Positions 1 to 48,286 of a stretch of 48,286 bases of DNA are shown in pieces. The position numbers and the translations under genes are program-made. Source of the stretch: Opitutales bacterium (GTDB lineage Bacteria > Verrucomicrobiota > Verrucomicrobiia > Opitutales > UBA2995). Numbering within the stretch: position 1 is the stretch's first letter; each line of letters begins with the position of its first letter. Location of the stretch: NCBI GenBank assembly GCA_022824405.1, contig JAJDZZ010000064.1, positions 1-48,286 of the forward strand. Direction: 5' to 3'. The notes under the pieces are model-generated. The model was given only the letters and a program-made list of their open reading frames with translations, was not told the DNA's origin and did no database searches.

Positions 1-121
1 GCCCAACCAATGGTTGGCTCCGGGTAAAAAAGACTGTAAGTTGTTCATTTATAACAGTTTAAACTCAAACTGTCCTTGTACAATCTTTTTTTTCAATTTT
101 GTTAAAAAAATAGGCCTGAAA

Positions 122-145
122 CGCTTAACTAAGCGCCATTCGGGT
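122..145. repeat. Dispersed palindromic element, copy 1
   Basis: A 24-nt element starts with CGCTTA-AC-TAAGCG (6-bp stem, 2-nt loop) and ends in ATTCGGGT. It recurs with a single base difference at 20281-20304, in the same orientation and again just downstream of the stop codon of a minus-strand gene. Function unknown; it may be a 3'-end element. Confidence 0.6.
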
Positions 146-179
146 CAAACGCAAAATCTTTATATTTTGCGTTTGACCC
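142..179 (-). terminator. Strong hairpin downstream of the phosphatase gene
   Basis: Two perfect 16-nt arms (142-157 and 164-179) are separated by a 6-nt loop. The arms begin GGGTCAAACG on the left and end CGTTTGACCC on the right. The hairpin lies 16 nt beyond the stop codon of the minus-strand phosphatase gene, where a terminator is expected. It has no clean U-tract directly after the stem on the minus strand, so termination is inferred from position and stem strength only. Confidence 0.5.
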
Positions 180-195
180 CTTTTTACTTTGCCGG

Positions 196-2604
196 CTACC
201 GGACCCACTTTCCGGATAACGAGTCCTTTCTCAGCACAATGGGCCATCCATCATGTTGTTCAACTTCATTTCCCGCCGGCCAGCACTCCATCACCAATTG
301 CTTTCGGTCGGGTGAAACGATGATCAACCCGTAGCCATCCTTATTGATGTTGCTATCCATCAACAAATGCTCGGAGGCATACCCGATACCTCGGGCCACG
401 TTGACTTCGAACATTTCCGCATTGGCCACCTTGGGATTACCCACCGCAGCCACGGTTATCAAGTTGCCGAAAGGATCTGAGAAATCACCTGTGTAGTAAG
501 GATCTCCCGGTCTCCGGTTTTTTCCCTCTTCCAAAGGTTCCCACCATCGCCGGTATTTGTTGGCGACTGAAGGAACCACGAACTGCCAAACACTGTCCCC
601 GTGCCGTTTTACTCCATGCTGCACCACGGCGGGAAGATGCGTGTCGCCCGCCATCAGAACAACATCTCCCTTCCCTAAAATTTCCAAAGCTCTGTTTCTC
701 GGGGTTTGCGGCCAGCCCCCCGAATCGATATCCAGCCACATTTTTCCTGAGGGAGCCGTGTGAAGCGAAGCAAACAAGGTCTGGCTGAAACCTATTTTTA
801 CCCCCTCATTTTGTTGAATCCAGTTGCGCAGGAAAGTCTCCTGCCCGGCGCCGAGAATATGTCCATTGGCAATGTCGGCGTCCCGCCCATCGTAACCTTC
901 ATTCACGATCTTCGATCCGTATTTTTCAACTTCACCGACCAGGGTCGGCATGCTCTTGAACTTCCTGTCCTCCATCAGCGCGAAGTGGACACCGCCCAAT
1001 GAGAAACTCGTATAGTAGCTGGTAAGCCCTTGTTTGATGTGCTCGCGTCTCAAGGGTTCCGGGTTGGCGGCGGTTTGCGTGCGTTCAACCATTCGGACAA
1101 ATTCGGGTTCGTGAAGGTATCCCCCTTCCTTATTCCGTCCATTCCGGCTCGGAGTACCGCCATCCCCCCATAAGTCTCCCTGGTAGACATCGTGATCATC
1201 TACTAAAACCACCGTCGGCACTTCCCGGGTAATGCGGCCCAGATCCCACAGGGTGATGAACCATTTATAAAGGTAGTCCAGATGTGGATTCGCCTCGGAC
1301 GCATCTGACCTCGTTGGATTTCCCCCTTCGTAAATCTGATCTCCCAACAAAGCTATCAGGTCAGGGCTTTTGCTGCGCAAAGCGGCAATCAATTCCGAGT
1401 GTGGAAACCATACATTTTGGGGTGTCCACCGCCCTTCCGGAGAACCGTAGGAACCTTCTCCCCAACTTCCATCGGCAGCGCGGGCAAGGTTCTGGTAACA
1501 GGTGAGTCCGGCCACCCGCACTTCATCGGTGTCGGCGGGCGTAGGAGGGATATTCCCCCGAAACCAAGTGTTTTTCCCTTCCCACAAATAACTTACTCGA
1601 AATTCGCAGCCGCGGCCCAGACCGTGAATTACCGGATTAAACAAGGCCGTGAAACCGGGAGCCTGAATAGATACTTCCGAGACGGATTCCCAACCGGAGC
1701 CAGGTCGCCGAATCTCCAGAATAGCAGATCCGGAATCGTTGAAACCCAAGGGGGGAAACTGAGTATTCAATCTGAGCCGATCGCCATCCACAGAGTAAAG
1801 AACTCCCAGAACAGGTCCGTAACCGCGATCCGGGTACAGGATTATTCCTTCTCCGGAAGCTTGAAAATCCCTGAACCAGAATCTGTGGCCTGTCTTGTCA
1901 CCGCCGTGCGATACCAAAGCCATACCACCCCGCAGTTTATGTGAAGGGTAATTATTTATTTCCACTGAGGAAACCAGATTTCCGGAATGCATATCGGTTA
2001 CCCTTAAGCGAAGATCCCGCTTCCCGCCGGAATCCCGGCCAACCTCCAAGTCGAGTCGGTAATCCTCAAAATTGCCCAAAGCACCCGTCCGCGTCTCGTC
2101 GCTTTCATTGGAACCCGTAGCCACCACTGGACGCACCTTTGCTTCCTCGGAATCATTGCGGAGAAATTGAGCCTGCCCCCGGTCGTTAAATACGGCCAAT
2201 AATCCACCTCCCAAACCGGGAAAGTGATGCACGAGTGCGGCTCCGCGGTAATCCAAATTGCCCTCCCCTGCCCCCAGTAGAAGCCCACTCCAGGAGGAAC
2301 CATCGGCAATAGGCTCAAATCCCAAAGTACCGGTCCGCACCGAAACCCGAAATGCTTCCCCATTGTCAGCAATGCCTCCCGTCAACCAATGTACCGTGCG
2401 AAGGGGTTTGCCCGGATCCCCTTCAAGGCATTCCAGACGACCCATGGTAACGCGCCAGTCCTGTAGGCGATTGGCCCAATAGTCCGGGCCAATCCAGGTT
2501 CGGGTGTGCTCCGGAAATTCGGAATGAAATGAAGCAGCAGAAACCATGAAGGTTTGGAAACCCCACAAGAAACAAGCGATGAGAAGTCGGTGGATAGTTT
2601 TCAA
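196..2604 (-). CDS. PhoD-like metallophosphatase, secreted
   Basis: An 802-residue exported protein. A signal peptide (residues 1-24, ending VSAAS) precedes a region of about 200 residues resembling a laminin G/concanavalin-type beta-sandwich, then a PhoD-type metallophosphoesterase domain from about residue 360. Visible metal-ligand motifs are GDQIY (421-425), VDDHD (468-472) and GDTH (653-656). PhoD-family enzymes are usually calcium- and iron-dependent phosphomonoesterases or diesterases acting outside the cytoplasm; the substrate here cannot be told. The start lies one base after the stop codon of the upstream cytochrome gene, so the two are almost certainly co-transcribed. The N-terminal sandwich domain is an addition relative to plain PhoD and suggests binding to a surface or polysaccharide. 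Confidence 0.85.
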   Translation of the reverse strand: MKTIHRLLIACFLWGFQTFMVSAASFHSEFPEHTRTWIGPDYWANRLQDWRVTMGRLECLEGDPGKPLRTVHWLTGGIADNGEAFRVSVRTGTLGFEPIADGSSWSGLLLGAGEGNLDYRGAALVHHFPGLGGGLLAVFNDRGQAQFLRNDSEEAKVRPVVATGSNESDETRTGALGNFEDYRLDLEVGRDSGGKRDLRLRVTDMHSGNLVSSVEINNYPSHKLRGGMALVSHGGDKTGHRFWFRDFQASGEGIILYPDRGYGPVLGVLYSVDGDRLRLNTQFPPLGFNDSGSAILEIRRPGSGWESVSEVSIQAPGFTALFNPVIHGLGRGCEFRVSYLWEGKNTWFRGNIPPTPADTDEVRVAGLTCYQNLARAADGSWGEGSYGSPEGRWTPQNVWFPHSELIAALRSKSPDLIALLGDQIYEGGNPTRSDASEANPHLDYLYKWFITLWDLGRITREVPTVVLVDDHDVYQGDLWGDGGTPSRNGRNKEGGYLHEPEFVRMVERTQTAANPEPLRREHIKQGLTSYYTSFSLGGVHFALMEDRKFKSMPTLVGEVEKYGSKIVNEGYDGRDADIANGHILGAGQETFLRNWIQQNEGVKIGFSQTLFASLHTAPSGKMWLDIDSGGWPQTPRNRALEILGKGDVVLMAGDTHLPAVVQHGVKRHGDSVWQFVVPSVANKYRRWWEPLEEGKNRRPGDPYYTGDFSDPFGNLITVAAVGNPKVANAEMFEVNVARGIGYASEHLLMDSNINKDGYGLIIVSPDRKQLVMECWPAGNEVEQHDGWPIVLRKDSLSGKWVR

Positions 2605-2605
2605 A

Positions 2606-5137
2606 TCAGTTTAAAGAAGTCAGGTAGGCAACCAGGTCATTCATTTCGACGGCGGTCATGGTATTTTCCAGACCCTCTGGCATCAAGGAATAGGGAGAGG
2701 CCCGATAATCTTTTACCTCCTCCGCCTCAAAGCGCCGGTTGATATGTTCGAGGGTGTAAAGCAACATGGCCCCTCCAGCCTTATGGTCAATCTGAAGCCC
2801 GGTGTGTACCTGCCCATCCGTTGTATATATATTCCAGGCCTGATATTGAGGTGGGAACGAATCGGAGGGCTTCAAAATCGCTTGAATAATTTGAGGTCGA
2901 GTAAGGGATTGGGCAATTCCACCCAGGTCCGGACCCAGATTACTGCCTCCTTCGTCGATGGTATGACAACGGGTGCACATGGTTTGCGCCGATCGAAAAA
3001 CCCGGCTTCCCCTTACAACCTCACCACCTTCGGAGAGACGGACCAACCAGGCCTCCTCCGATTGGGGACGCTGACTGGCAAATGGTTTATTCGGATCCAA
3101 TCCATGAAGAGCATATTCCACCAACTCGCCCAAGCCCTGCATGCCGCTTTGCATCGATAACTCCTTTTGCAGACGTAAAAAAGCATTCCGGACGGCGCCA
3201 TTTCCTCCATGATAGCGCAAAGTGCGGGCAGCTTCATACGCTACCGTGGCATCCGGGCTGAATAAGAGAGGTGTCAGCTTTTCCGGATGAGCAACCGATT
3301 GCCTGCTTAATCCCAGGAGGGCCTCGGCTCTGACCTCGCTGGGTTGTTTGGCATCGAGGGCCAAGCGCATCAAATGCTTCTGAATCGCGGGATCGATTTC
3401 TTGCGACACTTTTTTTATGGCTGCCAGGAGAACCGCAACTTCCTCACTGGATAAAAACGGGGTAACCTGCTCCGGTTCAAGGCGCTTTATCGCTTCAGCG
3501 CGTACCGAGGAAGGAAGCTCCGGGTCTTGAGCAAGCTTTTCGACCAGCCCTGATTCCAAGGATCGGGGGAGCTTCACTGAATGAGTGGGCGAACGTTTCA
3601 GGTAGGCATCGATAAAGGTTTCGTTAACCATTTCCATGGCTGCCAAGTAAGTGTTGAATAGAACTGTGTCCACTTCACCTGCCCGCAAAACCTTATCCAG
3701 AACCGGGCGCAATGAGGAATCCATCGCCTCGGTCGCCCAAAGCAATCCCAACCGCCGAATATCGATTTCCGGATCTTCCAAGGCTCGCTCAATTAGAGCG
3801 CCATCCTGCTCCTGCATGCGCCGGAGCGCCAGGTAGGCGCCCTGACGCACGAGCGGATTGGGGTGGCGGGTCAGCTTATTTGCCAAGTCCAGCCTATGGT
3901 TGGCGGCCAACCATAACTCTCCCCGATGCCTCCGGAAGGCATTATCGTCCGAGAGATAGGATTCCACGTCGGACTCATTTGGAACTGGATCGGGCTCTTT
4001 CGAAATTTGCTCAGGTAAGGGAAGTTTCGATACACGCCAGATGCGTCCCCGTCCGTGGACGGGATAATCAACCAGCATCCAATCCGAAATGTATAAGTTT
4101 CCCTGGCTATCTCGATCCAGGGCGACGGGCCGGAAGTTTTTTCCGCCCGACATGAAAAGGGTCTTCTGAACCTCGCCGGACTCGGAAAGCGTATGCCTCT
4201 CTATGGTGTTTTCGTTCCAAATCGTTATAAGTAGGGAGTGCTGTCCGGGAGGAGACGCATCGATCAAACCCGATGGGGCTTCGCCGGTACCGGAAAGATA
4301 AGGCAGGTGTCCGGGAAAAGTCGCGTCCCACCCTTGAAACGGATGACGGCCCGAGCCGCCAAACAGATGTTTGTGGCCGTAATCCCCGCCTTCTACAACT
4401 CGGATCAATCGGTTCGGACCCCGTGCATCGGGATCATTGTCCACCAGCATAAGGTTCCCTTTGTGGTCAAATTTCAGATCCATGGCGTTCCAGAATCCGG
4501 TAGCCCACTCCCGAAGTTCCGTGCCGTCTGCCTTGGCACGTATAACGTTGCCCCCGTCCCCGAAACCTTCAACCGCCGAACCGTCTTTGCCCTCAACGCG
4601 CCAGTATTCTCCACCTACATTGCCTCTCGATAAATACAGGTAGTTATTCTCATCGAATGTAATACCCAACCAGCAACCGTGTGGATTGGCGCCCTTGGTA
4701 TCGAGGGTGAGAATCAGCTCCGGTCCATCGCAAACGCCATCCTTGTCGCGGTCGGGCAACGCATACAAAGTCCAAGCGCAAAGCACGTAGAGAACTCCAT
4801 CCTGTGAAAAAGCCAAATTCATCGAGGCATTGAATCCTTTGGCAAATACACCTTGGGAGTCTGCCACGCCATCGCGGTTGGTATCCCTGAAGACCTTTAT
4901 CAAGTCCCCTTCCGGTCCGTCATAACCTTTGGGGCGCGCATGGGTATGTGATTCGATGACATAAACCTCATCTTCTTTTCCGACTGCCAGGCCTACCGGC
5001 GTAACGATATCCGGATCCTCGGCAAACAAAGTCAGGTTCAGGCCCGGTTCATGAAGCGAAGGAAAGGTTTCCGCCAAAACTCCGGATGGCAGGAGGATTA
5101 AAAACAAAAAACAGGGTACCGGGAAGGGTCTTGTCAT
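2606..5137 (-). CDS. PVC-type beta-propeller/HEAT/cytochrome c protein
   Basis: An 843-residue exported protein with the architecture of the 'membrane-bound dehydrogenase / PVC-type heme-binding' family. It has a signal peptide (1-22), an NHL/glucose-dehydrogenase-like beta-propeller (about 30-370), alpha-helical HEAT-like repeats (about 395-650), and a C-terminal cytochrome c domain with the heme motif CTRCH at 721-725. The sequence YSLMPEGL near the C-terminus could supply the axial methionine. Such proteins abound in Planctomycetes and Verrucomicrobia and are thought to be periplasmic sugar- or alcohol-oxidising dehydrogenases; the substrate is unknown. The gene starts 9 bp after the stop of the PIN toxin gene and ends one base before the phosphatase start, so it may be read from a promoter shared with the toxin-antitoxin operon. 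Confidence 0.88.
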   Translation of the reverse strand: MTRPFPVPCFLFLILLPSGVLAETFPSLHEPGLNLTLFAEDPDIVTPVGLAVGKEDEVYVIESHTHARPKGYDGPEGDLIKVFRDTNRDGVADSQGVFAKGFNASMNLAFSQDGVLYVLCAWTLYALPDRDKDGVCDGPELILTLDTKGANPHGCWLGITFDENNYLYLSRGNVGGEYWRVEGKDGSAVEGFGDGGNVIRAKADGTELREWATGFWNAMDLKFDHKGNLMLVDNDPDARGPNRLIRVVEGGDYGHKHLFGGSGRHPFQGWDATFPGHLPYLSGTGEAPSGLIDASPPGQHSLLITIWNENTIERHTLSESGEVQKTLFMSGGKNFRPVALDRDSQGNLYISDWMLVDYPVHGRGRIWRVSKLPLPEQISKEPDPVPNESDVESYLSDDNAFRRHRGELWLAANHRLDLANKLTRHPNPLVRQGAYLALRRMQEQDGALIERALEDPEIDIRRLGLLWATEAMDSSLRPVLDKVLRAGEVDTVLFNTYLAAMEMVNETFIDAYLKRSPTHSVKLPRSLESGLVEKLAQDPELPSSVRAEAIKRLEPEQVTPFLSSEEVAVLLAAIKKVSQEIDPAIQKHLMRLALDAKQPSEVRAEALLGLSRQSVAHPEKLTPLLFSPDATVAYEAARTLRYHGGNGAVRNAFLRLQKELSMQSGMQGLGELVEYALHGLDPNKPFASQRPQSEEAWLVRLSEGGEVVRGSRVFRSAQTMCTRCHTIDEGGSNLGPDLGGIAQSLTRPQIIQAILKPSDSFPPQYQAWNIYTTDGQVHTGLQIDHKAGGAMLLYTLEHINRRFEAEEVKDYRASPYSLMPEGLENTMTAVEMNDLVAYLTSLN

Positions 5138-5146
5138 CCTCTGTTC

Positions 5147-5521
5147 TCAACTTTTCCTATAGGGCTTTGATACATTCTCGAGCATTGGGAAGTGCTTCAG
5201 GTTAAGTGAGATTAAGGGAAGGTCGTGGCGCCGGGCGGTGGCGGCAATCAGACAATCCGCCAAACCGCTGTTATGAGTTTTTCGATATTTTCGGCAGATC
5301 AACCCTCCCTCTTTGGCTATTTCTTCGGTAACGGGTAATATGGTGAAGGCTGAAATCATACTGTCCAAGGCTGTTCGTTCCTCGCCTTCAATCACCCCCT
5401 GGTATAACTCGGCAATTGTGATTGAGCTGACAAAAACCGCATCAGGATTCGATTCCAGAAATTCCTCAGCACAAGAATCTCCTCTCAAGTAATCAATGAG
5501 AACATCGGTATCGACCAGCAT
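5147..5521 (-). CDS. PIN-domain toxin (VapC-like), module 1
   Basis: A 124-residue PIN-domain protein of the usual VapC length. The acidic residues expected to bind Mg/Mn are D4 in VDTDVLIDYL, E38 in IAELYQG and D89 in GLADCLIA; the fourth position is N107 in LNLKHF, the common VapC variant. VapC-type toxins cleave tRNA or rRNA; the target here is unknown. The gene follows the ribbon-helix-helix antitoxin gene by 3 nt, the typical antitoxin-toxin order. Its stop codon is only 9 bp upstream of the PVC cytochrome start, so the module sits directly at the head of that operon. Confidence 0.88.
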   Translation of the reverse strand: MLVDTDVLIDYLRGDSCAEEFLESNPDAVFVSSITIAELYQGVIEGEERTALDSMISAFTILPVTEEIAKEGGLICRKYRKTHNSGLADCLIAATARRHDLPLISLNLKHFPMLENVSKPYRKS

Positions 5522-5524
5522 GGA

Positions 5525-5755
5525 CTAAAATCGGTCGAAATTCTTCCGGATTGCTGCAAGATCCAATTCCTCCCGATCCTTCCAGATACCTTTCGCTTTA
5601 CGAATCCTGGAAAGATTATCGAGAGGCCCAATCTTCTTCAGGTATTCGTCTACAGCCTCTCGAATGACTTCGCTTTGCTTCTTACCTGTAGCCTTGGCCA
5701 AGCGAGTTACTCCCTGATGCTCGTCCTCCGTCAGGTATATCTGCGTTCTAATCAT
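5525..5755 (-). CDS. Ribbon-helix-helix antitoxin, module 1
   Basis: A 76-residue protein beginning MIRTQIYLTEDE, a typical beta-strand of the CopG/Arc ribbon-helix-helix fold. Helices follow (HQGVTRLAKATGKKQSEVIR), then a charged C-terminal tail that probably wraps the PIN toxin. Antitoxins of this class bind their own promoter as dimers. This agrees with a perfect 16-bp palindrome overlapping the start codon (5754-5769). The toxin gene follows 3 nt downstream. Confidence 0.88.
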   Translation of the reverse strand: MIRTQIYLTEDEHQGVTRLAKATGKKQSEVIREAVDEYLKKIGPLDNLSRIRKAKGIWKDREELDLAAIRKNFDRF

Positions 5756-5769
5756 ACATCATGATGTAT
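5754..5769 (-). promoter_or_regulatory. Operator palindrome of toxin-antitoxin module 1
   Basis: The perfect palindrome ATACATCATGATGTAT overlaps the antitoxin start codon. Upstream on the minus strand are TTGAAT/TTGACG-like -35 candidates (5785-5795) and TATACA (5765-5770) as a -10 candidate, with spacing that is not ideal (14 or 19 nt). Binding of the ribbon-helix-helix protein here would block both RNA polymerase and translation starts. Operator role is inferred from symmetry and position. Confidence 0.65.
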
Positions 5770-5808
5770 AGTAAAATTCATTTCCGTCAATTCAATCGGC
5801 AAATGTCC

Positions 5809-6216
5809 CTACGAGGCCTGGACCAGCCAGATTCCATCTTTCTTGAAATAGTCTCTGATGAATCCGCCATCCCGGGTTAACAACCGATCAGCATGATGTT
5901 GGGCATGGGCGCCAATCAGGAAATCGGCAATTACTCTTCCGCGTTTTCCTCCCCTCTGCAGGTACTGACTAAATACCTTACCTGCATCCAGGGCCACCTG
6001 CAGGGTTCCTCCAACATGATCGAGTTCCCAATCTTCGAGAAAGCCCGGCATGTTGTTTTCTCCTACCACCGGGGTTACCTCGGCCAGTACAAAGCTGGAA
6101 ACGATCAATTGTCCTTCGGCTCGTGCCTGCTTCAGCGCTCGCAGGGACGGATCCTTCCATTTCCTGTCATCGATCAGGACATCGATGATCACCGAGCTGT
6201 CCAGCGCCGTAATCAT
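5809..6216 (-). CDS. PIN-domain toxin, module 2
   Basis: A 135-residue PIN-domain protein. Candidate metal-binding acids are D6 (ALDSSVIIDVL), E46 (LAEV), D98 (IADFLIGAHA) and D116 (LTRDGGF). The C-terminal motif LLTRDGGFIRDYF is typical of PIN proteins partnered with AbrB-like antitoxins. Its start codon overlaps the antitoxin stop codon as ATGA (6213-6216), so translation is coupled. The gene ends 53 bp before the start of module 1. Likely an RNase toxin; target unknown. Confidence 0.87.
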   Translation of the reverse strand: MITALDSSVIIDVLIDDRKWKDPSLRALKQARAEGQLIVSSFVLAEVTPVVGENNMPGFLEDWELDHVGGTLQVALDAGKVFSQYLQRGGKRGRVIADFLIGAHAQHHADRLLTRDGGFIRDYFKKDGIWLVQAS

Positions 6217-6437
6217 TTACCGCGTATCTCCTTTAAATAGGCCGTGCCCGATTTCCCGAAGGGAAGCCTGCCTTTGCCCACCCAATCATCGAAGGGCGAA
6301 CCCTCGACCTTCTTTTGCCCAATGAGCTTGCCGTTCTGTTCGTGAAACTCCAAAACGGCGCCCGCGGTCAACCCAAGCTGCTGGCGGAGCTTTTTGGGAA
6401 TGGTCACCTGACCCTTTACCGAAACGATAGAATTCAT
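6213..6437 (-). CDS. AbrB/MazE-type antitoxin, module 2
   Basis: A 74-residue protein with an N-terminal AbrB/SpoVT swapped-hairpin DNA-binding domain (residues 1-45, seen as VSVKGQVTIPKKLRQQLGL). The C-terminal tail carries a WVGKGRLPFG motif and probably contacts the toxin. It overlaps the downstream PIN toxin gene by 4 nt. The start codon lies inside a 10-bp inverted repeat (6430-6456), as expected for an autoregulated operon. Confidence 0.88.
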   Translation of the reverse strand: MNSIVSVKGQVTIPKKLRQQLGLTAGAVLEFHEQNGKLIGQKKVEGSPFDDWVGKGRLPFGKSGTAYLKEIRGK

Positions 6438-6456
6438 ACTTTTCAGGTATGAATTC
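6430..6456 (-). promoter_or_regulatory. Operator inverted repeat of toxin-antitoxin module 2
   Basis: GAATTCATAC (6430-6439) and GTATGAATTC (6447-6456) are perfect 10-bp inverted arms with a 7-nt spacer. The antitoxin start codon (6435-6437) sits inside the left arm. This is the expected binding site for the AbrB-type dimer. Role inferred from symmetry and position. Confidence 0.65.
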
Positions 6457-6546
6457 CTACTTGATTGTCAAATCTTTCTTGACCTGTTCCTTTATTCACC
6501 GGTCCTCCCGAAGTCGTAACCTTTCCTCATTCGACCCCTTTTTCCG

Positions 6547-6581
6547 TAATTATTGGGGGACAGGAATGTCCCCCCTCCGTT
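6547..6581. repeat. 35-nt intergenic element with hairpin, copy 1
   Basis: A 35-nt sequence containing GGGGGACA-GGAA-TGTCCCCC (8-bp stem at 6555-6574) is present again, identical but inverted, at 30787-30821. It stands between the antitoxin gene and sulfatase 1, within a region of short repeated words. It resembles REP-like mobile palindromes; no transposase gene is nearby. Confidence 0.7.
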
Positions 6582-6689
6582 ATTTTCGATCACGATTAAT
6601 CTCGGCACGTCAGAATGTCGGTCCCTCTCCCCCATTCCTAATTCCTCATTCCTAATTCCTCATTGGCGCGCTTGGGCGCGCCTCCCCCC
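6582..6689. repeat. Cluster of intergenic repeat words
   Basis: This stretch holds the GATCACGATTAATCTC word (about 6589-6603), a run of 7-nt-periodic ATTCCTA/ATTCCTC units (about 6634-6664) and a GGCGCG-CTTGG-GCGCGCC hairpin (about 6664-6682). The same words recur in most gaps of the window, in similar order. Nothing here looks coding. Confidence 0.7.
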
Positions 6690-8189
6690 TCACCTGATTT
6701 TTTCGTCGGGTAGTTCCCCTTTGATCCCTTCGTCCATGGGCATCCAATCCTTGCCATCGGTGGCCTCGGCAATGCGCCGGTCGAGCTCGGCCCGCAACTC
6801 CTCGATGAGGTCGGCGTACCTGGGATCCTTGATCAGGTTGCGGCGTTCTTCCGGATCCTTTTTGAGGTTGTAGAGTTCGGCCATGTGGCGGTCGGGGGAG
6901 CCGTCACCGTGAGGGTACCGGATGTATTTCCATTCGTCGGTGCGCAGGGCGCGGACATTGGGCGTATAAGGAAACTGAACCTCGTAGTTGTATTCGTAAT
7001 ACCAGCTTGTGCGCCATTCCGGATCCCCTTCGGAAACGAGTTTCTTCCAAGATTTTCCCTGGGTCCTGGGAAGGGGTTCGGCTCCACAGATATCGAGAAT
7101 GGTGGCAGCAAAATCGAGGGTCAGGGTCTGGGCGTCGATGACCTTGGGCATTTTCGGTGACACCAGGGCGGGATACCGGACTACCAGGGGAATGCGCAGC
7201 GAGGGTTCATGAGCGGTTCGTTTGTCGACCATACCGTGCTCACCATTGAGGAGCCCGTTGTCGCTGGTGAAAATAAACAAAGTGTTATCCAATTGTCCGG
7301 TCCGGTAGAGATAGTCATAGATGCGCCCCACGGAATCGTCCACCGACAACAGTGTCCCCCAATAGGCTCGGGTCATGTTCTCGAAAGCTACCATGCCCGC
7401 GGCGGAGGTATCCGGAAAGTCCTTACGCCAGTCAAACAAGGGCCCATAAATCCCGTGCCAGGTGGATAACCGCTGCTTTATCCAGGTCGGTTTGTCGTCG
7501 AGTAGGAAGGCGGTGTCGGGATAAGGAATGCGGACGCGGTCGAAAGCGTATTCATATTTCTTTTCAGGAAAGTAGAAGCTGTGAGGCGCCTTGTGCCCAA
7601 GCATGAGCAGGAAGGGTTTGTTTCCTTCCAGGGAGTCCATCCACTCGACAGCCATGTCGGTAACCACCGTCGTATAATACCCGGGGAACACTTCGCGGGG
7701 ACCGTCGTTGGCACGAAACTCGTTGTCGAAATATTTACCCTGTCCCCGATGCGTAACGAAGTGATCGAAGCCCGGACGCTTGCTGTCGTCCTCCTCTCCC
7801 ATGTGCCACTTGCCGATGTAAGCGGTCGTGTAACCGGCCTGCTGCAGGTGGCGTGGAAAGGTGGGCAGATCGCGCGGATAATCCGTAAAGTTGTTGGTGA
7901 CTCCATGCGAATGGGCATACAGGCCGCCAAGGATGGAAGCCCGACTGGGCGAGCAGAGCGAGGTCGTGCAGAAGTGATTATTGAATAGGATCCCTTCCGT
8001 CGCCAGGCGATCTATATGCGGAGTCTGTAAATGCGGATTTCCGGTACAGCTCAAGGCATCCCAACGTTGGTCGTCGGTCAAAATGAACACCACATTGGGC
8101 CTGTCCTGAGCCAGTCGAACGGAGCGCTTCTCGGCAAAAACTGAAGAGCTGAAGATAGATAGAATGAGAAAGGTGGGTAAGAATCGCAT
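6690..8189 (-). CDS. Secreted S1-family sulfatase 1
   Basis: An arylsulfatase-superfamily enzyme of about 499 residues. I place the start at 8189 ([20 protein letters not shown]), because this gives a clean signal peptide; a longer frame reaches 8246. The catalytic signature CSPSR lies at residues 79-83, with the cysteine to be oxidised to formylglycine. Metal ligands include the DD pair in ILTDDQR (39-40), and a later TSDNG motif supplies DN. The C-terminal part (about 370-480) fits the DUF4976-type end of polysaccharide sulfatases. The substrate is probably a sulfated glycan, but the subfamily cannot be fixed by eye. It lies downstream of sulfatase 2 with a gap of 157 nt containing repeat words. 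No formylglycine-generating enzyme with intact cysteines is seen in the window. Confidence 0.9.
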
Positions 8190-8346
8190 AGATTGATTTG
8201 GTAAAGAAATTTTGCCCGTATATTCCATGAAATAGGTAGCGAGCATACGAAAGTCGAGCCCCGACAGGGTCCTTCTTGGAGAGATCTCATTCCTAATTCG
8301 CGCGCTTTGGCGCCACTCCCCTCTGTGCTCTCCGTGGCCTCTGTGG
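8190..8346. repeat. Intergenic repeat words between the sulfatase genes
   Basis: Contains one ATTCCTAATTC word (8289-8299), a GCGCGC-TTTGGCGCC word (about 8299-8313) and a three-unit 9-nt-periodic array (CTCTGTGCT-CTCCGTGGC, then CTCTGTGGT, 8321-8348). The array ends in TTAATT, which provides the stop codon of sulfatase 2. Confidence 0.75.
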
Positions 8347-9822
8347 TTAATTCCTACTAATTTCCGATTGCTCCAATTTCAGATGAAGTTTCAGGAACTG
8401 TTGAAAGGTCTTGGACGGTTTGCCACCAAAGGCCGAATTATCCGGTTTCCATTCAGGAAGGTCGTCCAAAGCATCTTGCAGGCGAATTCGGGCCGCTCGA
8501 ACCACCAGACCGGCACGGTCCACATCGAGTGGTGACTGCTCCAGAAAGTCCTTTCCCACCTCGAACATACGGCCGTCCAGATAAAGCTTGTATGTCCCGT
8601 CATAGGCGAAACGCACCCGCCTGAAATTGGGTTTCGAGGCATGGGGATCCTTGTCATAGTGGATAACCACGGAGTGGCGCGGGTTACCCCTTTGCCCCTT
8701 GAGTTGGGGCAGAAAGCTCCGCCCATCGAGAACCCGGTTGGTTGGAAGTTTTCCCTGACCCACTGCGGCCAAGGTAGGCAGAAAATCGCTTAGATCGATA
8801 AGGTCGTGACAAACCGATCCCGGTTCAATCGTGCCCTTCCAGTAAGCCAACATGGGGACATGGGTGCCCGCATCGACCGGAAGGGCTTTGCCTCCGGTCA
8901 CCAGGCGATCGCCCAGCCAACTTACCATCCCTCGACCGGTTCCGTTATCGGCGGTAAAGAGAACCAGGGTATCCTCCGCAATTCCGGTCTCCTCCAGCTT
9001 TTGAAGGATGCGCTCGATGATATAACCGGTATAGCGCACCATATCGCCAAAGTATTTCTTATCGCTGGAGAACTTGTCCTGTTCGGGAAAATTCCGGGAA
9101 TGCGGAGTCGGCACGAAAGGACCGTGGGTCAACGCCATCGGATAATAGACGAAAAACTCCTCTTCCTTATTTCGCTCGATAAAATCCAGAACGTAATCGG
9201 AATAAATATCCGGCCCGAAATCCTCCCGGGTAGTCGGTTGATATACCCCGTTCTTGAGAATGGATGGATTCCAGAATCGCGAGGAGTTCTTACCCTTCTT
9301 CAGTGAGCTGTTGGCCACAAAATGCTCCAGGTCCTTCGGCTGCAAATAATGCGCATAGGCCCACATGCAACTTTCATCGAAACCACAATCCTCCCACCAC
9401 ATTCCTTTTGGCCCTTTGCCCCCTCCGCCCGACAATTGCCACTTGCCCACCACGCAGGTCTTGTAGCCGGCATCTTTCAGAACGTTGCCGAAAGTGACTT
9501 CCCCTTCGCGAAGAACTCCGAACGAAACATAATTGCGGGCGTTGGACTGACCGGTCATGATCTTGACCCGTGAAGGGGTGCAGACCGGTTGGGAATAACA
9601 CTGGGTAAATCGCATACCCTGCGCGGCGATACGGTCGAAAGCAGGGGTTTCATAAGTACTGCCTCCGTTACAAGCCAGGGCCTCATAGCCCATATCGTCC
9701 GCCATCATGACAATGATATTGGGGCGGCGAGCCTGCGTAGCCGCAGCCAAGCCGAAGCAAAGCCCCAAAACTCCAAGAAATCCAATAATACGTAACATAA
9801 ACAACCGAGAATATAAGTTCAC
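8347..9822 (-). CDS. Secreted S1-family sulfatase 2
   Basis: A 491-residue sulfatase; a start nine codons in (9798) is also possible and leaves a tidier signal peptide. The formylglycine signature CTPSR is at residues 81-85 (counted from 9822), the metal-binding DD pair is in MADDMGY (42-43), and TADNG supplies the DN ligands. The middle of the protein follows the family ([10 protein letters not shown]). It differs from sulfatase 1 in overall sequence and in the CTPSR variant, so the two probably act on different sulfate esters. The TAA stop codon is formed by the TTAATT that ends the CTCTGTGGT repeat array. This suggests the repeat either trimmed the original 3' end or was selected next to it. 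Confidence 0.9.
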
Positions 9823-10282
9823 GAACCAGCCTCTACCCGATGGCCGAGGTTGTAAAGATCAGGAAAACCGGGCAATTGGATTTCTCCAACTACACAAACG
9901 CCAATTAGGAATGGACTCTCGCAAAGCACGCCAAGAACGCAAAGACAGGGAGGGGAAAATAACCACAGAGGTCACAGAGATCACAGAGTTAAAATTGGAG
10001 GGGTGAGAGGCGCGGTGAGGCGCGCTAAATAGGAATTAGGAATGAAGAATTAGGAATGTTTCGATTTGGGAGTTGGCGGAGGAAGTGGAGTGAATCTTGG
10101 AAAGAGGGCGATTTTCCCGGAATCGCTCCTACAGTTAATTGTGCCTTCCTTCCGATCACGATCACGATTATTTAGCCTTCATCCTTCAGCCTTCAGCCTT
10201 TTCTCCCCCATTCCTCATTCCTAATTCTTAATTTGCGCGCCATGGCGCGCCTCTCTGTGTTCTCTGTGGTTAATTTCCAGAA
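9823..10282. repeat. 460-bp intergenic region rich in repeat words
   Basis: No convincing gene. It contains a GCAAAGCAC-GCCAAGAAC-GCAAAG array (9921-9944), an inverted CACAGAG array (9961-9988), GGCGCG words (about 10005-10025), a GGAATTAGGAATGAAG run (about 10029-10058), a GGAGCGATT-like word read as AATCGCTCCTACAG (about 10121-10134), GATCACGATCACGATTA (10156-10172), a CTTCATC-CTTCAGC-CTTCAGC run (about 10178-10200), an ATTCCTC/ATTCCTA run (10210-10232), GCGCGCCATGGCGCGC (10235-10250) and CTCTGTGTT-CTCTGTGGT (10253-10271). Both orientations of the 9-nt array are present here, unlike in most other gaps. Confidence 0.75.
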
Positions 10283-11143
10283 TCAGGTTCGCATGCGGAC
10301 ATCGATATCGAGCCGGGTCTCCCCTCCCCCGAAAAGCACGCCGCGGGTCGGAGAAACATCCTGAAAGTCCCGCCCCACTGCCACGGGTATATGCCGCTCG
10401 TCGGCGAAGCTTTGGTTGGTCGGGTCGAAACCCACCCAGCCGAGCCGGGGAAGGAGGCATTCCACCCAGGCGTGGGTCGAGTGCTCCTCGCTCTCACCGC
10501 CGGCCAGGGCGGCATCGTAGAAGTACCCCATGACGTAGCGCGCGGGAATACCCCACGAACGCACAATTGCAATCATGACGTGGGCGTAATCCTGGCAGAC
10601 CCCGCGTCCGCTTTCCAGTATGTGTTCGATGGGGGAAGCGGTCGAGGTGCTTCCCGGCACGTACTCGAAACTGTGGTAGAGCGTATCCGATAGCCGCAAC
10701 AGGGAAACCAGCGGGTCGTTATCGGGTTTGATCCCTTGCCGCCCGACAAACGCGTCCAGGGCCGTTGTGGGTTTCGACAAAGCGCCGGCCAGCAAAAAGT
10801 CCCAGGAATGGAACGAGGTCTTCCATCCCCGGATCTCCTCCCACGCTCCCCTTCCTATCCCATCCGGCAAGGGGGCAACAGGTAATTTCCTGACCTTGGA
10901 ACGCGCCCTTATCCTGAGAGACGTGTGTTCCCGGTAAATGTTCAGGTTGTATTTGATGTTGCCGAAACAATCGACCTCCTGTTGGAGAGAGGTCGGCGGT
11001 TCCGTTTCGATATCGAAACCGGCCAGTCGTTGACTCGGGGTTTCACCCGGCCTGAGGCATAGCGACATCGAACAACGCCGCGAAGGAAAGCTGTAACGGT
11101 ACCAGGAAACGTGGTCGATACCATACTGGATAGTTTCGACCAT
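10283..11143 (-). CDS. Transglutaminase-like cysteine protease/ligase
   Basis: A 286-residue COG1305-type protein. An N-terminal beta-rich domain (about 1-90, beginning with a QYGIDHVSWYRYS-type strand) precedes the catalytic core: Cys in GRGVCQDYAHV, His in STHAWVECLLP and Asp in GFDPTNQ form the papain-like triad. No signal peptide, so probably cytoplasmic. It is the last gene of a three-gene operon with alpha-E and circularly permuted ATP-grasp proteins (5 nt between stop and start). This set has been predicted in comparative genomics to make and trim peptide or amide bonds on an unknown substrate. The proteasome-like Anbu peptidase often found with it is not in this window. Confidence 0.88.
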   Translation of the reverse strand: MVETIQYGIDHVSWYRYSFPSRRCSMSLCLRPGETPSQRLAGFDIETEPPTSLQQEVDCFGNIKYNLNIYREHTSLRIRARSKVRKLPVAPLPDGIGRGAWEEIRGWKTSFHSWDFLLAGALSKPTTALDAFVGRQGIKPDNDPLVSLLRLSDTLYHSFEYVPGSTSTASPIEHILESGRGVCQDYAHVMIAIVRSWGIPARYVMGYFYDAALAGGESEEHSTHAWVECLLPRLGWVGFDPTNQSFADERHIPVAVGRDFQDVSPTRGVLFGGGETRLDIDVRMRT

Positions 11144-11148
11144 GCCGG

Positions 11149-12120
11149 TCAGTTAATAGGAGACTCCTCTATGGGATAGTCGATATAGGCTTCGTAAATG
11201 AGGTTGTGGAGCTTCCGACAGTCGGCGTTCACTTGTACGAGAGTGGCCTCCCGATCTTCCTTTTCCCGCCAGTCGCGCCGGATCAGTTGGCACAGGCGGC
11301 TGGCCAGAGCGGCGGCATCCGCGCTCGAACGCGAATCCGGGCCCGGGCCGATGGCGCTCAGTTCCGAGGCAATCGATTCGAGAGACCGGTATAGCGAACG
11401 GGGCAGCGAGAGGTCCGTAACGAGCAGGTCCAGAACCTGATCGGGTTGAACCACCACGCTGAAGGCATACACATAGGCGTCGAATGCGTGGTATACGTGC
11501 AACAAGTTAGCCCAATCCGTATCGAACGACCCATCCTGCCTTCTATCCATTTCCATCTGGGCCAGCAGAATCGCCGCCGACAACTGGGCCCGCTCCATGT
11601 AACGACCGAGTTGCATGAAGCGCCAACCTTCATCCCGATACATGGTAGCTTCCGCCACCCCGGCAAAGGCGCTTATTTCCTCTATCGTCTCCGCGTAGAA
11701 GGACTCCGGGGCAACCTTCCAGATTTTTTGGATATCCAGCTTTTCCAGGCGCAAATAGGTCGTGTTTAACGATATCCACATCTCGGCGGCGATATGGTTG
11801 CGCACCTGCCGGGCGTTCTCGCGGGCGTAGGCCACACAGTTCCGGACCGAATCGGGATTCAATCGCTCGAAGGTAAGGTGGTCGGCCAGCGTGTAGGAAT
11901 CGGCCAGCGTGTAATCGTCGCTCGCGAACTTTTCAATGCCGCCACCGGAAAGCGGGGTCTGGTTCATGCTCTTGTAGACGCGGTCCCACCCGAAATGAAT
12001 CTCCCGGAGGGGGCGGTCCACCAGGGTTTCCACCTGCAGTTGCAGCAAATGGCAAAGGTGCCCCGCCCGTTCGAGGTAACGGGTCATCCAGTAAAGGCCC
12101 TGTGCGCTGCGTGAAAGCAT
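11149..12120 (-). CDS. Alpha-E domain protein (COG2307)
   Basis: A 323-residue, mostly alpha-helical protein starting MLSRSAQGLYWMTRYLERAGH, the characteristic opening of alpha-E proteins. A second signature, FMQLGRYMERAQ, lies near the middle. The biochemical role is unproven; conserved linkage to circularly permuted ATP-grasp and transglutaminase genes suggests a subunit or substrate carrier of a peptide-ligating complex. The start codon directly follows the ATP-grasp stop (TAG then ATG). A good ribosome-binding site (GGAGGA) lies inside the 3' end of that gene, so translation is coupled. Confidence 0.88.
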   Translation of the reverse strand: MLSRSAQGLYWMTRYLERAGHLCHLLQLQVETLVDRPLREIHFGWDRVYKSMNQTPLSGGGIEKFASDDYTLADSYTLADHLTFERLNPDSVRNCVAYARENARQVRNHIAAEMWISLNTTYLRLEKLDIQKIWKVAPESFYAETIEEISAFAGVAEATMYRDEGWRFMQLGRYMERAQLSAAILLAQMEMDRRQDGSFDTDWANLLHVYHAFDAYVYAFSVVVQPDQVLDLLVTDLSLPRSLYRSLESIASELSAIGPGPDSRSSADAAALASRLCQLIRRDWREKEDREATLVQVNADCRKLHNLIYEAYIDYPIEESPIN

Positions 12121-13554
12121 CTAATCCTCCAAAACCCAGATGTCTTTTCCGCCCCCGCCCTGGCTGGAGTTCACTACCAGGCTACCTTCGCGGAGGGCTA
12201 CGCGGCAGAAGGCGCCCGGGACGATTCGGGTCTTATGACCGCGGAGCAGGAAGGGACGCAAGTCCACGTGACGGGCCGCGGCCTGGCCATCGATCATGCA
12301 AGGCGCGCGGGAAAGTTGAAGCGTCGGCTGCGAAATGAAATCAGCGGGATTTTTGCGTAGCTCCTTCGCATAATCCTCGCGCTCCTCGGGTGTCGCGTGG
12401 GGACCGACCAGCATGCCGTATCCACCCGATTCGCCCACGCGTTTCACCACCAGACGATCCAGATTGTCCAAAGTGTACTCAAGGTCTTCCGGACGTCTGC
12501 AGATATGGGTTTCCACATTGGCCAATAGCGGTTCTTCGCCCAGGTAATAGCGAATCATGTCCGGCACATAGGCGTAAACGCTCTTGTCGTCCGCCACCCC
12601 GGTGCCGGGCGCGTTGGCCAGAACGATGTTTCCCGCCTTGTAAACACTCATCAACCCGGGGACGCCGAGGAGGGAATCGGGCCGAAAAACCAGGGGGTCG
12701 AGGAAATCGTCGTCAACCCGGCGATAAATCACGTCCACCCGCTTCAAACCGGAAGTCGTCCGCATATAAACGAATCCATCGTTGACCAGCAGGTCGCGGC
12801 CTTCCACCAAGGCCGCCCCAATTTCATGGGCCAGGTAAATATGCTCGTAGAAAGCGGAATTGTACACACCCGGAGTCAACAACGCCAAGCACGGCTCCTC
12901 CCGATCGCTCGGAGCAAGCTCCCGAAGGGTCTTTCGCAAAAGACCTCCATAGTTTTCGACATCCCCAACCCGGCAACTGCGGTAAAGGCGCCGCAGGTTT
13001 GTCTTTACCGCTTTTCGATTGGCCACCATGTAGGATACGCCCGAAGGTACGCGCAGATTGTCCTCGAGCACCTTAAATCCCTCGTTCGTGCGCACCAGAT
13101 CGGTGCCGCATACCGCCACGTAGATTCCGTGCGGCACTGGGACCCCGCGCATCTCCAGGCGGTAATGTGGGCATCCCCGGATCATATCGACGGGGATGAC
13201 ACCGTCTTCTACTATGCGGGCCTCGCTGTAGATATCCTTCAAAAATCGATTCAGCGCTTCCAGCCGCTGGGTGAGGCCGACATCGATTTGTCGCCATTCC
13301 GCCGCCGTAAGTATGCGAGGCAGGCAATCGATGGGCATGATTCGCTCATTGGCCTCGTCGTCTCCGTATACCGTGAAAGTGATGCCTTCGTTGGAAAAGG
13401 AATTGGTCACCCGCTCCTGCATCCGGTTCAGTTCCTCCACGGGAAGCCGGAGCAGCGCCTCATAGAGGCTTCGGCAGTGTTCGCGCGGGGTTCCGTCCGA
13501 CAGAAACATCTCGTCGTAAACCGCGTCGTCCAGTTCGTAGGTATCGAAATCCAT
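12121..13554 (-). CDS. Circularly permuted type 2 ATP-grasp protein (COG2308)
   Basis: A 477-residue protein of the DUF404/DUF407 family, close to the usual length. Recognisable parts are the N-terminal region with VYGDDEANERIMPID, the glycine-rich VVKRVGESGGYGMLVGP nucleotide-binding loop in the C-terminal half and the terminal VNSSQGGGGKDIWV. ATP-grasp enzymes form carbon-nitrogen bonds through acyl phosphates; in this operon the likely product is a peptide or amide later processed by the transglutaminase. First gene of the operon; the start at 13554 has no competing upstream gene. The substrate is unknown. Confidence 0.9.
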   Translation of the reverse strand: MDFDTYELDDAVYDEMFLSDGTPREHCRSLYEALLRLPVEELNRMQERVTNSFSNEGITFTVYGDDEANERIMPIDCLPRILTAAEWRQIDVGLTQRLEALNRFLKDIYSEARIVEDGVIPVDMIRGCPHYRLEMRGVPVPHGIYVAVCGTDLVRTNEGFKVLEDNLRVPSGVSYMVANRKAVKTNLRRLYRSCRVGDVENYGGLLRKTLRELAPSDREEPCLALLTPGVYNSAFYEHIYLAHEIGAALVEGRDLLVNDGFVYMRTTSGLKRVDVIYRRVDDDFLDPLVFRPDSLLGVPGLMSVYKAGNIVLANAPGTGVADDKSVYAYVPDMIRYYLGEEPLLANVETHICRRPEDLEYTLDNLDRLVVKRVGESGGYGMLVGPHATPEEREDYAKELRKNPADFISQPTLQLSRAPCMIDGQAAARHVDLRPFLLRGHKTRIVPGAFCRVALREGSLVVNSSQGGGGKDIWVLED

Positions 13555-13678
13555 GGGAGTTGTCGTATGCGCCTATTTTCAGGTTAATGGATTCATCGGA
13601 CAGATCAAGCCCAAGGGACGTTTTGCCAAACCCAACAATTGGCGCCTCTCCCTCTCTGTGGTTAATTTCTCCCCCTTC
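13555..13678. other. Intergenic region with one repeat unit
   Basis: Between the DUF2939 gene and the ATP-grasp operon, both on the minus strand. It contains an ATTGGCGCC word (about 13638-13646) and a single CTCTGTGGTTAATTT unit (about 13654-13668), placed just after the DUF2939 stop codon. The promoter of the ATP-grasp operon must lie here but no clear -35/-10 pair stands out. Confidence 0.5.
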
Positions 13679-14191
13679 TTAGTAAATTGGAAGGATAACC
13701 TCGGTTAGTTTCCACTGGAGGCCTCTACGCTTCAAAATCAATTTCACTTCCAATTCAGATTCAGGATCCCTGGTGATTATGGAGAACTTGTTGAAAGACT
13801 CGTAAGACAGGGAAATGTCGGAAAACGGAGCCGATGAAGTTTGCCTGGTTGCGTCAGAACCTGCTTTTCTTCCCTTCATGAGCTTCATGAGGCCGGCAGG
13901 TGTGACAAATTCATCAACTACTCCTTTTAGGATCATACTCCCGAAGGCCGTCCCAATAGCTGAAAGCGGGTTGCCTTCAATTACATCTTCCGCCATTTCC
14001 TTCCAGAGCTTCCCGGCCATTTGATCTTTCAGGGATTGCCGAAGCGCTGGAAAATCGACAAATTCAGAGAGCGCTTCTCCATCTTGAGCCTCTGCCGCCA
14101 CCTTCATCCGATAGGCAGCGATATACGGCGTAGCGAACACGTATCCGAGAACGAGAACTACACCTAAGCAAATACCGATTTTGATTTTCAT
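13679..14191 (-). CDS. DUF2939 membrane-anchored protein
   Basis: A 170-residue protein with an N-terminal hydrophobic segment (residues 5-22) followed directly by ATPYIAAYRMKVAAEAQDGEAL, the hallmark start of DUF2939 proteins (Pro-Tyr followed by a helix). The rest is a small alpha/beta domain ending in a beta-hairpin. The function of the family is unknown. The segment is probably a signal anchor, leaving the rest in the periplasm. The gene is divergent from the proton-channel operon and separated from it by 167 bp, so they could share a regulatory region. Confidence 0.75.
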   Translation of the reverse strand: MKIKIGICLGVVLVLGYVFATPYIAAYRMKVAAEAQDGEALSEFVDFPALRQSLKDQMAGKLWKEMAEDVIEGNPLSAIGTAFGSMILKGVVDEFVTPAGLMKLMKGRKAGSDATRQTSSAPFSDISLSYESFNKFSIITRDPESELEVKLILKRRGLQWKLTEVILPIY

Positions 14192-14358
14192 GGTCTGTTT
14201 TTCCTTTCCGGAATACCTATTTCAAGCTACCAGGGTCGCAGCAAGCGCCAAAGGAAACGGTTCCGGCGCTTCCCCGTTCTAACGGAAGGAAATAATGCTC
14301 TCGCCCTGGGAGGGATTAGTGACTAAATCCTTGATTTGATTTAAGGCCTGTCTGTCGA
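14192..14358. other. Divergent intergenic region
   Basis: The region separates the DUF2939 gene from the ExbB-like operon and must hold at least one promoter for each. A CTTGATTTGATTTAAGG stretch precedes the plus-strand start, but I do not see a convincing consensus promoter or Shine-Dalgarno site. Confidence 0.4.
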
Positions 14359-15159
14359 ATGGCTTCTTTCCTGAAAAAATATCCTAGGTCCTTTGCCCTG
14401 AAATCAATCGGTTTGGCCGCCAGTATCCTGGTGGTCACGGCAGTTTACGAATTTGTCGTCCGGCCCGCCGCGGAATCGGACTTTGAGAAAGGGGTTGAGA
14501 TATCGGCTGAATCCGGGCAAACGCCATTCTCCCTTTGGATTGTGATCAAGGACTATGAGCAGCAGTTCTGCTTCATATTGTGTCTCTGGGGATTGTTCCT
14601 GCTCGCCCTGAAGATAAAGGATTCGATTGTCGAAAACAAAGGGCTGGAAGTCGATTACCTGGAACTCGGCAAAGAGGATCGCCTTAAAAAGGAGGATGCA
14701 CGGCCCGTGCTCTGGAAATTGGAGCGGGGGAATGAGGCTACCAGCCAGACCCTCTACTTTCGCACGATTTACCGAACCATGGAGTTTTTTCGCTTTGCCA
14801 ACTCACTGGAGGAAATCACCAATGTGGTAAAGAACGCCTGTGAGGCCGAATTACTGCGCCTCGATTCGGAAATGAGCATGATACGCTACATAGCCTGGGC
14901 TATTCCATCGATAGGGTTCGTAGGAACCGTGCGCGGTATCGGCCTTGCCCTGGGCAAGGCTCAGGCTGCATTGGAAGGAGATATTTCCGCGGTGACGGCT
15001 AGTCTGGGCACAGCTTTCAATTCGACCCTGGTGGCGCTACTTCTCAGCCTGGTTTTGATGTTCGTGGTTTACCAAGTGCAACGCATGCAGGAACAGTTGG
15101 TATTGGATGTCGAGAAAACGGTTAATGACGGGGTAGTTTCCAAACTTCATATCAGCTAA
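14359..15159 (+). CDS. MotA/TolQ/ExbB-type proton channel protein
   Basis: A 266-residue inner-membrane protein. Predicted TM helices lie at about 14-34, 67-86, 175-198 and 217-239, with a cytoplasmic loop of about 85 residues between TM2 and TM3. The family signature is in the last two helices: AIPSIGFVGTVRGIGLAL (TM3) and SLGTAFNSTLVALLLSL (TM4), which line the proton pathway in ExbB/TolQ/MotA. ExbB-type pentamers need a partner with a single TM helix carrying an aspartate (ExbD/TolR/MotB). No ordinary ExbD follows; instead two vWA proteins with an aspartate-bearing N-terminal helix do. First gene of a five-gene operon; 17 nt to the next start. The N-terminal hydrophobic helix is an extension compared with TolQ. 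Confidence 0.88.
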   Translation: MASFLKKYPRSFALKSIGLAASILVVTAVYEFVVRPAAESDFEKGVEISAESGQTPFSLWIVIKDYEQQFCFILCLWGLFLLALKIKDSIVENKGLEVDYLELGKEDRLKKEDARPVLWKLERGNEATSQTLYFRTIYRTMEFFRFANSLEEITNVVKNACEAELLRLDSEMSMIRYIAWAIPSIGFVGTVRGIGLALGKAQAALEGDISAVTASLGTAFNSTLVALLLSLVLMFVVYQVQRMQEQLVLDVEKTVNDGVVSKLHIS

Positions 15160-15176
15160 TTTTCCTGGCAAATCGG

Positions 15177-16673
15177 GTGACAAAGAAGCGGTTATTGGGA
15201 ATCGAGATCAGTGACCTGGGCGTGACGGCAGCTCGATTGAGCGAATCGGGCGCGGAACTCCTGCCATTGGGTTCCGATTCCTTGGAACTGTCCGGATTCG
15301 CGCTGTTGACGGGCAAGGGAGAGGTAGAGTTCGGCAAGCCTGCTTTTGAGCAATCCCTGACCTCGGAACTGGCGGTCGATAATCGGTATTGGTACCGGTT
15401 GGCCACGACGGAGGAAGATTCCGGAAGGAAGATTCGGCGCAGGTCTCAACCCGGCGATTCCGAGTTGGCGCAGGCACACCTGCAGGCGGTGATTGAAAAA
15501 TGCCTACGACTCGAAGGCCGGATTGACGAAGTTGTGCTGGGGGTGCCGGGGCATTTCAAGCGTTCCAAGTTGGGATGGTTGATTCAGGCAGCCCAGGCGG
15601 TTGGAATGCGGGTAAAGCATGTCATGGATAGTTCCTTGGGGGCGCTTCTTTCGGCTTCCGAGGTTCCGATTACCGGATCGTTTGCGGTCATGGATATACA
15701 TTGGAATACGGCCGAAGCAGTGCATGTCGTATCGAAAAATTCCGGCCTGGAACGCCGCGATGTGGCAGAGGATCGGGTTTTGGGTCTGCGTCAGATTCTT
15801 GACCGCTTGGTGGAGGGGCTTGCCAAGCGCTTCATAGACGAATGCCGGTTCGATCCTTCGGCTCGGCCGGAATACGCTCAACAACTCTACAACCAGTTGT
15901 TGGCCTATTTATCCGACCCGAACGGAGCCTCGGTTTGTAGACTGCAGACCGGTAAAGGGGCTATTTCAACCGATCGCAGCGCTTTGGCGGAAATGATTGG
16001 GAACGAGCTGAGGGGTTTCAGCGATTTGGCAGGCAGGGCGGTTAACCAAGCGACCGACTCAAGAGATTGTACGGTATTTTTCTCGTCCAGAATCCGCCTT
16101 GTCCCTGGGTTGTTTGAAATAATTTACCAGGACTACGCCATCAAACCCCGCCTGATGGAAAAAGGACAGGCCGCAACGGGCGCTGTGGCATTCAGAGGCG
16201 CCTTGAGCGATAACCAGGCCGTCGATGAGCCCTTGTTTCACACGGCGGTAAAATTTGAAGCAAGCCGGGAGAGAACGAGCCAGGCGGAATCGATGCGTCC
16301 GGGCCGGGTCTACCATTCCGGGAGAGAAGGAATACTGGGTCCGACAAATCCAACCCACTTGTTATTTCAGGGACGGTTGCTCGAACTACCGGAATTTGGC
16401 GGCGCCGACTTTGCCATCGGTAAAAGCAAATCCATCCCCTCGGGTTTAGCAGTGGCCGAACCCGTGAAAGGTCTTGCCCAATGCCACGTGTTGCTTCGCA
16501 GAAAGGAGGATGGTTCGATTGAATTAACGCGTAACGGAAATAATCTAACCTGGGTAAATGGAGAATCCTTTTCCTCGAATGACGCCATCACTCTGCAGGT
16601 GGGCGATGTGCTCACTCTTGGCGAACCTGTGTTGCAGGTTATGATTGTGGGAATGGCAAGGGACGATGCGTAG
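15177..16673 (+). CDS. Degenerate Hsp70/actin-like ATPase fused to an FHA domain
   Basis: A 498-residue cytoplasmic protein beginning with GTG. Residues 5-340 follow the Hsp70/actin fold: an N-terminal GIEISDLGVTAARL strand pair, VVLGVPGHFKRSKLGWL (Hsp70 VPAYF equivalent), AVGMRVKHVMDSSLGALLSA (helix-strand of Hsp70), and MDIHWNT where Hsp70 has DLGGGT. The altered phosphate loops suggest weak or absent ATP hydrolysis. Residues about 395-492 resemble a forkhead-associated domain (GKSKSIPSG, CHVLLRR, NGESFSSNDAITLQVGDVLT), which would bind phosphothreonine peptides. It sits between the proton-channel gene and the first vWA gene, overlapping the latter by 8 nt. A cytoplasmic regulator or assembly factor of the channel complex is the likely role. 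Both domain calls are by eye. Confidence 0.68.
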   Translation: MTKKRLLGIEISDLGVTAARLSESGAELLPLGSDSLELSGFALLTGKGEVEFGKPAFEQSLTSELAVDNRYWYRLATTEEDSGRKIRRRSQPGDSELAQAHLQAVIEKCLRLEGRIDEVVLGVPGHFKRSKLGWLIQAAQAVGMRVKHVMDSSLGALLSASEVPITGSFAVMDIHWNTAEAVHVVSKNSGLERRDVAEDRVLGLRQILDRLVEGLAKRFIDECRFDPSARPEYAQQLYNQLLAYLSDPNGASVCRLQTGKGAISTDRSALAEMIGNELRGFSDLAGRAVNQATDSRDCTVFFSSRIRLVPGLFEIIYQDYAIKPRLMEKGQAATGAVAFRGALSDNQAVDEPLFHTAVKFEASRERTSQAESMRPGRVYHSGREGILGPTNPTHLLFQGRLLELPEFGGADFAIGKSKSIPSGLAVAEPVKGLAQCHVLLRRKEDGSIELTRNGNNLTWVNGESFSSNDAITLQVGDVLTLGEPVLQVMIVGMARDDA

Positions 16674-17751
16674 ATCGATAGACGACAATTTCGGGCTGTC
16701 CTTTCTGGATGCCATTACCTGCGGTTTTGGAGCTGTGATCCTCTTGTTCGTTCTGACAGCTTCAAACGATCGGAGCTTGCGTAATGAGGAAACGGAGGAC
16801 CTCAGGGGCGAGGTCGATACTTTTGATGAGGAATTATTGGATGGGCGTGAACGGTTAGCCGTCCTTCGAAACACACTGTTGGAAACAGAGGACAAGATCG
16901 TTACTGCTCAAGGTCTGGCCGATGAGGTTATCCGTGAAACTCAGAACCTGGAGGAGGAAATCTCGCTCCTGGACAATGAAACCATAGCCAAGCTTGAACA
17001 TCTCAATCAGCTCAAGGCAGACGTCGAGGCCAAAAAAGAGGCGCTCCTGGCTCAAAGGGGTTCCCCGAGCATGGATCCCGGGCAGGACTTACTTCGCCGC
17101 CAAGGAAACAACCGCCAACAATATTTGACGGGGCTCAGGACAGATGGTCGGCGATTGGTATTACTTGTGGACCGATCTCTGAGCATGACCGGTGAAACCT
17201 TACCCGAAGTACTGGCCATGAAGGATGCAAGTCCCCTTGAGCGGCAAAGTAGCGGAAAATGGCTACGTGTATTGGAGGCGGCCGAGTGGTTGCTCGCAAC
17301 CATGGTCGAAACAGAGTTCTTTCAGTTGTTTACCTTTAGCGAGACTACGGAACCTGTTTTGACGGATCGGGGAAATGACTGGTTGGAGACTTCGCCTGAA
17401 ACCATCGAAGCGGTAGTCGACCGGCTTCGGGAGGTCGTCCCTGAGGGCGGGACGAATCTGGAGCGCGCCTTTCGACAGATTCAAAGATTTTCCCCCAAGC
17501 CCGATAATGTAATTGTAATCACCGACGGCCTCCCTACCCGGGGGGATTCGGCCGCGTTGCCCTCCGATCAAGTCTCGGGCAATGATCGCCTGCGGGCATT
17601 TGCAATGGCGGAACGCGCCATCCCTTCAGGGGTACCGGTAAACGTAATCCTGTTCTATCTCGAAGGGGACCCCGAGGCATCGAGTAGTTATTGGGACTTG
17701 GCCTTACGCCACAACGGCTCCTTCTTCTGTCCTGCTGAAAGCTGGCCCTGA
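16666..17751 (+). CDS. vWA protein with ExbD-like TM helix, paralogue 1
   Basis: A 361-residue protein; I use the start at 16666 (MRRSIDD), which overlaps the preceding stop, rather than an upstream ATG at 16645. The charged N-terminus precedes one TM helix LSFLDAITCGFGAVILLF (residues 11-28); D15 aligns with the proton-binding aspartate of ExbD/TolR (PFID in E. coli ExbD). A coiled coil spans about 40-130. A vWA domain follows (160-361) with MIDAS residues in VDRSLSM (D169, S171, S173), a threonine in EGGTNLERAF and D287 in VITDGLP. The positive-inside rule puts the vWA head in the periplasm. It pairs with the next gene, a paralogue of the same design, 5 nt downstream. Confidence 0.8.
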   Translation: MRRSIDDNFGLSFLDAITCGFGAVILLFVLTASNDRSLRNEETEDLRGEVDTFDEELLDGRERLAVLRNTLLETEDKIVTAQGLADEVIRETQNLEEEISLLDNETIAKLEHLNQLKADVEAKKEALLAQRGSPSMDPGQDLLRRQGNNRQQYLTGLRTDGRRLVLLVDRSLSMTGETLPEVLAMKDASPLERQSSGKWLRVLEAAEWLLATMVETEFFQLFTFSETTEPVLTDRGNDWLETSPETIEAVVDRLREVVPEGGTNLERAFRQIQRFSPKPDNVIVITDGLPTRGDSAALPSDQVSGNDRLRAFAMAERAIPSGVPVNVILFYLEGDPEASSSYWDLALRHNGSFFCPAESWP

Positions 17752-17756
17752 TTTCC

Positions 17757-18728
17757 ATGAAACGTAGAAGAAAAGGCGCTTTTTCGGTCTTCAGCCTGTC
17801 CTTTCTGGACTGCATAAGCTGTGGTTTCGGAGCAATAATTCTGCTCTTTGTCATCTTTCGCGGATCGCATCCTCAGATTCTTGAAAAGGTTGAGGTCGAA
17901 CTTGAAGGACTCCTGCAAGACAGGGAAAATGCAATCTTCGAGATTCGCGGCGATACGTTAAGGACCAACCTGGATCTGGAGCGAGCCCTGGAGCAATTAT
18001 CCGAATTGGAAGACAGGGTTGCGCAATTGCAACGACGCTTCAGCGAGGCACAAGGGCAGTATGCCGCCAGCGATGCTCGTGCCCGCAAACAGGCCGGTGA
18101 TGAAGAGAGTCTGAAAAGGGCGCTTCAGAATTTGGACCTTTCCCGTATGCCGGAACAGAAACCGACCAATGTGGTGGGTGGAATACCGGCCGATAGCGAA
18201 TACGTCATTTTTGTGATCGATACATCCGGGTCCATGGACCAGTTCGAGCGTTTGGTCGCACGAAAGTTGCAAGAAACGCTTTTCGCTTTCCCGAATTTGA
18301 AGGGCATCCAGATCATGGACGCGGATGGCAACTATTTGTTTTCCGGAACGGAAGGCACTTGGCTGAGTGACTCGCCCAGCGAAAGAAGGAGATTGATGGA
18401 TCGTTATCTCAACTGGAATTATGACAGTGGAAGTAATCCGGCCCCGGGTATATTAACCGCGATTACCGACTTCAATGACGGAGAGAATAAAATCAGCATC
18501 TTCGTCTTCGGCGATGAAATGGATTCGGGAAATCCGACAGAGTTTTTATCGATTGTAGAACGAAATAACCCGAAGCTGGAAAACGGAGATTATTTGATCC
18601 GCATACACGGAATAGGGTTTTTTACCGATTATGCCTTCTCCGGCCCTACCGGGAAAAATTTTGCGGATATCATGCGTATCCTTGCCCTTCGCAATGGTGG
18701 CGCGTTTGTGGGAATTACCGATCGCTAA
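17757..18728 (+). CDS. vWA protein with ExbD-like TM helix, paralogue 2
   Basis: A 323-residue protein with MKRRRKG at the N-terminus, a single TM helix LSFLDCISCGFGAIILLF (14-31, aspartate D18), a coiled coil (about 40-125) and a vWA domain (146-323) with MIDAS motif IDTSGSM (D155, S157, S159). The TM motif is almost identical to that of the preceding protein, while the vWA domains differ strongly, so conservation is concentrated in the membrane part that would contact the ExbB-like channel. Two different subunits suggest a heterodimeric stator like ExbD2 or TolR2, with vWA heads outside. The stop codon overlaps the start of the next gene (TAATG). Confidence 0.8.
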   Translation: MKRRRKGAFSVFSLSFLDCISCGFGAIILLFVIFRGSHPQILEKVEVELEGLLQDRENAIFEIRGDTLRTNLDLERALEQLSELEDRVAQLQRRFSEAQGQYAASDARARKQAGDEESLKRALQNLDLSRMPEQKPTNVVGGIPADSEYVIFVIDTSGSMDQFERLVARKLQETLFAFPNLKGIQIMDADGNYLFSGTEGTWLSDSPSERRRLMDRYLNWNYDSGSNPAPGILTAITDFNDGENKISIFVFGDEMDSGNPTEFLSIVERNNPKLENGDYLIRIHGIGFFTDYAFSGPTGKNFADIMRILALRNGGAFVGITDR

Positions 18729-19726
18729 TGGCAGAAGAATCGCAACAGCCGTCGGCTAAGCCAGAGCAGTTTCCGGGTTGGATTCCGGACTGTGACCTCA
18801 TGAGACTCGTCCGTTTGGTTAGTCTCAGTCCTCTTTCAACCCGAACGCGGGATCTAGCCCGGATATCTCACTTACCGAGCGAATGCGACATCTCCCAATC
18901 TTCTACTGCGCTCCGGAATGACGGCGCTGGAGCGGATTTCCCTGGATTCGGGTCTTTGCAGGGTGTCAACCCGGCTGCCCCTTCTGTCCCGACCGGCGGT
19001 TCCCTGCTGGCGGGGAAAAAAGTGGTTATCCGTACGCTTCAGGACGACCATCAACCATCCGATGTAGCGGTGGCGAGTTCAGAGGACGGCCACGTCCAGC
19101 GGCTACCCCAATACACAGGTTCGCCCGGCAAAAGCCGCCTGGTATTTCATTGCCTGATGGCAGCGATTGGAGCGCTGGTTTGCATGGCCCTCGTATCCTG
19201 GCTGGCGATGAAGAAATTGGATTTCACTAACATAAAAACTTTTCCAGGATCAGGCTCGGATGACATTGATTTGCTGGTCGAGCCGGGTGAGGCATTACCC
19301 GATTTTACGGGGCATTTGCTAGTGCAGGGAGTCAATCAATGGAACGATACCGTTTCTACTGAGGATCTCATCGGAAAAAACACGGTCATGCTGGTTTGGG
19401 GATCCTGGAATGAGGAACTGCTTTCCTGGTCGCAGGACTTGAATTATCAGCGCCTGGTCGATTTCGATTCATCCAACACCCGGTTTCTGGGGTTGAACCT
19501 GGACAAATCCCGGGAAGATGCGATGGCGACGCTCAATGAAGATATGGCCGGTTGGCCGCAAATCTTCAACTACTCGGAATACCAGGAATCCGCAGCTCAC
19601 CCCATGCAAATCCTTGGCATTCAACAATCGCCCTTGATTTTGATTATCGATTCCACCGGACGACTTCGTGCCCAGGGTTTGAAACCGGGAGAAGTGGTTG
19701 AGGCTTATCGGACTTTGTTTGAGTAG
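18728..19726 (+). CDS. Membrane-anchored thioredoxin-fold protein without CxxC
   Basis: A 332-residue protein, last gene of the plus operon. Residues 1-135 are low in recognisable structure and probably cytoplasmic. One TM helix follows (about 137-161, CLMAAIGALVCMALVSWLAM), then a TlpA/thioredoxin-like domain (about 185-332). The fold is suggested by LPDFTGHLL, NTVMLVWGSWNEELL, FLGLNLD and the cis-proline region IQQSPLILIIDSTGRL. At the active-site turn the sequence is WGSWNEE, with no cysteines, so it cannot be a redox enzyme and is more likely a binding domain in the periplasm. It ends 9 bp from the end of the convergent operon. Confidence 0.65.
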   Translation: MAEESQQPSAKPEQFPGWIPDCDLMRLVRLVSLSPLSTRTRDLARISHLPSECDISQSSTALRNDGAGADFPGFGSLQGVNPAAPSVPTGGSLLAGKKVVIRTLQDDHQPSDVAVASSEDGHVQRLPQYTGSPGKSRLVFHCLMAAIGALVCMALVSWLAMKKLDFTNIKTFPGSGSDDIDLLVEPGEALPDFTGHLLVQGVNQWNDTVSTEDLIGKNTVMLVWGSWNEELLSWSQDLNYQRLVDFDSSNTRFLGLNLDKSREDAMATLNEDMAGWPQIFNYSEYQESAAHPMQILGIQQSPLILIIDSTGRLRAQGLKPGEVVEAYRTLFE

Positions 19727-19735
19727 AGAGTCGAT

Positions 19736-20242
19736 TTAGGTTTTAGACCAATGATAGAGCAGGGAGACGACGGATACGATCAAGGCAATGATTGCTGTTG
19801 CGATACCGATTAGAGTAATAGCGCGAAACGACGACAGTTGTTTTTCGTTTTCTTGCGATGCGAGCCGTGCTTCCAGGAACAACTTGAGGGAAATATAGCT
19901 TTGAAGGTCCGAATCGCTGGCTTCCGTGTTGTCGAGGTAGGTTTGCAGGCTTTCCAGGGCGCCGGCGAAGTCGCCCCTTTCCTTGCGCAGGTAGGTCAGG
20001 TAAACGGCGGCGTCCGGTGAGTAGTAGGCTGCGAGCGTTTGTTCAAATAAGGTTTCTGCCGCAGGATAGTCCCCGGCTTGGTATGCGGCCAATCCTCGGC
20101 GGTAAAGCATTTCGGATTTTTCTGCGCTTTGGATCGGGTTGGGCGAAGGCTCCTCTGCCATAACCTGGGGGGCAAACAGAGACGCCAAGAAAATCAGCAG
20201 AGCGATTGGCATGGATCGGCGGATGTATTTCATGGAAACCAT
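19736..20242 (-). CDS. Small TPR protein with C-terminal TM anchor
   Basis: A 168-residue protein. A signal peptide (about 1-29, ending QVMAEE) precedes two to three TPR units (about 43-110: YRRGLAAYQAGDYPAAETLF is a clear repeat) and a C-terminal TM helix (about 143-163). The layout, exported TPRs with a tail anchor, resembles BatE-type proteins found with vWA BatA/BatB proteins in Bacteroidetes, which fits the vWA proteins opposite. It is the last gene of the minus operon and converges on the thioredoxin-fold gene with 9 bp between their stop codons. Confidence 0.7.
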   Translation of the reverse strand: MVSMKYIRRSMPIALLIFLASLFAPQVMAEEPSPNPIQSAEKSEMLYRRGLAAYQAGDYPAAETLFEQTLAAYYSPDAAVYLTYLRKERGDFAGALESLQTYLDNTEASDSDLQSYISLKLFLEARLASQENEKQLSSFRAITLIGIATAIIALIVSVVSLLYHWSKT

Positions 20243-20280
20243 AGCATGGTTTTCAGGGAGAAAGGTGTGGTGGTGAATGG

Positions 20281-20304
20281 CGCTTAACTAAGCGCTATTC
20301 GGGT
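20281..20304. repeat. Dispersed palindromic element, copy 2
   Basis: Second copy of the 24-nt CGCTTA-AC-TAAGCG element at 122-145, with one base changed. Its last base is the first base of the stop triplet of the upstream minus-strand gene. It is within the gap of 61 nt between two genes of the same operon, so full termination here would separate the small TPR gene from the rest. Confidence 0.6.
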
Positions 20305-21392
20305 TATAGGTTTCCTTTGAGCAACTGATTGATATGTACGGAGCCGGCCTTGTTAATCGGAGGATTCTCCAACTCATCCGGCTCGGAACCGCTTGGAGTT
20401 AGTGATTCAGATGGCGCTATCGTTTCCGGAGCATCGGCAGTAGCGGGTTCGGCCGATTGCGGCGACGGTTCCATCTCAGGCTCCTGGGTTTGTCCTGACT
20501 GCCCAGCCGAGTTGCCTGATTCCGGCGACTCGGTTTGGGGGTGAGTTGATGGCGTGGAAGTCTCGGTCCCATCGAGCTCTCCCTGGGGAGTTTGATTTTG
20601 CATCTCGGGCGTTGCTTGTTCTGTCCCGGAATTCTCCTCGTGAGTCCCGGTTCTCTGGGAAAGTACCTTCAGAATTCCGCTATCTTCAGGACCGTTATTC
20701 GTTCCTTCAGAAGTTGATCCGCCCTCTGAGGATTCAGGTGAAATTTCGTTATTCCCTACCCCTTGAAGGATTCCGGAAATGGTTTCGCCGGATCCATCCG
20801 CGGGAATGTCTTTCGGGCTTTCAGACGCGCTGCCTGATCCATCCTTGGGGACAGTTTCCAAGCTTTCAGGCTCGCTGGGGATAACATAGTTGGACGAAGC
20901 AGGTCTTTCTGTGGTGGAGCTTCCCCTTTCAGCGTCTTCCTTTTCCCGCCCCAATTCCAAAGTGGAATCTCCGGAATAAACCCGAATCGGCTGTAAGCCC
21001 GAAGGGGGAGGATTAGTTTGACCGGTTGGAGGATTTTCCCCGAAATCGATATTTATTCGACCGACGGTGCTACTGGAAAGGGCCGGATTTTTGCTTATCA
21101 AATCCCTCCTGATCTCTGCCAGTTCGTTTTGGGTTCTAATCGCCTCCTTTTCATTGGAGACCGGGCCGAAAAACAGGGAAAGGTTCTCATGATTGTATAC
21201 GACGTAGTAGCCTTCCACGGCAGGGAAATAACCATCCGGAATGGATCGAGGCTTCCAACGGACCTCGATACGAGCGGGCCCCAATTGGACCAGATCGCTC
21301 AACGCGGCGGGCGGGAATATGAGCGTCTTACCAGCCAGATCAACCCAACCAAAGATGACCGCAAAGACAAGTATTGGAGAAATGAGCTTCAA
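20304..21392 (-). CDS. Secreted low-complexity protein, possible SPOR-like domain
   Basis: A 362-residue protein with a signal peptide (about 1-21). Residues 22-120 form a compact domain with a GYYVVYNHENLSLFFGPV strand pattern followed by a helix (NEKEAIRTQNELAEIRRDL). This resembles SPOR domains, which bind denuded peptidoglycan, but I would not call it one without a profile match. The remaining two thirds are a Ser/Glu/Gly/Pro/Thr-rich disordered tail with repeated SPES/ESPE-type words. It is in the minus operon 10 nt from the 128-residue gene upstream. A peptidoglycan-contacting or spacer role is a guess. Confidence 0.6.
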   Translation of the reverse strand: MKLISPILVFAVIFGWVDLAGKTLIFPPAALSDLVQLGPARIEVRWKPRSIPDGYFPAVEGYYVVYNHENLSLFFGPVSNEKEAIRTQNELAEIRRDLISKNPALSSSTVGRINIDFGENPPTGQTNPPPSGLQPIRVYSGDSTLELGREKEDAERGSSTTERPASSNYVIPSEPESLETVPKDGSGSASESPKDIPADGSGETISGILQGVGNNEISPESSEGGSTSEGTNNGPEDSGILKVLSQRTGTHEENSGTEQATPEMQNQTPQGELDGTETSTPSTHPQTESPESGNSAGQSGQTQEPEMEPSPQSAEPATADAPETIAPSESLTPSGSEPDELENPPINKAGSVHINQLLKGNL

Positions 21393-21402
21393 AACACTTG
21401 GA

Positions 21403-21789
21403 TCAAATATCGGCAGGAAATATTTCGGGCTGGTTCAACTCCAGACCGGAGGCGGAGAGGGGGAGTTGCATTTTTTCAAGCGCCGATTGAATCAATGCCT
21501 CCGTTTTGTCACCTTGGGCATTTTCGGATTCCAATTCATTTTCGAGTGATTCGACCATTTTGTCCTGCTTTATATTATCCTTCGATAGTTCCCCCAGAGA
21601 AACGTTTCCCGAACCGGATTCCTCTTCTACTTTGTCATTTTGGGCCTCCAGATCGGCCTCGGTAATTTCCTGCTTGCTGCCGTCAAAGTTGTTCAGCGGG
21701 TCGTCTTTTTCTTCCTGAGCAACCGCCGCAAAGGCCAGGCAACTATAGAATCCCAGAAGCTTCAGGAAGTATTTGAGTAATTGAATCAT
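21403..21789 (-). CDS. Small acidic secreted protein
   Basis: A 128-residue protein of no recognised family. A signal peptide (about 1-24, ending AAVAQEE) leads into a strongly acidic, probably disordered or helical chain with many Glu, Asp, Gln and Ser. No cysteine remains in the mature part and there is no anchor. It starts 14 nt after the PEGA/SUMF1 gene and ends 10 nt before the SPOR-like gene, so it belongs to the same operon and is very likely a periplasmic component of the same system. Confidence 0.6.
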   Translation of the reverse strand: MIQLLKYFLKLLGFYSCLAFAAVAQEEKDDPLNNFDGSKQEITEADLEAQNDKVEEESGSGNVSLGELSKDNIKQDKMVESLENELESENAQGDKTEALIQSALEKMQLPLSASGLELNQPEIFPADI

Positions 21790-21803
21790 GAGCCGGAATA
21801 ACT

Positions 21804-23927
21804 CTATTCAATAACGATGGGATAGGATCTTACGAGCCTAAAACCCACATCGTCCGCACCGTCCAGCCCGTAGCGCTTGCCGGTGCTGCGCAGTTCGCTG
21901 TCGGTTACAGATCTCCAACTGGAACCTCGAATGAGTCTTTGAGCGCCTTTCTCGGGACCGGCATAGTCCACCAAGGGACGGGGAGAGGTCGGATAGGTGT
22001 AGGAATAGTAGTCCGAGCACCATTCGGCGACGTTACCCCCAATATCAAACAAACCGAGGAAATTGGCATGAAAGGATCCTACCGGGGAGGTGGCCTGGTA
22101 TCCATCCCGGTAGCCGGCAACAGACTGACCGATCATGACTTTGGCTTCCGATCCAGCATAATTTCCGCTCTTCTCAGGAGGCGGCATTTCCTTTCCCCAG
22201 GGATAGATCATCTCAGCCGTGCCTTGATGATAACGAGCCACATACTCCCACTCCGCCTCAGTCGGCAGGCGATAACCATCGCTACGCGGCTCGATCAGTC
22301 TATAGTTGTCTGCCACCAACTGGTAAGCGGGTTTCAAACCCTGTATGTCGCTCAACCAGTTACAGTACTCCACTGCCTCTCTCCAGGAAACCCTTACCAC
22401 GGGTCGATCCCCGGATTGAAGAGAAACTCCGCTTACAATTCCACTTTCGTGGCTTGATTTAAACCTGTTGAATTCCCGGTTGGAAACCTCATGCAAGCCT
22501 ATGTAAAAAGGTTGGCGAATGCGCATTTCCACCGGGGTTTCATCAAACCCCCGACCTGAAAAATCCTGGGGCAGGCCCATGATATAGGTATCCGGCTCGA
22601 TCAGAATCAGTCGATAACCGTAGGGCGATACAACCTCCTTTTGAATATCGTCCTTTTGTGCGATGAGAGACCTGAGGATCTGGTCGTCAGTGAGTTTGCT
22701 GCCTTGGGTTTCGCTGATTAACGCGAAGGAGTAACGGGCCGTTTTATTGGGTTGGGGGCGAAGTTTGTGTGTCTGGGGGGTGTACCCGGCTTTGCGAACC
22801 TCAATGTCATAATCCCCTATGGGTAGTTCCAGATTCAGCGGTGAGAGCCCTTGAATACGGCCATCCAGATAAACCTCCGCTTTGGTAGGTTTTGTTTCTA
22901 TGCGCAGATCCCCCACCAATGGTGGAAGCACAAGCTTGTGCTCGACGGTCTGATCCGGATCGAGTTTCAAGTCGATCGATCTTTCTTCATGGTCGAGGAG
23001 CGAAACCGAGATACTGAGTTCGGTTTTCGACGGTAGCGAAAATGTGCCAGGTGTTTGCCCCAAGGTTTCCCCGTTGACCGTCACCCAGGCTCCTTCCGGA
23101 ATCGTGCTTAAATGTAGGCTGCCGTGTTTCCATTCCAATGCCCGAGTGGGTAGTTTCAGCGTTTGGTTGGCGGGCACCAGAATAGAAAATTGCTGCGGTT
23201 CCCAGTCTTCCATTTCCAAGCGTAAGTCGTACCGCCCCTTTAAGAGGTCCATGCTAATTGGAGTCTTGCCCACTTGCCGGTCGTTCAGGTAAAGGGTAGC
23301 GCCTTCTGGAGATGTATTGAGAGAGACGCGGCTCCATGCGGGTATCAGGGAAACTTCCAGACGAGTTCTTTCCCGCTTACCAAGAACAGAGGCCTTTTCC
23401 TTGTGAGGAAGGTAGTTCTCCGCTTCGACAAGAATTTCGTATTCTCCCGGCTCCAATACGTGGCCGATCAGCGGAGTTTGGCCTATGACGCTACCATCGA
23501 TGCTGATGCTAGCTTGGTCGGGTTGGGTGACGACCGAAAGCAAACCGGGTAGGACGGATAAGGTAATAGCGTATGGGTCCGGTTTACCAAATCGCAGGTC
23601 CAGTATTTCCCGGTGGGCGCTGTATCCTGGGCTGACCACTTCCAGATGGTGTTTTCCCCGTTTTATTTGAAGGACGCCTTCTTCATCCAAAATCTTGTTC
23701 CTACCATTCAAAACTATGGCGGCATCCGCAGGCCGGACATTGAGAACAATTGGGACCGATTGGTTCCAATACCAAATAGATCCCGCGAAAAAAACCAGCG
23801 CCATTACGCCTCCAAATAAAATAGGTGCTTTCCACCGGTAATTTCGCTTTGATTGAACTCCATCTCCCTCGTCCGGGGAGGGAATAACCTGGCTGCCTTG
23901 GGTTACCGTTGTCATGGAGTAGGGCAA
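21804..23927 (-). CDS. Membrane-anchored five-PEGA and SUMF1-domain protein
   Basis: A 707-residue protein. After a short cytoplasmic tail and one TM helix (34-54) come five PEGA repeats (about 60-110, 128-180, 198-250, 268-320, 337-390), each with the xPxxAxVxxDG...G.TP pattern. A formylglycine-generating-enzyme-like (SUMF1/EgtB) domain follows at about 430-705, recognised by LPTEAEWEYVARY, GNVAEWCSDYY and a DDVGFRLV ending. The usual cysteine pair of active aerobic FGE is missing where LIRGSSWRS is followed by SELRSTGKRYG. It is therefore probably a structural or ligand-binding domain and not the enzyme that activates the two sulfatases. PEGA repeats suggest surface or cell-wall contacts. 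Spaced 19 nt from the TPR gene upstream. Confidence 0.85.
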   Translation of the reverse strand: MPYSMTTVTQGSQVIPSPDEGDGVQSKRNYRWKAPILFGGVMALVFFAGSIWYWNQSVPIVLNVRPADAAIVLNGRNKILDEEGVLQIKRGKHHLEVVSPGYSAHREILDLRFGKPDPYAITLSVLPGLLSVVTQPDQASISIDGSVIGQTPLIGHVLEPGEYEILVEAENYLPHKEKASVLGKRERTRLEVSLIPAWSRVSLNTSPEGATLYLNDRQVGKTPISMDLLKGRYDLRLEMEDWEPQQFSILVPANQTLKLPTRALEWKHGSLHLSTIPEGAWVTVNGETLGQTPGTFSLPSKTELSISVSLLDHEERSIDLKLDPDQTVEHKLVLPPLVGDLRIETKPTKAEVYLDGRIQGLSPLNLELPIGDYDIEVRKAGYTPQTHKLRPQPNKTARYSFALISETQGSKLTDDQILRSLIAQKDDIQKEVVSPYGYRLILIEPDTYIMGLPQDFSGRGFDETPVEMRIRQPFYIGLHEVSNREFNRFKSSHESGIVSGVSLQSGDRPVVRVSWREAVEYCNWLSDIQGLKPAYQLVADNYRLIEPRSDGYRLPTEAEWEYVARYHQGTAEMIYPWGKEMPPPEKSGNYAGSEAKVMIGQSVAGYRDGYQATSPVGSFHANFLGLFDIGGNVAEWCSDYYSYTYPTSPRPLVDYAGPEKGAQRLIRGSSWRSVTDSELRSTGKRYGLDGADDVGFRLVRSYPIVIE

Positions 23928-23946
23928 GTTGGAAAGAGTATAAGGC

Positions 23947-25689
23947 TTATAGCTTTTCCTTACAAATCACCTCAATAGGTTCCGGGTTTTCTCCAACTTC
24001 AATCCGAAGGGTATGGCGAACGTCTCGATACATGGGACGGGATCCGACCACGGTGTATTCTCCTGGTCGCAATTCGATGTTCAACTCGAGGGACGGTTCG
24101 AAGTTTCCCACCCGGTAGATTTGGATATTGGTAAGGTTATCCGAAATAATTTTTACCGTTTGCGGTTTGGCTTGCTCTGCCAGAATTTCCTCAAGGAATT
24201 CGATTTTCTCAGTGATTGCTCCCAATGGATCTGCCATTTGGCGCCCTTCCCGCAGGACGATAAGGGCTTTTTCAAATTCGCCGTTGCGCTCATAACTTTC
24301 CGCTTCCAACAGGATCCGTTTCAATTGATCTTCCCGCTCAATTTGGGCTTGGGCATGCAGGAGGCCGTCCTGCGCTACCTGGGAGGCGGGATCGTAATCG
24401 AGCGCTTTGTCAAAGGCATCCCGAGCCGCCGGCCATGCCTGATTTTTCAGTTCCCTTTCACCGGCGGCAATAAGTCGGTCTACGCGTTGGCGTCGTTGTA
24501 ATTCCCTGGCATCCCTTAATGCATTTCTTGCCTGGATATCGCCGGGCATGAGAGCAATAGCTTGTTCCAGAAGTTCAACGGCCAGATTGCCATTTCCTGT
24601 GGCCAACGCGGCTATCCCGTCCCGAGCGGCGGTTTCGAAGATCTCCCGATTCAGCTCCTGGTTAATGGCTTGCAGACGGGAATTGATGTTAACCGAATCG
24701 GGGTCCAGTTCCAACGCTTTCTCATATTCGACCCGGGCCATTGAGTAGAGGCCTTGATCCTCAAATTTGCGACCCTCCCTGAAATGTGCGTATACTTGGT
24801 CGATGGTTTCAGCGCGTTGGAGTTGTTGTGCGACAAAAGGTTCGTCAGGTCGAAGGGCTAGCGCGGTATTCAACGACTCTTTCGCCCTATCGCCATCGCC
24901 TGCATTCAGGGCATCGAGACCCGCCCTTAACGACACCTGAAATTGCTTTTCGCCCTGCTCAATCATTGCCTGGAGATTCGCCTCGATCTCTCCAAGCTGC
25001 CTGAGGGCAATTTGAATTTCCCCGTTTTTCAGGTGTATGTCCGTCTCTGGCAAGCTTGATTGAACGGTGTGGTATGCCTCTGATTCCGTAAAGGAAGCGG
25101 CTTGCGTTTGGAGCCTTGCATCCAATTTTTCGATACTGGATTGCAGACGACCGATTTCCTCGACGTGCAGGTAGGATTCCCGGAGCGCCTCCATTGTGAC
25201 CAGGATCTCCTCGTACCCCTCCTGTGCGGTGCGAAACGATTTTTGGTCCATGGAAGCATTGGCCTCATCGAGCAAGAAAGCGGCCTTTCCAAAAAGGTTT
25301 CGTTGGAAGTCGTAAGTGTGATCCGCGTTGGCTTGGTTCAAAACCGCCGCATTTGCTTCCTCGCGAAGATCTGCAAGCGATTCCGGATCGAGGGCAGCGA
25401 ACGGTTTTGGATGGAAGGAGGACGGTAATTCCGCTTCGGTTGACGGTCGATCGGTCGACTCCTGAACAAGGTTAGAAGAATCCGCCTTGGATTTATCCTT
25501 ATCCGGGCGAAATTGAAAAATGAGCGCCAGTCCCAGTCCAAACAGTAGGATCAGGGCGGTTGGAACCAAACGTCCAGGTTTCGCCTTGGCGGGGGTTTTA
25601 CGGTTGGGAGGAGAAGCTTTTTCGTCCGGTGGAAGGGAAATTTTTTGATAGCCCGAGCCCTTTTCCCGCCTTTCTGGATGGCTACTCAT
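23947..25689 (-). CDS. Membrane-anchored coiled-coil and TPR protein
   Basis: A 580-residue protein. A basic, proline-rich cytoplasmic tail precedes one TM helix (about 41-60, LVPTALILLFGLGLALIFQF). Next is a helical/coiled-coil stretch (about 100-270), then several TPR-like repeats (about 275-480) in which LYSMARVEYEKALELDPDS is the clearest. A C-terminal beta-rich PEGA-like domain has ELRPGEYTVVGSRPMYRDVR. The TPR part is predicted periplasmic and could scaffold the vWA heads. Located 45 nt downstream of the lipoprotein gene and 19 nt upstream of the PEGA/SUMF1 gene. Confidence 0.75.
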   Translation of the reverse strand: MSSHPERREKGSGYQKISLPPDEKASPPNRKTPAKAKPGRLVPTALILLFGLGLALIFQFRPDKDKSKADSSNLVQESTDRPSTEAELPSSFHPKPFAALDPESLADLREEANAAVLNQANADHTYDFQRNLFGKAAFLLDEANASMDQKSFRTAQEGYEEILVTMEALRESYLHVEEIGRLQSSIEKLDARLQTQAASFTESEAYHTVQSSLPETDIHLKNGEIQIALRQLGEIEANLQAMIEQGEKQFQVSLRAGLDALNAGDGDRAKESLNTALALRPDEPFVAQQLQRAETIDQVYAHFREGRKFEDQGLYSMARVEYEKALELDPDSVNINSRLQAINQELNREIFETAARDGIAALATGNGNLAVELLEQAIALMPGDIQARNALRDARELQRRQRVDRLIAAGERELKNQAWPAARDAFDKALDYDPASQVAQDGLLHAQAQIEREDQLKRILLEAESYERNGEFEKALIVLREGRQMADPLGAITEKIEFLEEILAEQAKPQTVKIISDNLTNIQIYRVGNFEPSLELNIELRPGEYTVVGSRPMYRDVRHTLRIEVGENPEPIEVICKEKL

Positions 25690-25734
25690 CGTATGGCAAT
25701 TCCTGAAGGTAACCCGTAGGAAGCAGATAGAGGT

Positions 25735-27045
25735 TTAAATCGAACCGGGAGAATCGACTGGCGCCACGTCTTCCTGACCGGTTTCAATAAGGTAGCGTTG
25801 GCGAATTATTTCCCTGATCTGGCGGAAACGGGAATCGACATCCCCGGTCAATTGATAGGTGCGTCCTTCCAACTCGATGACTTTGGGTTGCAGGCCTTCG
25901 CCTGCGATGTTGCTGATTTCGACCAGTTCTTTGGCTTTCAGGTTGGCGATCTCAATCTTTTCCTTGGCCGCCTCGTAGATGGCAGCGCTTAATCCCAGGC
26001 CGCCCGCTAAAAGGGCGACTGAATCTGCGACTCCGTGGGAGTCGCCTTTCTCAATGGAATCGGACGTGGTTGCCGCCGCAGCTAAAACCGTTAGACCGGC
26101 GAGAATCAAACTGGCAGTTTTCTGGTTTTGGGCGTTAACACGATATTGTTCCATTTCAATGGACAACTGCCTGAACTGTTCACGCCAAGTGTTATAAGAA
26201 GCGAAAGAACCCTCCTGTAGGTTGTCATAATACTCTTCAATATGACCTAACATATCCAGTTCCGTCCCGTGAAGTTGCTGAATGATTTGGTAAGTAGGGT
26301 CGTTTTCAGCCGGAAAGCGTTGAACGTATAGTTCCTGGTTTTCGTTGGTAGCCAGGTAATCGCCAAAAGCATCGGGCGCCAGGTCGGCAGCAAACCGCAT
26401 CTGACTGACCATGCGAATTTTCTTTTGCTCTTCGGGAGTCAAATTATTGCGGACGGCTACCAATTGGTTGGCAATATGGTTGAAAACGGCGTCGTAGGGA
26501 TCCTTGGCCGGCCAACTGGTATAATGGTAATCCGTCGCGAGGGTTCGATACTTTATTGTGTCGTGATACCACACACGTCCGGAAGCATCTTTGGTTTTCA
26601 CCCGCAAAGCAATGGAGTGGCCATCGGATGCCAGAATGGTGGCGTCGACGAATAGATCGGACGATTGCACCTCGCCGGGACTGACAAAGGTGTGTCCCCA
26701 TTGCCCGCTTCGGTCCAACGCGTTTTTCAAAGTGACGGGGAAATAGTGAGTTTCGAGACGACGAATTTTCGGATCGACCGCCTTGTGGTCTATTCTCGGC
26801 GTGCCCGAATGGTCGGTTATCAACAGGCCGCTTCCATCCTCCTCCAGTTTTGCAAGATCCACGCCCGGCTGAAACAGATTGACCGCCACATTGAATTGCT
26901 CGTGTTCCCGATCCTCCAAGTTGGGTTCCATGACCGGGGCATAGAGAACCTCCATCCCAGGGATATAATCCACCGCCGTTCTGGGTGTTGAACAGCCCGC
27001 TAAAAAAAGAACTGTCGCACAGAATGGAATGAAGGTATTATTCAT
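25735..27045 (-). CDS. Putative lipoprotein of the envelope operon
   Basis: A 436-residue protein when started at 27045 (MNNTFIPFCATVLFLAGCSTPR), which gives a lipoprotein signal peptide with lipobox LAGC. A longer frame to 27120 would overlap the upstream gene. The mature part has a beta-rich region (about 30-190), then helices and a hydrophobic Ala-rich stretch (LILAGLTVLAAAATTSDS). The family is not recognised; the N-terminal half resembles the GNA1162/DUF799-type lipoproteins that accompany transport systems only vaguely. It is probably anchored in the outer membrane and would be the outer component of the complex. Confidence 0.65.
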   Translation of the reverse strand: MNNTFIPFCATVLFLAGCSTPRTAVDYIPGMEVLYAPVMEPNLEDREHEQFNVAVNLFQPGVDLAKLEEDGSGLLITDHSGTPRIDHKAVDPKIRRLETHYFPVTLKNALDRSGQWGHTFVSPGEVQSSDLFVDATILASDGHSIALRVKTKDASGRVWYHDTIKYRTLATDYHYTSWPAKDPYDAVFNHIANQLVAVRNNLTPEEQKKIRMVSQMRFAADLAPDAFGDYLATNENQELYVQRFPAENDPTYQIIQQLHGTELDMLGHIEEYYDNLQEGSFASYNTWREQFRQLSIEMEQYRVNAQNQKTASLILAGLTVLAAAATTSDSIEKGDSHGVADSVALLAGGLGLSAAIYEAAKEKIEIANLKAKELVEISNIAGEGLQPKVIELEGRTYQLTGDVDSRFRQIREIIRQRYLIETGQEDVAPVDSPGSI

Positions 27046-27073
27046 CGAAATTCGAAAAAGAGAGCAAGACCGG

Positions 27074-27850
27074 CTATTGCTTTTCGGCCTGCATCCGGTC
27101 GAGGGTGCGTTGATAAACATCGGGAGGTTTCGGTCGGGGTGGAGGTCTGAAAAATTGGGCCAGATCCGGTCGCCAAAGAAACATCATTTCGTAAGTTTGG
27201 TTCATCTTATCATACAATAGAAATCTTTCATCGTAATAGGTTTGGCTTACTTCCTGCATTGCCACAATCGTTTTAACGTCGGCTTCTCGATCCAACATAA
27301 TCCTTTTTGCTTCCTGGCGATTTTGGCTTTCTTCATCGAGCCGCTCCTGCAAGCTGCCTAACGTTTCATAGAGTTGGTTGTCCAAGTCTTCCAAACGCGT
27401 CTTTCCCGATATGCCGAATCGAGCTTCAGAAGATCGCGGTCGCAGAATCGATTCCAGCATGGCCGCCCTCTTACGGTCACGGTAAGGACTCCCAAAGTTG
27501 GAGAGGTTTCGCAATTTTTGAAGTTCCTGCTCTTCCAGTACTATTCTCCGTTCCCTCAGTTCGGACAAGTAGTCGGTTTGGCTGGCGATCAAATCGTCGT
27601 AGTACCGGATATACTCTTCTACCCTGAGGCGGAATGCTCGTTCGTTAGCATTGGAGTCATCCAAGCCCCTGTAAATCGCTCTGGTTTGGTCGAGACTGGC
27701 CTGATTACGCGCCAACTCGCCGGCCGTATCCTCAATCAAGACGTCCAACAATTCCTTGTCCCCGATGGAATCGACCGAGGAGCTTTGAGCAAAAACCTCA
27801 GCCAAGACCAAACACAAGGCCACGCTCAATACTATCGCAATTTTTTTCAA
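27074..27850 (-). CDS. Secreted coiled-coil protein, family unknown
   Basis: A 258-residue protein with a signal peptide (about 1-22, ending EVFAQ). The mature part is highly helical and charged, with long heptad-like stretches (about 35-110 and 145-215), and ends in a proline-rich segment (FFRPPPRPKPP). No cysteines in the mature part. I do not recognise the family. Proline-rich ends often bridge the cell wall. The start is 39 nt after the preceding stop, and the stop lies 28 nt before the chosen lipoprotein start. Confidence 0.6.
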   Translation of the reverse strand: MKKIAIVLSVALCLVLAEVFAQSSSVDSIGDKELLDVLIEDTAGELARNQASLDQTRAIYRGLDDSNANERAFRLRVEEYIRYYDDLIASQTDYLSELRERRIVLEEQELQKLRNLSNFGSPYRDRKRAAMLESILRPRSSEARFGISGKTRLEDLDNQLYETLGSLQERLDEESQNRQEAKRIMLDREADVKTIVAMQEVSQTYYDERFLLYDKMNQTYEMMFLWRPDLAQFFRPPPRPKPPDVYQRTLDRMQAEKQ

Positions 27851-27889
27851 ATAAACCGTGCCGACAGGTCTGATTATAGAAACGGTTAT

Positions 27890-29182
27890 TCAGGGGGTTG
27901 AAGTTGCTGATTTCGTCAGATCCTTCATTTTCTGATACTCCCTCCAGAGTACTTCCTCTTCCTCCGGACTCAACAGCTTTTTCCGGCGAATAATTTCCTC
28001 CTCTATCTCGCCGTTTACTTCCTCTCGAATTTTGAGGTAACGCAGTAAGAGGTCGCGTCTTTTTTCTGTGATCACATTCAGGAATTCCGAATCTTCGAGC
28101 CCCTCATTCAAATCGGTCGGCATCAGGCTCACAGGGTCCAGTTTTACTACTTCGTGTGGAGTGGCCCGGGTACGCATATCGACGATGACGAGCGCCTCGT
28201 TCATCAAATTCTCATTTTCGCTGAACCAACGCGAATAGGTTGCAAACTCAAAGTAATTTTCAGAAAGCAATTGCAAAATATCGGCTACCGCGGGACTGAT
28301 GCCAAGACGGGTAACAAACTTTGGATTTTTAAATGCGTTTTCCAATTCGATTTGGAACCTGGCTACCCTTTCCAGATAGCTTGCCTGGAAATTCTTATAA
28401 GCCTCCGATGCCGAACCTGAAAGCTCCCATTTTTCCGGTGGCAACAGAGAAACCGGCTTCTGTTTCCAATTGGTATGAATTTGCCTTCGATTTGTGGCGG
28501 TTCCATTGTTAAAAGCAAACAGGTAGTCTTGTATTCGCCTTTCCATGACAGAAAATACGGATGCTTCGAGTTCATCCTCCACGGTCTCCGCCTTGCTTCC
28601 CAATACATAGTTGATGGCCCGAGCCATTAGTTCCCCCGACCGGAGATTCTCTCCTGAAAAGTCGATAAATACCTGGGACCGCAAGCGTTCCCACTCAGTA
28701 TCGCGATCGAATAAGCTTTCGTGAATTTGGGTATACTCTTGGACGATTCCTTCGCTCAGCGCGGATAATTGATCGAAGATCTCAGGAAAATCCCCTTGGA
28801 GGGAGGTATTCGGGGGATTGAGGACGGAGCGGATTTCCGCCAACTGCCATTCTCTTTCCACCGCACTACGATTATGGAATTCCCGTTTGTACAGGGACAA
28901 GGCCTCGTTCAAGGCCTCCAATTGAAGGTCGAAATCCTGCTCCGCCTCGAGGTGTTTTCTTACCCAGGAACCGTCCCATAAATTGGAAAGGTTCCTATTC
29001 AAGGTCGGTTTCCCTGCTTGTCCGAATAACGGGATTTGGCCGGCCAATAAAAACAGACATAGCGCCAACCACCGGCCAAACCGTAAGACCTCCGGTCGCA
29101 ACTCTCCATAATTCCGATAAATTAGCCGGACGAGTCCGGATTTTCCCCAGAAGCGAATCGGTAAAATCTCCATTTGGTTCAT
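27890..29182 (-). CDS. First gene of the envelope operon, exported protein of unknown family
   Basis: A 430-residue, mainly helical protein. A hydrophobic segment at about residues 36-54 (WLALCLFLLAGQIPLFGQ) looks like a signal peptide, but it is preceded by an unusually long basic N-terminus. The true start may be downstream, for example a TTG at codon 28; the sequence does not decide. The mature part is rich in Glu, Leu and Arg and ends in charged helices (EEEVLWREYQKMKDL). No known domain recognised. First gene of the minus operon running to 19736, so its upstream region should contain the operon promoter. Confidence 0.6.
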   Translation of the reverse strand: MNQMEILPIRFWGKSGLVRLIYRNYGELRPEVLRFGRWLALCLFLLAGQIPLFGQAGKPTLNRNLSNLWDGSWVRKHLEAEQDFDLQLEALNEALSLYKREFHNRSAVEREWQLAEIRSVLNPPNTSLQGDFPEIFDQLSALSEGIVQEYTQIHESLFDRDTEWERLRSQVFIDFSGENLRSGELMARAINYVLGSKAETVEDELEASVFSVMERRIQDYLFAFNNGTATNRRQIHTNWKQKPVSLLPPEKWELSGSASEAYKNFQASYLERVARFQIELENAFKNPKFVTRLGISPAVADILQLLSENYFEFATYSRWFSENENLMNEALVIVDMRTRATPHEVVKLDPVSLMPTDLNEGLEDSEFLNVITEKRRDLLLRYLKIREEVNGEIEEEIIRRKKLLSPEEEEVLWREYQKMKDLTKSATSTP

Positions 29183-29358
29183 TCGGTTACCGGATTATGT
29201 TCAAGTTACCAAGCAAGCCAAGTCGGGATCTTCCCAACCACTATTTCCTGATTGGCAACCCCGGCGCCTCCTCTGAGTTCTCTGTGGTGATTTCCCCATC
29301 CGTGCCTATCCTGTCCATCCATGTTCAACCTCTAGCCTGAAGGCCAACTAAGCAGTTC
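29183..29358. other. Intergenic region with repeat words
   Basis: The region lies upstream of the envelope operon and downstream of the AAA_14 gene, both on the minus strand. It contains a GGCGCC word (about 29262-29267), a CTCTGAGTT-CTCTGTGGT pair (about 29271-29289), and a CCTATCCTGT-CCATCCATGT word (about 29305-29325). A promoter for the operon must lie here, but none is evident by eye. Confidence 0.5.
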
Positions 29359-30471
29359 TCAGACGAGTTGTTTGAGAAAGGTAAGCGCATGACACACCCG
29401 GATTCCTTCCGGGGTGACATAATCCCGCTTCCCCACCCCGGTCAGTTGCCAGGCTGCGCATTCCGGAAATCGCTTCTTCCAATAGCGCAAACTCCGGGCT
29501 GGTCTCGAATCGGACAGCTTGCACTCGACCGCAAGGACGGGTTGACGCCGATCGGTGACGACGAAATCCACCTCGCGTCCGTCAGTATCCCGAAAGAATT
29601 TCAACTCGAGATCACGCCCCTGCGAGTCTTGCTGGAAATGGACCCATTTCAGGAGATGACTGGCGACCAGATTCTCAAACCTCGGCCCATCATCGGTTAC
29701 CAACGACCAATCAAATAGATAGTGCTTCTGTGCTTTTTTGATGGCCCTGATTTTCGGAGCGCCGAAGGGGGAGATCCGAAAGAGAGCGTAGAGTCGCTCC
29801 AAAGCGGCGACCCAGTTGCCGACCGTTTTATGGCTTACTTGCAGATCCTCCCTGAGAGCATTGAGCGAGAGCAGCGAGCCGACCAGGTCAGGCAGACGCA
29901 ACACGAGCAATTCGAGGTTTCCCAGGTCCTGGATCCGTTCCAGTGCCCTGATCTCTTCCCGTACCAGCAGGTTCCGGTATTCACGCGACCAACGCCGGGC
30001 CTCCACTTCCGAACCGGAAAAAAAGGGTTCGGGAAATCCACCCAAATTCAGCAGTTGGGCGAAATCCTCTTCTGAATCAACAGCCAACTCGGCCACTGAC
30101 AACGGGTGCAGACGCAACAGGTGGTACCTCCCCTGTAGCGAATCGCCGGAATAGCGGTACCATCCGAGTCGGGCGCTGCCCGTAACCAATATCTGCTGGG
30201 TTGCCGGTCGACCGTCAAAAAGGCCCTTGAGATAGTTTCTCCAACTGCGGTACTTGTGAATCTCATCGAAGAACCAAAGTGAGCCGGTGGGCAATTGGCG
30301 GCGCAGAATCCGCTCGCGGTGCATTGCGATATCCCAATTCAGGTAACCTTCCCGGGCGCCGGGAAGGGACAGACCCAGGGTGGTCTTTCCGACTTGTCTG
30401 GGGCCGGCCACAAAAACCATCTTTCGGGCGAGATCAGCCTCGACCTGCGATCTGAGGTAGCGTCGTTGCAC
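29359..30471 (-). CDS. AAA_14/DUF4143 ATPase 1
   Basis: A 370-residue ATPase of the AAA_14-DUF4143 type. Walker A is GPRQVGKTT near residue 25, Walker B is LWFFDEIHK, and DUF4143 follows in the C-terminal half. A C-terminal nuclease-like core is suggested by DGREVDFVVTDRRQPVLAVE and ECKL. These proteins are common, often single-gene elements in bacteria and archaea; their role is unknown and a selfish or defensive function has been proposed. No partner gene is adjacent. Inverted repeats in its upstream region suggest autoregulation. The protein is unlike copy 2 at 38226 except in domain design. Confidence 0.85.
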   Translation of the reverse strand: MQRRYLRSQVEADLARKMVFVAGPRQVGKTTLGLSLPGAREGYLNWDIAMHRERILRRQLPTGSLWFFDEIHKYRSWRNYLKGLFDGRPATQQILVTGSARLGWYRYSGDSLQGRYHLLRLHPLSVAELAVDSEEDFAQLLNLGGFPEPFFSGSEVEARRWSREYRNLLVREEIRALERIQDLGNLELLVLRLPDLVGSLLSLNALREDLQVSHKTVGNWVAALERLYALFRISPFGAPKIRAIKKAQKHYLFDWSLVTDDGPRFENLVASHLLKWVHFQQDSQGRDLELKFFRDTDGREVDFVVTDRRQPVLAVECKLSDSRPARSLRYWKKRFPECAAWQLTGVGKRDYVTPEGIRVCHALTFLKQLV

Positions 30472-30485
30472 AATCGGTCCAAAAG

Positions 30486-30551
30486 ACAGACAAATTCACC
30501 TGATGGCAAATAAATTCGCGTATAATTTGTCCATAAGGTTAAAATGTCTGT
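30486..30551 (-). promoter_or_regulatory. Nested inverted repeats upstream of AAA_14 gene 1
   Basis: ACAGACA (30486-30492) pairs with TGTCTGT (30545-30551). Inside this, GACAAATT (30489-30496) pairs with AATTTGTC (30524-30531). The second pair flanks a TATAATTTG stretch. Two nested perfect pairs directly upstream of the start codon suggest a regulator-binding site or a promoter under autocontrol; the regulator is unknown. Confidence 0.45.
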
Positions 30552-30786
30552 AAAATAGCAGGAACCATGCATTTATCATTGCAGATCAGGGGCGCCAATT
30601 AGGAATGGGTAAGAGGTACTTGGATGCTTAAATTCTGAGGTACTGAGGGAGAAAATAACCAAGAGGGATGGAGAGTAATGGAGTGTTGGAATGAGGAATT
30701 GAACATGGATGAACAGGATGAAGAATTGCCTCTCGCAAAGGGCGCGGAGCAATGCCAAGGGGTCCGGCTGCGCCGGAACAGAATTT

Positions 30787-30821
30787 AACGGAGGGGGGAC
30801 ATTCCTGTCCCCCAATAATTA
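30787..30821. repeat. 35-nt intergenic element with hairpin, copy 2
   Basis: Exact reverse complement of the element at 6547-6581; the hairpin GGGGGACA-TTCC-TGTCCCCC spans 30794-30813. It lies 16 nt downstream of the stop of the SHD1-thioredoxin gene. The first copy is not downstream of a gene in the same way, so a terminator role is unlikely for both. Confidence 0.7.
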
Positions 30822-30837
30822 AGGTAAACGGATGGAG

Positions 30838-32064
30838 CTAGTTTCCAGGCGTTGTGGTATTGGAGAGTTCCTTCACTAAAAATTCATCTTTTAGCCGCAG
30901 TTGAAGGGGAAATTTTGCCACGGTTTTATAGGGTACTCCGTCGGCGCTTATGGCAGGGAAAAATTGCCACAGAACCAGCGCCTTAAAAAGCCTTTCTTCC
31001 AAGTTGGGATTTGCCATGTTTATCAATTCCACATTGGAAACGACACCCTGCTTGGTCAGATCGAGTTTCAAAATGAGATCCCGTATCTCCTCCTCCGGAT
31101 CTTCCAACTCTGTGAGAAGGGTTGTTGGCACGACAACCGGAGCCGGTTGCAGGCTCTTCTTTGCGTCTTTTGCTTTTTTCAATTGCTGTTGGAGTGCGTC
31201 ATGCCATTTGTCGGAATTTATTCCAGGAGTCGGAACGGAAAGACGTTCATTCGGATCGTTGCCGACAAAGCTGAAAAGCTTACGGAGATCTTCCATCGGC
31301 ACCCTTGGGCCAATGTAACCATCCGCGTCGTAACTGTGGCTGAGGATGTAGCCGTTGCGGTCGACGATGACCAGACAGGGGATGCCATTACCTTGGTACT
31401 TTCGCCAGAATCTGGTATTCCGTTTGTTCCAGTTTCCATACCAGGGCATATCTTCCTCCTCCATGTAAGCCAACATTTTGGACTTACCTTCGTCCCAACT
31501 GCAGAGAATGAATTCGAAAACGTCGCCGTAGGCAGGTTTGTTGGCCTTATAAAATCCCACCAACTTGGGTGTGAAGCCACGGCACGGTTTACACCAACTT
31601 GCCGAGGTATATACTGCATAAAGTTCCGGCTCAAGTATCTCCTCCCAATCTACCTTCAGGGGTTCATTTCCCTGGTATTTTTCAGCGTCTTTGCGGAAAT
31701 ACCTGGTAAACTTGCCAGGTTCGAGTGTCCCGGCAGTGACGGCGGCGTCTCGCTTGCGAGACCAATAGACGACTTCGGCCCGATCGGCTTCGGCCAATGC
31801 CAATATTTCTACGTTGAACGAATGACCCTTCTTATTGGCAAAATAAACTTTGCTCCCGTAAGCATTTGCCAATTTCAACTCGAACTCCTTTCCATTGAGG
31901 AAATTCCAAGCTCGAAATTCTTCATCGGCGGCCAGTAAACCGGGCCATGAAAATCCCGATAGGAAGACGATTGTCAGTATGGCGGTCCACCGCCCCAGGT
32001 GGATGCGGGCAGCTTCAAGGTAGGGTGGTATTAGCAATTGCATTGTGCTAGGGATTGAGAACAA
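30838..32064 (-). CDS. SHD1-thioredoxin-TonB_C-like fusion protein
   Basis: A 408-residue exported protein. A signal peptide (about 24-46; the N-terminal 20 residues may be extra) precedes an SHD1/SLA1-homology-like domain (about 48-105: FRAWNFLNGKEFELKLANAY and the WSRKR end). A TlpA/thioredoxin domain with active site CKPC (158-161) spans about 135-275. The last part (about 315-400), with GVVSNVELINMAN and WQFFPAISADGVPY, resembles a TonB C-terminal fold. SHD1-type domains are frequent in Planctomycetes/Verrucomicrobia secreted proteins. The redox site appears intact, so a periplasmic thiol oxidoreductase anchored to another partner is likely. The domain combination is unusual. Single gene, not clearly in an operon. 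Confidence 0.75.
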   Translation of the reverse strand: MFSIPSTMQLLIPPYLEAARIHLGRWTAILTIVFLSGFSWPGLLAADEEFRAWNFLNGKEFELKLANAYGSKVYFANKKGHSFNVEILALAEADRAEVVYWSRKRDAAVTAGTLEPGKFTRYFRKDAEKYQGNEPLKVDWEEILEPELYAVYTSASWCKPCRGFTPKLVGFYKANKPAYGDVFEFILCSWDEGKSKMLAYMEEEDMPWYGNWNKRNTRFWRKYQGNGIPCLVIVDRNGYILSHSYDADGYIGPRVPMEDLRKLFSFVGNDPNERLSVPTPGINSDKWHDALQQQLKKAKDAKKSLQPAPVVVPTTLLTELEDPEEEIRDLILKLDLTKQGVVSNVELINMANPNLEERLFKALVLWQFFPAISADGVPYKTVAKFPLQLRLKDEFLVKELSNTTTPGN

Positions 32065-32194
32065 ATCCTAGCGAAAGACCCAATTGAGTTGCAAGAATTC
32101 CCGGTGCGGTTCCCTTTTGCCAAACATACAAATTTCGATATGTTCCGATCCCGTTCATTTGTTCATTTTGGTGCAGGGAAGAAAAAGGGGTGAA

Positions 32195-34714
32195 CTACTC
32201 CTCGCGAAAGAGCGGGCTGTCGATGACGGCGGCGATGGTGTCGACGATGCGATAGTCGTGCTGGGCCGACTTGGAGAGGATTTTTTCCAATTCCCAATAG
32301 TTCTCCAGCTCTACCCCATTGGCATAAGTCAATAATTTGCCTATAAAGCAGCGGACGAAACGGTCGCGGTTGACCTCGGATTGCAACAGCCGACGGTACT
32401 CGACGATATCCCGGTATTCCTGACCGTTTCGGAATGTAGCCGAGGCATCCACCGGAATGGGTTTATCTTCCGAGGGCATGGCCAGCGGTGGCAGGCCCAA
32501 CTTGGCGAGGCGCTCATTTTCCTTTTGAATTTCCAATGGCGTCGTCCCGGAAGGGCGAGTCCTGATGTGCATGGTATACTCATCTCGCCAAGCTCCAACC
32601 GGATCGAAATTTTCAAATGCGTATCCATAGGGATCGATATTTCGATGGCAGGATGCACAGGTTTCATCCGCCGCGTGGGCCGACAGGATTTCCTTGATCG
32701 TCTTAGCCTGACGAACGTCCGGCTCTTCAATGTTTACGTCGGCGGGAGGGGGACTGGGATGTATGCCGAGAAAATTCTCCATTACGTAAATCGCCCGGTG
32801 GATGGGAGAGGTTCCGAGAGTGTCGGCCGTAAGCGTTAGGAAAGCGCCCATTCCGAGCAACCCACCGCGTCGTCCGTCTTTGAAGGCATGCCTTCTGAGT
32901 TTTGAATCCTGAGCCACCCTTTCCACGTCGTATACTTTGGCGAGGTCGGCGTTGATGAAGGAATAGTCGGCAGACAGAAACTCGGTTACCGGCAGGTTAT
33001 TTTCGACCGCGTGCCGAAAGAAATGGAGCACCTCGCCGATCATGTCCTCACTGAGGCGTTTGCGGTTGTAAAGGGGAAAGTGGTCGGGATCGGGAGACAT
33101 GAAATTTATCCGGTCCAATTGCAACCAGGCGTAGGGAAACTCTTTCAAAAATTCCTCGGCCTCGCCGTTGCCAAGCCGGCGTTTCACTTCTGAGCGAACC
33201 GCTTGGTAGCTATCGAGTTGTCCACTGCGGGAGGCCGTCAGGATTCGTTCGTCCGGAATCCTACTCCTCAGGAAATAGCTAAGCTTGGTGGCAAAACGGT
33301 CGGCCGGATCGCCTTCTTCGGGATTGATCAGGAGGAAGGAGGGGGACACCAGGATAGCCACAATTCCCTCCTTGAAGGCTTCGATCATACCGAGCGTTTC
33401 AGCGCTGGATTGGACGAGTTTGACAATGGGATCCAACTCTCCCTGGCGAAGTTCCCGGCGCCAGGCGCGTTCCGCGATGGGCCGCAGAATCCCGGCCGCG
33501 TTCTCCACCCGGGGCTCTTGGCCCAGCAATGCCACCTGGCGTTTTGGCGGCCAACTTTCGTATAGGGGCCCTTCAACTTCGGCGCTGAAGAGGCGTGGTC
33601 TCGGTCCCTGCCAGTACTTGGTCCAATGGACCCAGTGGTCGGGTCGATCCTTACGTCTTATTGCTACAGGGACCTCCTCGCGTACAACGTATTGGTAAAG
33701 CTCCCGGTTGTGTTTCTCGAGGTAGTCGCGGGTTATGCGATACTGAAATTTAAAGTTTCCGTTGCCTTTCATGCGCAGTCCGTCCGTTGGATGGGATAGC
33801 AGCACCCGTGTTCCCCGGGCAATCCACTCATCCAGCTCGATTTCCAGTATCTCCCCGTCGGGCAGGTCGAAATCCCGGATGCGATCTCCCAGATGGACGC
33901 GAAGGCGAATGGGATCGCCGTGGTACATTCCGGTTTCCTCGGCGTCGTAAATGCCGCGGTCTATCCCCGTGGCACGAATCCTGATTCGGTATCTGCCTGT
34001 CTCGGGGGCCGTTTCGAAGTTTTCAAAATACGCGTAGAGGCGCAGATCCAGTAAATCGATACTTTCCTCGGTGCGATTGGCTCTTACAGCTCTTCTGCGG
34101 TCTGACAAGTTGGTCAACTGAAGTTTATCCGAGCCGACGATATACCTTTTGGCTGCAGGTTTCTTTCCGGAAAGGAGGGTGGCGTCGAGAACCCTTCGAA
34201 TGGAGGCGATGTATTGTTCCAAGTGATACTGGCTCATGCCCAAGGCATTCCCGTTGGTGTCAAAGCCGTCCTCCAAAGTATCTCCCACCAGGTTGGCGAC
34301 GGGTTGGTGGGTTCCCACGTCTTCGATCATGAGGACATCCGCTATGCTGTTGGCCAGTTCGCGGTTGTTCAGTCGCCGTGGCCCCACCCGCTCGGGACCT
34401 GCGTTCCGTTCATGGTAGTCGCGGACGTTTTGCTTGAGAAACAGAATGATGTGCTTTCGATCGGCATGGGAAAGTTCGCTCTTTTCGGGAGGGGGCATTT
34501 CCTCGGCGGTCACGAATTCCAGACCGTCCTCCCAGAGGAAAATATTGTCCCGGTCAGGATTTTGACCGAGGTGGCTCAAGCTGAAATCGCCTTTCAGTTC
34601 CTCATCGTTGTGGCACTTGCCGCAGTGTTCCTCCATCAAGGCCGGGTTGGCAAGAAGGGCGGAACCGGCGGCCAAGGCAGCAAACAACCAGGACCCAAGA
34701 AAACAACTACGCAT
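32195..34714 (-). CDS. DUF1587/1592/1588/1585 cytochrome-like protein
   Basis: An 839-residue exported protein with a signal peptide (about 1-22) followed by CGKCH (31-35), the Planctomycete cytochrome C (PSD1-type) heme motif. Domains follow in the standard PVC order: DUF1587 around PRRLNNRELANSI, DUF1595 and DUF1592 in the middle, DUF1588 with a second CASCH motif near LSAHAADETCASCHRN, and DUF1585 at the end (VRCFIGKLLTYANG). The two heme motifs suggest electron transfer in the periplasm. The family has no defined substrate. It overlaps by 8 nt the end of the DUF1552 gene, its usual partner, which lies upstream. Confidence 0.9.
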   Translation of the reverse strand: MRSCFLGSWLFAALAAGSALLANPALMEEHCGKCHNDEELKGDFSLSHLGQNPDRDNIFLWEDGLEFVTAEEMPPPEKSELSHADRKHIILFLKQNVRDYHERNAGPERVGPRRLNNRELANSIADVLMIEDVGTHQPVANLVGDTLEDGFDTNGNALGMSQYHLEQYIASIRRVLDATLLSGKKPAAKRYIVGSDKLQLTNLSDRRRAVRANRTEESIDLLDLRLYAYFENFETAPETGRYRIRIRATGIDRGIYDAEETGMYHGDPIRLRVHLGDRIRDFDLPDGEILEIELDEWIARGTRVLLSHPTDGLRMKGNGNFKFQYRITRDYLEKHNRELYQYVVREEVPVAIRRKDRPDHWVHWTKYWQGPRPRLFSAEVEGPLYESWPPKRQVALLGQEPRVENAAGILRPIAERAWRRELRQGELDPIVKLVQSSAETLGMIEAFKEGIVAILVSPSFLLINPEEGDPADRFATKLSYFLRSRIPDERILTASRSGQLDSYQAVRSEVKRRLGNGEAEEFLKEFPYAWLQLDRINFMSPDPDHFPLYNRKRLSEDMIGEVLHFFRHAVENNLPVTEFLSADYSFINADLAKVYDVERVAQDSKLRRHAFKDGRRGGLLGMGAFLTLTADTLGTSPIHRAIYVMENFLGIHPSPPPADVNIEEPDVRQAKTIKEILSAHAADETCASCHRNIDPYGYAFENFDPVGAWRDEYTMHIRTRPSGTTPLEIQKENERLAKLGLPPLAMPSEDKPIPVDASATFRNGQEYRDIVEYRRLLQSEVNRDRFVRCFIGKLLTYANGVELENYWELEKILSKSAQHDYRIVDTIAAVIDSPLFREE

Positions 34715-35972
34715 GGTAGGGTAAATCGAAGGCTCCGCTACTGGTATTGAAGGTATCCCGCTCGATTCCGAAACGCTGTTGGAGGGTGACGTACAGATTG
34801 CAGAGAGGCATGTTCCTGCCGGCGCTGTTGCGCGTGTCGACGTGGCCTCGGTGCTTGAATCCGCCGCCGGCTACCAAAATGGGCAAATTGCGGTTGGAGT
34901 GCGTGCCTCCATAGCCCATGCCGCTTCCGAACAGGACCACGGTATGGTCGAGCATGCTGCCTTGCGCGTTGGGTTCCGTAACGGCATCCAGCTTTTGCAG
35001 AAGACGTGAGAGCTGCGCGATTTGGAAAGATTCTATGGCAACCAACTCCGCAATTACATCCGGCTTCTTTCCATTGTGGGTGCAGGCGTGGTAGCCGCGG
35101 GTAACGCCATTCACGTCGGTGTAACTCAGTTGGTTGGGAAAGGCCACCGTAGCTACGCGGGTGAGGTCTGTCCGGAAGGCGTAACCGATCATGTCGAAAA
35201 TCGCATTGTAGCGATTCTCCACCGTGACTTCATAGTCGTTGAAATGCTCGGAAATGTCGTAGGCCGGTTTGTCCTTATCGATCCAGTTCTTGCGATCCGA
35301 AAAGGTCCTTTCCAGCTCCCGGACTGAAGTTTCGTATTGGTCCAGGCGTTCCCGGTCACGGACGGATCCTTTGTGTTTAAGACTGACGAGTTGATCTCCT
35401 ACGGTATCGAGAATACTACCGTTCCGTTCGATCAATTCGCGGCGTATCCCGCGTTCCTCCGGGGTCATATTGAGGAAAAGGTGGTCAAAGAGTTTCTGCG
35501 GATCGGTGTGGGGCTTGATTTCTACTCCGTTGGAGTTCCAGCTCATGCGGATGCCGTGTTCGAGGGCGGCGTTAATGGAGGGAAACCGAACCTTGGAACC
35601 GGTGCGGCGGGAGATCAGTTGGTCGATTGAAATATTCTTTTCCGGGTAGGCCATGCTATTCTCCGGAAGGATTCCGTTGAGGAAGGAAACCTCACGGCCG
35701 TGTCCGTTGACCATGCCGTGATCGGTGTGGGACAAAAGGGTAAGGCGGTCCCTGAGCCACTCCAGCGATCGCAGGGTCTTGGGAAAGGTATAATCGTGGC
35801 CGAACTCTTTGGGGAAGAAGTTGTCCGGGTGCATTCCGAACGGATTACCCACTACCAGAAAGCGGGTGGGAGCGCTCGGAGTAACTGTGCTTCCAAAGGA
35901 AAAGGACTCCAACAACGGAAGCGCGAGAGCGCCCCCGATTCCCTTTAAAAAAGCGCGTCGGTCCATATTCAT
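34707..35972 (-). CDS. DUF1552 Tat-exported protein
   Basis: A 421-residue protein whose N-terminus MNMDRRAFLKGIGGALALPL is a twin-arginine signal. DUF1552 proteins are exported, sometimes called sulfatase-like, and almost always sit beside DUF1592 cytochromes in PVC genomes; their reaction is unknown. Typical residues include VVGNPFGMHPDNFFP, SHTDHGMVNGHG and FGSGMGYGGTHSN, consistent with an alkaline-phosphatase-like fold. The gene is first in the pair and its stop region overlaps the start of the DUF1592 gene by 8 nt. Confidence 0.9.
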   Translation of the reverse strand: MNMDRRAFLKGIGGALALPLLESFSFGSTVTPSAPTRFLVVGNPFGMHPDNFFPKEFGHDYTFPKTLRSLEWLRDRLTLLSHTDHGMVNGHGREVSFLNGILPENSMAYPEKNISIDQLISRRTGSKVRFPSINAALEHGIRMSWNSNGVEIKPHTDPQKLFDHLFLNMTPEERGIRRELIERNGSILDTVGDQLVSLKHKGSVRDRERLDQYETSVRELERTFSDRKNWIDKDKPAYDISEHFNDYEVTVENRYNAIFDMIGYAFRTDLTRVATVAFPNQLSYTDVNGVTRGYHACTHNGKKPDVIAELVAIESFQIAQLSRLLQKLDAVTEPNAQGSMLDHTVVLFGSGMGYGGTHSNRNLPILVAGGGFKHRGHVDTRNSAGRNMPLCNLYVTLQQRFGIERDTFNTSSGAFDLPYHA

Positions 35973-36476
35973 GAGGATCAGGTATTATAATGCAATTGTA
36001 TGCCCTCGAAGGGGTCAATAGGAATGGCGTTTCAATTTTGCGTTGCGGCATGGACGCCATGAGGCCAAAAGGCGCCCAAGGGCGCCTATTAGGAATTTTG
36101 TGTTTTTTGTGCGTTTTGCGGCTAATTTCTCATTTCCTGTTGGCACGGAGTGCCATCCTGTTGCCGTAGGCATCAAGCGAAGCGTTGTTTTTTAATATTC
36201 CGTGTTCATCCTGTTCATACATGTTTTACCTCAGAACCTTTGTGCTTTTGTTCCTCGGCGAGATCCCATTCCTAATTCTCCTCTCTCTTTGTGCCCTCGG
36301 TGGCCTCGGTGGTTAATCTCTCCCCATTTCTTTCGATCACGATTAATCTCAGCGCCTTCAGCCTTTAGCCTTCCGCCTTTTCTCCATTCCATCGCTCCCT
36401 TCTCCCCAATTCCTCATTCCTCATTCCTAATTGGCGCCCCTGGGCGCCTCTGTGGTTAATCTTCTTTCAGAATCCG
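35973..36476. repeat. 504-bp intergenic region built of repeat words
   Basis: No gene. The words in order are: GGCGCC-CAAGGGCGCC hairpin (about 36072-36087), a TTGGCACGGAGTGCCA hairpin with AAGCGAAGCG (about 36140-36185), GTTCATCCT-GTTCATACAT (about 36204-36222), CTCGGCGAG with a CATTCCTAATTC word (about 36255-36278), CTTTGTGCC-CTCGGTGGC-CTCGGTGGT (36287-36313), GATCACGATTAATCTC (about 36335-36350), CTTCAGC-CTTTAGC-CTTCCGC (about 36357-36377), and an ATTCCTC/ATTCCTA run ending in GGCGCC and a CTCTGTGGTTAAT unit (about 36411-36461). It contains the longest string of different words in the window. Confidence 0.8.
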
Positions 36477-37736
36477 ATGAACGAAAACGCACTCATTGAA
36501 CAGGTGCTCGAATTCTGTAAAATCTGCCCTGAGGGACTGGATCTTACCAACGAGAACCACCTCGATCAGGTTCGAAACCTGGCCGATTCCATCCTGGCCG
36601 GTAATCCCTCCGCAAGGTCCCTGCGTGAATTGGAAACCGCATTTTGCAAGGACAAGGATGCATTGCCGCTCATGGCTCACCTGGCGGTCAAACTGGCTCT
36701 TTCCAAAACCCTTCTGGGTGAAATCGAAAGTCCGGTCCATGTTTCGGTCGTTTTCGCCGCTTATAAGGAACACAATCGAATCCGAAAGAAGGCGGAACAT
36801 GAACATGGTGAGGATTTTCTCAATCGAAAGATATCCCAGTTGAACTGGCTTTTCGGTGATTTTCCGGACAAGACCTGGGATTTGCGAATGGTGGATGACG
36901 GTTGCCCTGAAAATAGCGGCGCCATCGCGGAAGAGATCCTGGCAAAGATGGAAGAACCGGTCGATACAGGGGTATTATACCTGCAAAAGGCAATTGAGGA
37001 AAAACTGCCCATAACAGGGACGATGCAGTCGGCTTCGGAAAGTCAGAAGGGGGGTTCCATCCAGTATGGAATGTGGGAGGCAACCCAGCGAATCCGCAGC
37101 GAAAACCACCTGATCGTTTTCACGGACGCGGATCTTTCCACTCATATGGGACAGATCGGATTGCTTGCAGATGGCATCATCAATCAGGGGAAACTGGCAG
37201 CCATAGGTTCCCGAAGAGAACCCGCCTCGATCGTGGTCAAAAAAGGAGTCAGAAACATCCGGGGAAAACTGTTCATTTATTTGTGGAAACGCATCATCGC
37301 AAACCTGAACTACATCGTGGATACCCAATGCGGATTCAAGGCTTTCAGAGCGGAAACGATTGGTGAGATTCTGGATGACCCGATCGAAAGAAAATTCGCC
37401 TTCGACATTGAATTGCTCCTGAAAACGGAACTTCTGGAACCCAATTCCATTGCCAAAACGGCAGTGGCCTGGATCGACAGTGAAACCGCATCCACCACGA
37501 CAAGTATTGGCCCCTATTTATCCATGCTGAAGGCGCTCGTGAGAATGTATCGAAGGTACCTCCCGGCAAACCCTTCGGCAGATGCCTTTGCCAATTTGAT
37601 TGAATCTCTGAGCGAAGACCAATGGCAGTCCATAGTGAGAAAAATTCCAACTGAAATTGCGGACCGGGAGCCCTCCGAATTTGCCGAATATTCCGGCATA
37701 AGCGTGGATCGCCTCAAGGAAGCTCTTCAGAGCTGA
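36477..37736 (+). CDS. Family 2 glycosyltransferase, dolichyl-phosphate sugar type
   Basis: A 419-residue cytoplasmic or membrane-associated glycosyltransferase with no TM segment. After an N-terminal helical extension of about 85 residues comes a GT-A fold: VSVVFAAYKEHN (89-100), VDDGCPENS (139-147), KGGSIQYGMWEAT, metal-binding DAD at 217-219 in VFTDADLSTHM, and the DTQCGFKAFR motif (282-291), which is typical of DPM1/ALG5-like enzymes. The acceptor is probably a polyprenyl phosphate or lipid; no biosynthetic neighbours are seen. The N-terminal extension is not usual and its role is unknown. Single gene; the start is only 11 nt from a CTCTGTGGTTAAT repeat unit and no good Shine-Dalgarno site is visible. 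Confidence 0.82.
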   Translation: MNENALIEQVLEFCKICPEGLDLTNENHLDQVRNLADSILAGNPSARSLRELETAFCKDKDALPLMAHLAVKLALSKTLLGEIESPVHVSVVFAAYKEHNRIRKKAEHEHGEDFLNRKISQLNWLFGDFPDKTWDLRMVDDGCPENSGAIAEEILAKMEEPVDTGVLYLQKAIEEKLPITGTMQSASESQKGGSIQYGMWEATQRIRSENHLIVFTDADLSTHMGQIGLLADGIINQGKLAAIGSRREPASIVVKKGVRNIRGKLFIYLWKRIIANLNYIVDTQCGFKAFRAETIGEILDDPIERKFAFDIELLLKTELLEPNSIAKTAVAWIDSETASTTTSIGPYLSMLKALVRMYRRYLPANPSADAFANLIESLSEDQWQSIVRKIPTEIADREPSEFAEYSGISVDRLKEALQS

Positions 37737-38175
37737 GCGCAGAAGGAGGTCCAGGCCTCAATAGAAACCACCACGGATTACACGGATGAGCACGGATATG
37801 AGCCCCCATGGCGCGAATTAGGAATGAAGAATTAGGGAAGAATAGCCATGAAAAATTGTAGGAGCGGGTTTAAGGTCTACGGCGTGACAGGCCGGCAACA
37901 GGATGGCACTTCGCGCCAACAGGAAATTAGGAGAGTTGCTCAGATACCAAGGTACTGAGTTGCCGAGAAAAAGCCACGTAGCGATATGAAGATATCTCGG
38001 AACCTTAGCATCTCAGTACCCCAGAATCTAATATCTTTAAAAAAATCCTGTTCCGGCGAAGCCGGATCAAGCGAAGCGTTGTCTAATAAAAAAATCCGTT
38101 TCATCCGTGCCATCCATGGTTCATCTACGCTTTAAAAACGAGCTGGGGAATTGGGTATCGGACGGGTCCAAGTAA
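37737..38175. repeat. 439-bp intergenic region with several repeat word families
   Basis: No gene. It holds CACGGATTA-CACGGATGAG-CACGGATAT (about 37770-37797), GGCGCG-AATTAGGAATGAAG (about 37809-37828), a TGTAGGAGCGGG word (about 37857-37868), a GATGGCACTTCGCGCCAAC word (about 37899-37917), CTCAGATACC-AAGGTACTGAG (about 37938-37958), GGAACCTTAGC-ATCTCAGTACC (about 38000-38021), a TTCCGGCGAAGCCGGA hairpin with AAGCGAAGCG (about 38051-38078), and CATCCGTGC-CATCCATGG (about 38103-38120). Confidence 0.75.
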
Positions 38176-38221
38176 AATAATTTATCCTATTGACTAATTT
38201 TACTCAATAGGGTAAATTATT
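38176..38221 (+). promoter_or_regulatory. Palindromic promoter/operator of the AAA_14-NTPase operon
   Basis: Arms of 18 nt (38176-38193 and 38204-38221) are inverted repeats with one mismatch. Inside is a TTGACT -35 box (38190-38195), a 17-nt spacer and a TAAATT -10 box (38213-38218). The expected transcription start is at or next to the ATG at 38226, so the mRNA may be leaderless. A second pair, GTAAAAT (38172-38178) and ATTTTAC (38197-38203), overlaps. A regulator bound to the palindrome would block this promoter. Confidence 0.6.
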
Positions 38222-38225
38222 CCGG

Positions 38226-39476
38226 ATGATTAGTTATGAGCGTGCCCAAGTTGATACTCTCTGCCACCGGTTGGCAGAGGAACCCCATCGGTTGATCGCT
38301 CTATTCGGACCACGCCAAACCGGAAAGACAACCATTGTGCATCAGGCTTTGAGACGAACCGGCTTCAAGAGCCGCTACCTTGCGGTCGATAAACCCGACT
38401 CATCAGGGTTTCGCCTTCCCTCGGATTCGAGTGAAACAATCTACATCGCGCCACAGGTGCGAGATAAGGAATGGTTGGTGCGCAACTGGGAAGAGGCCCG
38501 GCTTGAAGCCGAACGATCAGGTAGATTCGTCCTGGTTTTTGACGAGATTCAGAAGATCGCAGGATGGTCGGAGACGGTTAAGGGACTGTGGGACGCCGAC
38601 CGCATAGAGGGGTGTCCATTGCACGTGGTTATCCTGGGGTCTGCTCCGCTGCTCATGCAATCCGGATTGAACGAGAGCCTCGCGGGTCGATTCGAGCCCA
38701 TCCGGGTCACCCACTGGTCGTTCGAGGAAATGTCAGATGCTTTCGGCTTCGACCTGTCCAAATACCTCTACTTCGGGGGCTACCCAGGCGCCGTTCCCTT
38801 TGTTCGAAATCCGGAACGGTGGCACGACTATATCTTCGGGGCGCTGGTCGAGCCCAACATCGAACAGGACCTGATTGCCATGACCCGTATAGATAAGCCT
38901 GCGCTACTGAGACAACTCTTTGAACTGGGAGCTGTCTACTCCGGGCAGATCCTGTCCTATAACAAGATGCTGGGGCAACTCCAAGACGCCGGCAACACGA
39001 CTACCCTGGCGCGCTACCTTCACCTGCTCCGGAGCGCCGGCTTGCTCGCCGGCCTGCAGAAGTATTCCAACCGGCCTCATCTGAGGAAAGCTTCGAGCCC
39101 AAAGCTCAACGTGCTGAACACGGCCCTGATGACGGCTAGCTCCGGATATTCCTTTGATGAAGCCAGGGCGGACCGCACATTCTGGGGGCGCCTCGTCGAG
39201 AGCGCAGTCGGCGCACACTTGCTTAATACGGCGGGGCCGGATATCAGCGTTCAGTACTGGCGAGAAAGTCCGCACGAGGTCGATTTCGTATTGAAACGCG
39301 GTCCCCGAAATATCCCCATTGAGGTAACGAGCGGCTCCAAGGCATTGCCATTGCCAGGCATGGATGCGTTTAAAAAACGTTTTCGTCCGTTTCGTACGCT
39401 GCTCGTAGGTGAAAGCGGTTTTCCGCTCGACGAGGTTCTTACGGCGCCAGCCCATCACTGGTTCGCGGAATTATGA
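38226..39476 (+). CDS. AAA_14/DUF4143 ATPase 2
   Basis: A 416-residue ATPase. Walker A GPRQTGKTT (28-36) and Walker B FVLVFDEIQK are clear. DUF4143 follows, with a nuclease-like motif ESPHEVDFVLKRG and PIEVTS near the C-terminus. It is longer than copy 1 and differs in sequence. Its stop overlaps the start of the giant NTPase gene (ATGA at 39473-39476), so the two proteins are made together and may act together, unlike the single-gene copy. Start chosen at 38226 because no later methionine precedes Walker A with a fit; no Shine-Dalgarno site is visible, which fits a leaderless transcript. Confidence 0.85.
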   Translation: MISYERAQVDTLCHRLAEEPHRLIALFGPRQTGKTTIVHQALRRTGFKSRYLAVDKPDSSGFRLPSDSSETIYIAPQVRDKEWLVRNWEEARLEAERSGRFVLVFDEIQKIAGWSETVKGLWDADRIEGCPLHVVILGSAPLLMQSGLNESLAGRFEPIRVTHWSFEEMSDAFGFDLSKYLYFGGYPGAVPFVRNPERWHDYIFGALVEPNIEQDLIAMTRIDKPALLRQLFELGAVYSGQILSYNKMLGQLQDAGNTTTLARYLHLLRSAGLLAGLQKYSNRPHLRKASSPKLNVLNTALMTASSGYSFDEARADRTFWGRLVESAVGAHLLNTAGPDISVQYWRESPHEVDFVLKRGPRNIPIEVTSGSKALPLPGMDAFKKRFRPFRTLLVGESGFPLDEVLTAPAHHWFAEL

Positions 39477-42400
39477 AGGTATTCATTCCGCGCACGTGTA
39501 CCGAGGTCCGCGACAAGGACTCGAACCAGAACCTGGCAACGGTTTCGAAACCTCTGACAGCATACCGGGAATCCTCAGCCTACGTGTTACTGGGAGATCC
39601 CGGAGCAGGCAAGTCTACGGCGTTTGAGACCGAGTACGAAGCACTCGGAGAAGATGCCGCCTGCCCTATTACTGCCCGCAACTTTCTAACCTTCGATCCG
39701 ACCAAGCGTCCCGAATGGCACGGTAAGACGCTCTTCATCGACGGTCTGGACGAAGTTCGGGCTGGCACTTCTGACGCCCTCGGGCCGTTTGACGCCATTC
39801 GCTGCCGTCTGGAAACTCTTGGGAAGCCGCGGTTTCGGCTCTCCTGTCGAGGAGCGGACTGGCTCGGGGCGAACGACCGGAAGCGCTTACGGGATATCTC
39901 TCCGGATTCCAAGGTGATCGTCCTACGTTTAGATCAACTGACGGACGAGGACATCAAGGAGATACTTGAGAACCAGAAGAACATTGGGAGGGCCGAAACC
40001 TTCATAAGAGAAGCCAAAGAGCGCGGAGTCTATGAACTCCTCAAAAATCCCCAGAGCCTGAAGTTGCTGGTGAAGGTCGTTGCAAGCGGCAGATATTGGC
40101 CGAAGAGCCGTCTGGAGACGTTTGAAAAAGCCTGTCGGCAATTGGTTCTCGAGCACAACGAGGAACACCAAGCGGCGAGGTACTACGAGAGGCCGCCTGA
40201 TCCCAGCCAGCTTCCGGACGTCGCCGGCCGACTCTGTGCCGTTCATCTTCTTTCAGGCATCGCAGGATACTCGCTACACCCCAGCGAAGAGAACGACGAG
40301 TACCCTGTTTTTACCTCATGCGCCTACGATAGTCCTGAACTGCTAAAGCCGGCGCTCTCCACAAAATTGTTCAAAGAAGAGTCCGGTGGCCGATTTGTCC
40401 CTGTTCACCGCCATATCGCCGAGTTTCTCGGCGCAAGGCACCTCTCCCGGATCATCGCCGATGGACTTCCTTCCAGACGAATCCTCGCCCTGATCTCAGG
40501 AGATGACGGCGCCCCGGTTACCCAGATGAGAGGCTTATCCGCTTGGCTGGCGGCCCTTAGCAATGATGCCAGGGCAGAACTCATCGAGCGAGACCCTATA
40601 GGCGTCGGGCTTTACGGGGACATTCGCGGATTCACAACGGAAGAGAAACGTGCCCTCTTGAATTCTCTGAAGACATCCCTGAACCGCGAGCTGTACCAAC
40701 TCGGTTCAGTGTTTCAGACAGCCGCGGCCTTCGGGGCGCTGATGACCCCTGAAATGGAACCCCATCTAAGAAATGCGCTAACAGATTCCAATCGGAAAGA
40801 GGAGCATCAGTCCTTTGTCAATTTCCTGCTGCGTGTTCTGCGTGAAGGTTCGCCGTTGGCGATACTCTCCGAGGTTTTGCTCGAAATCGTCCGAGACGGC
40901 ACCCGTTGGCAGGGAGTCAATTCTCAAGCACTCTACGCTTTCCTCCACAACTGCCCGGACAACCCGGAGAGGACTAATTCACTTAAAGCGCTGCTTGATG
41001 ATATACGTTCCGGGCAGGTCTCAGATCCGGACAATTCTCTGCTTGGACCCCTGCTAAAACAGCTCTATCCCGGAGAACTTCATCCATCAGAGGTATGGAA
41101 TTACCTTTCTAAAAAGGAAGGTCGAGGAATCCTCATCAACGATTTCAGTCGGTTCTGGGAAAATCGACTTCTTGAGGTTTCCTCAGATAACCAAGTGGCT
41201 AGCCTCCTGGATGGTTTACGGGAACGGTTGTCGGAACTGCTCCCAGCGTTACAAAGCCACTATCAGGAAGACCTCCCTCTCCGACTGCTGGCCCGCGGTC
41301 TCAAGGCACATGGAGATAAAATAGAAACGGCACGCCTCTACGATTGGCTCCACGTGGGTTCGCCAGAGACAATAGTTGGGGTTCCGAGCAAGATCGAAGA
41401 AGCCTTGAATGATATTCGCTCGTGGATGGAGCATCGTCCTGAGATCCAAAAGGCCGTTATCAGGGAGGGACTAAACAGATGCCCCGATTCTGACAAATCA
41501 TGGGGCTGTGCCTACCGAGCGCTAGAGCGACTCTACGGCGCTAGACTTCCGCCCGACTTCGGTTTGTGGTGCCTACACCAGGCAATCGCTTTGGTGGACA
41601 CCAAACCAAAAGTTGCCGAATTCCTGTTCGAAAGAGCCATTCAGGCGCTTACTGACAAAACGATCAATCAGGGATTATCGCTTACGGTCCTGCGAGAACA
41701 ATCTCAGGACAACAAGAAGTTGAGAGCGGTGTTGGAGCGACGGCTGTCTCCTCAACCCATCCAGATGAAAGTTTCGGAGAGAAGAAGGGAATACAACGAA
41801 AAACAGCGGCGGGAAAAAGAGCAATGGCTTGATTATGTCCGGTCCAATGAGGAAGCGCTGCGGGAGAATCGAGCTCCGCCCGCCCTGCTACACCATTTGG
41901 CGCAAGAGTACCTTGGAGACTTTAATTACTTGTGCGCCGAGGATAGACCCAGGGCCATCTCGAAACGGCTCTACGGCGATTCCGGACTGATTGACGCAGC
42001 CCTTATGGGCCTTCGAGGCGTCATTCACAGGGAGGATGTTCCAAGTTTGGAGGAGATTCTTACCCTTGGAGAACAAGGACGTAAGCACTATCTCGAACGG
42101 CCTTTCCTGGCAGGCTTGGCAGAGATTGAAAGGACTACTCCCGAAGACGCATCGCAATGGGAAGACGACCGGATTGGCAAGGCCTTAGCTTTCTATTTCA
42201 GTGTTCTCCACGGGGATTACCGGCCCAAATGGTATGAGCGGCTTCTGGAGGCGCGCCCCGAGATCGTAGCCGAAGTGCAGGTCCGCTTCGCTTCTTCCGA
42301 GTTTCGGCGAGGTAGCTTGAACATTAACAAGCTCTGGGAACTCGCACATGACCGACACCATGCCCAAGTTGCTCGAGTTGCAAGTCTTCGACTACTTCGC

Positions 42401-43564
42401 GGTTTTCCGACTCGCTGTAAACTTCAACAGATCCAATCACTGGACTATCTGCTTTGGGCCGCTATTCAACATGCCGATCGGGCATCCCTTCAAAAACTTA
42501 TCGGGAAAAAGTTGTCCAGGAAAAGCATGAACCCTGCTCAACGCGCGCACTGGCTGGCAGCAGGGTTCATGGTTGCCCAGGAACGTTACCAAGACCGTCT
42601 AACCGATTTCGTCCATTCAGGGCGTAGTCAACAGCGAATTCGCCAAATGGCGGAGTTCTTTTCTCCAATGAATCGCATCAAGCCTTGGATGGAATACTTG
42701 GGAATTTCGGCAAAGGAACACCTGATTCGCATATTTGGAAGCGCTTTCGAACCTTACGATTGGAAGAATGAATCGGGGTTTTCTTGGAACCCACCCGGAG
42801 AGGAGGACTTTGACCTTATCCGACCGCTCATAGAGAGCCTCAAAAATACGACCGATCAGGAAGCGAGCGATGTCCTGAAGAGACTCATTGAGGATCCTAC
42901 GGTATCCCGGTGGCACCGGGTATTATCCCAGACGCAAAGCGCCCAACGGGTGATTCGGAGAGACTCCGGCTATCGCCATCCCAGTTTCGAGGAGGTCCGC
43001 AAGACCTTGGACGGGGGCACACCGTCCAACGCGGCCGACCTCGTAGTCCTTGTGTTAGATCGATTACAGAAACTCGCCATTGAAATTCGCAACGGAAACA
43101 CCGACGACTGGAAACAATTTTGGAATGAAAGCAAGGGGGATGATCCACCCACTCCTAAGCACGAGGATACCTGCCGAGACGCTCTTCTTTCGGACTTGAA
43201 GCGTGTGCTCCCACCAGCGATCGATGCCCAGCCCGAGGGGCAATACGCCAACGATAAACGGTCGGATATCCGGGTTTTCTACAGTGGCTTCAACGTGCCC
43301 GTTGAGATCAAGAAGAGCAACCACAGGGATCTATGGAAAGCGATCAGGAATCAGTTGATTGCGAAATATACCCGAGACCCAAAAACGGATGGATATGGCA
43401 TTTACCTCGTGTTTTGGTTCGGCCGGAAATACACCCAAATAGAACCTTCCGGCGCTCGTCCGGCTGACGCCCAAGATCTCAAGAGGAGACTGGAATCGAG
43501 GCTATCAAGGGAAGAGTTGCTCAAAATATCCGTCTGTGTAATCGATGTGGAAATACCAAATTAG
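39473..43564 (+). CDS. Giant NACHT-like NTPase with C-terminal nuclease-like domain
   Basis: A 1363-residue protein, probably cytoplasmic. Near the N-terminus lie Walker A GDPGAGKST (41-49) and Walker B LFIDGLDE (87-94), the NACHT/STAND signature, followed by FRLSCRGADW and a winged-helix-like region. The long middle (about 330-1200) is helical, with spaced Leu and Asp/Glu as in repeat sensor domains. Near residues 1260-1280 the pattern SDIRVFYSGFNVPVEIKKS gives an acidic D, then E-x-K, as in PD-(D/E)XK nucleases. The combination is typical of defence NTPases that sense an invader and then cut nucleic acid. Unlike classic Avs proteins, the effector would be C-terminal. Overlaps the AAA_14 gene by 4 nt. 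No recognised family name. Confidence 0.75.
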   Translation: MKVFIPRTCTEVRDKDSNQNLATVSKPLTAYRESSAYVLLGDPGAGKSTAFETEYEALGEDAACPITARNFLTFDPTKRPEWHGKTLFIDGLDEVRAGTSDALGPFDAIRCRLETLGKPRFRLSCRGADWLGANDRKRLRDISPDSKVIVLRLDQLTDEDIKEILENQKNIGRAETFIREAKERGVYELLKNPQSLKLLVKVVASGRYWPKSRLETFEKACRQLVLEHNEEHQAARYYERPPDPSQLPDVAGRLCAVHLLSGIAGYSLHPSEENDEYPVFTSCAYDSPELLKPALSTKLFKEESGGRFVPVHRHIAEFLGARHLSRIIADGLPSRRILALISGDDGAPVTQMRGLSAWLAALSNDARAELIERDPIGVGLYGDIRGFTTEEKRALLNSLKTSLNRELYQLGSVFQTAAAFGALMTPEMEPHLRNALTDSNRKEEHQSFVNFLLRVLREGSPLAILSEVLLEIVRDGTRWQGVNSQALYAFLHNCPDNPERTNSLKALLDDIRSGQVSDPDNSLLGPLLKQLYPGELHPSEVWNYLSKKEGRGILINDFSRFWENRLLEVSSDNQVASLLDGLRERLSELLPALQSHYQEDLPLRLLARGLKAHGDKIETARLYDWLHVGSPETIVGVPSKIEEALNDIRSWMEHRPEIQKAVIREGLNRCPDSDKSWGCAYRALERLYGARLPPDFGLWCLHQAIALVDTKPKVAEFLFERAIQALTDKTINQGLSLTVLREQSQDNKKLRAVLERRLSPQPIQMKVSERRREYNEKQRREKEQWLDYVRSNEEALRENRAPPALLHHLAQEYLGDFNYLCAEDRPRAISKRLYGDSGLIDAALMGLRGVIHREDVPSLEEILTLGEQGRKHYLERPFLAGLAEIERTTPEDASQWEDDRIGKALAFYFSVLHGDYRPKWYERLLEARPEIVAEVQVRFASSEFRRGSLNINKLWELAHDRHHAQVARVASLRLLRGFPTRCKLQQIQSLDYLLWAAIQHADRASLQKLIGKKLSRKSMNPAQRAHWLAAGFMVAQERYQDRLTDFVHSGRSQQRIRQMAEFFSPMNRIKPWMEYLGISAKEHLIRIFGSAFEPYDWKNESGFSWNPPGEEDFDLIRPLIESLKNTTDQEASDVLKRLIEDPTVSRWHRVLSQTQSAQRVIRRDSGYRHPSFEEVRKTLDGGTPSNAADLVVLVLDRLQKLAIEIRNGNTDDWKQFWNESKGDDPPTPKHEDTCRDALLSDLKRVLPPAIDAQPEGQYANDKRSDIRVFYSGFNVPVEIKKSNHRDLWKAIRNQLIAKYTRDPKTDGYGIYLVFWFGRKYTQIEPSGARPADAQDLKRRLESRLSREELLKISVCVIDVEIPN

Positions 43565-43922
43565 GCATCTCTGATCTCCTTACTACCTTGGGCTATGCAT
43601 TTCCTCCGGCCAACGGTTGAAAATGAACGGCACCTCGGGAGTTCCTTCGTCGGAATAAGAGATTGAAGACTTCGACAAGACCGCCCGGGATCTCGTCCGC
43701 GATCACGTAACATACGCCCTCACACCCGGCGCGGCAAGGATGCCGTCGCCCTACCGTTTTCGTTTAGACGCTGCCCTACTAAAAAGGGCGGTTTAAAATT
43801 GACACAGTTGACTTATCGGAAATTTGTGCCGCATGAACACTTCTCCAAGCTCAGAGGAAATTGTCGACGCCTTCGAAATCGTGTTGAAGAAATGGTCCGG
43901 CATCACTTTTGTTCTCCCAGGA
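43565..43922. other. 358-bp intergenic region with possible gene remnant
   Basis: No intact gene. An open frame of 45 codons without start (43659-43793, TAA at 43794-43796) reads through EIEDFDKTARDLVRDHV and LKRAV. A short ATG-started frame just before it ends at GATTGA in another register, so a frameshifted remnant is possible. No repeat words of the usual kind are found here, in contrast to most other gaps. Confidence 0.3.
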
Positions 43923-44987
43923 TCACTTTGCGTAGAACTGCCGATACCATCGGCGCATTCTGTGCACGGGCCCGTCGGACTTGGTGAGCAACGGTTTTTT
44001 TCGGTAGATCTTATTTTCCCAGATCTCCACATCCCTCCGCCACTGCGACACCCAGTTGCCAACCACATAGCTGGCCAGGACCCGGGAAATTCTCTTGTCG
44101 GAAAACCACCAGAAATGCACTTGCTGCTTGAGCGGTGCAATGGGTGTATGCGTCTGAAACATGGTGATTCTTCCCAGATTGGGGATCGAAAAATCAAACT
44201 GGACCATACCACCGGCGCCATAAAATGTAATTTTGGCGCTGGCCCCGGTTTTCCGTATTATTCGGCCGAGGACTTCGAGTACGCTTTGATCCCTGAAATA
44301 GGCGAGATGAGCCGCGTTGGCATCCCGTTCCCAACTCGCTTCATGGTGAATTTTTATGAAGGGGATGGTAATTCGGGTCCATGGAATATGCATGACTCCG
44401 TGGATTTCAGGGAAATGCTGGAAATCCACGGCGTTTTCGGCGAACTCGATGATGTGCATCCTCACTTCGCCACCGTTGTGTCTTCCTCGGTAAACAGATT
44501 TCCCGCTATCTATCCTGGATTGTTCGGGAAGGCGGTAAAGAACCCGATCCGGTCTGTGCTCGGCGTGGTAAAGCACGACCATCCCGTAATAATCCATCAC
44601 CTCCCAATGCGTATGGATCCTGGCTGGCAATTTGTCGTTGGTGGGAATGTGGCAGACCTGTCCGAACCCGTTAATCCGCCAACCGTGAAAGGGACATCGC
44701 AGTTGGTCATCGATGACCTTGCCATGGGCCAAATTGGCCCCCATGTGCGGGCAAAAAGCATCGATTGCGTGAACTTGCCCATTTGATTCGCTGCGGAAGA
44801 GGGCGATCTGTTTCCCAAGGCATTCGACGTACATTGCTTCACCGGGTTTAATGTCAGCCGATGCCGCAACCATGTACCATCCGTCGGGATACGGCGGCGG
44901 ATAGGTGGACTCGCGCAAGGCGTCGGATGGTCTCCCACGACCTGGTCGGCGACGGGTAGCGCCACCCCGAGTGAATCGTCCCCACAT
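43923..44987 (-). CDS. Rieske non-heme iron oxygenase
   Basis: A 354-residue oxygenase. The Rieske [2Fe-2S] ligands are C79-P-H81 (FCPHMGANL) and C98-P-F-H101 (RCPFHGW). The mononuclear iron site follows in EFAENAVDFQHFPEIHGVMH (N185, D188, H191, H196). Overall design is near the KshA/DAF-36 cholesterol desaturase and sterol 9-alpha-hydroxylase group, so a hydrophobic ring compound is a likely substrate. No ferredoxin reductase partner is seen in the window. The start is uncertain: the first 25 residues are Arg/Gly-rich and unlike the family, and a TTG at about 44918 would begin just before the PPPYPDGWYMVA segment. Single gene. Confidence 0.83.
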   Translation of the reverse strand: MWGRFTRGGATRRRPGRGRPSDALRESTYPPPYPDGWYMVAASADIKPGEAMYVECLGKQIALFRSESNGQVHAIDAFCPHMGANLAHGKVIDDQLRCPFHGWRINGFGQVCHIPTNDKLPARIHTHWEVMDYYGMVVLYHAEHRPDRVLYRLPEQSRIDSGKSVYRGRHNGGEVRMHIIEFAENAVDFQHFPEIHGVMHIPWTRITIPFIKIHHEASWERDANAAHLAYFRDQSVLEVLGRIIRKTGASAKITFYGAGGMVQFDFSIPNLGRITMFQTHTPIAPLKQQVHFWWFSDKRISRVLASYVVGNWVSQWRRDVEIWENKIYRKKPLLTKSDGPVHRMRRWYRQFYAK

Positions 44988-45384
44988 AAGGTTACAGAAT
45001 GATTTAGACCAAAATCACATTAAAGCAAATTTTGGTTTTGGGTCAGTGTAGGAAAACCTATACTGCCCCCGGCGCCTTTGGTGGAACCTCGTTGGGGTTC
45101 GGTCATATGGGTGATCGGAAACCCAGAGTGCGCTACGCGACACTGGGCTCTGGAGTTTAACGCCTTTGGCGTATTAGCCAGATGCTGATTCGTACCCTTT
45201 TCCTGAATATGGCGCTCCTGGATAATCGCGGCGTAAAGCCGCTCCTACAACTCATTATGCCTATTCTCTTTGCGCCCTTGGCGATCTTGGCGAGATCCCA
45301 TTCCTCATTCCTCATTCTTAATTCCTAATTGGCGCGCCTCAGCGCGCTTCCCCTCTCTGTGTCCTCTGTGGTCTCTGTGGTTAT
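44988..45384. repeat. 397-bp intergenic region with hairpins and repeat words
   Basis: No gene. It contains a long imperfect hairpin around CCCAGAGTG-CGCTACGCG-ACACTGGG (about 45122-45147), a CGCC-TTTGGCG hairpin (about 45161-45171), GCGGCG-TAAAGCCGCTCC (about 45228-45245), the array CTTTGCGCC-CTTGGCGAT-CTTGGCGAG (45268-45294), an ATTCCTC/ATTCCTA run (about 45299-45330), a GGCGCGCC-TCAGCGCGC word (about 45331-45348) and the array CTCTGTGTC-CTCTGTGGT-CTCTGTGGT (45355-45381). The last array ends next to the stop codon of the vWA gene. Confidence 0.75.
45355..45382 (+). repeat. Type example of the 9-nt-periodic array
   Basis: Three direct units of the CTCTGTGNN type and a trailing T. Other clear copies are at 8321-8348, 10253-10271, 29271-29289, 36287-36314, 45268-45294 and 48138-48164 on the plus strand, and at 9921-9944 and 9961-9988 on the minus strand. 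The unit varies as CTYNGYGNN between arrays, but positions within one array agree, so each array seems to have grown by local duplication and drifted as a set. Confidence 0.8.
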
Positions 45385-47448
45385 TCATCTTCTCCCTCGG
45401 TTATCTCGCCTTGGCGTTTCCGGCTTTGGGGTGAGTTGGCGGGCTGTTTCGATGAGTTCGATTAACTCGGACCGCAAACCGCCGGGGTCTTGGGCCTTGG
45501 CTTGGCGGGCCAGGTCGAGAACCTCGTCGAAGGTCAACGATTCGGTGTATGGAGAATTTCGTAGCAGCATGCCGAATGCCGCCACCGCCGTGGCAAACCG
45601 GAAATCATCCGAAGCGGCGGCGAATGCGGCTCCCGGATCAACGAAGGGTTTCTGGATCAATTGGCTTTCCTCGGAATCGGGCTGTTTGTAGCGCAACTTT
45701 ACCGTGAGCAGTTCATCCGACTTGACCGCAGCCTGCCGGACAGCCGGGTATTGGTACTTGAGGGGATCGACCGATGGGGTGGTCTCTGCCGCCAATCCCG
45801 CCGGAACTATCTCGTAAAGGGCCGTGACGCTGTGCCCTGCGCCGATTTCACCGGCGTCCTTGGTGTCGTCGTTGAAGTCTTCCTTGGCCAGCATGCGGTT
45901 TTCGTATCCGATCAGGCGATAGGATCCGACGAGGGCCGGATTGAACTCGACCTGGATCTTCACGTCCTTGGCGATAGTCATCAGGGTGCCGAGCATTTGG
46001 TCGACGAACACCTTGCGAGCTTCCTTGATGGAGTCGACGTAGCCGAAATTGCCGTTCCCCTTATTTGACAACTCTTCCATGGCGGCGTCCTGATAGTTGC
46101 CCATTCCGAACCCGAGAACGGAAAAGAAGACTCCGGTTTTGGCTTTTTCCTCAATCAAACGGGAGAGGCTTCCCCGGTCGGTGGTACCCACGTTGAAGTC
46201 GCCATCGGTGCAGAGGATGACGCGGTTTATTCCGCCTTCGATGAAGTGCTGCCGGGCCACGGAATAGGCCAATTCGATCCCGGCGCCACCGTTGGTCGAA
46301 CCGCCGGACTGCAGGTTGTTGATGGCGTGTTTTATGGTCTCCTGGTTATTGGCCGTGGTGGATGGCAGGGCCAAACCGGATGCCCCGGCGTAGACGACCA
46401 CCGCAATGCGGTCGCGTCCTTCCATTTGTTCCACCAGGAGGTTGAGCGATTGCTTGACCAAACCCAGTTTATCGGGGGAACTCATCGAACCGGAAACGTC
46501 GATGAGAAATACCAGGTTCGCGTCGGGGCGCTCAGACAGGTCGACGGTTTCTCCCTGCAGGCCGATGCGCACCAGCCGGTGTTCCGGTTTCCAGGGTGCG
46601 CTGGCCGCATCCACGTGCACGGCGAAGGGCGTCTCGTCCGTCGGTTCCGCGTAATCATAGGGGAAATAGTTGATCAGTTCCTCGACGCGGACGGCGTCCG
46701 GGGGCGGTAACCGGCCCCCGTTCAGGAACCGGCGCACATTGGCGTAGGAAGCGGTGTCGACGTCTATTGAAAACGTAGACAGAGGGTGATCGACCGGGTT
46801 CTTGAAGGCGTTTTCGGTGATGCGGTCGTAGGCTTCGCGGGTGAAAGCGCTGTCGGTGGGAATTCGCCTGAAATCCTGAGGACTCCTAGACAGATTGCGG
46901 CCATCGTCAGCGGATAGTGAGACTCCGGCAATGGAGCCAGGCACATCCTTCAACTGAACACGGAGTTGCGTACTGGCCAAAGCGTTGCTCGGTTCAAGAT
47001 CAACCGCCTCTTCCTTTAAGGATTCGATGGAAAATATGGAAAGTTCATAAACCTCTTCCAGTGCTGGCGATACTTGTGATTGCCGCTCTGGCTCGAACAG
47101 AGTAATGGAACTCTGTTGCCAGGAAGCTTTGAAGGCCGTCCAGGTCACCATCCCGGTCAGTCCAACCAATAAGGTGGCGGCTATTGCGCTCTGCCAAAAC
47201 GGGAAAGCCAGGAACTTCTTGTCATTCGGCTGTGAGGTCCGCTCGACAAATGCCCGCTGGACGGCGGCTTGCTGCGACTCGGTGAGGGATTCGGCCTCTG
47301 CACGTTGCTGCAGGTCGCGTTTCAGTTCATGGGTAAATGCCTTTAGCGATTCAAATGCTTCCTTCGCTTCCGGATCGATGGGCTGGGTTTCTTCCTCGCC
47401 AAGGGCTTTGGCGGTGAACCTCGGGTCGTTTGGGTCAAGGTGTTTCAT
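45385..47448 (-). CDS. Anti-sigma-like/vWA (YfbK-type) fusion protein
   Basis: A 687-residue protein if started at 47448 ([16 protein letters not shown]), one base after the sigma-factor stop; GAGGA upstream is a fair Shine-Dalgarno site, and an upstream ATG at 47541 would overlap the sigma gene. Residues 1-80 are cytoplasmic and resemble a zinc-free anti-sigma domain ([11 protein letters not shown]). TM helix at about 90-110. The exported part has the YfbK N-domain ([19 protein letters not shown]), a vWA domain with [15 protein letters not shown], and a DUF3520-type C-terminus ([19 protein letters not shown]). The protein would hold the sigma factor and sense an extracytoplasmic ligand through its vWA head. 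Sensor role inferred from the fusion and gene pairing. Confidence 0.82.
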
Positions 47449-47449
47449 A

Positions 47450-47995
47450 TCAGTGTCCTCGGATTTGGGGGATTTCCAGGGATTCCCATTGTATTTTGAG
47501 GGATTTGACGGCCTGGTGCAGGATAAAGCCGACATTGCCAATGCTAAGGCCGGTTACTTCGCTTATTTCCCGGTAGCTGAAGTCCTGCTGAAACTTCAAC
47601 AGGACCAGTTCTCGTTGGCGGCGCGGGAGGGCCTCAACCAACTCGAACAACGAGGAAATGGTTTCCCGTTTGCGTTGTTCGCGCGAGTGATCTTGCGCCG
47701 GTTCTTCCAGGACGCTCAGGTGGTGGGAATTATCAAAGCGGCTCATGCGCTTTTCCTTTCTTAGCATATTGAAGCACTGATTTCGCACGACGCGGAAAAG
47801 CCATGGAAACAAACGGTCCTCAACTTTTTCGCGGGGTTGCCGACAGAGTTTGATAAACGCTTCCTGCACGGCATCCCGAGCCTGGTCGCCGTCGTTCAAC
47901 AGGCAGTGAGCATAACGGATGAGGGCGGACTGATGGGCTTCCATCGCCTCCCTCACCCAGGCCCAATGACCTTCCAACGAGACTTCAGGCGGCAT
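47450..47995 (-). CDS. ECF RNA polymerase sigma factor
   Basis: A 181-residue sigma-70-family ECF factor. Region 2 (about 24-90) has [15 protein letters not shown] and [20 protein letters not shown]; region 4 (about 120-172) has [20 protein letters not shown] and the helix-turn-helix [22 protein letters not shown] factors redirect RNA polymerase to stress or envelope genes and are usually held by an anti-sigma factor. The next gene, one base downstream, is a membrane protein with an anti-sigma-like N-terminus and a vWA head, so the two form a signalling pair. Target promoters cannot be named from this window. Confidence 0.9.
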
Positions 47996-48286
47996 GGTCT
48001 ATCAGCACTGGGATTGGCATATACTAAGGAAACACCTGTGCCGGGAGTTTTATTAGAAAAAGTTCTAAAAGATTTTTGCAGGCGAGACAACCAGGGCCAA
48101 GGCCAAGTCTAAGGGGCCTCCGATTCCTCATCCCCGTCTTTGCGACCTTTGCGATCTTGTAGGTCTCCCAACCATGAATTTACCGGCTTTTGAGCGCTTT
48201 CGAGAATGGGCCCAAAAAACTCGTCGGAGAAAGCGCTCGAAAAAGCCTTCGACGGTGTCAATCGTCAGGATTGAAAGTGCCAGGAA
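47996..48286. other. Region upstream of the sigma-factor gene
   Basis: No gene is supported up to the end of the window. A TTAGAA-AAAG-TTCTAA inverted repeat is near 48051-48066 and may be an operator. The 9-nt array CTTTGCGAC-CTTTGCGAT (plus a weaker third unit) is at 48138-48164. GAGCGCTTTC (48192-48201) and GAAAGCGCTC (48229-48238) are perfect 10-bp inverted arms with a spacer of 27 nt. Confidence 0.55.

Follow-up and report, generated by a model that had tools for sequence, protein, structure and literature searches.

ExbBD, TolQR, MotAB and ZorAB are 5:2 motors that share the MotA_ExbB fold, two threonines, and a partner protein with one N-terminal transmembrane (TM) helix carrying an aspartate. 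In June 2025, a further family was predicted (PMC12204202; Mol Biol Evol 2025, msaf138; Fig. 4c-d): the TPH-vWA family, encoded beside tolQ-like genes, in which a heterologous pair of TM-vWA proteins provides a transpore Asp helix and tolR and exbD are absent. The family was found in Proteobacteria and Verrucomicrobia by an Idiomarina-based search, and AlphaFold3 models placed the Asp pair within the threonine ring. The same paper (Fig. 4a-b) describes vWA transducers, encoded beside tolQR in PVC bacteria, which bear an SHLS motif and are accompanied by a separate tolR pair. Its text never mentions Hsp70, sulfatase, PEGA or kinase, and 'FHA' appears in it only as FhaC. Our literature search found no papers beyond PMC12204202 that join the domains described here, and no experiments on any member of the gene set.

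The window analyzed here, the whole 48,286-nucleotide stretch of DNA, belongs to a 3.39-Mb draft genome of an Opitutales bacterium and contains five genes on the plus strand at 14359-19726. Gene A (14359..15159) encodes a channel subunit of the MotA/TolQ/ExbB family (266 aa; Pfam MotA_ExbB); gene B (15177..16673, with a GTG start) encodes an Hsp70-like protein with a C-terminal FHA domain and no TM helix (498 aa); gene C (16666..17751) encodes the first vWA protein, vWA1 (361 aa); gene D (17757..18728) encodes the second, vWA2 (323 aa); and gene E (18728..19726) encodes a TM-anchored, thioredoxin-fold-like protein (332 aa). The gaps of 17, -8, 5 and -1 nt reported in the preliminary description were reproduced from the list of open reading frames, in which the ATG start of C at 16666 lies within a longer TTG-start frame from 16645. 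The gene identities given there for A to D were also borne out, by Pfam for A, B and C (VWA_2 over the cut-off in C), by profile and fold for B, and by a predicted vWA fold for D, for which the vWA/DUF444 matches were sub-threshold.

By the features described in PMC12204202, A, C and D belong to the kind of system predicted there: a tolQ-like gene with a vWA pair, no nearby tolR or exbD, a TM Asp without SHLS, and the channel threonines. The earlier statement that no described system of this make-up was known must therefore be withdrawn, since TolQ with a heterologous vWA pair was already in print. The locus differs from that account in its pseudo-Hsp70/FHA, PEGA-FGE, TPR(-kinase) and lipoprotein genes, which the main text of PMC12204202 does not give as parts of the family. 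Unlike the partners in the established 5:2 motors, those in A-D are the products of two different genes, with a vWA domain on a rod of ~105 residues and no ExbD or MotB/OmpA-like domain. The PVC vWA transducers likewise combine an inner-membrane vWA protein with a motor, but C and D have neither the SHLS motif nor a tolR pair. Membership in Zorya was rejected: A matched ZorA2 at only 20 bits, and C and D had no ZorB match.

Protein A matches MotA_ExbB (PF01618) at 5e-13, with 49.3 bits against a cut-off of 22.9, placing it within the family, and probably has four TM helices. Among solved structures TolQ was its best likeness. Residues T190 and T223 of A align where TolQ carries the threonines of GTV and ALIATA, and both were kept in all 74 A proteins from the loci of the best 80 of 362 relatives and of Verrucomicrobiota. 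Also invariant in the 74 proteins was R192, in GTVRGIG beside the channel threonine; this position is Trp in TolQ and Leu, Met or Ile in a second tier of channels. From the alignments, R192 is a possible mark of A's family. These second-tier channels (L138-L147) are other MotA/ExbB genes, present in many Verrucomicrobiota, behind which lie genes for two short, dissimilar TM-coiled-coil proteins that lack a vWA head but have TM Asp motifs resembling those of C and D (e.g., LFSFQDIVTSLTGIM and LELLLDTMCNTFGAI in L146). Some of these loci adjoin a gene of ~1000 aa. Such channels with paired TM-coiled-coil genes may be further heterodimer motors.

Protein C begins with a short basic N-terminus, followed by a TM helix with Asp15 (SFLDAITCGFGA), a coiled coil and the vWA head. 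In protein D, a TM helix carrying Asp18 (SFLDCISCGFGA) leads into a single helix of ~105 residues and then a vWA head with an intact DTSGS MIDAS. C and D are paralogous (hhalign E 1.9e-36). The only TM helix of each protein opens with Asp in all 85 complete C proteins and all 90 D proteins from loci of the best 80 of 362 relatives and of Verrucomicrobiota. In the same loci, the DTSGS MIDAS was present in 90/90 D and degenerate in part of C, although part of the conservation of D was selected by its search pattern, which spanned CGFGA and DTSGS and took in part of the D TM motif; the TM Asp, C and A lay outside the pattern. The structure predicted for D from a 48-sequence alignment (pLDDT 82.6) has the TM running unbroken into a helix (residues 23-128) and then the vWA domain, and a fold search with this model returned vWA domains. 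Mean net charge falls from ~+3 before the TM to -3.8 after it; under the positive-inside rule this step argues for a cytoplasmic N-terminus and periplasmic vWA heads. By Pfam, neither C nor D matches ExbD/TolR (PF02472), and when the N-termini of the vWA proteins were compared by profile (hhalign) with the ExbDs encoded in the host genome, no homology was detected, so that the case for C and D as channel partners rests on shared design and not on shared sequence. The SHLS motif was absent from every C or D TM examined. The original proposal that the vWA proteins supply the channel's Asp helix finds good support in conservation, topology and co-occurrence, as far as sequence can show.

Protein B is composite. 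Its FHA domain, at 433-482, scored over the Pfam cut-off and gave a profile match to FHA at 1e-6, while a further profile match was to Ssz1/Hsp70 (4e-7). In the predicted model (pLDDT 88), the nucleotide-binding domain matches the fold of DnaK and Ssz1, an actin-like nucleotide-binding fold, and the C-terminus is FHA, not the Hsp70 substrate-binding domain. The family consensus of B lacks the glycine-rich phosphate and adenosine motifs of Hsp70; because these nucleotide motifs are degenerate, B is probably a pseudo-ATPase.

Conserved neighborhood was assessed by scanning species genomes with the D alignment, the best 80 of 362 relatives being retained. In these the order is A, usually B, C and D on a single strand, with B missing in some. 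In one close relative, listed under the name 'Opitutia bacterium', D is 86% identical. Named genomes that also carry the set come from Gammaproteobacteria, Desulfobacterota, Kiritimatiellae, Phycisphaerales and Acidobacteria. One metagenome-assembled genome titled 'Klebsiella pneumoniae' (L120) holds the complete operon in the form usual among marine Gammaproteobacteria and is probably a mislabelled bin. Searches for a mobile origin were negative: the set had no PHROG match and no viral-contig relatives, and no homologues were found on plasmids. Of the five-gene neighborhood envisaged in the preliminary description, A, C and D recur in dozens of genomes; E does not belong to the recurring set. 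Protein E has a TM at 135-164, a sub-threshold Thioredoxin_8 match (16.3 bits against a cut-off of 27) and no CxxC, and its homologue was found only in a sister species of the same genus. A place for E as a core subunit was ruled out on this restriction to the genus, and judging by its homologues E is a genus-specific add-on.

The distribution of A and D was surveyed in 289 Verrucomicrobiota genomes, with presence defined as >300 bits for A and >280 bits for D. The two genes share exactly the same 20 genomes (Fisher p ~3e-31, shared ancestry ignored); the next-best A-like channels score ~120 bits or less. The pair is patchy within one family, and within single families and genera both genes are either there or missing. 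A and D lie within ~4 kb or less of each other in 17 of the 20 genomes and on different contigs in the other three. A functional link in which the proteins do not touch could account for this pattern as well.

As had been claimed, no ExbD is encoded beside A: none was found in the contig, and the seven ExbD matches of the genome are all on other contigs. The other MotA_ExbB genes of the host genome adjoin or lie near ExbD genes, and A does not. Pairing of A with an ordinary ExbD elsewhere, raised at the outset as an alternative, was not upheld by the survey, in which A tracks the vWA2 gene across the 289 genomes while the ExbDs of the genome sit near other channels or also occur in relatives that lack the system. 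One tandem ExbD pair has no channel gene beside it (contig C51:126675-127499; L045 7646-8506); it is flanked by ferredoxin-like and argininosuccinate-lyase-like genes, and its first ExbD is conserved in relatives.

The preliminary description had also drawn the boundary of the system at A-E, which proved too narrow at one end and too wide at the other: E is not conserved, and the set runs on into a convergent block on the minus strand. A-B-C-D makes up one half of a more extensive locus. Among the 50 named loci in which A was preceded by 5 kb or more of sequence, the genes upstream of A included a PEGA-FGE gene (50/50), a lipoprotein gene (50/50) and a TPR gene (49/50). Their homologues in the window (21804-27120) lie on the opposite strand, convergent to A-D, in unchanged internal order. 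They encode a TM-anchored protein with four PEGA repeats and an FGE-sulfatase-like domain (21804..23927, minus strand; Pfam; homologues in 56 loci), a TM-anchored TPR protein (23947..25689, minus strand; Pfam; 49 loci) and a lipoprotein with an LAGC lipobox and no Pfam family (25735..27120, minus strand; 43 loci). The remaining genes of the block, at 19736-21789 and 27074-29182, all on the minus strand, are candidate members placed by position. A 168-aa protein with TPR matches and a hydrophobic segment at each end (19736..20242) is followed by a secreted or anchored protein of 362 aa (20304..21392), found beside A-D in only a few related genomes, and a small secreted-like protein of 128 aa (21403..21789), in the place held elsewhere by a gene of ~90-120 aa between FGE and A. 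Beyond the lipoprotein, a secreted coiled-coil-like protein of 258 aa (27074..27850) takes the place of a small lipoprotein gene of Gammaproteobacteria, and a secreted protein of 430 aa (27890..29182) stands where the long operon has its opening gene.

The lipoprotein gene was found in 8 of the 289 Verrucomicrobiota genomes, all among the 20 in which A and D occur (hypergeometric p ~1e-10), and in one single-contig genome it lies >800 kb from A. The other 12 of the 20 carry a shorter version of the system without it. An N-terminal Ser/Thr kinase on the TPR homologue was confirmed by Pfam in two loci (L079 and L130), and 10 of 53 TPR reading frames are long enough to fit such a fusion; L130 is also adjoined by a separate kinase gene and a PP2C phosphatase gene. 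Catalytic FGE has cysteines near a C-terminal site; near the corresponding RGSSW motif of the FGE domain studied here there was no Cys, and the domain may thus bind rather than oxidize.

Other parts of the window were annotated in passing. At 38226-43564, an AAA_14/DUF4143 ATPase matching the candidate defence family PDC-S01 (1.7e-158) overlaps the gene of a 1363-aa P-loop-like protein without a Pfam or PADLOC match. Judged by eye, a minus-strand trio at 10283-13554 resembles transglutaminase, alpha-E and circularly permuted ATP-grasp proteins. The region 32195-35972 holds a PSD/PSCyt (DUF1592/1588) and DUF1552 pair typical of Planctomycetes-Verrucomicrobia.

How might these proteins work together? 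We consider it likely that A-B-C-D are the core of a PMF-driven envelope motor of the 5:2 type, with the helices of C and D in the pore. The inner-membrane channel would be built from five copies of A. The C and D proteins would pair as a heterodimer, their basic N-termini in the cytoplasm and both TM helices in the pore position of ExbD, TolR or MotB, each offering one proton-binding Asp to the threonine ring of A. Proton flow would then turn or shift the C/D pair, and the long coiled-coil rods that extend the TM helices would carry the vWA heads far into the periplasm, perhaps to push, pull on or grip the PEGA-FGE protein, the TPR protein and the lipoprotein. On the cytoplasmic side, B might gate or assemble the motor and, where the TPR protein bears a Ser/Thr kinase, could read its phosphorylation. 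It is the complex itself that we infer, along with its 5:2 stoichiometry, proton coupling, movement, load and the role of B. A broader reading, offered tentatively and with more doubt than confidence, is that A-B-C-D, the lipoprotein, the TPR(-kinase) protein and the PEGA-FGE protein make up one undescribed trans-envelope machine, with a heterodimeric vWA axle and Ser/Thr phosphorylation control via B, acting on an outer-membrane lipoprotein complex.

Other readings of the locus were weighed against this motor. That unrelated genes were juxtaposed by chance in assembly has nothing in its favor except the draft state of the genome; A, C and D occur together in dozens of genomes of several phyla and thus are not chance neighbors, leaving this explanation a negligible probability. 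More substantial is the possibility that the vWA proteins are TolA/TonB-like transducers standing outside the channel, with a separate ExbD or TolR in the pore. The first vWA family of PMC12204202 is of that type and comes from the same phyla, with its SHLS motif and tolR gene pair, and the channel-less ExbD pair on contig C51 might be thought to provide the missing subunit. However, the TMs of C and D have an invariant Asp in place of SHLS, no ExbD-like gene was recognized beside A in the gene lists of the fetched loci, and the C51 pair, rejected as a hidden partner of A, persists in relatives without A or D (e.g., G002, G004 and G006); we judge the transducer arrangement quite improbable.

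A-B-C-D might instead be a signalling or chaperone module without proton coupling, in which A would serve only as a membrane scaffold. Regulation would fit the Hsp70-like and FHA domains and the kinase and PP2C genes near some homologues, and vWA domains often mediate assembly. Yet both threonines and both Asp residues of the expected proton path are invariant across phyla, which is hard to explain for a scaffold-only role, and we hold such a module to be unlikely.

The proposed motor also has partial analogs among larger envelope machines. In type 9 secretion and gliding, the proton-driven inner-membrane motor GldLM is likewise accompanied by a periplasmic protein of FGE type, GldK. The FGE domain of the window matches GldK at 9e-30, below the GldK cut-off; it differs in being fused to PEGA repeats, and GldL, GldM and GldN had no match among the window proteins searched. 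The threonine-phosphorylation pathway of the T6SS (PpkA, PppA, Fha, TagR) similarly has a kinase, a PP2C phosphatase, an FHA protein and an FGE-like component close to a cell-envelope machine. It differs in that no T6SS genes were noted in the A-D loci and in that an Hsp70-like FHA protein replaces Fha.

Beyond PMC12204202, the present analysis adds co-occurrence evidence and a larger gene set, and removes E from the core. With the exact phyletic match of A to vWA2, and with a lipoprotein that co-occurs even where it is unlinked, what had been a published guess about structure becomes a defined set of ~7 proteins, and the presence of this set in the culturable genera Pseudohalioglobus, Seongchinamella, Kineobactrum and Sediminihaliea opens it to co-expression, purification and deletion. 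The pseudo-Hsp70/FHA subunit and the kinase fusions suggest a regulated motor, an aspect unmentioned in the text of PMC12204202. If the proposed motor is real, ion-driven 5:2 motors would also accept heterodimer axles with periplasmic rods and vWA heads, and their axles would not be confined to ExbD, TolR, MotB and ZorB.
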